Assembly: GCF_026262505.1 (NCBI RefSeq)
Contig: NC_067208.1
Span: 3,419,962 to 3,483,961 of the forward strand
Reading direction: 5' to 3'
DNA from: Trichomonas vaginalis G3
Lineage: Eukaryota > Parabasalia > Trichomonadida > Trichomonadidae
Length of the DNA: 64,000 nt
Position numbers and translations under genes: made by a program. The notes beneath the pieces were generated by a model that had not been told where the DNA came from, did not search any database, and worked only from the letters and a program-made list of their open reading frames with translations. How positions within the stretch are numbered: position 1 is the first letter of the stretch; each line of letters starts with the position of its first letter. Positions 1 through 64,000 of this stretch are shown here, one piece after another.

Positions 1-35
1 AAGTTAGTTTCAAAGGAGTGACTTGTTCGTTTCCT

Positions 36-1960
36 TCAGGCTTCTCTAGCTGTTGTTGCTGAACTATTTCTTCCATGTCTGGTTGTATCTGAACTTCTTC
101 CTGTGGAGTTTTCTTGTACCTCATCTGCTGGCATTTCATATATTCCGAGACCGTTTTCAACAATTTCCCTATCTACGTCATCCGCATTCATAAGCTTTTG
201 TTCTTTCGTTCCGTCTCTATTTTTTACGCGTTTCATGACGAAAGTTGAATTGTCATTTAGCTCTGACATCAAATATCTCGGAGTAAATTCATCCATGTCA
301 TTTGGATGATATGCTATTAAATCATATCCCTTAGCGAGCTTGTATTTTCCAGGTTTGAGATTATATCCGTTTTGGTGCTGAGCCATAAAGCTAAATAGGT
401 TCGGGTCAGTATTTCCCTCCTTGAACTTTCCAATAGCTTCTTTATATCTGTCACTAAAGTCAACAGTATCTGGGAAACCACACTCTTCTTTAAGCATTTT
501 TAAGAATTCTTGGTTTCCTTGTTCTCTACTTCTTTTATGTCCTTGCTCTGTTTGTGGTTGTTGTTGTGCAGGGTTTTGAACTGTTGGTTGCTGTGCTGGT
601 TGTTGTGGTTGTTGTGGTGCAGTGTTTTGAACTGTTGGTTGTGGTGCAGTGTTTTGAACTGTTGGTTGTTGTGCTGGTTGTTGTTGTTGTTGTGTTGGTT
701 GTTGTGCATGCCTGTGTCTGTGTCCATGTGACGATGTAAATGTTTTAGGTAGTCCTGGTGCAGGTGCTTCTCTTGGAGGGTTTGGTGGTATATAAGTTCC
801 ACCAGCTGGCACATATGTTCCATCTGCAGCGTAATGTCCTACCTGACTTTTCGTTCTTAAGAAAGCATTTACTAGGTCTGTTTTGGTCTGTTGTAACTCT
901 TTTTCTTGACTTTTCACAACAGTTGCTCTAACGGCGTCATAGGCACTTTGAACTGCCTGTCTCGTTGCTGCATCTGTTATTTTCGTCATATTTTGTGCTA
1001 CTTCTTTTAACTCTTTGTCGAAACCTTCAGACTTCAGTTTCTTTCCAGATGAGAAGTCGTTCACTTGTTTCACCTTACTATGAAGAGCTTCGAAGGCGTT
1101 CTTAAAGTCAGCATTTGTTAAAGTTTCATTTGAACTGTCTTCATCCGCTTGTATTTTTGTCCTTATTGACCCTATAAGTTGGGCTGCTTTAGCGTTGGCT
1201 TGGGCATCTAACCAGTCATTGTTAGCTTTTATATATTCTGCGCTTTTCATTGCCTTTTGCATAGCCGCGTCGTTATTTTTACTTTCTTGTGCTAAGTTTT
1301 CATACTGTACGGTTTGGTTTTGCAACTGTAAAAGTTTTTCTGCCTTTACATTTGCTTCAACTTCCTTTTTTATACTCATCGCTATCCATATATGTCTTCA
1401 GGGCTTTTTGTTTTTATCTCTTCACTTTCAGTACTTTATATCGAGTAGTATGGTTTTCAAATTTATGACATCTTGTTCCATTTTTGCTACTTCTGTTGCT
1501 TTTTCTGACACTTTTTTCGCATATTCCTCTGTACTTAGTTCTTTCAGTTGTTCTTCTTTCTTCTTTTTCTCTACGTTTAACTCATTGATTTCTTTGTGTG
1601 TCTGTCATATTCTAGTTTCTTTTCGTTTTCACCTATTTGCTTCTGTATGTCTATGTTTGACTTTTTGACATCTGCTATTGATTTTTGAGTGAACTCAAAT
1701 TCATTTGACTTTGAGGGTTATAGGCTGTTCCGTCTGCAGCTCCACCATAGCCTGCCATTTTCGCTAAAAGTGCCGCTCTTAAACCTCCACTCTGTGCACC
1801 AACAACTCGGTTTAAAAGCATAGGATTGCTTGACATTTGTTGCAACATAGTGGGGTCATTCAGCATTTGTTGTTGCAACTGTTGTTGTGGTGTCAGTCTT
1901 ACTATTGGATGTTTCAATGCTCCTTCCTCTTAGTATATTCTTACGTAGCTTACGTGGCAT
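36..1960 (-). pseudogene. Viral core-like coiled-coil, Q-rich protein, frame-broken
   Basis: First gene of virus-like element 1, read right to left from an ATG at 1960. The N-terminus is strongly basic (MPRKLRKN), followed by a Gln-rich stretch and a short Gly/Ala-rich apolar segment (GGLRAALLAKMAGYGG). A long Lys/Glu/Ala-rich coiled-coil region follows, uninterrupted as a 447-residue frame at 36-1379. The next part is a Pro/Gln tract with TVQN repeats, then a compact C-terminal region. Frames change near 1900, between 1380 and 1675, and near 110 before the window edge. The basic plus apolar N-terminus recalls small DNA-condensing or membrane-active virion proteins of adenovirus-like viruses, but this is a resemblance of composition only. 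The homologue at 30112-31919 lacks the Pro/Gln part. Confidence 0.6.
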
Positions 1961-1984
1961 TTTAAGTGAAGTTAAAAGCGGTTT

Positions 1985-3300
1985 TCGACAGATGTTTATA
2001 TGACACTTTCTACCCTCTTGAATTTCATGAACTTTCTTGTCAATTTTTTGTTGAGACTTCTTCGTAAAGACTTGTAAAGACTTTCTCATGAACTTTCTTG
2101 TCAATTTCTTGTCAATGTTTTGTAAAGTTCTTCATCGTAAAGACTTTGTAAAGGACCCAAAATATATTTTTAGGGTAGATGGTTGATCTAACCTGTTTTC
2201 TAACCTTTTTCTACCCTCGTGAATTTTCATGAACTTTCTTGTTATGTTTTGTAAAGTTCTTCATCGTAAAGACTTTCTCATGAACTTTCTTGTCTATGTT
2301 TTTAAAGTTCTTCATCGTAAAGACTTCTCATGAACTTTCTTGTCTATGTTTTGTAAAGTTCTTCATCGTAAAGACTTTGTAAAGACTTTCTCATGAACTT
2401 TCTTGTCTATGTTTTGTAAAGTTCTTCATCGTAAAGACTTTGTTGAGAAAGTTCATGAAATTCAAGAGGGTAGAAATGAGGTTAGAAAACAGGTTAGATC
2501 TAACCATCTACCCTAAAATATATTTTTGCCTGATTTACACTCATTGACGATGAAGTTTTGTAATGTTCTTCATCGTAAAGACTTTGTTGAGACTTCCTCA
2601 TGAACTTTCTTGTCTATGTTTTTAAAGTTCTTCATCGTAAAGACTTTGTTGAGACTTCCTCATGAACTTTCTTGTCTATGTTTTGTAAAGTTCTTCATCG
2701 TAAAGATCTTTTGAGACTTCCTCATGAACTTTCTTGTCTATGTTTTGTAAAGTTCTTCATCGTAAAGACTTTGTCAAGAACTTTCTTGTCTATGTTTTGT
2801 AAAGACTTCTTCATCGTAAAGACTTTGTCAAGAACTTTCTTGTCTATGTTTTGTAAAGACTTCTTCGTAAAGACTTTGTCAAGAACTTTCTTGTCTATGT
2901 TTTGTAAAGACTTCTTCATCGTAAAGACTTTGTCAAGAACTTTCTTGTCTATGTTTTGTAAAGACTTCTTCGTAAAGACTTTGTAAAGACTTTCTCATGA
3001 ACTTTCTTGTCTATGTTTTGTAAAGACTTTGTAAAGACTTTGTTGAGAGTTCATCGTAAAGACTTTGTAAAGACTTCTTCGTAAAGACTTTGTAAAGACT
3101 TCTTCGTAAAGACTTTGTAAAGACTTTCTCATGAACTTTCTTGTCTATGTTTTGTAAAGTTCTTCTTCGTAAAGACTTTGTTGAGAGTTCATCGTAAAGA
3201 CTTTGTAAAGTTCTTCTTCGTAAAGACTTTGTTGAGAGTTCCTCATGAACTTTCTTGTCTATGTTTTGTAAAGTTCTTCTTCGTAAAGACTTTCATTTTA
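1985..3300. repeat. Subterminal minisatellite of viral element 1
   Basis: Irregular tandem repeats built from a few words: CTCATGAACTTTCTTGTC, TATGTTTTGTAAAG, TTCTTCATCGTAAAGACTTTG. Higher-order units are about 50-60 bp and vary by deletion of words. Short frames across it on both strands are periodic by-products and are not genes. The second element does not carry this repeat at the equivalent place. Confidence 0.85.
2152..2530. repeat. About 80-bp inverted repeat inside the minisatellite
   Basis: The left arm (about 2155-2240) holds AAATATATTTTTAGGGTAGA and continues through TCTAACCTGTTTTCTAACC to CATGAAC. The right arm (about 2445-2530) is its reverse complement with a few differences. 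The loop of about 200 bp is minisatellite. It could fold as a long cruciform or double-stranded transcript. Confidence 0.7.
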
Positions 3301-3314
3301 TACTAAACATCAAC

Positions 3315-3347
3315 GGGGCTAGAAGGCACGAAGTGCCTGGAAGCCCC
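3315..3347. repeat. Terminal hairpin of viral element 1
   Basis: GGGGCT-AGA-AGGCAC-GAA-GTGCCT-GGA-AGCCCC: two perfect 6-bp stems separated by a 3/3 internal loop and closed by a 3-nt loop. It lies 6 bp inside the homopolymer tract at 3354-3394. The same motif, with small changes, occurs twice at the left end of the second element. Confidence 0.85.
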
Positions 3348-3351
3348 ACTA

Positions 3352-3353
<2 letters not shown>

Positions 3354-3394
<41 letters not shown>
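3354..3394. repeat. T41 homopolymer at the element boundary
   Basis: Forty-one consecutive T residues directly outside the terminal hairpin. The second element begins with the complementary arrangement, A22 at 29749-29770 directly before the hairpin motif. The homopolymer is therefore either part of the element terminus or a preferred insertion target. Its true length is uncertain because homopolymers are error-prone in sequencing. Confidence 0.8.
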
Positions 3395-3395
<1 letters not shown>

Positions 3396-4420
3396 GTAAC
3401 ATCTCAATATATTCATTTGTGGCAAATAAAAAGATTATGAAATTTATTATGAATATTACACAAAAAAAAGAGGTAATAGCAAGATGAAAATAGATATATT
3501 ATCATGTTTGTCTAATTCGTCTATACATTGTATATAATCGAAATTTATTTTGTAACTCACGTATTTTCAAGCTCGCATTTGAAGGATAGCATACTTTCTT
3601 GTATTGATTTGATTTGAAATTCATTGCACCTCGGAAAATCAAAGTTCGCCGTAGCGAATTGTTAAATTAAATTTATTGTGAACCAAAAAATTTAATTAAT
3701 GGTTTGGTTTGCAATCTTATCATGATGCATTATTTCTCGCCTGATCCTTCGGTGTATATCAAAAGAAAATTTTTTATTTGAATAGAATAAGGATAAAAAT
3801 CATCGATAATTAGTCATTAAACTCTTGTGTTTTTGCTTACATCAATAATGAATTCAATTTGTTATATACTGCTGAATCAGAATTGTATTTTTGAAATTAT
3901 GCCGTATTCGAAATAGTTGAAAAATCTACTCTATTTTATGATAATATTTAAAGCATAGACAAGATATTCCGGTTTTTAAAGTTTGATACTCTCTAATTTG
4001 GTTTGGCATGAAAAATTATCAAAGATAATGAGACGGAAGTTGATTTTTTATTTCTTTTTTAATTAAATTACTAGCCAAATGTGTGAGTACTTCTTTTTTG
4101 AAGAGAATTTCTTGTCTTATTAGTTTGCAAATATATTTGATGAAATTTCAATTAAAAAATGCATTTTATCTGAAATTTGTAAATAAATCAATGTCTTATA
4201 AGATAGTTTTGCAATGGTGCATATGCCTATGGATTTATATGCTTCCCATATAAGGGAAAAAGTGCTCGCTCGCGCTCACTCGCTATAATTTAGAGGAATT
4301 GAGAGGAAAATAATCGCTATCATCTCGTGTTCGCGTTCGCTCGCGCTCGCATTGGGGGAAACACCAGTATTCCCCATTATTCGAGAAAAAATTTAAAGAT
4401 GCTATTTTATTGTTATATTA
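3395..4420. other. AT-rich spacer without recognisable gene
   Basis: No convincing reading frame on either strand. A small GC-rich island with repeated GCTCGC words lies at about 4262-4350 and may be the remnant of a repeat; similar GCGAGCGCGA words flank the transposon at 6024. Nothing else is visible. Confidence 0.6.
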
Positions 4421-4428
4421 AATAGAGT

Positions 4429-5867
4429 AGGGATGCGACGGTTTTACGCCATGACCGTTTAAAAATAGAATAATACGCCATTTTTGGGGCCGAATGGCGG
4501 CTACTTCGTACCCGCTATTCGGCCGAATAACAAAACAATACAAAATTATCGCCGTCCTTTTTTTTCCTTTCTTTCTTTCTCTTTTTTTTTCTCTCTCTCT
4601 TTCTTTTCTCTTTCCTCTTTTTACTCCTCTTTCTCTTTTCATCATTAAACGTAGAAAGATATATTAATATTATTTTAAAATTAAAAAAAAAGAAAGAAAG
4701 TATAATAAGTAATTATTTATTTATCGATATATATATGTAAAGTGATAATCTGAGGATAATCTGAGGAGGAGTCTGAGGATTAGACCGAGGAGTAGTCTGA
4801 GGAGTTTGAGGATAATCTGAGTAGTCTGAGGATAATCTGAGGAGGAGTCTGAGGATTAGACCGAGGAGTAGTTTGAGTAGTCTGAGGATAATCTGAGGAG
4901 GAGTCTGAGGATTAGACCGAGGAGTAGTCTGAGGAGTTTGAGGATAATCTGAGGATAATCTGAGGAGTTTGAGGATAATCTGAGCATAATCTGAGGAGGA
5001 GTCTGAGGATTAGACTGAGGAGTTTGAGGAGTAGTCTGAGGATAATCTGAGCATAATCTGAGGAGGAGTCTGAGGATTAGACTGAGGAGTAGTTTGAGGA
5101 TAATCTGAGGAGGAGTCTGCGGATAATCTGAGGAGTAGTTTCAGGAGTAGTCTGAGGACTAGTCTCAGGACTAGTTTGATGAGGAGGACTCTAAGGAGTA
5201 GTCTGAAGAGTAGTCTCAGGAGGAAGATCTGAGGAGGAGTCTTATGAGGAAGATCTGAGGAGTAGTCTGATGAGGAGGGGTCTAAGGAGTAGTCTGAGGA
5301 TGATGAGTAATCTGATAAGGAGTAGTCTGAGGATGATCTGAGGATAACCTGATGACTAGTCTAGGAGTGGTCTAATAAAAATGTAAAATATTTTCAAAGA
5401 AAAATTCTATGAATTTTATATTTTAATTCTTAGCATTATACTGAATAAAATAAACATAAATATCAAAATTTGAAAATTGAACAGCCAAAAAATTGATAAT
5501 CCACATTCAATATTTTGTAAGTGACGTACTTTTTGAATACTCGCCATACGCCTTGGAGTTCTCAATTTTGAATTCGCCTTTATTTGGGCGACCTCAGAAA
5601 AAATACGCCATTAAGAAAATATTGTATGAGATTTTAAATTTGAACACGCTCTACCTTAAGGAATTAAATTTATTAAGATATATTTATATATAATAACGAT
5701 TACTTAAAAAAAGTATTTCATCGCTTATGTAAGTTTCAAAAAAAATCACGAATAAAAAAATCAAGATTAAAATTTTATTTTTAATTTTTGAATTTCTCAA
5801 ATGGCGAAATTTTTGGGCGAACAAAAAAATGTACGCCCGGTCAAATGGCGTGTTTAACGCATCCCTA
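4429..5867. mobile_element. Non-autonomous hAT-like DNA transposon A (complete)
   Basis: The ends are inverted: TAGGGATGCG at 4429 and CGCATCCCTA ending at 5867. Further inside, related GCCAT...GACCG blocks extend the inverted repeat. The element is flanked by an exact 8-bp direct repeat AAATAGAG at 4421-4428 and 5868-5875. TIRs starting TAGGG plus an 8-bp target duplication fit the hAT superfamily. There is no transposase frame. The interior is mostly the TCTGAGGA minisatellite (4741-5370). A second copy at 40788-41930 lacks the first 295 bp. Confidence 0.8.
4741..5370. repeat. TCTGAGGA-type minisatellite
   Basis: Degenerate tandem array of 9-12 bp words (GATAATCTGAGGA, GGAGTAGTCTGA, GGATTAGACCGA) with higher-order units of about 60-110 bp. 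It is strongly purine-biased on the plus strand. The copy at 40800-41436 is essentially identical in length and sequence, so the array was copied recently and shows no slippage between copies. Confidence 0.85.
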
Positions 5868-7496
5868 AAATAGAGTATGTATAATTGATGATATTATATC
5901 GATAAAGTCCTCTTTGTTTTTAATATTTTTTCTTTCAAAAAAAATTCAAATTTATAATTTTTTTCATAGAAAATTTATTATTTTTACTTTAACTCTCTAT
6001 CGTTGCGAGCGCGAAACGCGCGATAGGGTTGTACAAACTGGCACGCCTGCTGGCACACCTTTTTTGGCCAGCTGGCACGATTTTTTTAAAAAACACATTA
6101 AAAAAGTCACTTTTTGCCCCATCTAATGAGATTTTTTTTTACAATTTTTTCCCCTTATTTTTCAATTTAGATATGATTTTAAGCTCTCCAAATTGAAGTT
6201 TACCTGATGTTTCTTATTTTTATGATAATAAAATGTTGCAAAGTTGAGTTTGGATTCAATAAATTTAAGAAAATTTTATTTTACAATGAAATTATAAGAA
6301 AGGATGTTTTTATCCTATGTCAAAGAGAATACATTTGTAGATCCCGACTTTTGACATGGTTGAAATTCCAAAAAAAAATTCAAAATTTAAAAAAAAAATT
6401 AAAAAATATAAATTTCATGTTAAAAAATGATTTTTGAAATTTTTTTTGGAAAAATAGAATTATAGATCCGTATTTTTCCCAAGTGAGCGGGTTACTCCAA
6501 TCCCAGCCCTATCGTCCTCCAGTGTCAGTTTTCAATATAAAATCCAAATTTTTTTTGAAATAAAAATTTCGAGAAATTTTCTAATTTTTTTCTTTAATTT
6601 CAATAATTCAAAATAAATTTGGGAGTAAAAAGACACTATTTAATGAAATTCATATGAGTGAATGTAGATAAATACTCTCAAAACATACAATTTATCTATT
6701 TTTTTCTTTATATTATCAATAATTAGTGATAATTTTTTTGAATCAGATTTTTTTTTTCATTAAAAACATAACATATACACAACAATGATGCACAACATAC
6801 GTATCTACACATCAAAAATATAAAGCTTGTTTTGGTCTGGGCATCCCAACCCAAAATTCTTAAAAAATTGAATAAAATTGAATACTTGGGGCTGGGATAC
6901 CCATCCCAAAACCGAATTGAATTTTTTGAATTAAAGAATATATTTATGTATTTATAATATACATATGATGTCTATAAAAAATACTAAATTCTAAAAAAAA
7001 TTCAATTTATTCAAAACGTATACTAAGTGATCACTTCATTAGTAGGATCAGCAATCCTACTAAATGGTGAGAACGCCACTAACTCAAAAGGGAGTCCTTG
7101 GAGCTCTTGATCTCTTGTCAGTAGAGTTCATAATGAGGCATGGCATCTACTGATTAGAGATCAGAGCAATCCTACCTTACCTTCAGGAGCTACAAAGCTC
7201 CTAATCGTTACGAGAGGGGAGCCTTGGAGCTCCTGAAGCTCATCAGCAAGGCTATTTACCATTTGGGCCTCTTCTGATGAAAGATGCGAAACACGTCTAC
7301 GAACCAGGAGCTTCAAAGCTTCTAATCCTTACTAAAGGGAGCTTTGGAGCTCCTGAGTCTCCATCAACAGAGTCCCAGATGGTAAATGTCCTTTGCTGAT
7401 GAAAGATGCGAAACACATCTACGAACCAGGAGCTCCAAAGCTCCTAATCCTTACGAAAGGGAGTTTTGGAGCTCCTGAAACTCCTTTTACTATAAA

Positions 7497-7774
7497 ATAG
7501 GACAGTTTTCTTCTGAGGTTCTCATCAAATCTAAGACTTCAGAAGAAAGCTGTCCTATCAATGTATACTTACACTCTCATGGACTACAAGTGTACAATTT
7601 TAAGGCAGAGATTATCCGAGCCTCTCATCAAATGAGGACCTCGGATAATCTCTACCTTAAGTAGTCAAATAACTTTTCTCACTATTTAGGAACAAAAGAA
7701 CAAGAGTTGGAGTACTTTAAGGCAAGATTCTTCCGAAATCTCTCATCGAATGAGAGAATTCGGAAGACCTTGCC
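7497..7774. repeat. Three consecutive long hairpins in transposon B
   Basis: Hairpins at 7497-7559 (arms begin ATAGGACAG, end CTGTCCTAT), about 7600-7660 (TTAAGGCAGAGATTATCCGA with TCGGATAATCTCTACCTTAA) and about 7718-7774 (GGCAAGATTCTTCCGAA with TTCGGAAG...CCTTGCC). Stems are roughly 18-22 bp. Loops share the core CTCATC(A/G)AATGAG, clearest in the second and third. They recur at about 43559-43837 in the second copy. Confidence 0.75.
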
Positions 7775-8371
7775 AAATCCTTGAACGCCAATATCCTTGG
7801 AACTGAGCTAGAACCAGGGAGAAGTAGCATACTATAGAGCACGATGGTAATCTCGGAAATGCTTATATCGCCTCAAGCACAATATTTAAGAAGTCTAACT
7901 CATATAATACAAGAAGTCAGGCTGAATAGATATTGTGCATATGGTTTGCAGAACTCTCATGATATTTCAAATTCATGTTATCCTAAAAAGGTGACACTTT
8001 GGGTGTATCGTCCATCCAGGGATGCAAAAATCACATCACCTTGGATTATAAATAGAATGTCATATTTTTATGTTTTATTGCTATTTTACGAAATCAATAA
8101 AATATTTGTTAATTTGGCTGAGATTATAAATAAAATCTTTCTAAATCTTGCAATTGATTGCTAAAATCTGTTTTATGTATTAATTGGCATTGAGATTCGT
8201 TATAAAAGAATGCGAATTATTTTGTATGAGTAAACGTATTTTGTAAAATTTCAAATTCTCTTCTCTCATTACTTACCTTAGATCTCTCGGCTTTTAGCTC
8301 TCAGATTTCGCTCATAGAACTCAGGTTTTAGTTATGTACTCATAGATGTATCATTACTGCCGCAGATCTCT

Positions 8372-8750
8372 CATTACTACCTTACTAACCAGATCTTACT
8401 CTCATTACTACCTTACTAACCAAATCTTAACTCTCATTACTACTACTAACGATTTAACTCTCATTACTACTACTAACCAGATCTTAACTCTCATTACTAC
8501 CTTACTAACCAGATCTTAACTCTCATTACTACCTTACTAACCAGATCTTAACTCTCATTACTACCTTACTAACCAGATCTTAACTCTCATTACTACCTTA
8601 CTAAACCAGATCTTAACTCTCATTACTACCTTACTAACCAGATCTTAACTCTCATTACTACCTTACTAACCAGATCTTAACTCTCATTACTACCTTACTA
8701 ACCAGAATCTTAACTCTCATTACTACCTTACTAACCAGATCTTAACTCTC
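8372..8750. repeat. 32-bp tandem repeat, about 12 units
   Basis: The unit is CATTACTACCTTACTAACCA followed by GATCTTAACTCT. Units are adjacent with no spacers. Several units here have single-base gaps or additions, while the array at 44442-44826 is perfectly regular. Confidence 0.9.
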
Positions 8751-9069
8751 CGACCTCCACCCTTTCCACCGCCACGAGGCCCGATTTTTGGCCACTTTTT
8801 TGATTTTGGCCGCGTGCCAGCTCCTGGCAGGCGGCCGCAAAATTGTGCCAGTTTGTACAACCTAACGCGCGAACGTCAAAAGGTGCTCGGCGAGCGGGTC
8901 GCCATAATTATGGCTATCGTCGTGCATCTATAGGGGAAATAAGTTATAATACAAAATGATGCATTGTTGTATTCTATTAATCCGAAATTTTACAATTTAC
9001 AATATTTTCATAAAAAAAATTTAAAGCTTTCGAAATATTGATATTTTCTATTTTCATTCCAAGTAAAGA

Positions 9070-10126
9070 ATGATTGAAATGATGATTGAAGTGATAATAT
9101 ATTCGCTTAGAATAATTCATCATTCCGTATATTTCTCTCTATTTCTCACAAGGAATGGGAAGACTTCTTCGAATCATCAATCAAATAACAACATTCGAAA
9201 AGAAGCATCAAAAATTCGAATATAGTTCACCAAATAGTTATTACATTTCTTCTTTCTTTAGTTTGTGCAGTGCGTTTCACAGAAGGAACTGGCAAAAATC
9301 TCAAATTCCTCATTGAACAAGCTCATTTGACAAATGTATGCACAAGAGAAGAAGGTGGCTCTTTATATGTGATTGTTTAAAGGTGACTGTGTTCAAGACA
9401 GAATCTGCAGCTTTGGCTCCAACACGGTCAATCCAGGTGCATATTGCTATATTGAAGTTTCAGATGAATTTCCAAATAAGAATTATCTCCTTGATTCAAC
9501 CATTACTTCAAGTGGCCAAGAAAATCCAGATGAAAACGATAATATTGTGTTTGTCAGTGGGGAAATAAATATGAAATCAATCAATATTTCAAACTCAAAA
9601 CTTATTACGATATATTTACAATGTTGTATATAGTTCTAACTCAATGTAACGCTTTCAACATTTTCAAACAACACAACTACATTTGAAGATATTTATGAAA
9701 TATATGTTACAGCATTATCTGATTCACTTAAATTTAAAATTCTTTTTTGTAATTTCTTTGAAAATGAATGCAATTACTTTATTATCAGTTTTCATGATCT
9801 CTTTATCAATAATTGCAGTTTTAAAATAAAAATAATATTAATGAAAGATACTTTTCCACAGACTCCAAACAAATTATAGTTAAAGGATGTTATTTTGACA
9901 TCTCAGATCCTATTAAAATCGGAAACGTCATAATTACAGAAGAATTAGGTTCAATTTATCCAGAAAACTATCATTTGTCTTCAGTTTTATGTTTTGCAAA
10001 ACTAAAACTAGAATTTCCAGAAGAAAAAAAGGCAGAAACAGAAGAAAAGAAGAAATTAAAATTAACTTCAAAGAAAAAAATAAATTTAATATCTTCGTTT
10101 GTTTTGTTTTTATTTTTCCTAAATAA
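9070..10126 (+). pseudogene. Cys-containing beta-helix-like protein gene, copy 1, frame-broken
   Basis: Copy of the gene at 45147-46210 within the duplicated segment. The conserved blocks are all present (CSFGSNTVNPGAYCY, NYLLDSTITSSGQ, and the Lys/Glu-rich tail). At least four single-base differences break the frame, for example near 9345, 9545, 9605 and 9825. The two copies are otherwise almost identical, so the breaks may be assembly errors. Near the start this copy keeps AATAATTCAT where the other copy has one base fewer. Confidence 0.75.
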
Positions 10127-10298
10127 ATTTTGATATAAACAACATCTTCTAATCAACAATAAATTTTAACGAATTCATCCTTAAAGATGAATAATAAAAA
10201 CAATAACCAGGAATTTGTAAAATAAATAGATTTAGTGAAACCATAAATAAACAAAAGAATAAAATATATCAAAATAATAAAGAATAAAATAATAAAAA

Positions 10299-13200
10299 TT
10301 AAAGGTCTAAATATAATAAGTTGCCATTAGAATCAGATGCAAATAAACAGTTATGTTCTTCGTTATAAACAATGTTTGTCATCGTGAATTTCTTAGTAGA
10401 AATGATTTCAAGCATCTGTGGAATTTCGATCAATGAGAAATGGCCATCCGAAAATGATGCAACAAGCATTGGAGATGTTGATGATTTGATACATGCAAGA
10501 CATGACAATGTTGATTCATATGAAAATGTCTTCAAAAGAATGGAGTTGAATGTGTAGCATCGAAATGTGCTTGTAAAACGACCATTAGTTGATGATTCGC
10601 TTGCAATGATGATGTAGCCGGCTGAAACAATCAACAATTTCTTCAATGTATCATTACCTTCAACAATGAAATGACGCATGTAATGACCACTTGAAAGTTT
10701 AGTCATGATAACAGTACGTGACTTGTCAAGTGAAACAATGATGTTCAAGTTAGAACAAACATCAACATCAACTAATGATGTCAAATGTGGTTGAATTCGG
10801 TAAAGGAAACAGTTTTGTTGTGGTTTCTCAACATCCCAAACGGAAATAGATGAATCTTGCCAACGAGTGACAATCAAACCTTTCTTGTGGCTGCTTGTAA
10901 CACCGGAGATCAATGAGCTGTTCTGACGCTGTGAGTAAATGTAATGTGCTGAATTCGATTCAACTTTGAAGACATGAAATGTGGAATCCCATGGAGATGA
11001 TGCAACAAATAAACAACTTTCTTGGATGTATTCGAAACTACGACTTGTGATAACAAAGAAATTATGTTCTGTATCTGCCAATGTAACATATTTCTTGATT
11101 GTTGCAAGAGGGACTTGTTTGATACTGTTGTCTTGAACTGAACTTCGCCATTTGGATGACAAAGGAATAGAAAGGAAATCACTTTGTGCGGTCAATATTG
11201 GAATGGAATTATTAGATTGACCGATGAAAACAACTGGTGATTTGAATTTCATAAGAATGTTCCAACAAAGTTTAGTACCTAAAAGCATAAGACGAGTGAT
11301 AGACATCTGACGAGTGTAGATACGCTTAGGATGTGGATAATTGAAGATTTGGCGAGGAAACAATACCTGAATTAGATGCGTAAATTTGGATTGTTTTGAG
11401 TTCATTTGGATTCTTAAGAACTTCTTTAGTGATTGATGATGGGTAACAGTATTTATGGAATGTGTTGTTAGCCAAGATGGCTTCTTTACCTGTCCTGTTT
11501 GTAGCCGAAGATCAAATCAATCCATAAATGCAAGTGTTCACTAACATATTTGGATTCCAATGCATTACGGTTGATTTGGATGAATTCAGCTGCTGATTTA
11601 GCCCATGGTGGTAATTCAACATCATTAACTTGTTTGCCATCTTGTGTACTGCCTAAATCGAATTTGTTCTGGTTAATCAACATCTCTGGAAGACTGAAAA
11701 ACTGTGGAATAAGTTCACGGAAGTCTGGTGCTGTAGATGTAATATTCTTTCCAACAGAATGGAATAGATCGGAATGTTCGGTTGGATTGTCGAACATGTT
11801 ATCTTGTAACTCGATGTGGATACTTGTGTATGGTTCAACACGAACAAGGAAGTGGACAACATAGAAAGCAGTAGAATAATGGAATCGATACAAACATTTA
11901 TCAACGGCACATCATCGTATTCGGCTAACAATTCTTGAAGATTTTCAAGACGTTGTTGATTGAATGCACCAACTGGTTTACTGAAATCGCGGTAGTTGTT
12001 AGGATCATTAAGATCGATACTTTCGCTGTGTAGTTGCTCAAAACCCATGGGAAGATTGGATATTGACTTAAATCATTGAATGAACGACTGAAAACAAATT
12101 AAGTTTCATCAAAGTATTCGTAGTTAGACAACAAACCTTTCTGCCAGTCGTATGTAGATTTGTCGATCCCACTCACGGATGTTGTTTCTTGTACTGAAGG
12201 ATTTCGATATCATGAAGTTTGGAGTGCTTCAAGTGTTTAAGAACTTTGTTCCTGTCGCCTTTAGGAAAATAGATGAAGACTGATTTGTTGTTCTTCATGA
12301 AGAACTCAAGACGGAAATCAATGTGCAAATAAGATCTGTGTAAAACCATCTTAAGATCTGAGAGTTTGATTGTAACTGATTTCTTGTTGTCATCGTTGAA
12401 ACTAAGTTCGTTCTTATTAACATAAAATGTACCTTCATATGTTTTCTTGATTGTGATCATTTGTGCTGTTGTGAAGAATGAGAAATCACGGTTTTCTGTT
12501 GTTTCTGTAGTTTCTTCATTTCTTGTTGTGAAACTTCTTCGTCTTCTGCAATAATGTTGATCTGTTGGCGTCAAGCCATCGTTCGTACTTAGATTGCGCA
12601 GCTTCAGCAGTAGTGCCATCACGCATCAATGATGCTTTCATGTGTATATCAAATTTAAGATTAGGACGCATGAAAATTTGTCGATATTGGTCATCAAGTT
12701 CTTTAGAAACTTTCCAATGTTTGATTTCGCCTGTAGTAGACCATGGACCACCCATTAGATTTCAAGTCTTTGAAAAGATTTGCGTGTGATTCATGCATGA
12801 AATCGAATGTGAATAAATTTGTTGTTTGAATTCTTCTTTCTTACGCAAAACATTTTTAAGAACATTGTCTGACAAAAAGTGTGGTGTTTGAACAATGATT
12901 TCTCGTGTTTCTTAGACTTCTGGTAGACTTGATCTAAATATGTCTGTTTCGAAATATCTAATTTGTTGTCTTCAAGTGTTTGCTCTAAATTGAAATAATA
13001 TCTTTTGTGCTTTCAAAGATTTGCACATAATATCGGAATCTTCCAAAATGTTGTGAACTTCAAGTGGTTGACCATTTAAAATAACTTTGGAGATGATTGA
13101 CTTGCATCCAATAAGTAAATCTTAACTTGTTTACGGTACGATGCATCCTTTTGGTATGTTCGGATAGCACAAAATACTGCATATATGAGAAAATTTCGAA

Positions 13201-16200
13201 GTTAGTTTCTGTGTCGAAATCCAACGATTTCAAAAAGCCGGAGATTTTTGTGATCTTTGATGTGATGATTGAATGATGAAACCAAGCATGAATGAAATGA
13301 TTTCTGAGTATTTGAATCTTCCTGTTTTGAACTTTTGTATGTTCCATCGCGAAGATTAGCGAATTTAGTCATGAAACCAATTAATTGACGTGCAACTTTG
13401 ATGTCCACCATTTATAGGATTACAACTTGGCCACTTAATGGAATAGCCACCACGACGTGGATCGATACGAACGGAGAAATTAACCTTGTGTGTCATGCAA
13501 CTGAACAAATTTGTGATAAGATGTCGATACATGGTGTTTGTGAGTCAATAACAGATGTAAAGTGGTTCTTCAAGACTTTCGCCATACAATATTTCAATGA
13601 AACATTGTTGTAGAAAATTTCTGTGTCTGGAATATAACACATATTCAAAAATTTCTGTAAAAACAAAATTGATTTCTTCATTTGAAACTGTTGAGAAAAG
13701 TTGTAATAATTTAAGAAGTTTGTGGTAAATGTATTTCAAGATAAATGGTGTGTTAAGTTTAACTGTTTTCTCAAGATCAAGAAAAACGCTTCGAATTCAT
13801 AAAATTTGTCCCAATATTGTTTTTTTGATGAAATAAATCAAAACTTTCGAATAAATAGCAGAAAAACAGAGTTGTTGTTAACATTGTATTCTGGATAACT
13901 AGCATTGACCATAGTGTAGAATATCCAAAAATACCAAATCTCGCATTTACTAAATGAATGTAAAATAGGAGATGTGACTGTCATTGTATTTTGGTCGATT
14001 GTGTTGAAGAACTTTTTTCAATGCGTGACCATTTGTAGAAACTGTGAAATAAATGAAATTATATGGAATCAAGGCAGTTTGATATGAAGGAGAATCAAGG
14101 AATGCTTGTGTTGCAACGGACATGTACTCTCTGTGATGTTTTCTGGATTGTAATTGTAAATAACTTTCAAAAATGAATCTTCAAAACAAATGGAACTTTG
14201 ACGTGTAATAACAACCGGTGTCTTCCAATGTCTTGATGAGAACATGAACTTGAATGAGATGATACGAAGTTCTTCACTATCACTGGACATCATACTAACA
14301 AAATGGTGTGTAAAAACCAAATGCAACAAATTTTGTCGCAAATACCATGATAGTTTTTTACACAATAAGTTATACAAAACATACATCAATTGATACGCAT
14401 CTGTGAGATGTTTAAGCTGAAACAAAGGTTGAAGAACACTCTTTTTGTCTTCCATGTCAACTTGATTTTGCTTGCTGAACGAATAACTTTCCATAGTGAT
14501 TTACGAACGTTTCGTCTTTTTCGGAAATAGTAAATAACATCAATCGACACATTAACAACTTCAGAAACTAATTGGAGTAAACACCATGAATTAAATCAGA
14601 ACAAACTTTGATGAAACAAAGTTTAATTGTTGAACTCTGTAATCCAATCAAAGAAATAATTGAACCAGATGTCTTCAATCATAAGTTTGATGTATTTCTT
14701 GTTAGAAAGTTTGTCAAATAGTTTTTGTAAATTTGTGATCAAATTTTCAGTTATAGTCTCTGGATTCATCTTAGAAAGTAAGAATGCAATGCACTTCAAA
14801 CCATCATCTTCAAAGAAATCAGTTTTGATCTCAGCAGATGTGTTGCAGAAATTAACAACCATCTCAATCAAATGAACTAAAAATCTACTTGAATCTTGTT
14901 CGTAATTGATCGAAACATGGAAGTTCGACTTCGCTGAACAATGTAAAAATGTTTTCAAACCACCAAGATTCAACAAAACATCGCAAAGTGATGTAGAAAA
15001 TGAATAACACACAATAACTTTTGCGTTACCGATGTCTTTCTTCGAGTTGTTGACACAGATGTTGTTTCAATCAAATCGTGAATTCATAAACATGCAACAT
15101 AGAAGTCTGAAATTTGTTCGTGAAAAGTGATGATGGTAAGTTTGGGAAAAGTTTCTGTAATATTGGATGGAATCCGTAAACAAAATCAAGAGGAAGATCG
15201 GAATCATTTTGATTGTTCTGCTGAAAGAGCGGTTGAAAACATGTACACGCATGAAAGGTTTGCAATTAATGGTTCTTCATATTTAAGCTCTGATAATATT
15301 GTGTTACAAATAGTCATAGATTCGATGTCTGATTCGAATTTTCATTCCTGTGATTTCATATGTATCACAAAGATTACCAAGAACAATAACTTCAACAAAC
15401 GACGTTCTATGAATATACAACAATGTGATCCACGTGTGTGGTGAAAGTTCGATAGTTGTCTCGTGGATGCCAAGTGTCTTGATGGCGTTGTATGTAACAA
15501 CTAATCTGTTGTCTTCGAAATAGATTTAAGTGTTTTGCCGTTGATGTTCTTCATTGAAACAATCGTGGTTGATGATTACACCTTTGAAGATAGTTACTAG
15601 AAAGTTCAAATCGAAGCAATAAGTGAATCCTTTGTTGATGAAATGTGTTGGAATTCGTGGTAAACAACCACTGTGTTTGCCATGGAATGAAATAAATGAT
15701 TGTGGTGTTTTTTGGTGTATTGTAGACAAAATAGTACTGATGTTTGTAACAAGTAAATCAGTAAACACATTCTCGCATTTCGTTACGAAGGTTGAAATGA
15801 TTTATAAGAAGTTCAAAAAGAGTCTTCATTTGAATGCAAAAACAGAAACACTCGAAACAATTTCATCAAAATATGCAATAGACATTTGTTGCTTGTCAGT
15901 GATAGAATAGAACTGTCGAATGATGAGATGTACTTGAAGGATTGTGATAGTAATTTGGATTTGTAAACTTGAAGTTTGTTTGTAACTGAGTTTTCAACAA
16001 ATTTGGGTAGATAAATTGGAAAACTTTCGTGTGACAGGCAAATGTTTGATGATCTCGTGAAGATATGGAATAATCTTTTGGTTCTTGATCTCGATGTTAC
16101 TTGTACAACTCATGTTGACAATAGGAATTTCGCAAACAAGTTTGTAAAAGTAAATCAACTGTTTCTTGTTTGACTTTTGGTCAACTAATGAATGCGTGAT

Positions 16201-18139
16201 GTTCTCATTGGTTCTTTAACTACAATGATCGCATCCGAGCGTTGTCGAACGTAAGTGGAATGAATGTTTCTAAGATTAATTTGTCATACTTCGACGTTTC
16301 TTGAAACACTGAATATTCTTGCAAACAATACTAATCTCGGTCATGTATTGGGATGTTTCTGCTGCAACAATTAATGAACTTCTTATTCGTTGTAAACGCT
16401 CTTTTAATAACCGCAAAATAGAACAAACTAAATCGTAAATAGTCTGGTTCATTGATATGTTGTGTTTGATTTACGAAACAGTGAAGCTAAGTTTGAGAAG
16501 ATGTAGTCTGTTTGGAACATGTGTTTGTGATGTATTAAATTTAGAGGAGTCCAAAACAGACCTTTACTAAGACATGCAAGAGAAAGTTCTTGAAACTGGT
16601 TTTTCGAATAAAAAATGGAAAATTAATGAAACAAATTCTTCTCGTGAAAAGAGATAATATTTTCGAACATTCGATTCGAATCAATGTATCAATGAATGGT
16701 AAGTGCATTAGTTTCTGTTAATGAAATCTTGGCTGAAAATGATTTGTATTTTATCATCTAAATCCATAGAAATATGGAAATGTTTGGAGTGAATACATAG
16801 ATTTGATAAGAACGAAAGGAAGTTTGTGTTAGAAAGGGATGTTTGATGAATCGTTTCGGATCCATCTTGAAAAGATTGATAGCAAATGAGATGACGTCGT
16901 CAACGATTTCTGGTGCTGATTCGGATAAAAGTTCTGAAACATGTCCAAAAGATCGTAACTGCATATTTTTAGGACAATCAAACACATATAACGTTCATAT
17001 CTGGAAAAGTGATTTCTTGAGAATACTGAATAAGTTCAAAACGTTGGTTTTCTGGACTTGATGACCAAAGGTTATAATGAATGTTGAAGACAGGAGAGTT
17101 TTAGAAAGGAATACGGAAATCCATCAACATTATCAAGTGCAAGTGTCAACTTGTTGTGGTCACAAAGAATAAGTAAGTCAATGATGTAAAAATTAAGTGT
17201 AATGAAAGTAATTCTGGACCAATAGTGATTGAGTCTTGGAAAAGTTTCTGAATCAACAGATTTGTTTAGTAAACTTTAATGAGTTTGACATGATGACGTT
17301 GATAAATTCATGACAAGTTTGTAATATGCAAATTCGACAAGGATACGTGACAAGTCGTTTAACCTTAGATTTTCTGAGATCAATGAATGACTTGGTGAGA
17401 AATAAACACATGGTTTCGGATCATTTTCGTTGTATGTGCTTTCTAAACTATGCAGAAGATTGGTAAATTGAAAGTCTTCTGTTCAACAAAAGAAAATTAG
17501 GTGAACAAACCGTTTTTTCTTTAACCTTTGCGTAATCTTTAACAAGTTCGAACTCTTTTTGATCATAACTGAATTGTTGGAAGTTCTTCAATGATAGGAA
17601 GAGATGTTAATTGTCCCCGATGAAGAACATTAAGAATTGAGTTGAATCATTAACTTCCAAAATCTTTTGATTCGGACTTCTGGACCCGAGAGATATCATG
17701 AATTTAAAGAATCCCAGTATGGTTTGCCAAGAGCAAAGCATTTTCTCTTGGTCAATTTTCGTTGATGTGATGTAAAAAGACGAAACTTAGTAAAATCAAG
17801 GATTTTTCGACAACAGTTAATAGCTTTGAGATGTATTTATTAATGAGATCGTTTTTCCCTGATGCAACTAACGTATTGAGAGAAATTTGTAAATCGGCAT
17901 TTGTAGGTTGCCAAAGCAGTCATTCATGTAAGTTTCTCCGCCAGAAAGTTGTAGTACTGGACCGAATAATGATATATTTAAAAATGATATTGCTCGAATC
18001 TTATTTGTATTTTTGATAAAATCAATGCAGATGTGGAGAACTCTTGATAAGTAGTTTTCGAATTAAGATATGTCAATATTTGTGGAGATTTCCTTTCAAA
18101 TAACTCTATCATAATGTTTAGTACATTAATTGAATAGAA
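10299..18139 (-). pseudogene. BEACH-domain gene, copy 1, many frameshifts, 5' end missing at gap
   Basis: Minus-strand copy of the BEACH gene at 46385-54703. The WD40 part (10299-11405) is open for 368 codons with only three or so residue changes. The BEACH part (about 11400-12170) has several indels. The PH, lectin-like and helical parts upstream (12170-18139) are broken every 50-300 bp. Missing at the gap is roughly the first 160 residues. The damage is mostly 1-nt indels and increases toward the N gap, which is not the pattern expected of neutral decay of an old duplicate. Confidence 0.85.
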
Positions 18140-18164
18140 NNNNNNNNNNNNNNNNNNNNNNNNN
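18140..18164. other. Assembly gap of 25 N
   Basis: Twenty-five N residues separate BEACH copy 1 from the 122-bp satellite. The length is a placeholder, so order and distance across it are not proven. Confidence 1.
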
Positions 18165-20985
18165 AGAGATTGAATGCGAACATTGTTCCATTCTGGGAGA
18201 CATGCAGAGGAAATGTCTCCCAGAATGAGACACTGCGACCGACAGGAGTGCACAATACACTCTTGTCGGTCAAACTTCCGCGTTCAAGTTATCAATGCGG
18301 AACATTGTTCCATTCTGGGAGACATGCAGAGGAAATGTCTCCCAGAATGAGACACTGCGACCGACAGGAGTGCACAATACACTCTTGTCGGTCAAACTTC
18401 CCGTTCAAGTTATCAATGCGGAACATTGTTCCATTCTGGGGACATGCAGAGGAAATGTCTCCCAGAATGAGACACTGCGACCGACAGGAGTGCACAATAC
18501 ACTCTTGTCGGTCAAACTTCCGCGTTCAAGTTATCAATGCGGAACATTGTTCCATTCTGGAGAGCATGCAGAGGAAATGTCTCCAGAATGAGACACTGCG
18601 ACCGACAGGAGTGCACAATACACTCTTGTCGGTCAAACTTCCGCGTTCAAGTTATGAATGCGGAACATTGTTCCATTCTGGGAGACATGCAGAGGAAATG
18701 TCTCCCAGAATGAGACACTGCGACCGACAGGAGTGCACAATACACTCTTGTCGGTCAAACTTCCGCGTTCAAGTTATGAATGCGGAACATTGTTCCATTC
18801 TGGAGACATGCAGAGGAAATGTCTCCCAGAATGAGACACTGCGACCGACAGGAGTGCACAATACACTCTTGTCGGTCAAACTTCCGCGTTCAAGTTATGA
18901 ATGCGGAACATTGTTCCATTCTGGGAGACATGCAGAGGAAATGTCTCCCAGAATGAGACACTGCGACCGACAGGAGTGACAATACACTCTTGTCGGTCAA
19001 ACTTCCGCGTTCAAGTTATCAATGCGGAACATTGTTCCATTCTGGGAGACATGCAGAGGAAATGTCTCCCAGAATGAGACACTGCGACCGACAGGAGTGC
19101 ACAATACACTCTTGTCGGTCAAACTTCCGCGTTCAAGTTATCAATGCGGAACATTGTTCCATTCTGGGAGACATGCAGAGGAAATGTCTCCCAGAATGAG
19201 ACACTGCGACCGACAGGAGTGCACAATACACTCTTGTCGGTCAAACTTCCGCGTTCAAGTTATGAATGCGGAACATTGTTCCATTCTGGGAGACATGCAG
19301 AGGAAATGTCTCCAGAATGAGACACTGCGACCGACAGGAGTGCACAATACACTCTTGTCGGTCAAATTCCGCGTTCAAGTTATCAATGCGGAACATTGTT
19401 CCATTCTGGGAGACATGCAGAGGAAATGTCTCCCAGAATGAGACACTGCGACCGACAGGAGTGCACAATACACTCTTGTCGGTCAAACTTCCGCGTTCAA
19501 GTTATGAATGCGAACATTGTTCCATTCTGGGAGACATGCAGAGGAAATGTCTCCCAGAATGAGACACTGGCGACCGACAGGAGTGCACAATACACTCTTG
19601 TCGGTCAAACTTCCGCGTTCAAGTTATGAATGCGGAACATTGTTCCATTCTGGGAGACATGCAGAGGAAATGTCTCCAGAATGAGACACTGCGACCGACA
19701 GGAGTGCACAATACACTCTTGTCGGTCAAACTTCCGCGTTCAAGTTATCAATGCGGAACATTGTTCCATTCTGGGAGACATGCAGAGGAAATGTCTCCCA
19801 GAATGAGACACTGCGACCGACAGGAGTGCACAATACACTCTTGTCGGTCAAACTTCCGCGTTCAAGTTATCAATGCGGAACATTGTTCCATTCTGGGAGA
19901 CATGCAGAGGAAATGTCTCCCAGAATGAGACACTGCGACCGACAGGAGTGCACAATACACTCTTGTCGGTCAAACTTCCGCGTTCAAGTTATCAATGCGG
20001 AACATTGTTCCATTCTGGGAGACATGCAGAGGAAATGTCTCCCAGAATGAGACACTGCGACCGACAGGAGTGCACAATACACTCTTGTCGGTCAAACTTC
20101 CGCGTTCAAGTTATGAATGCGGAACATTGTTCCATTCTGGGAGACATGCAGAGGAAATGTCTCCCAGAATGAGACACTGCGACCGACAGGAGTGCACAAT
20201 ACACTCTTGTCGGTCAAACTTCCGCGTTCAAGTTATCAATGCGGAACATTGTTCCATTCTGGGAGACATGCAGAGGAAATGTCTCCCAGAATGAGACACT
20301 GCGACCGACAGGAGTGCACAATACACTCTTGTCGGTCAAACTTCCGCGTTCAAGTTATCAATGCGGAACATTGTTCCATTCTGGGAGACATGCAGAGGAA
20401 ATGTCTCCCAGAATGAGACACTGCGACCGACAGGAGTGCACAATACACTCTTGTCGGTCAAACTTCCGCGTTCAAGTTATCAATGCGGAACATTGTTCCA
20501 TTCTGGGAGACATGCAGAGGAAATGTCTCCCAGAATGAGACACTGCGACCGACAGGAGTGCACAATACACTCTTGTCGGTCAAACTTCCGCGTTCAAGTT
20601 ATCAATGCGGAACATTGTTCCATTCTGGGAGACATGCAGAGGAAATGTCTCCCAGAATGAGACACTGCGACCGACAGGAGTGCACAATACACTCTTGTCG
20701 GTCAAACTTCCGCGTTCAAGTTATCAATGCGGAACATTGTTCCATTCTGGGAGACATGCAGAGGAAATGTCTCCCAGAATGAGACACTGCGACCGACAGG
20801 AGTGCACAATACACTCTTGTCGGTCAAACTTCCGCGTTCAAGTTATCAATGCGGAACATTGTTCCATTCTGGGAGACATGCAGAGGAAATGTCTCCCAGA
20901 ATGAGACACTGCAACCGACAGGAGTGCATAATACACTCTTGTCGGTCAAACTTCCGCGTTCAAGTTATCAATGTGGAACAGTGTC
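18165..20985. repeat. 122-bp satellite, about 23 tandem units
   Basis: Head-to-tail units of 122 bp. Each unit holds a 12-bp perfect hairpin TCTGGGAGACAT/ATGTCTCCCAGA with a 9-nt loop. A second hairpin CCGACAGGAGTG/CACTCTTGTCGG has a 7-nt loop and one G-T pair, and there is a small GGAAC/GTTCC hairpin. Units differ by ATCAATG or ATGAATG at the join. From about 19690 to 20905 units are nearly identical; from 18165 to 19690 about ten carry 1-nt indels. The last unit degenerates near 20910-20985. Overlapping 99-codon frames are by-products of the repeat. The left end is open at the gap. Confidence 0.95.
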
Positions 20986-21032
20986 TCATTCGAGGAGCCC
21001 TCGAAAAGAACCTCACATCGACCTCTCTCTTT

Positions 21033-21255
21033 CCGGCATCTTTACCGAGCATAGACTGCTCGTTCGCAACTTTGTGTGCAATCTAAGAGATGATTGCGGT
21101 AAAGATGCCGGGAAGATTGACGCTGCAGCAGAGAATCACTACGGCTCTCTTTTACCGGCATCTTTACCGCATAGAAAACTGCTCGTTCGCAACTTTGTGT
21201 GTAATCTAAGAGATCATTGCGGTAAAGATGCCGGGAAGATTGATGCTGCAGCCCC
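21033..21255. repeat. Dimer of inverted-repeat units next to the satellite
   Basis: Two units of about 125 bp, each bounded by CCGGCATCTTTACCG and its reverse complement CGGTAAAGATGCCGG. Each spans GCTCGTTCGCAACTTTGTGT and AATCTAAGAGAT. The pairs form 15-bp stems with loops of about 60 bp. Confidence 0.8.
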
Positions 21256-21339
21256 AGGCCGCACTCAGATTTCATCCCGCTACACAATTGTTCATCCAAC
21301 AACTGTCATAGAGGTTGAAATTTTCGACCAGAAGTGAAA

Positions 21340-22770
21340 CATATCATTTTTAAGACTGCGGCGCGCAAGCAAGTTTGAAACTTTCAAGGGTGATCAGTCC
21401 TTTACTCATTTCAAGACCTCTTGTTGCCTGATAAAACGATACTTCCTTCCTTGTGGGCCATTGAAAACCCCCCAAACCGTCACAACTTGCTTCCTAAATT
21501 TTATTTGCGGAGTAATTATCATGCATATTTTATCGGATAATAATATCAAAGCTAAATTTCATATTATTTTTTAAAGATATGCATTTTCTGTCTAAATTTA
21601 TTTTTTCTGTTTCCAATTCACGGAATAATATTCTTACAAGCATATACATAGCTAATATATACCATTTTAATAATAATAAAACCAAAATGATGTATTCTTC
21701 ATATAGTTATTTAAAATTCGTTAACTAGAATTGTATTCAGAACGAGGCAAAGTTAGGAGATACATAAAAACCAATAACTTGATAAGTGATACCTTTTTTC
21801 CTGATATATCTATATGTGTTAATGTCAAACACGATTTGGAAAAATTAATTCTTTAAATCGGCTTAAGAATAAGACCAACATCAAAAGCATGGCTAATAAA
21901 TTAATAAATCAATGTTTAATTACCGATTCATGCATTTTTTTTCAAAATTTCAAATTTCGAATTTTTGTTTCTCCAAAATATTAATTGTTTCCACTAGATT
22001 AACAAATAAACAATAAATTGGATTAATGTAATGCCCAATCATTCATTTTAAATTTTAGATTTAAAACAATATTTTTCTCCATATTATTATAACATGAATC
22101 GCTATGATATAAGAAATATATTTTCAATATTGAAATTGAAAAATTCTAAAATTTTTGAAATTCAATTTGAGTGTGATGATCGATAACATATATTTTTTAA
22201 TTAAAATCTTGTGTCGCTATCATATGAATATACTATTTCTAAATTAAAAATAGAAAAAAAGCACTATTTAATGATGAAATTGCAAATAATATCAATATAT
22301 ATATATTTATGCTGATATATTTTGGGAACAGATTGGCAATCACATAAATAGGATTGTGTTAGTTTGTCATGGATATAAAACAAATTTTCGAGCTAATTGA
22401 GCGAATTTAAATCACAAACACTTATATTTTCTATTACAAGGTATATTTGTAATATACAACCAGTAAATAGCTTTCTCTAACTTTTACCAGCTTAGATGAT
22501 AGCAAATTAGATACGAATTTCATGACCCCTCACCAAATTCCACTAAAACATATACAAATAAAAGTACTAAGTGGGTATCATCTAACCCTAGAATTATAGC
22601 TCCTAGGACTCATCCTAGATGGTAGTTCTGGAAAAACACCTGGTTTTTGGAGTTTTCATAGCACTTCGGTAATATTATTTTCATAAAAACTGCAATTCAT
22701 TACATAGATAACGTAGAAATTCTGAATTAAGGTAGTTCCTTCATTTTCGAAGATATTACAAAAAAGAATA
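21340..22770. other. AT-rich intergenic region
   Basis: No frame, RNA gene or repeat that I can support on either strand. It is rich in A/T runs with several stop codons in every frame. Confidence 0.6.
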
Positions 22771-22776
22771 TATAAT

Positions 22777-23438
22777 TCAGGTTCTGGTGATCCTGATAAT
22801 ATAAGACGACCAATCGGACCGCCCGTGTTGTTTTGAAAATGTTGAAAGTGTCACATTCGAGGAAAAACTACTATAAACATGGTAGATACAATAATCATTA
22901 AGTTTTGAATATGAAATATTGATTGATCTCATATGTGTTTCACCGCAAATCAGACAAACTGTTCCTTCCCCTTGTGTGATATCTTCTCCACTTGAAGTCA
23001 TTGTTGAATCAAGGAGATAGTTCTTCAATGTAGAATCTTCTTCGTATAATATATAACAATAGACACCCAATTCATTGACTGTTTTAGAGCCAAAACTGCA
23101 GATTCTGTCTTGAACACAGTCACCGTTATTAATTTTTACATATAATGAGCCACCATCTTCGCTCTTGTGCATACATTTGTAAAAAGAAGCTTGTGTCAAT
23201 GAGGAATTTGAAATTGTTGCCTGGTTCAGCGGTGATACGAATTGCACCTGTCTCATTAAGGTAAATAAAAAGACAAAGAGAGACGTAATAGCTATTCCTG
23301 AACTATCATCGAGCTTTTTGCTTTCATTTCGGTATGGAGTGTGTTCGAATGTTGAGTCAAAGAAATCTTCCCACGCATTGTGGAAAATAGAGAGAAATGT
23401 ATGTAGTTGATGAATCGACTAATCGTTAATGTAATCAT
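22777..23438 (-). pseudogene. Beta-helix-like family member, 3' truncated
   Basis: Minus-strand paralogue of the genes at 45147 and 61139. Starting from an ATG at 23438, it shares the N-terminal block (AWEDFF), then KCMHKSEDGGSLYV, CVQDRICSFGS, NYLLDSTMTSSGE and the start of the repeat region (VTLSTFSK). The frame shifts near the cysteine block. The last roughly 110 family residues, including the Lys-rich tail, are absent, and the sequence runs into AT-rich DNA at 22777. Read as a decayed copy. Unlike the other two loci, no BEACH sequence is seen beside its 3' end. Confidence 0.65.
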
Positions 23439-23439
23439 T

Positions 23440-23931
23440 TTAACCACTCTTCACTTTGATCTAAAAGAGGAATGGCAGTTATTCGATAGCAAATAATGTA
23501 AAATGTAAATTATGATCCAAAAACGAGTGTTTTTCTATCAAACTTTTGACATTTTGCAAAATTGAAAGTATGGCAAAATGTCAATTCACCATTAACAACT
23601 TGTTATCTGGAGAATGATTTCAAATGTGTCACAAGTTGTTATTTTCGTCGTGAACAACGGCTGTTGAAACAAATCACAATCGCCAGTTATTAGTTCTTTA
23701 TAGACATATCCTCAAAACAATTGCCTTTTATAAGAGTTTTTCAAGCCAGAAGAACGATATCAATACATTATGGAATAAGTAATTAGTGTGGTTCTGGCCA
23801 TATTAATCATAATTTTTTGCAGAAATTATCAATGGTATCACATGCAAATCAAATAAAGAATTTAAGGATCAAAAACATGTAAATAAATAAAATGGTTATA
23901 TAATTTAATAATACAAACAAAGAAAATAATT
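23440..23931. other. Intergenic region
   Basis: AT-rich spacer between the truncated family member and the 3' end of the cyclase-like gene. It contains a GTTGTTAATGG-type short inverted repeat around 23590-23650 but no gene that I recognise. Confidence 0.5.
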
Positions 23932-26900
23932 TTATTCAAAGTTATTATTATTAGAAACTAAATATGTGTGATTGTTATTTTCAGTTCCGACATCTTTGAT
24001 TTTGTAGTTAAAGTACTTGATGTCGTTGTATGTTCGCTCACTAATGTGGACTAACCAAGGAGGACAGAATTCACAAAGTTTAATAGCACTTTGTGCTGTC
24101 TCACCGAAGATATCAAAAACTGAATACAATGTACCACACATGCCGCATTTAACACGGCCGGTGTGAATGCCAATACTCAGTGATACCTTTTGACTATCAA
24201 CAATTTTCGATGTCGATGATATCATTTTCAATGCAATGTCTGTCGCAGACTGGCCTGGTGATTTGTTCTTGTTGAAAAGACCATTAACAGCTACAAATGA
24301 CAAACCACATGTTCGAACTCGAATTGTTTCGTCATCTAAACTAGAATTTAATGCTGAAAAGACATTCTTTGTGATGGAAACAATCTCCGATGTCATGATA
24401 TCTGTATTGATTGTAGCAACAATGACAGAACCAACGTCAATGTCGAAATATGTGTCTGGACTGAATTCCCGTTTATTTCGGATTTCAGGGGGAATAATTA
24501 ATGACCAAAGACTTTCAATTTTCTCACGCTCGAACTTGATGAGATCTTCTTGGTCGTGAATGATCTTGTTGTCTTGGATTGTCAATGCAAATGATTGTGC
24601 ATTTGTTAATGATCTGTTTCCGAAATCATCTGGATCGGAATATCCAATTAATGTCACTTTGACATTGATGAATTCGCCATTTGGATTTGCAATGAGTGAA
24701 TCAAAGACAAATGTGTTTGTTTTAGCAACACCTGCAACCATCTTCTTGGATGAACGTTCCAATCTTTGGATACTTGACAATTTGTCTTTGTCAATCAATG
24801 TTCGATTGAGAATTGTTCTGATGGGTTCTCCAATTTCTGATTTCGTGATTTCGTAAAATCGCTTATTTGCCAGTTGTAATTGGAGGAATTCATCAAGTAA
24901 ACAAACAGCGCAGTTACTATAATCGCATGCAAATTCAACTTCTTCGTTGTTCATTGCGTTTCGTGATTCGATAATGAAATCTTTTGTGACTTTTAATGAT
25001 CCTGAAAACCATTTAACAATTGTTGGACTTTTCATGATGACTTCTGGAGGAATGAGACAAATAAGTTTTCTTGGTGTTTCAAGATGATGCAACAAATATG
25101 ACAAATAATCATAAATAAATACAACACTGTATAATAATTGGATAACAATCAACAAAACATAAACAATTAATAGTTCATTTTGTTTCTGTGCATTCAAATC
25201 ATCAACTGTTGATGAAAATAAATTAGTTCCATTCTGTAAACCAGGAATAAGATGACCAAACAAAATATGTTCATAATGATATGTAAATCCATCATTATAT
25301 GTTAGTTTGATAGAACTAGATTTGTTAAATATCCATTGACTAATTGAGTAAATCAAAGAAACTTGAGAATCACAACTCAATGAATCATAAACACCTTGTA
25401 TTAAACCATACATTGGTTCTGAAATAACTAATGATTCATTAATATCAGTACTTTTTCCGTAAGCTTCACTTAACTCAGATGATAACAATAAAACTGGTTC
25501 TAATGATGGAGGATTTCCATAAAGAAGAGTATTAAACATATCAACAAATGTATCTATATAATAAAGAATATCTTCATCCATTTGTGATTCATTAAAAATC
25601 ACATAGTTCTGTGAAAATACTTCTTGCGACCAAACTGATTCTGATGCGGCATAAGCAAAAACAGAAATAGATAATGTGTATAATTTCGTCATATCAATGA
25701 TTTGATTCATAGAATCCATGAAAACTATAATTCCTACAAATGATAAAACACATGAAATAAAAAGAAAAATACAACAAACAATAATATAACTAGTAAAAAT
25801 ACCTGTTGTCTGTTTCGGAAGAATAGAAAGACTTTCTATTAATTCTTCTTGACGTAAATGAATTTCATCTGGATTAGAATCATTGACTGTACTTGGATCT
25901 GAATGTTTCTTTTCGCGGCGAGATGATAATTCACTCTTTAAAGTGGTTAATTCACTTTTAGAGATACTGAAAAATAATCTCAAATAAAACTTAATTTCAT
26001 AAGAAGCAGAAGAAAATGAAATAATTAATAAAGGAACAATAATAACAAAAATAACAACAATTGTCGTAATAGAATAAATGATTCCTAATTTATCGAAACT
26101 CTCTTTGTAATCATTGATTCTTAAGTTCAATGACCACATAACTGAACTAATACCTGAAACAATTTCATCAAAATTCAATAAAATAAATTGAAATGATTCA
26201 TCGGAATTGAGATTTGTAAAATCTGTCATATTTCGAGTAGAATTAGAAAACAACAAGAAAGTAGACAATAAATTATATAAATTAATAGATGAACTCGCTG
26301 ATTCATTATTGGATTTATATGTAACTGTTTGTTCACAAATATTTGATGGAATTTTTCCATCTGTACAAGAACCAACAAAAGAATCTAAATTTGCTTCTAA
26401 TTCATCTAAATAAGAATTCAATGATTTGTTGGCCGAACTCTCATTAATTATCTCTGTCATTGTACCAGAAATTGGGCCAACATCATAATTTTGAATGACG
26501 TTTTCTTCAAACAAATCAATTCTTCGCATCAACTGAGGAATTCGATTAACTTCAACTTGTATGTTTCCTATTACTTTTATTGGTGCTGTTGTTCTTAAGA
26601 AACTATTTGCTTTAGCTAATGCTATAATTAGTTCTAACAAAGGACAAAAAATCATCAACAAAATCATGATAATTGTTGATGAAATTAACAAACTCTTTGA
26701 TTTTGATTTGATATTTGAAATAACATTTTGAACATTTATCCATGGATCCATTTGTTGTAAGAAATTGTCATCAACATCATCGAATTCGTTTGATGATGAC
26801 GAACTATCAGGATCTTGGTTATTTTTGTTTTTTAATCTGTTCAGTTTCATTTGTGTTTCAATTGTTTTTATGTGATCACCAAGAGATTTATGATAAATAA

Positions 26901-28578
26901 TAACTGTTTCTCGATAAACTGTTTGCGATGTAGGATAATTCCTCATCAAACATTGGAAAAGCTGTTCTGTTCTTATCATTTCGTTGGAAATTAATGGTAA
27001 ACAATCAATCATTCCTTTGATTTTCTGTTTGATTGTCGCGTTCCAAAATTCAATACAATAATTTTGTAATGAATAACTCGCTCTTTTACATTTGGAGATT
27101 GCTTCTAACAATGGTTGGTTCGCTTGTGTTAAAAGCTCTTGTCGTAAGTTATCAAACAATATCACAAAGCTCTTGGAATTGAAAGGACCTGATGAAAGTT
27201 TTGAAACATGGCCGGCCAAAGTATTTAACATTCTCATATCGTTTTGTAATGCATATGATACTTGGCAAGCACTTAAAAGGAGATCTGCTTTAAGTGTTTG
27301 GTCAATACACCATTTAATAAACCTTTGATCGTCAATTTCTGGAACATTAAATAAAAATCCAACTCTTAAATATAGAGAAAGTTCCTTTTCTCCTGAAATA
27401 TTCAACTTAGCGAAGTCCACATTTTGTGTCTGATTCAAATTTAGTATCGCTGCTGATAATGGATCTATTGATGTATCTTCATTTTCTTCTGAAGCGCGTA
27501 GATCATTGAATTTCTTGATAATACGTTTGCATTTGATGGTAATAAGGCATTTGGAGATTGTATACGCGATGGGAATGAAAATAATGCAGGCAAGAAAATA
27601 ATATGGACTTGCTTTCGTCGAATAATAAATAACTAATGGGAAAAAAGCAAATGGATACACAGATATTGCTGCTGCCATCAAAACAGCATTGTATTTTAAT
27701 ACAATTCCCGGTAAAAAATATAAAATTTTGTAACCGAAAAAAATTGCGAGAATTACGATAATTACGATGTAAACAATTTCTTTTGTAGGACTATTTAAAT
27801 AATTCAATACGCACTGAACGAATATGTTGATCGATAAAACAAGGTTAATCTCGGTATCTAATCCTGAATGAGAATACCATAACTGGGAAACATCATTTGG
27901 TCGTATGATCGGTGTAGCGTTGTATACAGAACAGGAGAAGAATATGTACATGATCTGAAGAATGTAAAGAGGAATTGATAAAATTAAGTTGATTCCATGC
28001 TTTTGATTAGGATCTGCAATGTAAGCGCATAAGTTTGACCAAAAGTAATACGATATATAACATGTAGTAATCGGACAAGTGATTCTGGAAAAAATTATCC
28101 AAAGATATATATCAAGAGAAGCCGCTGTATTATTATTTTTGTAACGAAGAACATTTCTGAATAGCATATAAACCAATGCCATATAAATTAAGATTAAAGA
28201 TACATTAAAAGCGATGTAAATATTAAGGCTTGCATCCGTAGGTAAAATAATGATAATGTATTGTAATATTTTGATGAATAATGAGTAAAATTTTGATTTT
28301 GTTTCTTCAATCATTAAAATACCAGATGCCCCTAAAATTGCAAAAAAAGGAAAGACGAATTCTCGCAATTTATTTAGAAATGGATGCACCTCGTTGTATC
28401 TGCCAACATCCATAGAGAATTGTATACGAAAGCCTGATAACATCATTTGAAAATTTGTTTTTTCATCTTTGATTCCGTATTTCTCGTCAGCATTCCACAT
28501 AGCGCTGGTGTCTACTTCATACTTCTTTGAAAGTGTTGACTTCGAATGTATACTGGAGGCAGTATACATCGAAGTCAT
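23932..28578 (-). CDS. Polytopic PAS/cyclase-like receptor protein (class III cyclase fold, degenerate)
   Basis: A 1548-residue intact frame. The N-terminal ~370 residues form about ten apolar segments (for example FVFPFFAILGASGILMIEE). Three more clusters of membrane segments lie near residues 645-670, 845-875, 930-960 and 1130-1160, separating large extracellular-type loops with many N-x-S/T sites. A PAS-like region (about 1217-1335) and a signalling helix lead to a C-terminal class III nucleotide cyclase domain (about 1375-1540), recognised by SIGIHTGRVKCGMCGT, FDIFGE and the closing HTYLV. This architecture is typical of the large adenylate/guanylate cyclase family of trichomonads. Oddly, the second metal aspartate (usual IGD) is Leu (CGLSF), the first is not at its usual place, and the catalytic Asn region reads SAIKLCE. 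The protein may sense without making cyclic nucleotide. Confidence 0.85.
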   Translation of the reverse strand: MTSMYTASSIHSKSTLSKKYEVDTSAMWNADEKYGIKDEKTNFQMMLSGFRIQFSMDVGRYNEVHPFLNKLREFVFPFFAILGASGILMIEETKSKFYSLFIKILQYIIIILPTDASLNIYIAFNVSLILIYMALVYMLFRNVLRYKNNNTAASLDIYLWIIFSRITCPITTCYISYYFWSNLCAYIADPNQKHGINLILSIPLYILQIMYIFFSCSVYNATPIIRPNDVSQLWYSHSGLDTEINLVLSINIFVQCVLNYLNSPTKEIVYIVIIVILAIFFGYKILYFLPGIVLKYNAVLMAAAISVYPFAFFPLVIYYSTKASPYYFLACIIFIPIAYTISKCLITIKCKRIIKKFNDLRASEENEDTSIDPLSAAILNLNQTQNVDFAKLNISGEKELSLYLRVGFLFNVPEIDDQRFIKWCIDQTLKADLLLSACQVSYALQNDMRMLNTLAGHVSKLSSGPFNSKSFVILFDNLRQELLTQANQPLLEAISKCKRASYSLQNYCIEFWNATIKQKIKGMIDCLPLISNEMIRTEQLFQCLMRNYPTSQTVYRETVIIYHKSLGDHIKTIETQMKLNRLKNKNNQDPDSSSSSNEFDDVDDNFLQQMDPWINVQNVISNIKSKSKSLLISSTIIMILLMIFCPLLELIIALAKANSFLRTTAPIKVIGNIQVEVNRIPQLMRRIDLFEENVIQNYDVGPISGTMTEIINESSANKSLNSYLDELEANLDSFVGSCTDGKIPSNICEQTVTYKSNNESASSSINLYNLLSTFLLFSNSTRNMTDFTNLNSDESFQFILLNFDEIVSGISSVMWSLNLRINDYKESFDKLGIIYSITTIVVIFVIIVPLLIISFSSASYEIKFYLRLFFSISKSELTTLKSELSSRREKKHSDPSTVNDSNPDEIHLRQEELIESLSILPKQTTGIFTSYIIVCCIFLFISCVLSFVGIIVFMDSMNQIIDMTKLYTLSISVFAYAASESVWSQEVFSQNYVIFNESQMDEDILYYIDTFVDMFNTLLYGNPPSLEPVLLLSSELSEAYGKSTDINESLVISEPMYGLIQGVYDSLSCDSQVSLIYSISQWIFNKSSSIKLTYNDGFTYHYEHILFGHLIPGLQNGTNLFSSTVDDLNAQKQNELLIVYVLLIVIQLLYSVVFIYDYLSYLLHHLETPRKLICLIPPEVIMKSPTIVKWFSGSLKVTKDFIIESRNAMNNEEVEFACDYSNCAVCLLDEFLQLQLANKRFYEITKSEIGEPIRTILNRTLIDKDKLSSIQRLERSSKKMVAGVAKTNTFVFDSLIANPNGEFINVKVTLIGYSDPDDFGNRSLTNAQSFALTIQDNKIIHDQEDLIKFEREKIESLWSLIIPPEIRNKREFSPDTYFDIDVGSVIVATINTDIMTSEIVSITKNVFSALNSSLDDETIRVRTCGLSFVAVNGLFNKNKSPGQSATDIALKMISSTSKIVDSQKVSLSIGIHTGRVKCGMCGTLYSVFDIFGETAQSAIKLCEFCPPWLVHISERTYNDIKYFNYKIKDVGTENNNHTYLVSNNNNFE

Positions 28579-29748
28579 TTTCAGAGGTTATAGGTCGAAA
28601 AAAGTGCAAAAAATTATTTTCAAAATTTTCTCATTGAAAAAAATAACCGTTATTAATAAAATTACGGTTAATCTTTGTTTTCCTGCAATGTATGTATTGT
28701 TTTGAATAAGGGTGAATGAAATTGAGAAAGTTAATTTTCTCACAAATTCTAGCGTAAAGAATTCAAACATTCAAATATTTGCCGAACAAAAATTAAAATA
28801 ATTATGGTGAAATGATGCATAGTATATTTAAATTAAGGGTTTCGTTTTGCTAAAATTGTCACTTTTATAGCATATTTGTTTTTGGATGTTTTGCGAAACC
28901 AAAAAAAAACTATGATATACAATGTGTGTGTAAAGAAAATACTTTATTTACTAGTTAAAAAATCATTTGGTATTGATCAAGTTATTTTTTCTGGATAAGA
29001 TATTATATGGATAATTGGATAGAAAATACAATTATATAATCTTGTACCTGGTTTAATTAAGCTAATTGTCATCAGAAACATGTAATTTTTATGAATTTCA
29101 GATTTTCTTTTCATTACTGCTTTTCTTAATAGGTCAAGTTCTTATTTACGTTATAAAGTATGATATTTACAAATATCAAGTTATCATGTTTTTTGAGAAA
29201 TTATGAGAAACAAACAAAAATGAAAAAGATAGGAATAGCAATGAATAGTGATGTGGGTATAGAAAATGTAAGAGATATAAATGCAAAGCAATCAGTATTT
29301 AGGACATTGACCATAGATTTCGAAAAAAAAATGCTGCATATTGAGCGAAAACTATGATTATATTGTAAGGCTGTCATTTAAAGCATAATGAAACTATTCC
29401 CTTTTCATTTTAATCGAATAAGATAGTAAAGATTTTTGAATTAGCTAGAAACTGATGAGATGTTTTCACAAATCAGATTTTTAATCTCTATAATGCAGAA
29501 TTCACTCAATATCTCAATTTTGATATTGCGAGATATTTTAGCTATCGGTTTCGCAATTTTGACACAATAGCAAGAGGGTTCTATAAGCATTATTATCAAC
29601 GTAGAATCTGAATATCATATCAGAAAATGTCGCAAATCTGACATTTACCAGACCAAATAGCAAAAATAATTGAATACTTTTCGCAAAAACTTTAAAAATC
29701 GATAAAAATATGAAATATAGATATTAAAGAGACTTTTTATATAATATT
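28579..29748. other. AT-rich intergenic region upstream of the cyclase-like gene
   Basis: This contains the promoter side of the cyclase-like gene. GCACTTTTTTCG about 25 nt before its ATG resembles the trichomonad initiator weakly. A 65-codon frame at 29160-29357 has no recognisable features. Nothing else is seen. Confidence 0.5.
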
Positions 29749-29776
29749 AAAAAAAAAAAAAAAAAAAAAAGGTAGT

Positions 29777-29902
29777 GGGGCCTCCAGGCACTTCGTGCCC
29801 TCTAGCCCTGAAGATGTTTAGTATAATGAAGTTTTTTTTTTTTCTTTGGGATGGCCTTCCAGGCACTTCGTGCCCTCTAGCCCATAAAAAGTTTAGTATA
29901 AC
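29777..29902. repeat. Duplicated terminal motif of viral element 2
   Basis: Two copies about 76 bp apart (29777-29828 and 29853-29902). Each contains CCAGGCACTTCGTGCCCTCT, AGCCC and, after a variable base or two, GTTTAGTATAA. The core AGGCAC/GTGCC hairpin matches the one at 3315-3347 in element 1. Confidence 0.85.
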
Positions 29903-30111
29903 TTTGTCCGGACAAATAAGGGTCTATCGTCGCTACAGGAAAAGTTACAGGCGTTCCACGGAAGTATACTTTGAGAAGCCTTTTCCCCTTATAGAATGAG
30001 ATAGGACGGTTATTTTACAAAACTGACAACACTTTGACCGAGTCGTTTTTTGTGCTGAACAAAAAGTGTCATATAAACATCTGTCAAAAACCGTTTTTTA
30101 CTTCACTTAAA

Positions 30112-31919
30112 ATGCCACGTAAGCTACGTAAGAATATACGTAAGAGGAAGAGAGCATTGAAACATCCAATAGTAAAACTGACACCACAACAACAGTTGCA
30201 ACAACAAATGATGAATGACCCACTATGTTGCAACAAATGTCAAGCAACCCTATGCTTTTAAACCGAGTTATTGGTGCACAGAGTGGAGGTTTAAGAGCGG
30301 CACTTTTAGCGAAAATGGCAGGTTATGGTGGAGCTGCAGACGGAACAGCTTATAACCCTCAAAGTCAAATGAATTTGAGTTCACTTAAAAAATCATAACA
30401 GATGTCAAAAAGTCAAACATAGACATACAGAAACAAATAGTGAAAACGAAAAGAAACTAGAATATGACAGACAGACAAAGAAACTAAATGAGTTAAACGT
30501 AGAGAAAAAGAAGAAAGAAGAACAACTGAAAGAACTAAGTACAGAGGAATATGCGAAAAAAGTGTCAGAAAAAGCAGCAGAAGTAGCAAAAATGGAACAA
30601 GATGTTATAAATTTGAAAAACATACTACTCAATATAAAGTACTGAAAGATGAAGAAATAAAACAAAAAGCCCTGAAGACATATATGGATAGCGATGAGTA
30701 TAAAAAGAAGTTGAAGCAAATGTAAAGGCAGAAAAACTTTTACAGTTGCAAAACCAAACCGTACAGTATGAAAACTTAGCACAAGAAAGTAAAAATAACG
30801 ACGCAGCCATGCAAAAGGCAATGAAAAGCGCAGAATATATAAAAGCTAATAATGACTGGTTAGATGCCCAAGCCAACGCTAAAGCAGCCCAACTTATAGG
30901 GTCAATAAGGACAAAAATACAAGCGGATGAAGACAGTTCAAATGAAAGCTTTAATGAATGCTGACTTTAGAACGCCTTCGAAGCTCTTCATAGTAAGGTG
31001 AAACTAGTGAACGACTTCTCATCTGGAAAGAAACTGAAGTCTGAAGGTTTCGACAAAGAGTTAAGAGAAGTAGCACAAAATATGACGAAAATAACAGATG
31101 CAGCAACGAGACAGGCAGTTCAAAGTGCCTATGACGCCGTTAGAGCAACTGTTGTGGAAAGTCAAGAAAAAGAGTTACAACAGACCAAAACAGACCTAGT
31201 AAATGCTTTCTTAAAAACGAAAAGTCAGGTAGGACATTATGCTGCAGATGGAACATATGTGCCAGCTGGTGGAACTTATATGCCAGCAGATGAGGTACAA
31301 GAAACTCCACAGGAAGAAGTTCAGATACAACCAGACATGGAAGAAATAGTTCAGCAACAACAGCTAGAAGAGCCTGAAGGAAACGAACAAGTTCCTCCTT
31401 TGGAAACTACAGAAATAAATGACGCAAGACTGAAACATTGGGTAAAAGCTTTCCCATTCACAAAAGATATTGTTGGTAACATGGAAAGAAAACCAGAATG
31501 GCTACAAAAACATATATTTGGAAACGAGCTTATTCCATATGGACAAGCTCTGTTTGAAGAGCTTGAACCGGAAACTCAGGAAAGAGTCATGCAAACAATA
31601 CGCGAAGACTCAAATACAAACTATGACAAAATCTTTCTAGGATATAGGTTACCTGAGATGGGCGACCAGAGCCCAAAGGCAAAAAGGACATGGGAAATTT
31701 ACAACATACTAGGTGAACATGAGGCAAAGATGCAACAACTTGAAGCAGAGGGCAAGTTACCAAAAGCGACACCAAAGAAGAAGAGTAGAACAAAGTGAAA
31801 GTAGTGAAGAAGTAACTTCATCTAGTGAAAGTAGTGGCAATGAAGGAAAAAGAAGAGTTAAAAACTCAGTCAGGAAGAAAGTAAAGCTTGGTACGAGTGG
31901 GTTCTATTATGACAAATAA
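30112..31919 (+). pseudogene. Viral core-like coiled-coil protein, internally deleted and frame-broken
   Basis: Homologue of 36-1960. It begins MPRKLRKN with a Lys/Arg-rich N-terminus, a Gln-rich stretch, and the apolar GGLRAALLAKMAGYGG segment, then a long charged coiled coil. Compared with element 1 it lacks the Pro/Gln repeats and the following compact region: the sequence jumps from the GGTY block directly to MPADEV near 31280. After the jump comes an acidic Gln-rich part and a last globular region (about 31420-31770). A Ser/Glu plus Lys/Arg tail, reached by one more frame change near 31765, ends at 31919. Frame changes occur near 30220, 30400-30720, 30960 and 31765. A structural or DNA-packing virion role is inferred from position before the capsid gene and from composition. 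Confidence 0.55.
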
Positions 31920-31951
31920 ATCCAACTATTCTATATTTTTACCCATATGAA

Positions 31952-33473
31952 ATGTACGCCGCTCAGAATATAACGCCAACAGTTTTGGATGCCATGAACG
32001 GAAATGTTTCCGAATGGTATAACGAATGCGACAATGCCATTAGAAGGTCAGAAATAGTTCCTGGAACTTACGAATATACAACTGCTGTTTCTTATGGAAA
32101 CGTAGGTGAGTTTGGAGAAGGTTCTTCAACAACAGTAGATATTGCTTGCGACAGGTTTCATATTATTTCTATTGACAACTCATTCTTATACGTGGAACAA
32201 GACATTGAAATAAAACCTTCTGCCAAGTTGTCTGACAAGAAAGGTTGCAATGGAATTTTCTATGTCGGATACCAATATGCTCCAGAAGTTTTCATGGGAT
32301 ATAAGATATATTCTAACTCTGACTTAGTTCAAACAGTAACATGGGCAAACTATGAATGGTTCGCTTTGAGAAACTCAGTACAACCACAAGCTAGAGAACA
32401 AACAGACCAGTATGCAAATATTGAGAAAATAAGAAGACTTGACCCTAACGTTCCAGGAGTTTATGTTAACCTTTCTGGTTCAGATGACTGCTGCCACTAA
32501 AGTAAAACTGAAACTTAGAGTTCCTTTGTCATCTTTCCTCATCTTCAGGTTTTTAAGATACTTGCCAAACTGGGCAGGAAAAATTTCTATTGAACTTACT
32601 CCAAGCAAAAATAACTTAGTCATTGCACCAACACAAGACCCATTCACTCTTACAGACGTAAAGGGAACAAATCAAACGTCATTCGCCGAATTTTGCAAAG
32701 ACAAAGTTGACTTAGACTTTGGTTTCTCAAACTTCAACAATGAAGTAAACTATTATTTCAATGCTGCTGGAACTGCTTGGACCCAGTTAAGTTCACATGC
32801 GAACAGTTTGAATGCAAAGAGAATAGAAAGCAGACTTGCAGTCTATATGTTGGACCCAGATATTTCAAATGCTTTAGCTGCCAAATATATTGCAGTTCCA
32901 CTTATGTTCCCTATACACCAAATATCTGTCACAAAGACTTTGCAGGTGAAGTTGGAAACCAAAGTGCTGACCCAGGTGCAAGAACAGATATTGCTTTAAC
33001 AACTGCAATGAAACATGCAGATACTATGTTTGTACTGTTCAGACGAACTATAAATGACTATTCTTGTTTCTACAACCCGGTATTAAATATCATATAAACA
33101 TAGATGGCAAATATATATCCAAGAGAAGAATATTCTACAGTTGAGGATATTGAGGTCATACAACTTGACATTAGATGCTATGAACTTTAACAACAACTTC
33201 ACAACAACCATTAACCCTGAAATGCAAAGTTCTATTATGCCATATGTGAAAGTATGGACTCATACAGGAGGTCAAAAAACTCAATATACAAATGGAGACC
33301 GTTCAAACTTTTGGCTTGGCATTCCATTTGCTGACTCAGAAGACTTTATGGGTGGTATTTCAACTGTTGGTACAGTTCAAATACAATATACTGGTGACAG
33401 AGACGGTCCAGATGAATTGAAAGCAAAGAAGTTTACAAAACCAATAGCACTTTTCAGGGAAGATGCTCTTTGA
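31952..33473 (+). pseudogene. Double-jelly-roll major capsid protein
   Basis: About 500 residues starting MYAAQNITPTVLDAMNG. The first jelly-roll region is open to about 32480. After a frame change, the stretch containing LRVPLSSFL and NWAGKISIELTPSKN has the pattern (hydrophobic PL..., then G...I.L) seen in Polinton, Polinton-like virus and virophage capsid proteins, where the second strand pair begins. The C-terminal roll (33141-33473) follows two further frame changes near 32960 and 33100. Length and position next to the core-like gene fit. The fold assignment is by motif and context only. Confidence 0.65.
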
Positions 33474-33785
33474 AGATTCGTTCGATGAAACCTGCTGGGC
33501 TCCTCAGATTGGCATAACGACAGCTTCCATCGAGCAGATTTGGCAGCAGGTCAGTAAGTTGTTCTTGAACTGACTTCTCTCCGTCAAATATTGACAGTAC
33601 GCCAGTTTTTGACATAATATTGTAAGATAAACTTCCTTTAGAAATATCTGTAAGTTTTGTTGTTATTTTTTGTCAACGTCAAGAACTTTCACCATCTCGG
33701 TTATACCAACTTTCTTTGCTTTATGAAAATATTTAGGTTCAGCAAAGACTGCTATTCTATAACATTTTCCATTGTTTGTGTAAAG
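33474..33785 (-). pseudogene. Small minus-strand viral gene, frame-broken
   Basis: Reading right to left, a coding-like stretch (CYRIAVFAEPKYFHKAKKVG) runs from about 33780 to 33680. It continues in another frame through SILSIFDGEK-like sequence (GVLSIFDGEKSVQEQL) to 33474. It abuts the capsid stop tail to tail. Function unknown. It breaks the otherwise plus-strand run of structural genes. Confidence 0.4.
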
Positions 33786-33885
33786 AACTATCTGTCAATG
33801 TATTTGTATTGTTTGTGTGTGTAAACTTTGTTCTGCTTCAATTCGAAGAGATATCGAATACGTCCATCTTTTTATTCTAAGTAAA

Positions 33886-34384
33886 ATGTCATTTCCGAAA
33901 AATAGAAGCGTGAGTGTTTCAAAAGGTTTAATGGCGGTGGCAGATGTGAAGTTAAATTCACCAACTCAACAAACAGTCAAAGTGTTATTGTCAATGTCAA
34001 AGACAGAGATGTTGAAGTGGGGAAACCATACGAAGACGAAGATGGTATAGCAATTGTTCCTGTAAAAGAACAACCAACATATCCTGAAGTTAGCAGAGAC
34101 TTAAGTTCTGTTGCAGATATTCGAAATGACTACCAACAACTTAAAGACAACTTCAAACTCAGGAGAAGATTTGTCAGCTTTAGGTATAATGTTAAACTTG
34201 TGCGAACACAACCCTGTAAAAGTGAACTCATATGTCATTGCACCTCATGAAGTTTTGAAAGAACTATTGAAACTTTTGACAGAGGCAGACGATAATAAAC
34301 ATCAAAGAAATAGAACCCGACATTAGTTGCTGTGGTGTTTCATATAATGTCATTGACAAGAATATACGTTATGAAAGGAGGTGA
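33886..34384 (+). pseudogene. Small viral protein of unknown function, frame-broken
   Basis: Starts MSFPKNRSVSVSKG. After a frame change near 33985 it continues with VGKPYEDEDGIAIVPVKEQP and a helical part, then SGEDLSALGIML and HEVLKELLKLLTEAD in another frame. It ends near 34384. Composition suggests a soluble, acidic-middle protein of about 160 residues. No family recognised. Confidence 0.4.
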
Positions 34385-34469
34385 AACGTTGAACTTAAAG
34401 TATAGTTTCCCAGACGTCATAAAAATATTTGACGACACAAACATTTCATTAAAATTTTTTGCTAAGTAA
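34347..34469 (+). CDS. 40-residue viral small frame
   Basis: An intact short frame overlapping the end of the previous gene by about 38 bp (MSLTRIYVMKGGETLNLKYS at the start, ending FFAK). It could be an independent small gene, or the frame-shifted tail of the previous one. No family recognised. Confidence 0.3.
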   Translation: MSLTRIYVMKGGETLNLKYSFPDVIKIFDDTNISLKFFAK

Positions 34470-34471
34470 AA

Positions 34472-34656
34472 ATGTCAAAACTTTTTGAAAGATGTTTGAA
34501 GAAAAATAATATAGACTTATTTCATGTAAAGGACTTTACACACTTTTGAACGATATGAAAGACCCTGTTTTGTTTGTTCGTGTAGACAAAGGAAAGTTTC
34601 TATGTCTTTACAAAATATTGAACTTCTTAGACAGAGACTTCAAGAAACGCATGTGA
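34472..34656 (+). pseudogene. Small viral protein, one frame break
   Basis: Starts MSKLFERCLKKNNIDLF. One frame change near 34540 leads to NDMKDPVLFVRVDKGKFLCL and an end near 34656, about 60 residues. Function unknown. Spacing from the previous stop is 2 bp, as in compact viral genomes. Confidence 0.35.
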
Positions 34657-34707
34657 AAGTTAGATGAAGTTCTTCTCCACTTTCAGAAAAACTTTTAAAT
34701 ATATAAA

Positions 34708-34815
34708 ATGGCAGAAGACATAATGGTTTATACTATTACGACTAAAACCCTGAGTCATATAATTCTATAACAACAAACTTACAAAGTCTCAAGGACGATA
34801 TTGTAAACTAACTTT
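34708..34815 (+). pseudogene. Short viral frame, MAEDIMVY start
   Basis: Begins MAEDIMVYTITTK. After one frame change it reads through SITTNLQSLKDDIVN to a stop near 34812. About 34 residues; unknown. It may be a small gene or the detached N-terminus of the next. Confidence 0.25.
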
Positions 34816-34822
34816 AAACACA

Positions 34823-35499
34823 ATGACGACTAAGCCTGTTTTGCTCTTTTGACACCAGAAGACTTTATTGTTGTGAATGGTAAAAAATACTCCTTTGAAG
34901 ATACTTACTCAGATATACCACCAACAGGTTTTGTTGACTTATTTAATACTTTAAGGACGGGTGTAACATGTGCTGCAACTAGAGCAGGTTTCATTATGTT
35001 TGGATGTCCGACTGAGTTTAGCTATAAACATATGAGCTATAAATCAAAACTTATATCTGGTTTTACTACTACAACAGTTTCCTATAACAGGAAAAGGTGT
35101 CATACAAGGATGTCTATTCCATTGACATTAAGCACACCAATTTATATATTGTTTCAAACTTAGGTTCAAAGTGTTATTCGAATGTCGACAGAAACTATTA
35201 TGACCAAAAGATACTTATGCGTATAAACAATACTTTCTCTGCTGGTTTGCCTATTGTTCATTCGAATGCAGAATTTTCACTTAGTGAACTCAAACACATT
35301 GGCAAGTAATAACGTTACATTAGTTGACGCAAACTTTGTTCCTGTAAAACTTTTATGTCCTATGTATTTGTCAATGACGGCAGAAAGTTTCGAATTGGAA
35401 GATGCAACTGGTGAAAGTATTGTATTACAAGAACAACTTCAAACAACAAATAGCTCAAGAAAACAAATGCAACAAATGCAACAACAAAGTCAAGAATAA
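34823..35499 (+). pseudogene. Candidate penton / minor capsid protein
   Basis: About 220 residues in three frames. The first (34849-35090) contains FIVVNGKKYSFEDTYSDIPP and GFIMFGCPTEFS. The second (about 35097-35290) contains GSKCYSNVDRNYYDQ and HSNAEFSLSEL. The third ends with PVKLLCPMYLSMTAESFELE followed by a Gln-rich tail. The size, the position between capsid and helicase genes, and the CPMYL...AESFEL block suggest the single-jelly-roll penton found with double-jelly-roll capsids. No direct family match can be shown by eye. Confidence 0.4.
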
Positions 35500-35528
35500 A
35501 AAAAATATTTTTTTTTATTTTTATAAAA

Positions 35529-36763
35529 ATGTACAGAATAGATGTTTCAGATTTTTATGACTTCCAAGCATTCAGAAATATGTGTCCATTTCGAGACTAT
35601 AACAAAGCAGTCGAGATATTGAAACGTTTAGTCATTTATGTTGACTCTGCCCCAGAATGTTATGTCATGAAAGAATGGGATGTTGTCTTTAACAAACCTA
35701 AAGCACAATAGTTTCAGAACAAGAATGTAAACAGAAAACTTAAGAAAATAAAAGTTGTACAAGTTGGAATGAAGATGTTAGATGCTTGGGATATCTTATT
35801 GTCAAAGTTAGAAGATTTTTCAGTTCGAGGTATAAAGTTTTATACACCTTCTCCAAACTTCTATTCTATCTTCACTGGATATAAATATGAACAAGTAGAA
35901 TGGAAAGAAAATATTATAGAAGCTTGGTTAGACCATGTCAAAGAAATTATATGCAATGGAAACGAAAAGGTTTATGAGTATATCTTATGTTGGTTTTGCA
36001 AACATCTTACAACATCCAAGTGCTAAAAATGAAACTGCTCTCATTATATTGGAAAACAAGGAACTGGTAAGAACACATTCTTTACAGATATTTTGTGCAA
36101 ACTGTTAGAGGGCTATTCGAACCCGAATATGACAACTTAGAAAACATCTGGGCAAGTTTAACTCCTCAATAGAGAATATGAAACTTATAGTTTGCATGAC
36201 TTCAAAGTATAGATACAACAAAGTTTTAAACTCAGATGCTTTGAAGAGTCTTTATAACAGACAAAGTTGGAGTTGTTGAAAGAAAATATAAAGACCAAAG
36301 AGTTTGTTGAAAATGTTGCAAACTTCATTATGGTTTCAAACAATACTGTTCCGAATGAAGTTAGAAAGTTCTGACAGAAGATATGTAGTTGTCAGAACGT
36401 CAGAAGCTCATATGCAAGATACAGAATATTTTGACGACTTAGCAGAAAACTTTGACACTGACTTTTACAACCACTTGTTCTCATATTTCATGACATTAGA
36501 TATTTCTAATTCAATCCAAGACAAATTCCACATACCGAAGAGAGAGACAAACATTGTTAGAAGCAAACAAGAGTGTATATGAACTTTTTGTTTAGATGAA
36601 ACTGACTTTGAGTGTTTAGATGAAAGGTCATTGTACGATTCTATAATACATATTGTCAAGAATATGGTTATATGAGAGCTTCTAACGAACATTCTTGGCA
36701 ATATGTCAAAATCTTTTTAGATTTTCAGAAGGTGTATATACAAAGAAAATTTTTCTGAGTAAA
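35529..36763 (+). pseudogene. SF3 helicase, D5-like (viral replication protein)
   Basis: Starts MYRIDVSDFYDFQAF. After several frame changes it reaches a Walker A GKQGTGKNTF (about 36050-36080). A Walker B-like region (MKLIVC) lies near 36180. The sensor region with ANFIMVSNNTVP, SDRRYVVVRTS and the DIS...IPKRET block lies at 36300-36560. These are the signatures of the superfamily 3 helicase domain of poxvirus D5-like primase-helicases. The N-terminal part before Walker A is about 170 residues, too short for a confirmed primase domain. The gene is interrupted at about 35710, 36030, 36130 and 36340, and after 36580. D5-like virus genes are a known repeat class in trichomonads. Confidence 0.75.
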
Positions 36764-36798
36764 TTTTAAAAAAATATTTTTTTTATCCGATAGAAAAG

Positions 36799-37212
36799 AT
36801 GACGAAATTATCTCAGTAAACAAGTACATGTCAGGACTTAAAGAAGAACTAGACCCATTCACATATTTGAATGTTTACTTCTACCATTTTGAAAAGTCTA
36901 CATTCACAAAGTTTGGAACATCGAACCAGTTAAGTTTGCTATTGTGACTAAAAATGGTGCGAAATTTGAAGACTTAGACATAGAAGGTTCGTTAGCAGTC
37001 AAAGAAATTTTGACAGAAGGTTTCAAACCTTAAAGAAGGCAAAGCATACAAACTTGTTATACCTATGAACCAAAGAAGCAGACGACTATGATATTATGAG
37101 TCTAAGATAGTTGAAGTTCAAGGTAAATTGGGTAAAAAGATTTTAGAGTCTAAGCCAGTGTTTGCTCCTAAAGAGGAAGAGAACATTGGACATTGACCCA
37201 GAAATGTTCTAA
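36799..37212 (+). pseudogene. Small viral protein of unknown function, frame-broken
   Basis: Coding-like stretches ELDPFTYLNVYFYHFEKSTF, EGKAYKLVIPMN and GKLGKKILESKPVFAP in shifting frames, ending near 37212. About 135 residues. The mix of beta-prone segments gives no recognisable family. Confidence 0.35.
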
Positions 37213-37227
37213 AATAAAATTTTATTT

Positions 37228-37675
37228 TTACATGTCAAATTTCTTTTTCTCTGGAACTGGTTCAGGTTGCTTTCTTCTCTTCTTCTACTTTCTTTTCTTT
37301 TCTTTTCTTTTTCTTCTTTTCTGGTGGAGTTATGTCAAATTTCTCGAACATATTATGTAAAGTTCTTTGTCCTTTAATAGCTCTTCTATTCTGTTTCTAT
37401 TTCATCTTCAAGACAGCGCATGTGTCTTCTTTGCATTCTAAGAACTTTTGTTGGAGCTTCATCTTTCCAATCGGTGTCATCTCTGTCACAAAGTCTGTCA
37501 TTGACAAATTTTAAGACTGCTCTGCTTAATGTTTTATGGTTCTTGTCATATTCCCAGAAACAGAACTTTAGAACAAATTCACCTTTCTTGTTTACACTAT
37601 GTAAGATTTTATGGTCGACAGATGTTTTGCTGTCGAAAAGCTTTCTCGAATATAGATAGCGAAATCGCTAGACAT
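37228..37675 (-). pseudogene. Minus-strand viral protein with Lys-rich tail
   Basis: Read from an ATG at 37675: MSSDFAIYIRE, then in another frame EFVLKFCFWEYDKNHKTLSR and APTKVLRMQRRHMRCLEDEI. A long Lys/Glu tail follows and stops at 37228. About 150 residues; no family recognised. It converges with the preceding plus-strand gene. Confidence 0.4.
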
Positions 37676-37711
37676 TTTCTAAAAAGATAAATTTTAAATT
37701 TTTCTAAAAAT

Positions 37712-38594
37712 ATGTTAGAAAAAAAGTTTGCTGACATTGACAAAAAATTTGAGAATGTTTTTAAACAAGAACAAAGAGGAAGTTAGAAAATGCTCAGATA
37801 AAGCCTATACATGACAAGTTCTTATTTGCTCAGAATGGTATAAACAGGTCTAATTGCACCACCTGGGTCGGGTAAGACTTTCACTTATCTAAAATGGCTG
37901 CACAACAACAAAGAACTAGATGAAGAAGAACCCATTCTATGGATTAGTAGTATTTGTAGTACTTCTGGTCAATTTGACCAAACGTCAATTCGTTCAAAGA
38001 TATTATAAAGAAGTCTAAGTTAGTATGTATAAAGATCTGATTGTTAGATTGGATAAAGAAGTACCAAAAGAAGAGTTTTGAAGGTATAATGCTATAAATG
38101 AGTATGTAAATTCAAGTTTTAAAGACCCAAATGAGGAAATGCAGAGAATATTAGAGAAGAAACACTTCAGAAACAAACAGAAAGAGATAGAATACATTTC
38201 GAAGAAATTGCAATCTTACGATTGAAGACATACCCTCATAGTGTCTTCTTATCTTAGATGACTTTTGCTTCTCATCCTTTTGTTAAAGAACAGAGAACAA
38301 GACATGTGTCGAATTCTTAAAGAAGCTCAGACACTTTAACATCTCGTGTAATTGTGTACAGACGCAAAGAGTTAAGTAAGGATGTTAAAAGAATACTTAC
38401 TGACATTATACTTTTCCCCGGATTGTCCGAAGACGATTTCATGGAACTTAATGAAAGAGTCCATGGCAGGTAAGTTTGACAGAATATGAACTATGGAGAA
38501 GTACAAAGTCATACAAGACCCTCATACTTCTTTTCAGAATTCATATCTACGCAAACAAAGTTCAAATTGTAAAAAGTCAAGCTTGAAAAATTAA
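37712..38594 (+). pseudogene. A32-type (FtsK/HerA) genome-packaging ATPase
   Basis: Starts MLEKKFADIDKKFENVFKQ. Walker A APPGSGKTFTYLKWLHNNK lies near 37857-37915 and is preceded by a short beta strand, as in A32-like ATPases. A Walker B-like PHSVFL...DDF lies near 38230-38270, and an RVIVYRRKELSKDV plus TDIILFPGLSEDDF stretch follows. Frame changes occur about every 100 bp. The role in the family is pumping viral DNA into the capsid. Confidence comes from the Walker A context and from co-occurrence with the capsid gene. Confidence 0.6.
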
Positions 38595-39053
38595 ATGGTT
38601 TCATCTACCGCTGGCTTGTTTGAAGTTGTCAAAATACTCTGTTATTTTTTCCTTTCAAGTAGCGGTAAGTCTTCTTTGAATGTAAGTATTGTAGTCAACC
38701 TTCATATCATAGTGTGTTGAGGTAACGTATCTTGAACTATTTGTTTCACATCTTCATTTGGGGTCATTGAATATCGTAAGTTTTCGGGCGATAGAACCAA
38801 TTTTCTGTCAGATTTGTAAATCTTAGCAAGGTCGTAAAAGCTTTTGTTGTTTCTTCTGACTAAATGCAACATAACCAATCTCTGTCTTCTTCTTTCTCCA
38901 ACTCTTCAGTATAAATCATATACTTATAAGTTCTTTTCCGTTACCTTTTGGTACCGAACGTGGTATTCTTTTCTGAATGTTTTTGGTCTTTTGCTTCAAA
39001 GCTTGTTTTCTAGCTCCTTCACGTTCTTGTCTATGAATTTCATCTAACATCAT
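38591..39053 (-). pseudogene. Minus-strand basic viral protein, frame-broken
   Basis: From an ATG at 39053: MMLDEIHRQEREGARKQALK, followed by a Lys/Arg-rich segment. Frame-shifted remnants (SLFRRNNKS-like, then VDYNTYIQRRL and YFDNFKQASGR) end at 38591 against the ATPase gene. Composition suggests nucleic-acid binding. Unknown family. Confidence 0.35.
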
Positions 39054-39059
39054 GAAAAT

Positions 39060-40786
39060 ATAACAAGCGCGTAAATACGAGGTGAAGCCCACATTGCCAA
39101 CAGCATTTACAAAAGTCTATGTACATAACCAGCCCTCTCAAAACCGTTTGGCAAAATTTTACGATTTTTCGTACGGAATCCTCGACTCGTGGTTTTCCCG
39201 GTCGCAAACATATGAGGAAATTCTTCTAAAGAGTTCTTTTGTCTGTTGGTTTTCAAACCAATGATGTTGCTTGCTTTGTAGAACGAAGAGCATTCAAAAT
39301 ACTTTGCACTTTGGTAGCATATCGTCTCTTGACTGAACGAATGAGACGAAGTTGTTTGTTAAACTGAAACGCTACTCATATTCCTTCATTTATGGCTTCA
39401 TGAACGATAGCAGTTGTTGTGTTCTCTGATGTTGAATATCTGTCTTACATACAAAATAAAAAATAAATAAAAACGCTAAAAACTAAACTTATTTTTCTAT
39501 CTTAAGGAAATTCATATTTTCATAGAAAGTTTTGGCGATCTAAGTTTTTTAACGTACTCGCTAGTTGTTCTTTCACTGTTTTCATAGCGAGAATCTGCTT
39601 CTATCGAGTTTTACGGCAGAGGAAGCAATCTTATGCCATTATACTTCTATGATTTTTTGTGCTGAAATTCAGCGAAAAATACATATTTTTAGGGTAAGAA
39701 AGTTAGATCTTGAGACCTCTTTTTGCTACCTCTTTTTTTCACAGAGCGTTTACATGGTAAACGTTATTTTTACATGTATTTTTGTGCCAGCAACTTCGTC
39801 AAATATATTTTATAGTCTTTATCTATTCTCATCTACTTCAAACGTTTTCTTTACCTTTATGGGAGCACCATATATTTTCCTCAAACATTTTCAAGTAGTT
39901 CTGTTTCTGCCAGCTTCATATCATTAACTAACACAAATCGCTGACTCTATTGACTGTAACTGTCATATCTTTGAGTTATATTATATGTGCCTTCTCTATC
40001 TTATATCTTTTGTATTGAAGTCCTTCGGTTCTTGAACGATGTAAAGTAAGCCTTCACTGCAACGTTCGCCGTATGCGAATGAACCATGATGTTGATGAAG
40101 TTAATATGCCCAACAACTTGGTCTAACCATAACAAAACTATTGGTATAAGACTTTTTGTCGATGAGATATGCTGCAGTTCCATAGAATTTTACCGATATC
40201 ATAAGCTCAGGATTTTCTAGTCAAAATTTTCTTTTTGAAGTTGAAGGCAATTCAACGCCAGTCCCTTTGTTTTCTTATCCAGTATGGAGATAAAATGTCT
40301 GAAAAGAATATTTGTTTGTAATTTCTTTGAGTATGCTACGTTTTAAAATCAGCCTATTCTAACCAATTTGGTGATCATTGTCTATCCTTTTTAACTGTTT
40401 CAAAACTCATATGTTTGTCCGATATCTTTCTTTAAGTCTAGCATAGTCCGTTTCTCATACGTTCTATCTCTTGACGGAGTAGTTATACTGCTTCCTCCAT
40501 TGCTGGCTTTATTACATTTAGAAACATTGCGGGTTCATTTTTGCGTTTATATTCTGAAACCTTACTCTGCTAAAACAAACTAAAGGCGTCATATTGCTCT
40601 CTTTCATTCAAAGTTTGCTGTTTTTATTTGTTGTTCCATACTTTGCCTCTCTATCTTATCTCTTATTGCCATACACATTCAGCAAACTAACGAAAGCAAA
40701 GTTGTCGTAGGTCTTAAATTCTTCCAGATTTCTATATGTCAGAAACATTCTTATATACCAATGTCGCAATGCTTTGTCCTAACCAT
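39060..40786 (-). other. Unresolved viral remnants, mainly minus strand
   Basis: Coding-like patches on the minus strand are visible around 39390-39250 (AIVHEAINEG and FNKQLRLIRSVKRRYATKVQ), 39900-39770 (YGAPIKVKKTFEVDE) and 40180-40000. Others are at 40620-40430 (SEYKRKNEPAMFLNVIKPAM then a coiled coil). Frames change so often that no gene can be delimited. No integrase or DNA polymerase signature was found here, and no terminal hairpin motif. Confidence 0.4.
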
Positions 40787-40787
40787 G

Positions 40788-41930
40788 ATATATATATGTA
40801 AAGTGATAATCTGAGGATAATCTGAGGAGGAGTCTGAGGATTAGACCGAGGAGTAGTCTGAGGAGTTTGAGGATAATCTGAGTAGTCTGAGGATAATCTG
40901 AGGAGGAGTCTGAGGATTAGACCGAGGAGTAGTTTGAGTAGTCTGAGGATAATCTGAGGAGGAGTCTGAGGATTAGACCGAGGAGTAGTCTGAGGAGTTT
41001 GAGGATAATCTGAGGATAATCTGAGGAGTTTGAGGATAATCTGAGCATAATCTGAGGAGGAGTCTGAGGATTAGACTGAGGAGTTTGAGGAGTAGTCTGA
41101 GGATAATCTGAGCATAATCTGAGGAGGAGTCTGAGGATTAGACTGAGGAGTAGTTTGAGGATAATCTGAGGAGGAGTCTGCGGATAATCTGAGGAGTAGT
41201 TTCAGGAGTAGTCTGAGGACTAGTCTCAGGACTAGTTTGATGAGGAGGACTCTAAGGAGTAGTCTGAAGAGTAGTCTCAGGAGGAAGATCTGAGGAGGAG
41301 TCTTATGAGGAAGATCTGAGGAGTAGTCTGATGAGGAGGGGTCTAAGGAGTAGTCTGAGGATGATGAGTAATCTGATAAGGAGTAGTCTGAGGATGATCT
41401 GAGGATAACCTGATGACTAGTCTAGGAGTGGTCTAATAAAAATGTAAAATATTTTCAAAGAAAAAATTCTATGAATTTTATATTTTAATTCTTAGCATTA
41501 TACTGAATAAAATAAACATAAATATCAAAATTTGAAATTGAACACGCCAAAAAATTGATAATCCACATTCAATATTTTGTAAGTGACGTACTTTTTGAAT
41601 ACTCGCCATACGCCTTGGAGTTCTCAATTTTGAATTCGCCTTTATTTGGGCGACCTCAGAAAAATACGCCATTAAGAAAATATTGTATGAGATTTTAAAT
41701 TTGAACACGCTCTACCTTAAGGAATTAAATTTATTAAGATATATTTATATATAATAAACGATTACTTAAAAAAAGTATTTCATCGCTTATGTAAGTTTCA
41801 AAAAAATCACGAAAATAAAAAAATCAAGATTAAAATTTTATTTTTAATTTTTGAATTTCTCAAATGGCGAAATTTTTGGGCGAACAAAAAAATGTACGCC
41901 CGGTCAAATGGCGTGTTTAACGCATCCCTA
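40788..41930. mobile_element. hAT-like transposon A, left-truncated copy
   Basis: Right end CGCATCCCTA at 41921-41930, followed by the AAATAGAG target-site copy at 41931-41938. The left end is missing. The TCTGAGGA minisatellite occupies 40800-41436. Confidence 0.75.
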
Positions 41931-42082
41931 AAATAGAGTATGTATAATTGATGATATTATATCGATAAAGTCCTCTTTGTTTTTAATATTTTTCTTTCAA
42001 AAAAATTCAAATTTATAATTTTTTCATAGAAAATTTATTATTTTTACTTTAACTCTCTATCGTTGCGAGCGCGAACGCGCGA

Positions 42083-44941
42083 TAGGGTTGTACAAACTGG
42101 CACGCCTGCTGGCACACCTTTTTTGGCCAGCTGGCACGATTTTTTTAAAAAACACATTAAAAAAGTCACTTTTTGCCCCATCTAATGAGATTTTTTTTTA
42201 CAATTTTTTTCCCCTTATTTTTCAATTTAGATATGATTTTAAGCTCTCCAAATTGAAGTTTACCTGATGTTTCTTAGTTTTTATGATAATAAAATGTTGC
42301 AAAGTTGAGTTTGGATTCAATAAATTTAAGAAAATTTTATTTTACAATGAAATTATAAGAAAGGATGTTTTTATCCTATGTCAAAGAGAATACATTTGTA
42401 GATCCCGACTTTTGACATGGTTGAAAATTCCAAAAAAAAATTCAAAATTTAAAAAAAAAATTAAAAAATATAAATTTCATGTTAAAAAATGATTTTTGAA
42501 ATTTTTTTGGAAAAATAGAATTATAGATCCGTATTTTTCCCAAGTGAGCGGGGTATCTCCAATCCCAGCCCTATCGTCCTCCCAGTGTCAGTTTTCAATA
42601 TAAAATCCAAATTTTTTTTGAAAATAAAAATTTCGAGAAATTTTTCTAATTTTTTTTCTTTAATTTCAATAATTCAAAATAAATTTGGGAGTAAAAAGAC
42701 ACTATTTAATGAAATTCATATGAGTGAATGTAGATAAATACTCTCAAAACATACAATTTATCTATTTTTTCTTTATATTATCAACTAATTAGTGATAATT
42801 TTTTTGAATCAGATTTTTTTTTCATTAAAAACATAACATATAACACAACAATGATGCACACATACGTATCTACACATCAAAATATAAAGCTTGTTTTGGT
42901 CTGGGCATCCCAACCCAAAATTCTTAAAAAATTGAATAAAATTGAATACTTGGGGCTGGGATACCCATCCCAAAACCGAATTGAATTTTTTGAATTAAAG
43001 AATATATTTATGTATTTATAATATACATATGATGTCTATAAAAAATACTAAATTCTAAAAAAAATTCAATTTATTCAAAACGTATACTAAGTGATCACTT
43101 CATTAGTAGGATCAGCAATCCTACTAAATGGTGAGAACGCCACTAACTCAAAAGGGAGTCCTTGGAGCTCTTGATCTCTTGTCAGTAGAGTTCATAATGA
43201 GGCATGGCATCTACTGATTAGAGATCAGAGCAATCCTACCTTACCTTCAGGAGCTACAAAGCTCCTAATCGTTACGAGAGGGAGCCTTGGAGCTCCTGAA
43301 GCTCATCAGCAGAGGCTATTTACCATTTGGGCCTCTTCTGATGAAAGATGCGAAACACGTCTACGAACCAGGAGCTTCAAAGCTTCTAATCCTTACTAAA
43401 GGGAGCTTTGGAGCTCCTGAGTCTCCATCAACAGAGTCCCAGATGGTAAATGTCCTTTGCTGATGAAAGATGCGAAACACATCTACGAACCAGGAGCTCC
43501 AAAGCTCCTAATCCTTACGAAAGGGAGTTTTGGAGCTCCTGAAACTCCTTTTACTATAAAATAGGACAGTTTTCTTCTGAGGTTCTCATCAAATCTAAGA
43601 CTTCAGAAGAAAGCTGTCCTATCAATGTATACTTACACTCTCATGGACTACAAGTGTACAATTTTAAGGCAGAGATTATCCGAGGCCTCTCATCAAATGA
43701 GGGACCTCGGATAATCTCTACCTTAAGTAGTCAAATAACTTTTCTCACTATTTAGGAACAAAAGAACAAGAGTTGGAGTACTTTAAGGCAAGATTCTTCC
43801 GAAATCTCTCATCGAATGAGAGAATTCGGAAGGACCTTGCCAAATCCTTGAACGCCAATATCCTTGGAACTGAGCTAGAACCAGGGAGAAGTAGCATACT
43901 ATAGAGCACGATGGTAATCTCGGAAATGCTTATATCGCCTCAAGCACAATATTTAAGAAGTCTAACTCATATATACAAGAAGTCAGGCTGAATAGATATT
44001 GTGCATATGGTTTGCAGAACTCTCATGATATTTCAAATTCATGTTATCCTAAAAAGGTGACACTTTGGGTGTATCGTCCATCCCAGGGATGCAAAAATCA
44101 CATCACCTTGGATCTATAAATAGAATGTCATATTTTTATGTTTTATTGCTATTTTTACGAAATCAATAAAATATTTGTTAATTTGGCTGAGATTATAAAT
44201 AAAATCTTTCTAAATCTTGCAATTGATTGCTAAAATCTGTTTTATGTATTAATTGGCATTGAGATTCGTTATAAAAGAATGCGAATTATTTTGTATGAGT
44301 AAACGTATTTTGTAAAATTTCAAATTCTCTTCTCTCATTACTTACCTTAGATCTCTCGGCTTTTAGCTCTCAGATTTCGCTCATAGAACTCAGGTTTTAG
44401 TTATGTACTCATAGATGTATCATTACTGCCCGCAGATCTCTCATTACTACCTTACTAACCAGATCTTAACTCTCATTACTACCTTACTAACCAGATCTTA
44501 ACTCTCATTACTACCTTACTAACCAGATCTTAACTCTCATTACTACCTTACTAACCAGATCTTAACTCTCATTACTACCTTACTAACCAGATCTTAACTC
44601 TCATTACTACCTTACTAACCAGATCTTAACTCTCATTACTACCTTACTAACCAGATCTTAACTCTCATTACTACCTTACTAACCAGATCTTAACTCTCAT
44701 TACTACCTTACTAACCAGATCTTAACTCTCATTACTACCTTACTAACCAGATCTTAACTCTCATTACTACCTTACTAACCAGATCTTAACTCTCATTACT
44801 ACCTTACTAACCAGATCTTAACTCTCCGACCTCCACCCTTTCCACGCCACGAGGCCCGATTTTTGGCCACTTTTTTGATTTTGGCCGCGTGCCAGCTCCT
44901 GGCAGGCGGCCCGCAAAATTGTGCCAGTTTGTACAACCCTA
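42083..44941. mobile_element. hAT-like transposon B (copy 2, best preserved)
   Basis: 2859 bp with inverted ends TAGGGTTGTACAAACTGGCA / reverse complement, and ACGCGCGA on both sides. The interior is as in copy 1: inverted AGGAGCT repeats at 43150-43545, three hairpins at about 43559-43837, and the 32-bp array at 44442-44826. No transposase. Confidence 0.8.
44442..44826. repeat. 32-bp tandem repeat, 12 regular units
   Basis: Perfectly regular units of CATTACTACCTTACTAACCA plus GATCTTAACTCT, without spacers, close to the right end of transposon B. Confidence 0.95.
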
Positions 44942-45146
44942 ACGCGCGAACGTCAAAAGGTGCTCGGCGAGCGGGTCGCCATAATTATGGCTATCGTCGT
45001 GCATCTATAGGGGAAATAAGTTATAATACAAAATGATGCATTGTTGTATTCTATTAATCCGAAATTTTACAATTTACAAATATTTTCATAAAAAAAATTT
45101 AAAGCTTTCGAAATATTGATATTTCTATTTTCATTCCAAGTAAAGA

Positions 45147-46210
45147 ATGATTGAAATGATGATTGAAGTGATAATATATTCGCTTAGAATATTCATCAAT
45201 TCCGTATATTTCTCTCTATTTCTCACAAGGAATGGGAAGACTTCTTCGAATCATCAATCAAATACACAACATTCGAAAAGAAGCATCAAAAATTCGAATA
45301 TAGTTCACCAAATAGTTATTACATTTCTCTTTCTTTAGTTTGTGCAGTGCGTTTCACAGAAGGAACTGGCAAAAATCTCAAATTCCTCATTGATACAAGC
45401 TCATTTGACAAATGTATGCACAAGAGTGAAGAAGGTGGCTCTTTATACGTGAGTTGTTCTAAAGGTGAATGTGTTCAAGACAGAATCTGCAGCTTTGGCT
45501 CCAACACGGTCAATCCAGGTGCATATTGCTATATTGAAGTTTCAGATGAATTTCCAAATAAGAATTATCTCCTTGATTCAACCATTACTTCAAGTGGCCA
45601 AGAAAATCCAGATGAAAACGATAATATTTGTTTGTACAGTGGGGAAATAAATATGAAATCAATCAATATTTCAAACTCAAAACTTTATTACGATAGTATT
45701 TACAATGTTGTATATAGTTCTAACTCAAATGTAACGCTTTCAACATTTTCAAACAACACAACTACATTTGAAGATATTTATGAAATATATGTTACAGCAT
45801 TATCTGATTCACTTGAATTTAAAATTCTTTTTTGTAATTTCTTTGAAAATGAATGCAATTACTTTATTATCAGTTTTCATGATCTCTTTATCAATAATTG
45901 CAGTTTTAATAAAAATAATATTAATGAAAGATACTTTTCCACAGACTCCAAACAAATTATAGTTAAAGGATGTTATTTTGACATCTCAGATCCTATTAAA
46001 ATCGGAAACGTCATAATTACAGAAGAATTAGGTTCAATTTATCCAGAAAACTATCATTTGTCTTCAGGTTTATGTTTTGCAAAACTAAAACTAGAATTTC
46101 CAGAAGAAAAAAAGGCAGAAACAGAAGAAAAAGAAGAAATTAAAATTAACTTCAAAAGAAAAAATAAATTTAATATCTTCGTTTGTTTTGTTTTTATTTT
46201 TCCTAAATAA
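45147..46210 (+). CDS. Secreted/surface-type Cys-containing beta-helix-like protein
   Basis: The main frame is open from about 45188 to 46210. It has no ATG of its own near the start; the ATG at 45147 (MIEMMIEVIIYSLRI) is one frame off, and copy 1 has one extra A there that would join them. The protein shows an N-terminal block (SHKEWEDFF, SSPNSYYIS), a hydrophobic segment, and a Cys-rich block (KCMHKSEEGG, CVQDRICSFGSN). Many short repeats of the N-x-S/T-rich SINISNSKL type follow, typical of parallel beta-helices, then a Lys/Glu-rich tail with a final apolar segment. There are three loci in this window (see 22777 and 61139). Extracellular location is inferred from cysteines and sequons. Tail to tail with the BEACH gene, 174 bp apart. 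Confidence 0.6.
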
Positions 46211-46384
46211 ATTTTGATATAAACAACATCTTCTAATCAACAATAAAATTTTAACGAATTCATCCTTAAAGATGAATAATAAAAACAATAACCAGGAATT
46301 TGTAAAATAAATAGATTTAGTGAAACCATAAATAAACAAAAGAATAAAATATATACAAAATAATAAAGAATAAAATAATAAAAA

Positions 46385-49300
46385 TTAAAGGTCTAAATAT
46401 AATAAGTTGCCATTAGAATCAGATGCAAATAAACAGTTATGTTCTTCGTTATAAACAATGTTTGTCATCGTGAATTTCTTAGTAGAAATGATTTCAAGCA
46501 TCTGTGGAATTTCGATCAATGAGAAATGGCCATCCGAAAATGATGCAACAAGCATTGGAGATGTTGATGATTTGATACATGCAAGACATGACAATGTTGA
46601 TTCATATGAAAATGTCTTCAAAAGAATGGAGTTGAATGTGTAGCATCGTAATGTGCTTGTAAAACGACCATTAGTTGATGATTCGCTTGCAATGATGATG
46701 TAGCCGGCTGAAACAATCAACAAGTTCTTCAATGTATCATTACCTTCAACAATGAAATGACGCATGTAATGACCACTTGAAAGTTTAGTCATGATAACAG
46801 TACGTGACTTGTCAAGTGAAACAATGATGTTCAAGTTAGAACAAACATCAACATCAACTAATGATGTCAAATGTGGTTGAATTCGGTAAAGGAAACAGTT
46901 TTGTTGTGGTTTCTCAACATCCCAAACGGAAATAGATGAATCTTGCCAACGAGTGACAATCAAACCTTTCTTGTGGCTGCTTGTAACACCGGAGATCAAT
47001 GAGCTGTTCTGACGCTGTGAGTAAATGTAATGTGCTGAATTCGATTCAACTTTGAAGACATGAAATGTGGAATCCCATGGAGATGATGCAACAAATAAAC
47101 AACTTTCTTGGATGTATTCGAAACTACGACTTGTGATAACAAAGAAATTATGTTCTGTATCTGGCAATGTAACATATTTCTTGATTGTTGCAAGAGGGAC
47201 TTGTTTGATACTGTTGTCTTGAACTGAACTTCGCCATTTGGATGACAAAGGAATAGAAAGGAAATCACTTTGTGCGGTCAATATTGGAATGGAATTATTA
47301 GATTGACCGATGAAAACAACTGGTGATTTGAATTTCATAAGAATGTTCCAACAAAGTTTAGTACCTAAAAGCATAAGACGAGTGATAGACATCTGACGAG
47401 TGTAGATACGCTTAGGATGTGGATAATTGAAGATTTGGCGAGGAACAATACCTGAATTAGATGCGTAAATTTGGATTGTTTTGAGTTCATTTGGATTCTT
47501 AAGAACTTCTTTAGTGATTGATGATGGGTAACAGTATTTATGGAATGTGTTGTTAGCCAAGATGGCTTCTTTACCTGTCTGTTTGTAGCCGAAGATCAAA
47601 TCAATCCATAAATGCAAGTGTTCACTAACATATTTGGATTCCAATGCATTACGGTTGATTTGGATGAATTCAGCTGCTGATTTAGCCCATGGTGGTAATT
47701 CAACATCATTAACTTGTTTGCCATCTTGTGTACTGCCTAAATCGAATTTGTTCTGGTTAATCAACATCTCTGGAAGACTGAAAAACTGTGGAATAAGTTC
47801 ACGGAAGTCTGGTGCTGTAGATGTAATATTCTTCCAACAGAATGGAATAGATCGGAATGTTCGGTTTGGATTGTCGAACATGTTATCTTGTAACTCGATG
47901 TGGATACTTGTGTATGGTTCAACACGAACAAGGAAGTGGACAACATAGAAAGCAGTAGAATAATGGAATCGATACAAACATTTATCAACGGCATCATCAT
48001 CGTATTCGGCTAACAATTCTTGAAGATTTTCAAGACGTTGTTGATTGAATGCACCAACTGGTTTACTGAAATCGCGGTAGTTGTTAGGATCATTAAGATC
48101 GATACTTTCGCTTGTGTAGTTGCTCAAAACCCATGGGAAGATTGGATATTGACTTAAATCATTGAATGAACGACCTGAAAACAAATTAAGTTTCATCAAG
48201 TATTCGTAGTTAGACAACAAACCTTTCTGCCAGTCGTATGTAGATTTGTCGATCCACTCACGGATGTTGTTCTTGTACTGAAGGATTTCGATATCATGAA
48301 GTTTGGAGTGCTTCAAGTGTTTAAGAACTTTGTTCCTGTCGCCTTTAGGAAAATAGATGAAGACTGATTTGTTGTTCTTCATGAAGAACTCAAGACCGGA
48401 ATCAATGTGCAAATAAGATCTGTGTAAAACCATCTTAAGATCTGAGAGTTTGATTGTAACTGATTTCTTGTTGTCATCGTTGAAACTAAGTTCGTTCTTA
48501 TTAACATAAAATGTACCTTCATATGTTTTCTTGATTGTGATCATTTGTGCTGTTGTGAAGAATGAGAAATCACGGTGTTCTGTTGTTTCTGTAGTTTCTT
48601 CATCTTCTTGTTGTGAAACTTCTTCGTCTTCTGCAATAATGTTGATCTTGTTGGCGTCAAGCCATCGTTCGTACTTAGATTGCGCAGCTTCAGCAGTAGT
48701 GCCATCACGCATCAATGATGCTTTCATGTGTATATCAAATTTAAGATTAGGACGCATGAAAATTTGTCGATATTGGTCATCAAGTTCTTTAGAAACTTTC
48801 CAATGTTTGATTTCGCCTGTAGTAGACCATGGACCACCATTAGATTTCAAGTCTTTGAAAAGATTTGCGTGTGATTTCATGCATGAAATCGAATGTGAAA
48901 TAATTTGTTGTTTGAATTCTTCTTTCTTACGCAAAACATTTTTAAGAACATTGTCTGACAAAAAGTGTGGTGTTTGAACAATGATTTCTCGTGTTTTCTT
49001 AGACTTCTGGTAGACTTGATCTAAATATGTCTGTTTCGAAATATCTAATTTGTTGTCTTCAAGTGTTTGCTCTAAATTGAAAATAATATCTTTTGTGCTT
49101 TCAAAGATTTTGCACATAATATCGGAATCTTCCAAAATGTTGTGAACTTCAAGTGGTTGACCATTTAAAATAACTTTGGAGATGATTGACTTGCATCCAA
49201 TAAGTAAATCATTAACTTGTTTACGGTACGATGCATCCTTTTGGTATGTTCGGATAGCACAAATACTGCAATATGAGAAAATTTCGAAGTTAGTTTCTGT

Positions 49301-52300
49301 GTCGAAATCCAACGATTTCAAAAAGCCGGAGATTTTTGTGATCTTTGATGGTGATGATTGAATGATGAAACCAAGCATGAATGAAATGATTTCTGAGTAT
49401 TTGATCTTCCTGTTTTGAACTTTGTATGTTCCATCGCGAAGATTAGCGAATTTAGTCATGAAACCAATTAATTGACGTGCAACTTTGATGTCCAACCATT
49501 TGATAGGATTAACAACTTGGCCACTTAATGGAATAGTACCACCACGACGTGGATCGATACGAACGGAGAAATTAACCTTGTGTGTCATGCAACTAGAACA
49601 AATTTGTGATAAGATGTCGATACATGGTGTTTGTGAGTCAATAACAGATGTAAGTGGTTCTTCAAGACTTTCGCCCATACAATATTTCAATGAAACATTG
49701 TTGTAGAAAATTTCTGTGTCTGGAATATAAAACAAATATTCAAAAATTTCTGTAAAAACAAAATTGATTTCTTCATTTGAAACTGTTGAGAAAAGTTGTA
49801 ATAATTTAAGAAGTTTGTGGTAAATGTATTTCAAGATAAATGGTGTGTTAAGTTTAACTGTTTTCTCAAGATCAAGGAAAAACGCTTCGAATTCATAAAA
49901 TTTGTCCCAATATTGTTTTTTGATGAAATAAATCAAAACTTTCGAATAAATAGCAAGAAAAACAGAGTTGTTGTTAACATTGTATTCTGGATAACTAGCA
50001 TTGACCATAGTGTAGAATATCCAAAAATACCAAATCTCGCATTTACTAAATGAATGTAAAATAGGAGATGTGACTGTCATTGTATTTTGGTCGATTGTGT
50101 TGAAGAACTTTTCAATGCGTGACCATTTGTAGAACTGTGAAATAAATGAAATATATGGAATCAAGGCAGTTTGATATGAAGGAGAATCAAGGAATGCTTG
50201 TGTTGCAACGGACCATGTACTCTCTGTGATGTTTTCTGGATTGTAAATGTAAATAACTTTCAAAAATGAATCTTCAAAACAAATGGAACTTTGACGTGTA
50301 ATAACACCGGTGTCTTCCAATGTCTTGATGAGAAGCATGAACTTGAATGAGATGATACGAAGTTCTTCACTATCACTGGACATCATACTAACAAATGGTG
50401 TGTAAAAACCAAATGCAACAAATTTGTCGCAAATACCATGATAGTTTTTAACACATAAGTTATACAAAACATACATCAATTCGATACGCATCTGTGAGAT
50501 GTTTAAGCTGAAACAAAGGTTGAAGAACATCTCTTTGTCTTCCCATGTCAACTTGATTTTGCTTGCTGAACGAATAACTTTCCATAGTGATTTACGAACG
50601 TTTTCGTCTTTTTCGGAAATAGTAAATAACATCAATCGACAAACATTAACAACTTCAGAAACTAATTTGGAGTAAACACCATGAATTAAATCAGAACAAA
50701 CTTTGATGAAACAAAGTTTAATTGTTGAACTCTGTAATCCAATCAAGAAATAATTGAACCAGATGTCTTCAATCATAAGTTTGATGTATTTCTTGTTAGA
50801 AAGTTTGTCAAATAGTTTTTGTAAATTTGTGATCAAATTTTCAGTTATAGTCTCTGGATTCATCTTAGAAAGTAAGAATGCAATGCACTTCAAACCATCA
50901 TCTTCAAAGAAATCAGTTTTGATCTCAGCAGATGTGTTGCAGAAATTAACAACCATCTCAATCAAATGAACTAAAAATCTACTTGAATCTTGTTCGTATT
51001 GATCGAAAACTGGAAGTTCGACTTCGCTGAACAATGGTAAAAATGTTTTCAAACCACCAAGATTCAACAAAACATCGCAAAGTGATGTAGAAAATGAATA
51101 AACATCACCAATAACTTTTGCGTTACCGATGTCTTTCTTCGAGTTGTTGACACAGATGTTGTTCAATGCAAATCGTGAATTATAACATGCAAACATAGAA
51201 TCTGAAATTTGTTCAGTGAAAAGTGATGATGGTAAGTTTGGGAAAAGTTTCTGTAATATTGGATGGAATCCGTAAACAAAATCAAGAGGAAGATCGGACA
51301 TCATTTTGATTGTCTCTGCTGAAAGAGCGGTTGAAAACATGTACATGCATGAAAGGTTTGCAATTAATGGTTCTTCATATTTAAGCTCTGATAATATTGT
51401 GTTACCAATAGTCATAGATTCGATGTCTGATTCGAATTTCATTCCTGTGATTTCATATGTATCACAAAGATTACCAAGAACATATAACTTCAACAAACGA
51501 CGTTCTAATGAAACACCAATGTGATACCACGTGTGTGGTGAAAGTTCGATAGTTGTCTCGTGGATGCCAAGTGTCTTGATGGCGTTGTATGTAACAACTA
51601 ATCTGTTGTCTTCGAAATAGATTTCAAGTGTTTTGCCGTTGATGTTCTTCATTGAAAACAATCGTGGTTGATGATTACCACCTTGAAGATAGTTACTAGA
51701 AAGTTCAAATCGAAGCAATAATGTGAATCCTTTGTTGATGAAATGTGTTGGAATTCGTGGTAAAAACAAACCACTGTGTTTGCCATGGAATGAAATAAAT
51801 GATTGTGGTGTTTTTGGTGTTATTGTAGACAAAATAGTACTGATGTTTGTAACAAGTAAATCAGTAAACCACATTCGCATTTCGTTACGAGGTTGAATGA
51901 TTTTAAGAAGTTCAAAAAGAGTCTTCCATTTGAATGCAAAAACAGAAACACTCGAAAACAATTTCATCAAAATATCAATAGACATTTGTTGCTTGTCAGT
52001 GATAGACATAGAACTGTCGAATGATGAGATGTACTGAAGGATTGTGATAGGTAATTTGGATTTGTAAACTTGAAGTTTGTTTGTAACTGAGTTTTCAACA
52101 ATTTGGTAGATAAATTGGAAAACTTTCGTGTGGACAGGCAAATGTTTGATGATCTCGTGAAGATATGGAATAATCTTTTGGTTCTTGATCTCGATGTTAC
52201 TTGTACAACTCATGTTGACAATAGGAATTTCGCAAACAAGTTGTAAAAGTAAATCAACTGTTTCTTGTTTGACTTTTTGGTCAACTAATGATGCTGTGAT

Positions 52301-54703
52301 GTTCTTCATTGGTTCTTTAACTAACAATGATCGCATCCGAGCGTTGTCGAACGTAAGTGGAATGAATGTTTCTAAGATTAAATTTGTCATACTTCGACGT
52401 TTCTTGAAAACACTGATATTCTTGCAAACAATACTAATCTCGGTCATGTATTGGGATGTTTCTGCTGCACCAATTAATGACTTCTTATTCGTTGTAAACG
52501 CATCTTTTAATAACCGCAAAATAGAACAAACTAAATCGTAATAGTCTGGTTCATTGATATGTTGTGTTGATTTACGAAACAGTGAAGCTAAGTTTGAGAA
52601 GATGTAGTCTGTTGGAACATGTGTTTGTGATGTATTAAATTTAGAGGAGTCCAAAAACAGACCTTTACTAAGACATGCAAGAGAAAAGTCTTGAACTGGT
52701 TTTTCGAATAAAAAATGGAAAATTAATGAAACAAATTCTTCTCGTGAAAAGAGATAATATTTCGAACATTCGATTCGAATCAATGTATCAATGAATGTAA
52801 GTGCATTAGTTCTTGTTAATGAAATCTTGGCTGAAAATGATTTGTATTTATCATCTAAATCCATAGAAATATGGAATGTTTGGAGTGAATACATAGATTT
52901 GATAAGAACAGAAAGGAAGTTTGTGTTAGAAAGGATGTTGATGAATCGTTTCGGATCCATCTTGAAAAGATTGATAGCAAATGAGATGACGTCGTCAACG
53001 ATTTCTGGTGCTGATTCGGATAAAAGTTCTGAAACATGTCCAAAGATCGTAACTGCATATTTAGGACAATCAACACATATAACGTTCATCATCTGGAAAA
53101 GTGATTTCTTGAGAATACTGAATAAGTTCAAAACGTTGTTTTCTGGACTTGATGACCAAAGGTTATAATGAATGTTGAAGACAGGAGAGTTAGAAAGGAT
53201 ACGGAAACCATCAACATTATCAAGTGCAAGTGCAACTTTGTTGTGGTCACAAAGAATAAGTAAGTCAATGATGTAAAAATTAAGTGTCAATGAAAGTAAT
53301 TCTGGACCAATAGTGATTGAGTCTTGGAAAAGTTTCTGATCACAGATTTGTTTAGTAAACTTTAATGAGTTTGACATGATGACGTTGATAAATTCATGAC
53401 CAAGTTTGTAATGTGTCAATTCGACAAGGATACGTGACAAGTCGTTTAACTTAGAGTTTTCTGAGATCAATGAATGACTTGGTGAGAAATAAACACATGG
53501 TTTCGGATCATTTTCGTTGTATGTGCTTTCTAAACTATGCAGAAAGATTGGTAATTGGAAAGTCTTCTGTTCAACAAAAGAAAAATTAGGTGAACAAACC
53601 GTTTTTTCTTTAACCTTTGCGTAATCTTTAACAAGTTCGAACTCTTTTTGATCATAACTGAATGTTGGAAGTTCTTCAATGATAGGAGAGATGTTAATTG
53701 TCCATCCGATGAAAACAATTAAGAATTGAGTTGAATCATTACTCCAAATCTTTGATTCGACTTCTGGACCGAGAGATATCATGAATTTAAAGAATCCCAG
53801 TATGGTTTTGCCAAGAGCAAAGCATTTCTCTTGGTCAATTTTCGTTGATGTATGTAAAAAGACGAAACTTAGTAAAATCAAGGATTTTTCGACAACAGTT
53901 AATAGCTTTGAGATGTATTTATTAATGAGATCGTTTTTCCCTGATGCAACTAACGTATTGAGAGAAATTTGTAAATCGTGCATTTGTAGGTTGCCAAAGC
54001 AGTCATTCATGTAGTTCTCCGCCCAGAAGTTGTAGTACTGGACCGAATAATGATATATGTTAAAATGATATTGCTCGAAGTCTTTTGTATTTTTGATAAA
54101 ATCAATGCAGATGTGGAGAACTCTTGATAAGTAGTTCGAATTAAAATATGTCAATATTTGTGGAGATTTCCTTTCAAATAACTCTATCATAATGTTTAGT
54201 ACATTATTGAATAGAAAAAATGATTCGGCGGCAAATTCTTTTGGCATAGAAAACGCAATAGGAATGACATTTGTTATCATATTTAGTTGTCTTTGCATTT
54301 GTTCATCACCCTTAAAAGCTTCTTGAAAAATTTTTGAAAATCGATACGAGATTTTGATAAAAGTACGGAACATGTATGGCATAAATAACTGCATGATTTT
54401 CTCTGATTTGACTTCAGGCGACATACAGAATGAAAATACCTGAGGAAGATCATTTAAGACCGGCGAAATTTCCGTGTTGAGTTCAAATAGATCTGCAAAA
54501 AATTCCTCTTGATGATCCTGAGGGCATTCTTTTATCTGCTTATTTGTTATTGATTTGTTTGGGATTCTATCATAAAAATCTAGCAGCAAAGGGTACTGAT
54601 TTAGGACGCTCGAATTTTTCGGGGGCTCGGTTGTGAACCATTTGATCCATAGTTGTAATTTTGGATCTTCAGGTCCCTTCCCTTTACGAAACGCCCTAAA
54701 CAT
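46385..54703 (-). CDS. BEACH-domain protein (LRBA/NBEA/LYST type), 2772 residues
   Basis: Intact giant frame. Residues 1-950 are helical, armadillo-like. About 960-1135 is a concanavalin/LamG-like beta sandwich (SFISFHGKHSG ... WYHIGVSLE ... MYMFSTALS). Residues 1140-2000 are helical again. A PH-BEACH domain lies at about 2030-2130. The BEACH domain (about 2150-2410) carries YEYLMKLNLFSGRSFNDL, YPIFPWVL, DLNDPNNYRDFSKPVGA, HYSTAFYVVHFLVRVEP and IPQFFSLPEML. WD40 repeats fill 2460-2772. This order is that of the vesicle-trafficking BEACH proteins of eukaryotes, which act in lysosome or endosome dynamics. The start is the first ATG of the frame; ATCAACTTATG just before it could act as an initiator. 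A second copy lies at 10299-18139 and a relic at 60900. Confidence 0.95.
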   Translation of the reverse strand: MFRAFRKGKGPEDPKLQLWIKWFTTEPPKNSSVLNQYPLLLDFYDRIPNKSITNKQIKECPQDHQEEFFADLFELNTEISPVLNDLPQVFSFCMSPEVKSEKIMQLFMPYMFRTFIKISYRFSKIFQEAFKGDEQMQRQLNMITNVIPIAFSMPKEFAAESFFLFNNVLNIMIELFERKSPQILTYFNSNYLSRVLHICIDFIKNTKDFEQYHFNIYHYSVQYYNFWAENYMNDCFGNLQMHDLQISLNTLVASGKNDLINKYISKLLTVVEKSLILLSFVFLHTSTKIDQEKCFALGKTILGFFKFMISLGPEVESKIWSNDSTQFLIVFIGWTINISPIIEELPTFSYDQKEFELVKDYAKVKEKTVCSPNFSFVEQKTFQLPIFLHSLESTYNENDPKPCVYFSPSHSLISENSKLNDLSRILVELTHYKLGHEFINVIMSNSLKFTKQICDQKLFQDSITIGPELLSLTLNFYIIDLLILCDHNKVALALDNVDGFRILSNSPVFNIHYNLWSSSPENNVLNLFSILKKSLFQMMNVICVDCPKYAVTIFGHVSELLSESAPEIVDDVISFAINLFKMDPKRFINILSNTNFLSVLIKSMYSLQTFHISMDLDDKYKSFSAKISLTRTNALTFIDTLIRIECSKYYLFSREEFVSLIFHFLFEKPVQDFSLACLSKGLFLDSSKFNTSQTHVPTDYIFSNLASLFRKSTQHINEPDYYDLVCSILRLLKDAFTTNKKSLIGAAETSQYMTEISIVCKNISVFKKRRSMTNLILETFIPLTFDNARMRSLLVKEPMKNITASLVDQKVKQETVDLLLQLVCEIPIVNMSCTSNIEIKNQKIIPYLHEIIKHLPVHTKVFQFIYQIVENSVTNKLQVYKSKLPITILQYISSFDSSMSITDKQQMSIDILMKLFSSVSVFAFKWKTLFELLKIIQPRNEMRMWFTDLLVTNISTILSTITPKTPQSFISFHGKHSGLFLPRIPTHFINKGFTLLLRFELSSNYLQGGNHQPRLFSMKNINGKTLEIYFEDNRLVVTYNAIKTLGIHETTIELSPHTWYHIGVSLERRLLKLYVLGNLCDTYEITGMKFESDIESMTIGNTILSELKYEEPLIANLSCMYMFSTALSAETIKMMSDLPLDFVYGFHPILQKLFPNLPSSLFTEQISDSMFACYNSRFALNNICVNNSKKDIGNAKVIGDVYSFSTSLCDVLLNLGGLKTFLPLFSEVELPVFDQYEQDSSRFLVHLIEMVVNFCNTSAEIKTDFFEDDGLKCIAFLLSKMNPETITENLITNLQKLFDKLSNKKYIKLMIEDIWFNYFLIGLQSSTIKLCFIKVCSDLIHGVYSKLVSEVVNVCRLMLFTISEKDENVRKSLWKVIRSASKIKLTWEDKEMFFNLCFSLNISQMRIELMYVLYNLCVKNYHGICDKFVAFGFYTPFVSMMSSDSEELRIISFKFMLLIKTLEDTGVITRQSSICFEDSFLKVIYIYNPENITESTWSVATQAFLDSPSYQTALIPYISFISQFYKWSRIEKFFNTIDQNTMTVTSPILHSFSKCEIWYFWIFYTMVNASYPEYNVNNNSVFLAIYSKVLIYFIKKQYWDKFYEFEAFFLDLEKTVKLNTPFILKYIYHKLLKLLQLFSTVSNEEINFVFTEIFEYLFYIPDTEIFYNNVSLKYCMGESLEEPLTSVIDSQTPCIDILSQICSSCMTHKVNFSVRIDPRRGGTIPLSGQVVNPIKWLDIKVARQLIGFMTKFANLRDGTYKVQNRKIKYSEIISFMLGFIIQSSPSKITKISGFLKSLDFDTETNFEIFSYCSICAIRTYQKDASYRKQVNDLLIGCKSIISKVILNGQPLEVHNILEDSDIMCKIFESTKDIIFNLEQTLEDNKLDISKQTYLDQVYQKSKKTREIIVQTPHFLSDNVLKNVLRKKEEFKQQIISHSISCMKSHANLFKDLKSNGGPWSTTGEIKHWKVSKELDDQYRQIFMRPNLKFDIHMKASLMRDGTTAEAAQSKYERWLDANKINIIAEDEEVSQQEDEETTETTEHRDFSFFTTAQMITIKKTYEGTFYVNKNELSFNDDNKKSVTIKLSDLKMVLHRSYLHIDSGLEFFMKNNKSVFIYFPKGDRNKVLKHLKHSKLHDIEILQYKNNIREWIDKSTYDWQKGLLSNYEYLMKLNLFSGRSFNDLSQYPIFPWVLSNYTSESIDLNDPNNYRDFSKPVGAFNQQRLENLQELLAEYDDDAVDKCLYRFHYSTAFYVVHFLVRVEPYTSIHIELQDNMFDNPNRTFRSIPFCWKNITSTAPDFRELIPQFFSLPEMLINQNKFDLGSTQDGKQVNDVELPPWAKSAAEFIQINRNALESKYVSEHLHLWIDLIFGYKQTGKEAILANNTFHKYCYPSSITKEVLKNPNELKTIQIYASNSGIVPRQIFNYPHPKRIYTRQMSITRLMLLGTKLCWNILMKFKSPVVFIGQSNNSIPILTAQSDFLSIPLSSKWRSSVQDNSIKQVPLATIKKYVTLPDTEHNFFVITSRSFEYIQESCLFVASSPWDSTFHVFKVESNSAHYIYSQRQNSSLISGVTSSHKKGLIVTRWQDSSISVWDVEKPQQNCFLYRIQPHLTSLVDVDVCSNLNIIVSLDKSRTVIMTKLSSGHYMRHFIVEGNDTLKNLLIVSAGYIIIASESSTNGRFTSTLRCYTFNSILLKTFSYESTLSCLACIKSSTSPMLVASFSDGHFSLIEIPQMLEIISTKKFTMTNIVYNEEHNCLFASDSNGNLLYLDL

Positions 54704-54916
54704 AAGTTGATTTTTTTGAATTTATTTTATAATTTTACATAACAAAAAATCAAATTTCTATTTTATCAAAGATATCATAAGTTTTACTCTTTTATCGATA
54801 GGTTTCTATAGTTTACAAAATAATGTTCTCAATTTTCAATATTAGTTTATTTGGCATATATAATCATATTATATGTAAACAAATGAAAGGGGCTTAAGTA
54901 AAGTTTTATGAGGATA

Positions 54917-55025
54917 GAAATTGAAACGGAATAGACAAAATGTATGTGTTATAGAAGAAATGAGTCGAAAGAGATGAATGAAAAGTACATTTACTAGAGA
55001 TTATTCACGCGGAGTATCACTTCAA
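54917..55025. repeat. 109-bp direct repeat, left copy
   Basis: Begins GAAATTGAAACGGAATAGAC and ends GCGGAGTATCACTTCAA. It is identical to 56068-56176 except for one C/T difference. The pair brackets the inverted-repeat element at 55036-56057. Confidence 0.95.
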
Positions 55026-55035
55026 GGCAAACCCA

Positions 55036-56057
55036 AATTTTAGCTAAAAGTGACAGGAAAAAAAAAACGTTTAGTATTCAAAAAAAAGACCGATGAGAGC
55101 TTCGTTCGAAATATAGAGGGAACTGAGAATGCGCAACCATTCTCAGGGAATATTGGATGCTATTCCCGTTCCCTCTGTATGGAAAATTGAGGTTTTCAAA
55201 GGGAGCTAAAATAATATCAAATTTATACTAATTTACTTCAAAATACAAAAGTATTTGACAGCTAAAATTAGTTACTTTAGCAAGCCTATCAATACCCTTT
55301 TACGATTATTGTTACTTTTTCGAAATAAAAGTAAAAACAAATTTATACTAATTTACTTCAAAATACAAAAGTATTTGACAGCTAAAATTAGTTACTTTAG
55401 CAAGCCTATCAATACCCTTTTACGATTATTGTTACTTTTTCGAAATAAAAGTAAAAACAAATTTATACTAATTTACTTCAAAATACAAAAGTATTTGACA
55501 GCTAAAATTAGTTACTTTAGCAAGCCTATCAATACCCTTTTACGATTATTGTTACTTTTTCGAAATAAAAGTAAAAACAAATTTATACTAATTTACTTCA
55601 AAATACAAAAGTATTTGACAGCTAAAATTAGTTACTTTAGCAAGCCTATCAATACCCTTTTACGATTATTGCTACTTTTTCGAAATAAAATAAATTTATT
55701 ATCAAAAACCTTTTTTTTCTTAGTAAAAATAAACGAAATTTTTTACCTTATGAACTTTTGATGGAAATATGCAAATTTAAAATAATAAAGAAAGCCGCGA
55801 GCGAAGCGATCGGCTTAGTTCGAAGATTTTGATTCAAATCTTTGCTGATCTGTAATTCGCGGAAGCCGCGAGCGAATCGAGCGGCTTAGGTCTAAGATTT
55901 TGATTCAAATCTTTGCTTATATTCCTTAAATTCTTTATGAAACTCGCAACAGTTCCATAAAAAATTTTAAATTCTAAACTGTCGAAATTACCGATCGGTA
56001 ATCACACCCTTCATGGGTGTGTCACTTTTTACAGGTGTGTCACTTTTAGCTAAAATT
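55036..56057. mobile_element. 1-kb element with 20-bp terminal inverted repeats
   Basis: Ends are AATTTTAGCTAAAAGTGACA (55036-55055) and its exact reverse complement (56038-56057). The interior holds a 120-bp tandem repeat and two related palindromic units (about 55792-55850 and 55863-55920, each containing AAGCCGCGAGCGAA). A CACACCC/GGGTGTG hairpin lies near 56007. No coding capacity. It has the appearance of a non-autonomous DNA element, but the flanking duplication of 109 bp is much longer than any usual target-site duplication. Confidence 0.65.
55219..55690. repeat. 120-bp tandem repeat, about 4 units
   Basis: Four almost identical units starting ATTTATACTAATTTACTTCA, with one T/C change in the last. 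Because 120 is divisible by three, a 168-codon frame stays open across them (55255-55761). It has no ATG context or family likeness and is taken as incidental. Confidence 0.95.
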
Positions 56058-56067
56058 ACCCCTACTC

Positions 56068-56176
56068 GAAATTGAAATGGAATAGACAAAATGTATGTGT
56101 TATAGAAGAAATGAGTCGAAAGAGATGAATGAAAAGTACATTTACTAGAGATTATTCACGCGGAGTATCACTTCAA
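56068..56176. repeat. 109-bp direct repeat, right copy
   Basis: Right partner of 54917-55025, starting GAAATTGAAATGGAATAGAC. The sequence beyond it (TTGGATTTCC) differs from that beyond the left copy. Confidence 0.95.
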
Positions 56177-56751
56177 TTGGATTTCCGAAAAGTAAAATTA
56201 TGATCAGAGCTTTAGCCTTGTATTTATTTTAATGATAAGTTGGATATTGTTATGTAAGCGTATTCAAAGACTATGCGCATCTATTATGGTTTCATTAACT
56301 AACTTTATCATGAGCAAAATCTCATAATCAGAGCAAATAATCATTCTTTATAGGCTCGTTTGATTACATTTATAGAGAAAATTCAATGTGCTTAAATCAT
56401 AATGGAGTGTATAAATCGCATAGAGAAATTCAATTTCCTGTCAAAGAAATAAATTCGGAAATTACTGACGGGATTCGAAGCATATATTTCAAGACTTGGA
56501 TTGGTTATAAGAGTTCATGCAAATTCATGTTCTAAAATTCAGACGACAGTCAATTTTATACAATAAGTCAGATTCGGTTGAATGTTGTAATTTTGACAAA
56601 GTATTAGACAATAGATTATTAATCATAATGTTGATAAACTTATTTGTCTCATATTGATTTATCAATTCATTCATATTTCTACTTTTGAGTCAAATTCAAA
56701 ATTGTGGGCACATAACAAAATCATAAATTATTATAGTCACAGAATCATATA
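56177..56751. other. Upstream region of the NDR kinase
   Basis: AT-rich with no gene. ATCATATAATG overlaps the start region of the kinase, and TCACAGAATCA lies about 15 nt upstream. Either could serve as an initiator, but neither is a close match. Confidence 0.4.
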
Positions 56752-58188
56752 ATGAGCTCGTTTTCAATTGATAATATAGCGGAGTATGAAAAAGTTTCTC
56801 TCGATGAAAGCTACTCAGCTAAGCTTCCTCAACCCTATACGATTTCAAAAATAGAAATAAAAAATATCTCGGGACAACCTTCTCAGATCACGCAAGCCAA
56901 GGCGAACATGGCTAAGTACTATTTAGAAAGACATTTTAAAGAATACTTTTCAAGAAACAGGCAAATTAGAGTCAGGAATAAAGAATTAAGATCAAAATGT
57001 TCTTCTCAACTCGATGACACTCAAATTCTTACGCAAAATGATATACTTAATCGCCAATCAAGGAGAACATTTAAACTCGAACAATTTGAAAAAATACAAA
57101 TAATTGGAAGAGGATCATTCGGAGAAGTTTGGCTCGTTAAAGATAAAACCGATCAGCATGTATATGCAATGAAAGTTCTTAAGAAAAGAATTCTCATTCA
57201 AAGAAATCAAATTTTGAATACGATTGTTGAAAAAGATTTTTACACACAGTATGATAATCCATGGTCTGCTAAGCTTTATTATTCTTTTCAAGACCAGAAT
57301 CACTTATATCTAATAATGGAATTCCTTCCAGGAGGAGATTTAATGAATTTATTGATTCATAGAAATATTTTAACAGAAACAGAGACAAAATTTTTGATTG
57401 CTGAAGCAGCTCTTGCAATACATCATGTTCATTTGCAAGGATTCATTCACAGAGACATTAAACCAGATAATTTGTTGTTAACTAAAGATGGGCATGTTAG
57501 ATTGATCGATTTCGGATTAAGTACTAAGATAAATAGATTTGGCGATCCAATGGTCAAAGTGATTGACTTAATTACCGATGCTTTCCATGAATGTGCTGGA
57601 ATCAATGTTGAACATCATAAACATCAAAAATATAATAGATTTGTATGTTCGGCTGTTGGCACAACAGACTATATAGCTCCAGAAGTTTTAATGAAAAAAT
57701 CTTATGGACCAAATGCTGATTTTTGGTCCCTTGGAGCTATAATGTTTGAAATGTTGTATGGATATGCCCCATTCATGTCATCAAATCCTCAACTTACTGC
57801 TAACAAAATTATTCATTTCGAAGAATCTTTGATTTTCCCACCAACTCCTGTTGTTTCAAAGGAAGCCATAGCTTTAATGCGTGGTTTATTAACAGATTCT
57901 GAGAATCGCATGACTTTTGAAGAGATTAAACAGCATCCTTTCTTTCCTGGAATTGATTGGGATGATTTACATGACTCTGACTCTCCATGTGTTCCAGAAT
58001 TATCAGGTGAATTAGATACATCTCACTTTGAATCCATTGATCCAATTCCTGAAGAAAATGATTTTAATTCTTTGTCAGAGAATGACAAAGAATTTGAAGA
58101 CTTAGCATTTATTGCTTTCTTTGGTTTTGACTATAACAAGAAAGTCATAGATTCTATCAATCCTACTCATAATCTGCAAGAAATATAA
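56752..58188 (+). CDS. NDR/LATS-family AGC serine/threonine kinase
   Basis: 478 residues. A basic helical N-terminus (about 40-100) corresponds to the MOB-binding region of NDR kinases. The kinase domain (about 109-400) has IIGRGSFGEVWLV, Lys141 (AMKVLKK), MEFLPGGDL, catalytic Asp235 in HRDIKPDNLLL, and Asp253 in the DFG motif. A ~45-residue insert before the activation segment is a hallmark of NDR/LATS. Ser300 in FVCSAVGTTDYIAPEV aligns with the NDR autophosphorylation serine. The C-terminal tail ends with FIAFFGF (453-459) where the hydrophobic motif is expected, and the usual phospho-Thr is Phe457. The family acts in the Hippo/MEN-like control of morphogenesis and mitotic exit. Predicted active; regulation by an upstream MST-like kinase may be lost. 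Confidence 0.93.
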   Translation: MSSFSIDNIAEYEKVSLDESYSAKLPQPYTISKIEIKNISGQPSQITQAKANMAKYYLERHFKEYFSRNRQIRVRNKELRSKCSSQLDDTQILTQNDILNRQSRRTFKLEQFEKIQIIGRGSFGEVWLVKDKTDQHVYAMKVLKKRILIQRNQILNTIVEKDFYTQYDNPWSAKLYYSFQDQNHLYLIMEFLPGGDLMNLLIHRNILTETETKFLIAEAALAIHHVHLQGFIHRDIKPDNLLLTKDGHVRLIDFGLSTKINRFGDPMVKVIDLITDAFHECAGINVEHHKHQKYNRFVCSAVGTTDYIAPEVLMKKSYGPNADFWSLGAIMFEMLYGYAPFMSSNPQLTANKIIHFEESLIFPPTPVVSKEAIALMRGLLTDSENRMTFEEIKQHPFFPGIDWDDLHDSDSPCVPELSGELDTSHFESIDPIPEENDFNSLSENDKEFEDLAFIAFFGFDYNKKVIDSINPTHNLQEI

Positions 58189-58426
58189 TTTTTATAATAA
58201 ATGTTTTTATTTTCGGGCATAACTATATAAAGATTTTTCATAAAAGGTGTTTTTGAATAGAGATAGATTGTTAAAACTGATTTCGATGAAATTTTGAAAA
58301 TTCCAATAAAATTTACAATAAAGGGTTTATGAGAGTATTAATATTTGAAAATCGCTTAAAGATAGTATGTTTAACAAACAGAAATTATTAATTTTTTAAA
58401 AAAACAATAAAAAATATCAAATAAAA
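58189..58426. other. Convergent 3' intergenic region
   Basis: 238 bp of AT-rich sequence between the stops of the kinase (plus) and the C2/dilute-like gene (minus). It serves both 3' ends; no other element seen. Confidence 0.5.
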
Positions 58427-60208
58427 TTATTCGAAATAAGCTTTCAAGAACGAATATTGTTCTATTAGCTCTTTCTCGAACTGAGTACTCTTCCAATTGT
58501 CAGTCTTGAAATTACTCTCAATTTCAGAGAAATCTCCTTTGTAATTGTATTGAATTGATGATTGTTCGTCCATTGCTACATTATGTGCTGTGACGAATTT
58601 CATTACATCGTTTGGCATCGGCATGAAGTCATCTGGTTGCTGATTTGACAAAATTTTGACAATTGTCTGTTTTGGAAGATTTGGACAGATGGAATCAGCC
58701 AATGTAGGGTCATCACATATTGAAGAACCCATCTGTAATATGAGAACAGATTCTTTGAACAATGGCAATTGTATATCTTTGTCAGACATCATTGTTATGA
58801 ATGTATTCAGCTGCAGAGAGTTTCCAAATGTGCAGCGTAATGGAGATGAAACAAGAATTTCAACCATATGTGCATCTAACGCTGCAATTATTCTTTTTGC
58901 GATGAATTCGTTGAAGAAAGGTGTAGAACTTATTTGTGTCTTTATCTGTTTGATTGATTCTACGAAACTTGGAACTAAAACTTCTGGATCTGCTGCTCCT
59001 GCAATTAATTGCCTTGCTAAGTCAAGGAGAGGGTCGAGATGTCTGTCAACAATGCAAGAGATGAAGAAACTGCAAACAGGAAGAAGGAATTTGTTGAAAG
59101 TTGTTCTTCGTGTCAAACCTTTTCCTTCTGTACGTTTGATGAGGAAATAAAGGTAAATCATCGTAATAAATTTATCGATATCTGTTGCTCGTGTAATAAT
59201 GATTGCAATTTTGAGTCTTTTCGTAAAATCAGAAACAATTTCATCAAATATTACTGGTTGTACTGACTCTTCATCGAAAATCAATGAATTAATAAGCGCT
59301 GCGTAAACAGCAACAGCTGGTTTCGGCATTTGATCAGGTAAAAGTGGAGATGAGCACCATTGTTTTTGTAGAACTGACTTTAAGATCTCTTTTGCCTCAG
59401 CAGTGTTGTCCTTCTTTATTTCTATGTCTGAAGGAGGAAGAAGGAATACTGGAGATGTCGCATTCTTTTCCAGATCGTTTTTACGACGGATCTTCGGTAT
59501 TTTGTTCTTTGGAGGTGATGCAGGGATACCTGTAAACAATGAGTGTGAATTATCTCTAGCCATGCGAGATCCATTGTTATTTGTTCGTTTAAATTGACGG
59601 TTGTGTTGGAAACTCGCCAGAGACTGAGTAGTCTTACTATTAACTCTCATTTCGAAGAATTCGTTGATTTTAGCTTGTTCTTCTTCATTCTTCGCTTCAG
59701 AAACATCCCAATCGTCAATCTTTTCAGAAGCTAAGTTCATTGCTTCAGAAACAGATGTAAGGTCTGAGGATTCGGATAATCCATTGTTTGGAACATTATC
59801 TGGTGTGACAGTAATTGATAAAAATATCGTTGATTTTTTAGAGTGTGGGCTTTCAACTTGGAACTCTTTGATCACAGGGGCTACATTGTAGAAGGCGCCA
59901 ACATCAATTTCAAACTTGCCGAAGACTTTTTTAGTTGTACCTTGAATAAAACGATTGACAGTGAAGTTGATAAATTTTGGTCTTACGGAATTGTCCTTTT
60001 TGTTGACATACATTGTAACAGGGCATTTAAAGCGTTTCTCAAAAAATACATCTCTTGAATCATTAGACAATGAACGCTCTGTCAGACCAGAATTATCTGC
60101 TCTTTTCCACTCCACTTGGAAGTCATCTTGAATTATTTCAGGTAGACGAAGGTTGTGAATCGTAAAGACGCATGTACTGATGTATTTCGCATGATGACGC
60201 CCGAACAT
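58427..60208 (-). CDS. N-terminal C2 (EEIG1/EHBP1 type) plus dilute-like domain protein
   Basis: 593 residues. Residues 1-140 have the pattern of the NT-C2 domain: AKYISTCVFTIHNL ... VEWKRAD ... FEKRFKCPVTMYV ... KFINFTVNR. That domain binds membranes in EEIG1, EHBP1 and SYNRG-type proteins. A low-complexity Ser/Lys linker covers about 150-270. The C-terminal half is helical and ends in a block resembling the dilute (DIL) cargo-binding domain of myosin V: LQMGSSICDDPTLADSIC then PKQTIVKILSNQQPDDF (about 480-530). A trafficking adaptor role is inferred. Start chosen because a close initiator match lies 19 nt upstream. Confidence 0.7.
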   Translation of the reverse strand: MFGRHHAKYISTCVFTIHNLRLPEIIQDDFQVEWKRADNSGLTERSLSNDSRDVFFEKRFKCPVTMYVNKKDNSVRPKFINFTVNRFIQGTTKKVFGKFEIDVGAFYNVAPVIKEFQVESPHSKKSTIFLSITVTPDNVPNNGLSESSDLTSVSEAMNLASEKIDDWDVSEAKNEEEQAKINEFFEMRVNSKTTQSLASFQHNRQFKRTNNNGSRMARDNSHSLFTGIPASPPKNKIPKIRRKNDLEKNATSPVFLLPPSDIEIKKDNTAEAKEILKSVLQKQWCSSPLLPDQMPKPAVAVYAALINSLIFDEESVQPVIFDEIVSDFTKRLKIAIIITRATDIDKFITMIYLYFLIKRTEGKGLTRRTTFNKFLLPVCSFFISCIVDRHLDPLLDLARQLIAGAADPEVLVPSFVESIKQIKTQISSTPFFNEFIAKRIIAALDAHMVEILVSSPLRCTFGNSLQLNTFITMMSDKDIQLPLFKESVLILQMGSSICDDPTLADSICPNLPKQTIVKILSNQQPDDFMPMPNDVMKFVTAHNVAMDEQSSIQYNYKGDFSEIESNFKTDNWKSTQFEKELIEQYSFLKAYFE

Positions 60209-60216
60209 ATTCGAAG

Positions 60217-60229
60217 TTATGAAAAGTGA
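60217..60229 (-). promoter_or_regulatory. Trichomonad initiator (Inr)
   Basis: On the minus strand TCACTTTTCATAA. It agrees almost base for base with the trichomonad initiator consensus (TCA+1 followed by pyrimidine, A/T, and a downstream TCATTA-like end). The expected +1 A is 19 nt before the ATG at 60208, a normal 5' leader for this group. A second TCACTTTT lies just upstream. Confidence 0.7.
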
Positions 60230-60230
60230 C

Positions 60231-60899
60231 TATAGAAAAGTGACCGTCCTTCAATTTTGAAATTATTCAGTCACTTTTTTCTGAATAGAAGTAATTCAAT
60301 GTTATACGATAAAAAATTGAGCAATTATTTTTAATCAATATTAGCGAAAATACATGTACTGATACAGATTTCAAAACGGTAGACAAAAAATAATCGTCAT
60401 CTTTTTTGGACTTTTGAAAAATTAAATTGAAGTTTGGCCCGAGAAATTTTTGTTAACTCGTTTTGCTTTTATATAAACATAGCATCCTTTAAAAATTTCC
60501 TTTCAAAAAATCATAAAATTGTTCCAAAATCTCACATGGAAAGTGATCAACACTTTCATTCACAATCACAAACAAGAAGTAAATAACAAGAAAGTCTACA
60601 TAACTTGTGTATATCAATAATTCCTCAAATATTTCCCGATTTTCATGTGATTAGAATGAAAAATAATGAAAAATTCATAAAATAATTCTTAATGATAAAA
60701 TTAAAACATCACTACTTGGTGATTTTTTGTTTTTGATCATTTCATAGTTGTATTTCAGTACCCAAGGGTTAATTCATCATAAATCTGATCTTTCTTCTTA
60801 TTTCAGCATCAACAGTTATTCATTTATAACTGAGATGATTTGTTGAGTAAATAGTCAGGGAACAATCTCATTATATATTGTTTTTAAATAACTTCTCAG
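60231..60899. other. AT-rich intergenic region
   Basis: Upstream of the C2/dilute-like gene. A few further TCACTTTT-like words occur near 60235 and 60268. No gene or repeat recognised. Confidence 0.5.
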
Positions 60900-61057
60900 C
60901 CGATGCGTCTGAGTTCAAGTCCATATCTGAGAACATGTTCAACAATCCTAACCGAACATTCTGTTCTATCCCATTCTGTTGGAAGAATGTTAATCATCAA
61001 CGTCCAACTACCGCGAACTTATTACACAGTTTTCCAGTCTTCCCGAGATGTACATAA
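60900..61057 (+). pseudogene. BEACH-domain relic
   Basis: About 150 bp. In the plus frame it reads ENMFNNPNRTFCSIPFCWKN, nearly the DNMFDNPNRTF...FCWKN block of the BEACH gene. Later parts match the following PDFRELIPQFFSLPEM block only in shifted frames. Nothing else of the gene is left. It faces the beta-helix-like gene at 61139 tail to tail, as in the intact locus at 46210/46385. Confidence 0.75.
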
Positions 61058-61138
61058 GATGACAAACAGGTCACTGATAAAATTTCTTAGTTTTATTGTA
61101 TCAAAATTAAAAGATTTTGAATAGAATGCGAACAATTA

Positions 61139-62199
61139 TTATTTAGGAATTAGAGAAATATAACAAACCAAGAAATTAAATTTAATATTTCGTTTACGAT
61201 TGGCCTTTATTTCTTCTTTTTCTCCTGTTTTTGCCCCTTTTTCTGGGAATTCAAGTTTTAGTTTTGCAAAACATTTATAAGAAGACAAATGATGATTTTC
61301 TGGATAATTAGAGTTTACACTCTCTGTTATTTCAACATCTCCATCTAATCCTGGATTGGAAATGTCAAAATAGCATCCTTTAACTTGAATTTGAGTGCTT
61401 GCATCGAAATATTTTTCATTGATGTAATTTCTATTAAAACTGCAATTATTGATATAAAGATCATAAGTACTGGAAATAAAGAGATTGCATTCATTTTGGA
61501 AGAAATTACAAAAAAGAATTTTAAATTCAAGTGAGTTAGATAACCCGGAATGAGATATTTCATAGGTATCTGATGTAGTTGTGTTGTTTAAAAATGTTGA
61601 AAGTGTTGCATTTGCGCTAGAACTACTATAAATAGAGTAGATACTTTGCAAATGTAGTCTAGAATACGAAACATTGATTGATCTCATGTTTGTTTCACCC
61701 ATCATCAAACAAATATTCATGTTTTGATCTGGGTTTTCTTCGCCACTTGAAGTAATTGAAGAATCAAGGAGATAATTCCTATATGAAGGTGCGGATGAAA
61801 CTAAACTAGAGCAATAAGCCCCAGGTCGTCTTGTGTTAGAGCCAAAACTGCAAATTCGATCTTGAATACACTCACCTTTTGAAAATTTTACGTATATAGA
61901 GCCACCTTCTTCCCTCTTGTGCATACATTCATCAAATGAGCTTGTATCGATGAGGAATTTAAGATTATTGTTTGTTTCATCTGTGATACGAACTGCGCCT
62001 GTCTCATTAAGGTGAATAAACAGGCAAAGAGAGATGTAATAGCTATTTGGTGAACTGTATTCGGGCTTTTCGTGCTTCTTTTCGAATATTGTGTATTTGA
62101 TTGAAGAGTCGTAGTAATATGACCACTCCTTGTGAGAAGTAGAGAGAAATATATGAAACTGATGAATCCCCTAAGTGTAAATAAGATCACTTCAATCAT
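61139..62199 (-). CDS. Beta-helix-like family member, N-terminal frame change
   Basis: Paralogue of 45147-46210. The main frame runs to 61139 and includes the conserved block upstream of its first in-frame ATG: SHKEW, SSPNSYYIS, then an apolar stretch and the Cys block (CMHKREEGG, CIQDRICSFGSN, GAYCSS). N-rich beta-helix-like repeats and a Lys-rich tail follow. The ATG at 62199 (MIEVILFTLRG) is in a different frame, as at the 45147 locus. The divergence from that locus is well above sequencing error and is concentrated in loops, so the copy has been under some constraint. Confidence 0.6.
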
Positions 62200-63055
62200 T
62201 TTTCAATTAGATCTAATATGCACATGGCAACATTTCACAAGTTATATTTTTTTGAAAAAAAAATGTAAAGTGTAATCTTTGTGATTAATATGATATGTCT
62301 TCATTTAGTGTTATATCTCATTGCATAAATCAGAGTTCAAGGATTGATCTACATTGGAGTTCACCATTGTTTTATATGCTCTAATTCATCTTATTATAAT
62401 GTGTTCTGTTGTGTGTATCAAAATTTTCAATCGTGGGAAAGTGAGAAACAAATAGCGATTCATTATAAGGAAGTTTGTGAGTTTATGCAAAATGAACAAG
62501 CTGCTCATATTTATGAACTATGAGATCAGCAGTCCTAATGTTTATTATGATATATTCTTATCCACAATATCCTTTATATTAATTTTTTACAAAATAGTCA
62601 TTTTTCTCTGGAGGGATCGTATATAAAATCATGTGTTGTACAACTATATAGTTAGTTACTAATTCATAATTAAGCAACTCCAAACATTTTTACTATGAAA
62701 ATTGTAATTTTTTGTTTAATTCATAGAGAAATTACAATTTTTTATGTCAAAAAAATGAAAATGGATCATTCCAAAACACATGTTAGATTTTATTTTAAAT
62801 CTGGGTATTAATTTTATTATTTTAATGACCTTTTTAAAATAATTATGCATCACCAAATCCTTTTCCCGGAGTTCTTGTTCACAAATCAGGAACTAACACA
62901 TTAATAAGTTGGTGAGTATCTGAGCCTTTTAACCGGAAATACAATGCCCAAGTAGTTATTCAGCCTAATCAAGTTTCGATTTAATCATCTGGATTTTAAA
63001 ACACCATTAAATGTATTTTTAGTTCAAATATATGCTAAATAGAAGATAATTTAGG
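62200..63055. other. AT-rich intergenic region
   Basis: Between the diverging beta-helix-like gene and ribosomal protein L12. No gene recognised. Inverted GAAAATTGTAATTTTT/AAATTACAATTTTT words near 62695-62740 form a hairpin. Confidence 0.5.
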
Positions 63056-63059
63056 TTGC

Positions 63060-63066
63060 TCATTTT
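63060..63066 (+). promoter_or_regulatory. Putative initiator of the L12 gene
   Basis: TCATTTT with the expected +1 A at 63062, 48 nt before the ATG at 63110. It fits the TCA-pyrimidine-A/T initiator rule. The leader would be longer than the usual 5-20 nt. Confidence 0.4.
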
Positions 63067-63109
63067 AGAGATTTTAAATTTGAACGATAGAACGGTTTGG
63101 CCTTTTCGA

Positions 63110-63592
63110 ATGGCTGATCAGGCTGTTATCATCAAGTGCCGTGTTTGGGGTGGTGAAACCGGTGTCACATCAAAGCTTGCACCAAAGCTTGGTCCTCTCG
63201 GTGTCCCAGCTCCAAAGGTTGCTCAAGAAGTCGCTAAGGCTACAGAAAAATACAAAGGCTTCCGTGCTACAGTTAAGATCACCGTCCAGAACCGTGAGTT
63301 CAAGGTCGAAGTTGAAAACTCAACATCTACACTCCTCATCGCTGCTCTCAATGAGCCACATCGTGATCGTAAGAAAGTAAAGGCTGTCAAGCACTCTGGC
63401 TCTCTTTCCCTTGATACAATCATCGATATCGCTCGTACAATGAGACCAAAGTCCTGCGCTCGCACACTTGCTGGCACAGTCAAGGAAGTTCTTGGCACAG
63501 CTCAGGCTATGGGCGCTCATGTTGATGGCATGGATCCAAAGGAAGTCCAGAAGAAGATTGCTTCCGGCGAAATCCCAATTCCAAAGGAGTAA
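63110..63592 (+). CDS. RPL12: 60S ribosomal protein L12 (uL11)
   Basis: 160 residues from MADQAVIIKCRVWGGETG, near the eukaryotic length of about 165. The N-terminal domain has the Pro-rich KLGPLGVPAPKVAQEV block that meets the P-stalk and GTPase centre. The C-terminal rRNA-binding domain has TMRPKSCARTLAGTVKEVLG and GAHVDG. An upstream non-ATG extension of 18 codons lies in the presumed leader and is not included. Codons ending in C are much more frequent than in the neighbours, as expected for a highly expressed gene. Confidence 0.97.
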   Translation: MADQAVIIKCRVWGGETGVTSKLAPKLGPLGVPAPKVAQEVAKATEKYKGFRATVKITVQNREFKVEVENSTSTLLIAALNEPHRDRKKVKAVKHSGSLSLDTIIDIARTMRPKSCARTLAGTVKEVLGTAQAMGAHVDGMDPKEVQKKIASGEIPIPKE

Positions 63593-63788
63593 ATCTAAAT
63601 ATGATTTTCTTACTTCTGATATAGCTATTAAAATCTACTTGCTTTTTAAAACTACATTACAAATAAACGATTTTTTCAAAAACATCCTAACTTTATATGA
63701 AATAATTTTTCATAAATTTTAAATTTTTGGGTTTACAAACAAATTTATTAAAAACAAGACAACTAATGCATATGGTCAATCAACCGAA
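63593..63788. other. Convergent 3' intergenic region
   Basis: About 200 bp of AT-rich sequence between L12 and the partial gene on the minus strand. Confidence 0.5.
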
Positions 63789-64000
63789 CTAATTGTCAAA
63801 GTGAGAATGAATAAAATCGCAATAATTTTCAATAATTCTTTCAAATTCTTGATTTTCTTCAATATTTGAACTTCTTACGCTATCTATATCAAAGTTGTTC
63901 ATTATAATTTCTATTGCTCCTTGGTTTGAAGATAAAATTGCAATTTCTAGGAGTTTTTGAACGCCTTCAATAATTTTAATGCTCATCTTAACATCATCTA
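63789..64000 (-). CDS. C-terminal end of a gene entering from the right, ankyrin-like
   Basis: The frame is open to the window edge, so the ATG at 63986 need not be the start. The stretch LLEIAILSSNQGAIEIIMNN has the helix-turn-helix spacing of an ankyrin repeat, followed by an acidic tail. Ankyrin proteins are very numerous in trichomonads. Assignment is tentative because only about 70 residues are visible. Confidence 0.45.
   Translation of the reverse strand, partial: DDVKMSIKIIEGVQKLLEIAILSSNQGAIEIIMNNFDIDSVRSSNIEENQEFERIIENYCDFIHSHFDN

What the first reader, a model, noticed from the sequence alone, without database searches (positions are those of the whole stretch)
29749..40786. Integrated double-jelly-roll DNA virus in a trichomonad-type genome
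Capsid-like (31952), candidate penton (34823), SF3/D5-like helicase (35529) and A32-type ATPase (37712) lie within 7 kb, together with a core-like coiled-coil protein and several unknown small genes. No DNA polymerase B or integrase signature is visible. This set fits Polinton-like viruses or virophages rather than classical Mavericks. The unknown genes and the mixed strand layout may define a separate lineage.
Basis: partly seen in the sequence, partly recalled or inferred. Interest (0 to 1): 0.85.

Follow-up and report, generated by a model that had tools for sequence, protein, structure and literature searches.

The report
Broken copy of Trichomonas Maverick virus
This stretch is one damaged, cut-off copy of a virus-like element (Maverick/Polinton) that occurs many times in the genome of the parasite Trichomonas vaginalis and whose shell protein was already published in 2023, so it is real but largely ordinary.

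Summary

The window copy is truncated and broken. The missing integrase is an artefact: the element is cut inside a gene at about 40784, against a duplicated 13.4-kb host segment. Two copies followed to both ends are about 22 and 24 kb, have terminal inverted repeats and probable 5-bp target duplications, and carry an rve-type integrase and a phage-like fibre. I saw no room for PolB in either. So the element pairs Polinton-type integration with a helicase-only replication module.

The T. vaginalis Maverick capsid was published in 2023 (PMC10120064); a primase-bearing Maverick variant was catalogued in 2021 (PMC7845603). Added here: among a few open copies, capsid, penton, helicase and ATPase show fewer nonsynonymous than synonymous differences per site (pN/pS 0-0.21). 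Whether the PolB-less subclass is a separate lineage stays open; the genome search for PolB did not complete.

The parts
29749..29976 (.). Left terminus of the element: poly-A then GGTAGTGGGGCCTCCAGGCACTTCGTGCC; matches the terminal inverted repeat of other copies
   Evidence: same motif, inverted, at both ends of two copies; inverted copy at 3298-3375 in the window; L037:6956-7038 and 7081-7229 match 29976-29894 and 29894-29743 inverted
30052..31913 (+). DUF4106 coiled-coil protein gene and the part behind it, with internal deletions relative to other copies
   Evidence: PF13388 1.2e-63 for 30998-31798; tblastn 30052-31420 and 31280-31913; jumps in the alignments with L033-L036
31952..33473 (+). 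major capsid protein (double jelly-roll), frames broken
   Evidence: 40 of 40 scored genomic places, the window included, match at 97-100%, 8 of them partly; tblastn; fold of the 99%-identical database protein P0001
33723..34463 (+). 247-aa protein of unknown function, remnant
   Evidence: tblastn 1.4e-57; no Pfam match over cut-off, no PHROG match
34708..35499 (+). penton (minor capsid) protein, remnant
   Evidence: tblastn 6.7e-83 for 34708-35442, open piece to 35499; fold of P0121 matches mavirus and adenovirus penton proteins
35529..36755 (+). SF3 (D5/P4-like) helicase, broken
   Evidence: tblastn 3.4e-132; open homologue L014:2027-3262: DUF5906 7.9e-24, VapE-like 1.4e-11, Pox_D5 1.6e-4, PHROG DNA primase 1.6e-30, PDB chain named Primase 2.3e-18
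36810..37202 (+). DUF4108 protein, remnant
   Evidence: PF13390 1.7e-65 for the open homologue; tblastn 9.7e-41
37322..37675 (-). 149-aa protein of unknown function, remnant
   Evidence: tblastn 1.2e-39
37611..38583 (+). A32-type packaging ATPase, hit in three frames
   Evidence: tblastn; Pox_A32 8.8e-7, 29.1 bits against cut-off 22.8 for the open homologue; no clear PDB match
38613..39515 (-). KilA-N domain protein, broken
   Evidence: tblastn; PF04383 5.7e-28 for the open homologue
40425..40784 (-). DUF3839 gene fragment, cut at 40784: the truncation point of the element
   Evidence: tblastn 40761-40431 covers residues 134-239 of 312; DNA match 40425-40784 = L015:7617-7961, inside the 312-aa frame L015:7400-8338
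40787..54216 (.). duplicated host segment abutting the truncated element (97.9% identical to 4726-18139)
   Evidence: sequence around the junction
1..3394 (-). second, inverted fragment of the same element family (DUF4106 region and left terminus)
   Evidence: DUF4106 2.3e-233 for 36-1379

Best explanation
It is a truncated, decayed copy of a T. vaginalis Maverick/Polinton, of a subclass that carries an SF3 helicase and, where I could follow it to both ends, no family-B polymerase. Complete relatives probably work as integrating DNA viruses. The rve-type integrase inserts the linear genome by its terminal inverted repeats, leaving a 5-bp duplication. The SF3 helicase unwinds it while a polymerase of the host, or of PolB-bearing Mavericks in the same cell, copies it. 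The A32 ATPase pumps the DNA into an icosahedral shell of double-jelly-roll capsomers with pentons at the vertices. A phage-type fibre and a DNA methyltransferase are accessories. Shown: gene content, predicted folds, repeats, many copies, fewer nonsynonymous than synonymous differences per site. Inferred: replication, packaging, particles and infection. The window copy lost its right part at the edge of a host segmental duplication and cannot act by itself.
For: Genome identity: G000 contigs C1, C2 and C4 have the lengths of the longest contigs of proteins that NCBI names T. vaginalis G3; for C6, which holds the window, the lengths differ slightly (20,316,152 here, 20,331,443 for P0002). Capsid fold. 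Penton fold. Helicase, ATPase, KilA-N. Integrase: rve 33.2 bits in the C1 copy (cut-off 32.6) and 32.4 bits in the C4 copy. Terminal repeats: 56 bp at 100% (C4); 56 bp and 83 bp at 98% (C1). Flanks compatible with duplications GCACA and ATTAT. Truncation. Distinct open copies: pN/pS capsid 0.21 (6 pairs), penton 0.00 (3), helicase 0.12 (3), ATPase 0.10 (6). Literature: PMC10120064, PMC7845603.
Against: No particle, packaged DNA or infection has been seen by me. The integrase matched nothing useful in PHROGs or PDB. No capsid protease was recognised. The 247-aa gene shows pN/pS 0.87 (3 pairs). The pN/pS values rest on 3-6 non-independent pairs; for the capsid the raw totals are 35 synonymous and 27 nonsynonymous differences. 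PMC7845603 reports only 25 of 38,656 TE frames above its RNA-Seq threshold, against a currently active virus. Elements are mosaic: to the right of about 38600 the window copy falls to 82-88% identity with several copies, and L033 has its terminus about 1.3 kb further out.
Confidence: 0.85

Rival explanations
1. A self-synthesising transposon that keeps the capsid genes only as passengers and spreads within the genome without particles.
For: Many copies at 97-100% identity; many broken copies, capsid open in 4 of 8 copies examined; hardly any expression in PMC7845603.
Against: Capsid and penton pN/pS of 0.21 and 0.00 among open copies, and capsid relatives at 42-55% identity that cover nearly the whole protein in public sequence collections, so the genes have been kept.
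Confidence: 0.25
2. A virophage, i.e. a satellite that needs a giant virus in the same cell.
For: Structural relatives of penton and capsid include mavirus and Sputnik.
Against: No cysteine protease recognised; the capsid profile finds no virophage capsid among PDB sequences at E up to 5; no giant virus of trichomonads is known to me (recalled).
Confidence: 0.05
3. A classical PolB Maverick that lost PolB only in the copies examined.
For: PolB-bearing Mavericks exist in this species (1,491 annotated PolB frames, PMC7845603); my survey covers two copies.
Against: Behind the capsid of these two copies no frame exceeds 483 codons and no stretch without a frame of 120 codons exceeds about 1.6 kb within a locus, or about 1.8 kb across two adjoining loci; in front of it lies the DUF4106 gene.
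Confidence: 0.15

Closest known systems
Maverick/Polinton elements of Trichomonas vaginalis, including the catalogued Tv1.6 with a DNA primase domain protein (PMC7845603, passages and section 8)
   Same: host, high copy number, integrase, KilA-N, ATPase, capsid-like proteins, primase/helicase-type protein
   Different: no Tv1.6 sequence was at hand to compare
Metamonada group of capsid proteins (Bellas et al. 2023, PMC10120064, passages and section 9)
   Same: capsid: NCBI names 98%-identical fragments 'DUF4106 family', the name that paper gives the T. vaginalis capsid
   Different: by Pfam the DUF4106 domain lies in the neighbouring coiled-coil protein, not in the capsid
Tlr1 of Tetrahymena (PMC4642659, passages)
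   Same: rve integrase, ATPase and both capsid proteins without a DNA polymerase
   Different: Tlr1 has a PIF1-like SF1 helicase, here SF3
Polinton-like viruses (Yutin 2015, PMC4642659, passages)
   Same: capsid, penton and ATPase core; SF3 helicase in several; no protease recognised
   Different: rve integrase present, which only one of their PLVs has
Mavirus virophage
   Same: penton and capsid folds; rve integrase (passages)
   Different: mavirus has PolB and protease (passages); no sequence similarity of the capsid found

Membership tests
Maverick/Polinton (strict) | rve-type integrase | tested here: met
   rve 33.2 bits, over the cut-off of 32.6, in the C1 copy and 32.4 bits, E 1.1e-7, in the C4 copy; absent from the truncated window copy
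[quoted passage not shown]
   no room seen in 2 of 2 copies followed to both ends and no Pfam hit among the frames scanned; the direct PF03175 genome search did not complete (17 tries)
Maverick/Polinton (strict) | terminal inverted repeats | tested here: met
   2 of 2 copies
Maverick/Polinton (strict) | 5-6 bp target site duplication | tested here: inconclusive
   GCACA and ATTAT read by eye in 2 of 2 copies; the adjoining poly-A/T runs leave the exact border open
Maverick/Polinton (strict) | adenain-like cysteine protease | tested here: inconclusive
   no match among frames scanned; a diverged one is not excluded
Polinton-like virus | capsid + penton + packaging ATPase | tested here: met
Polinton-like virus | no rve integrase (one exception in Yutin 2015) | tested here: not met
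Virophage (Maveriviricetes) | capsid recognised by virophage capsid profiles | tested here: inconclusive
   those profiles were not at hand; profile A1 against PDB sequences finds no virophage capsid at E up to 5
Virophage (Maveriviricetes) | dependence on a giant virus | not testable with these tools
   none
Maverick Tv1.6 subclass of T. vaginalis | carries a DNA primase domain protein | tested here: inconclusive
   the helicase matches phage primase families (the last below its cut-off), but no Tv1.6 sequence was at hand

The most novel reading that the evidence does not exclude
T. vaginalis holds two separately spreading virus lineages: PolB Mavericks and a helicase-only, rve-integrating lineage that borrows its polymerase, perhaps from the PolB Mavericks, as a kind of satellite, and whose capsid genes are under purifying selection because it still passes through particles.
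Probability: 0.3. Interest if true: 0.55.

Novelty: already known. Interest (0 to 1): 0.25.

Why it matters
It settles that this window copy is a fossil of a known element and explains why the integrase looked absent. What remains useful is a testable point. Complete relatives pair Polinton-type integration with a helicase and, in the two followed, no polymerase, and their capsid and penton genes show low pN/pS. That speaks for passage through particles in the protist genome that PMC10120064 found densest in capsid genes, which bears on the virus-or-transposon question.

Tried and rejected
Right end at 40784 taken as natural: rejected, because the query itself ended there; searches show other copies running on. 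Sequence searches of the capsid in Pfam, PHROGs, NCBIfam and PDB gave nothing, likewise the penton profile in PDB; only folds identify them. A scan of IMG/VR with the capsid alignment found 25 pattern matches, none confirmed as a relative; the tool says that close records may be left out. In some searches no absence is read as evidence. rve matches elsewhere in the genome (150 of 3,015 candidates scored) were not linked to this family. ARAGORN and Rfam at gathering score found nothing in the window. Terminal repeat between the two ends of the window copy: none of note, explained by the truncation. The pN/pS counted some copies twice through overlapping loci; one search repeats it on distinct copies and replaces it. 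No trees of helicase or ATPase were built. I found no paper that treats the helicase-bearing T. vaginalis elements as a lineage of their own among the listings (open-licence PMC papers only, of which I saw passages or sections of seven); Pritham 2007 was not read.

Full report
Where the window lies. The window is G000:C6:3419962-3483961 of a 180.9-Mb genome in 86 contigs. The lengths of C1, C2 and C4 equal the longest contigs of proteins that NCBI names Trichomonas vaginalis G3. C6 differs slightly (20,316,152 against 20,331,443).

What is there. tblastn of open frames from other genomic copies places, in order, DUF4106, capsid, a 247-aa protein, penton, SF3 helicase, DUF4108, a 149-aa protein (-), A32 ATPase, KilA-N (-) and a cut DUF3839 gene (-) between 30052 and 40784. 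Capsid, helicase and ATPase are broken into pieces. Against one other copy the capsid DNA shows 10 mismatches and 8 gap openings; so many indels for so few substitutions may reflect decay or read errors, which I could not tell apart. The capsid DNA matched in 40 of 40 scored genomic places, the window included, 32 of them over nearly the whole query, at 97-100% identity; 1,917 candidates came up in the first look, so the count is a lower bound.

Enzymes. The 411-aa helicase of an open copy matches DUF5906 (7.9e-24), VapE-like (1.4e-11) and Pox_D5 (1.6e-4), phage DNA primases, a PDB primase (2.3e-18; phage NrS-1, name recalled) and 438 of 50,697 phage records, at 25-26% identity in the ten listed. 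The ATPase matches Pox_A32 above its cut-off, the KilA-N protein PF04383 at 5.7e-28. The ATPase had no clear PDB match.

Boundaries and truncation. The left terminus in the window (poly-A, then GGTAGTGGGGC...) stands inverted at both ends of copies on C1 and C4. The terminal repeat is 56 bp at 100% in the C4 copy; in the C1 copy 56 bp and a further 83 bp, each at 98%. Flanks fit 5-bp duplications (GCACA; ATTAT), read by eye. By coordinates the copies are about 22.3 and 23.8 kb long. In the window the element stops inside the DUF3839 gene (residues 134-239 of 312 matched), directly against a host segment that repeats 4726-18139 at 97.9%. Beyond that point the two copies have DUF7777 proteins, an rve-type integrase (33.2 bits on C1, over the cut-off of 32.6; 32.4 bits on C4) and a protein with a phage baseplate/fibre C-terminal domain (Gp10_C 9.8e-16 and 2.3e-25). 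The C4 copy also has a methyltransferase (PHROG 5.2e-15), much of which is missing from the C1 copy. Integrase, fibre, DUF7777 proteins and methyltransferase gave no tblastn match in the window. So 'no integrase signature' is true of the window and false of the element.

Polymerase. Behind the capsid of these two copies no frame is longer than 483 codons. No stretch without a frame of 120 codons is longer than about 1.6 kb within a locus, or about 1.8 kb across two adjoining loci. In front of the capsid lies the DUF4106 gene (707-aa frame in L035). I see no room for a PolB. The direct PolB search of the genome was asked seventeen times and never answered, so the relation to PolB-bearing Mavericks is open.

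Selection. On distinct copies (which replaces): capsid open in 4 of 8 copies, 6 pairs, pN/pS 0.21 (35 synonymous, 27 nonsynonymous differences in all); penton open in 5 of 11, 3 pairs of equal length, 0.00 (10 and 0); helicase 3 of 11, 3 pairs, 0.12; ATPase 4 of 11, 6 pairs, 0.10; DUF4108 9 of 11, 36 pairs, 0.23; 247-aa gene 3 of 11, 3 pairs, 0.87; KilA-N open in 1 of 11. Four of the 11 loci (L022-L024, L026) are short and hold only part of these genes. Pairs are not independent and only open frames were used.

What is known. PMC10120064 (passages; section 9) reports 2,224 and 4,841 capsid copies in two T. vaginalis assemblies, a double-jelly-roll prediction and a Metamonada capsid group. PMC7845603 (passages; section 8) lists for T. 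vaginalis Mavericks 3,551 integrase, 1,491 PolB, 2,716 'Mav1.6 DNA primase domain', 3,183 KilA-N, 2,485 ATPase and several capsid-like frames. The present element fits these lists. PMC4642659 (passages) defines Polintons by PolB plus rve integrase and PLVs by capsid, penton and ATPase without protease; PMC9952930 (passages) gives the virophage markers. On my evidence the element meets none of these definitions in full: it is a mosaic of Polinton-type integration and PLV-type replication.

Verdict. The element is a broken, truncated member of an already described T. vaginalis Maverick population; what is left to learn is whether the PolB-less subclass is a coherent lineage and how it lives.

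Noticed in passing
4726-18139 and 40787-54216: 13.4-kb host segment (BEACH-domain gene 46385-54703 and its broken twin) duplicated at 97.9%; the copies are about 36 kb apart, and L009 upstream repeats 20646-24186 at 99%.
   Followed up: partly
18098-21073: 122-bp satellite-like array of about 23 copies, also upstream of the window in L017.
   Followed up: no
8368-8750 and 44438-44826; 55207-55694: 32-bp and 120-bp tandem arrays; the 32-bp array is cleaner in the second duplicate.
   Followed up: no
23932-28578: 1548-aa protein with an adenylate/guanylate cyclase domain, presumably one of the transmembrane cyclase family of T. vaginalis (PMC2914791, seen only in the listing).
   Followed up: no
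L038:3997-5406 and L037:3819-5111: Proteins with a phage baseplate/tail-fibre C-terminal domain (Gp10_C) in a protist element: candidate attachment protein; 86 phage records match part of the L038 protein, none over 80% of it.
   Followed up: partly
P0001-P0003 and window 30998-31798: NCBI names capsid fragments 'DUF4106 family', yet the Pfam DUF4106 model matches the neighbouring coiled-coil protein and not the capsid; the name may mislead.
   Followed up: partly
P0225: A T. vaginalis protein named 'P270 surface immunogen-like' shares 98% identity with 30% of the element's helicase, so it may be an annotation that runs across an element.
   Followed up: no
L033:730 and about 2000: One copy has its terminus about 1.3 kb further out with other frames behind it, suggesting exchange of left ends between elements.
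   Followed up: no
L014:210-953 and its copies (window 33723-34463): pN/pS 0.87 over 3 pairs of open copies, unlike the neighbouring genes; may reflect paired frame shifts.
   Followed up: no
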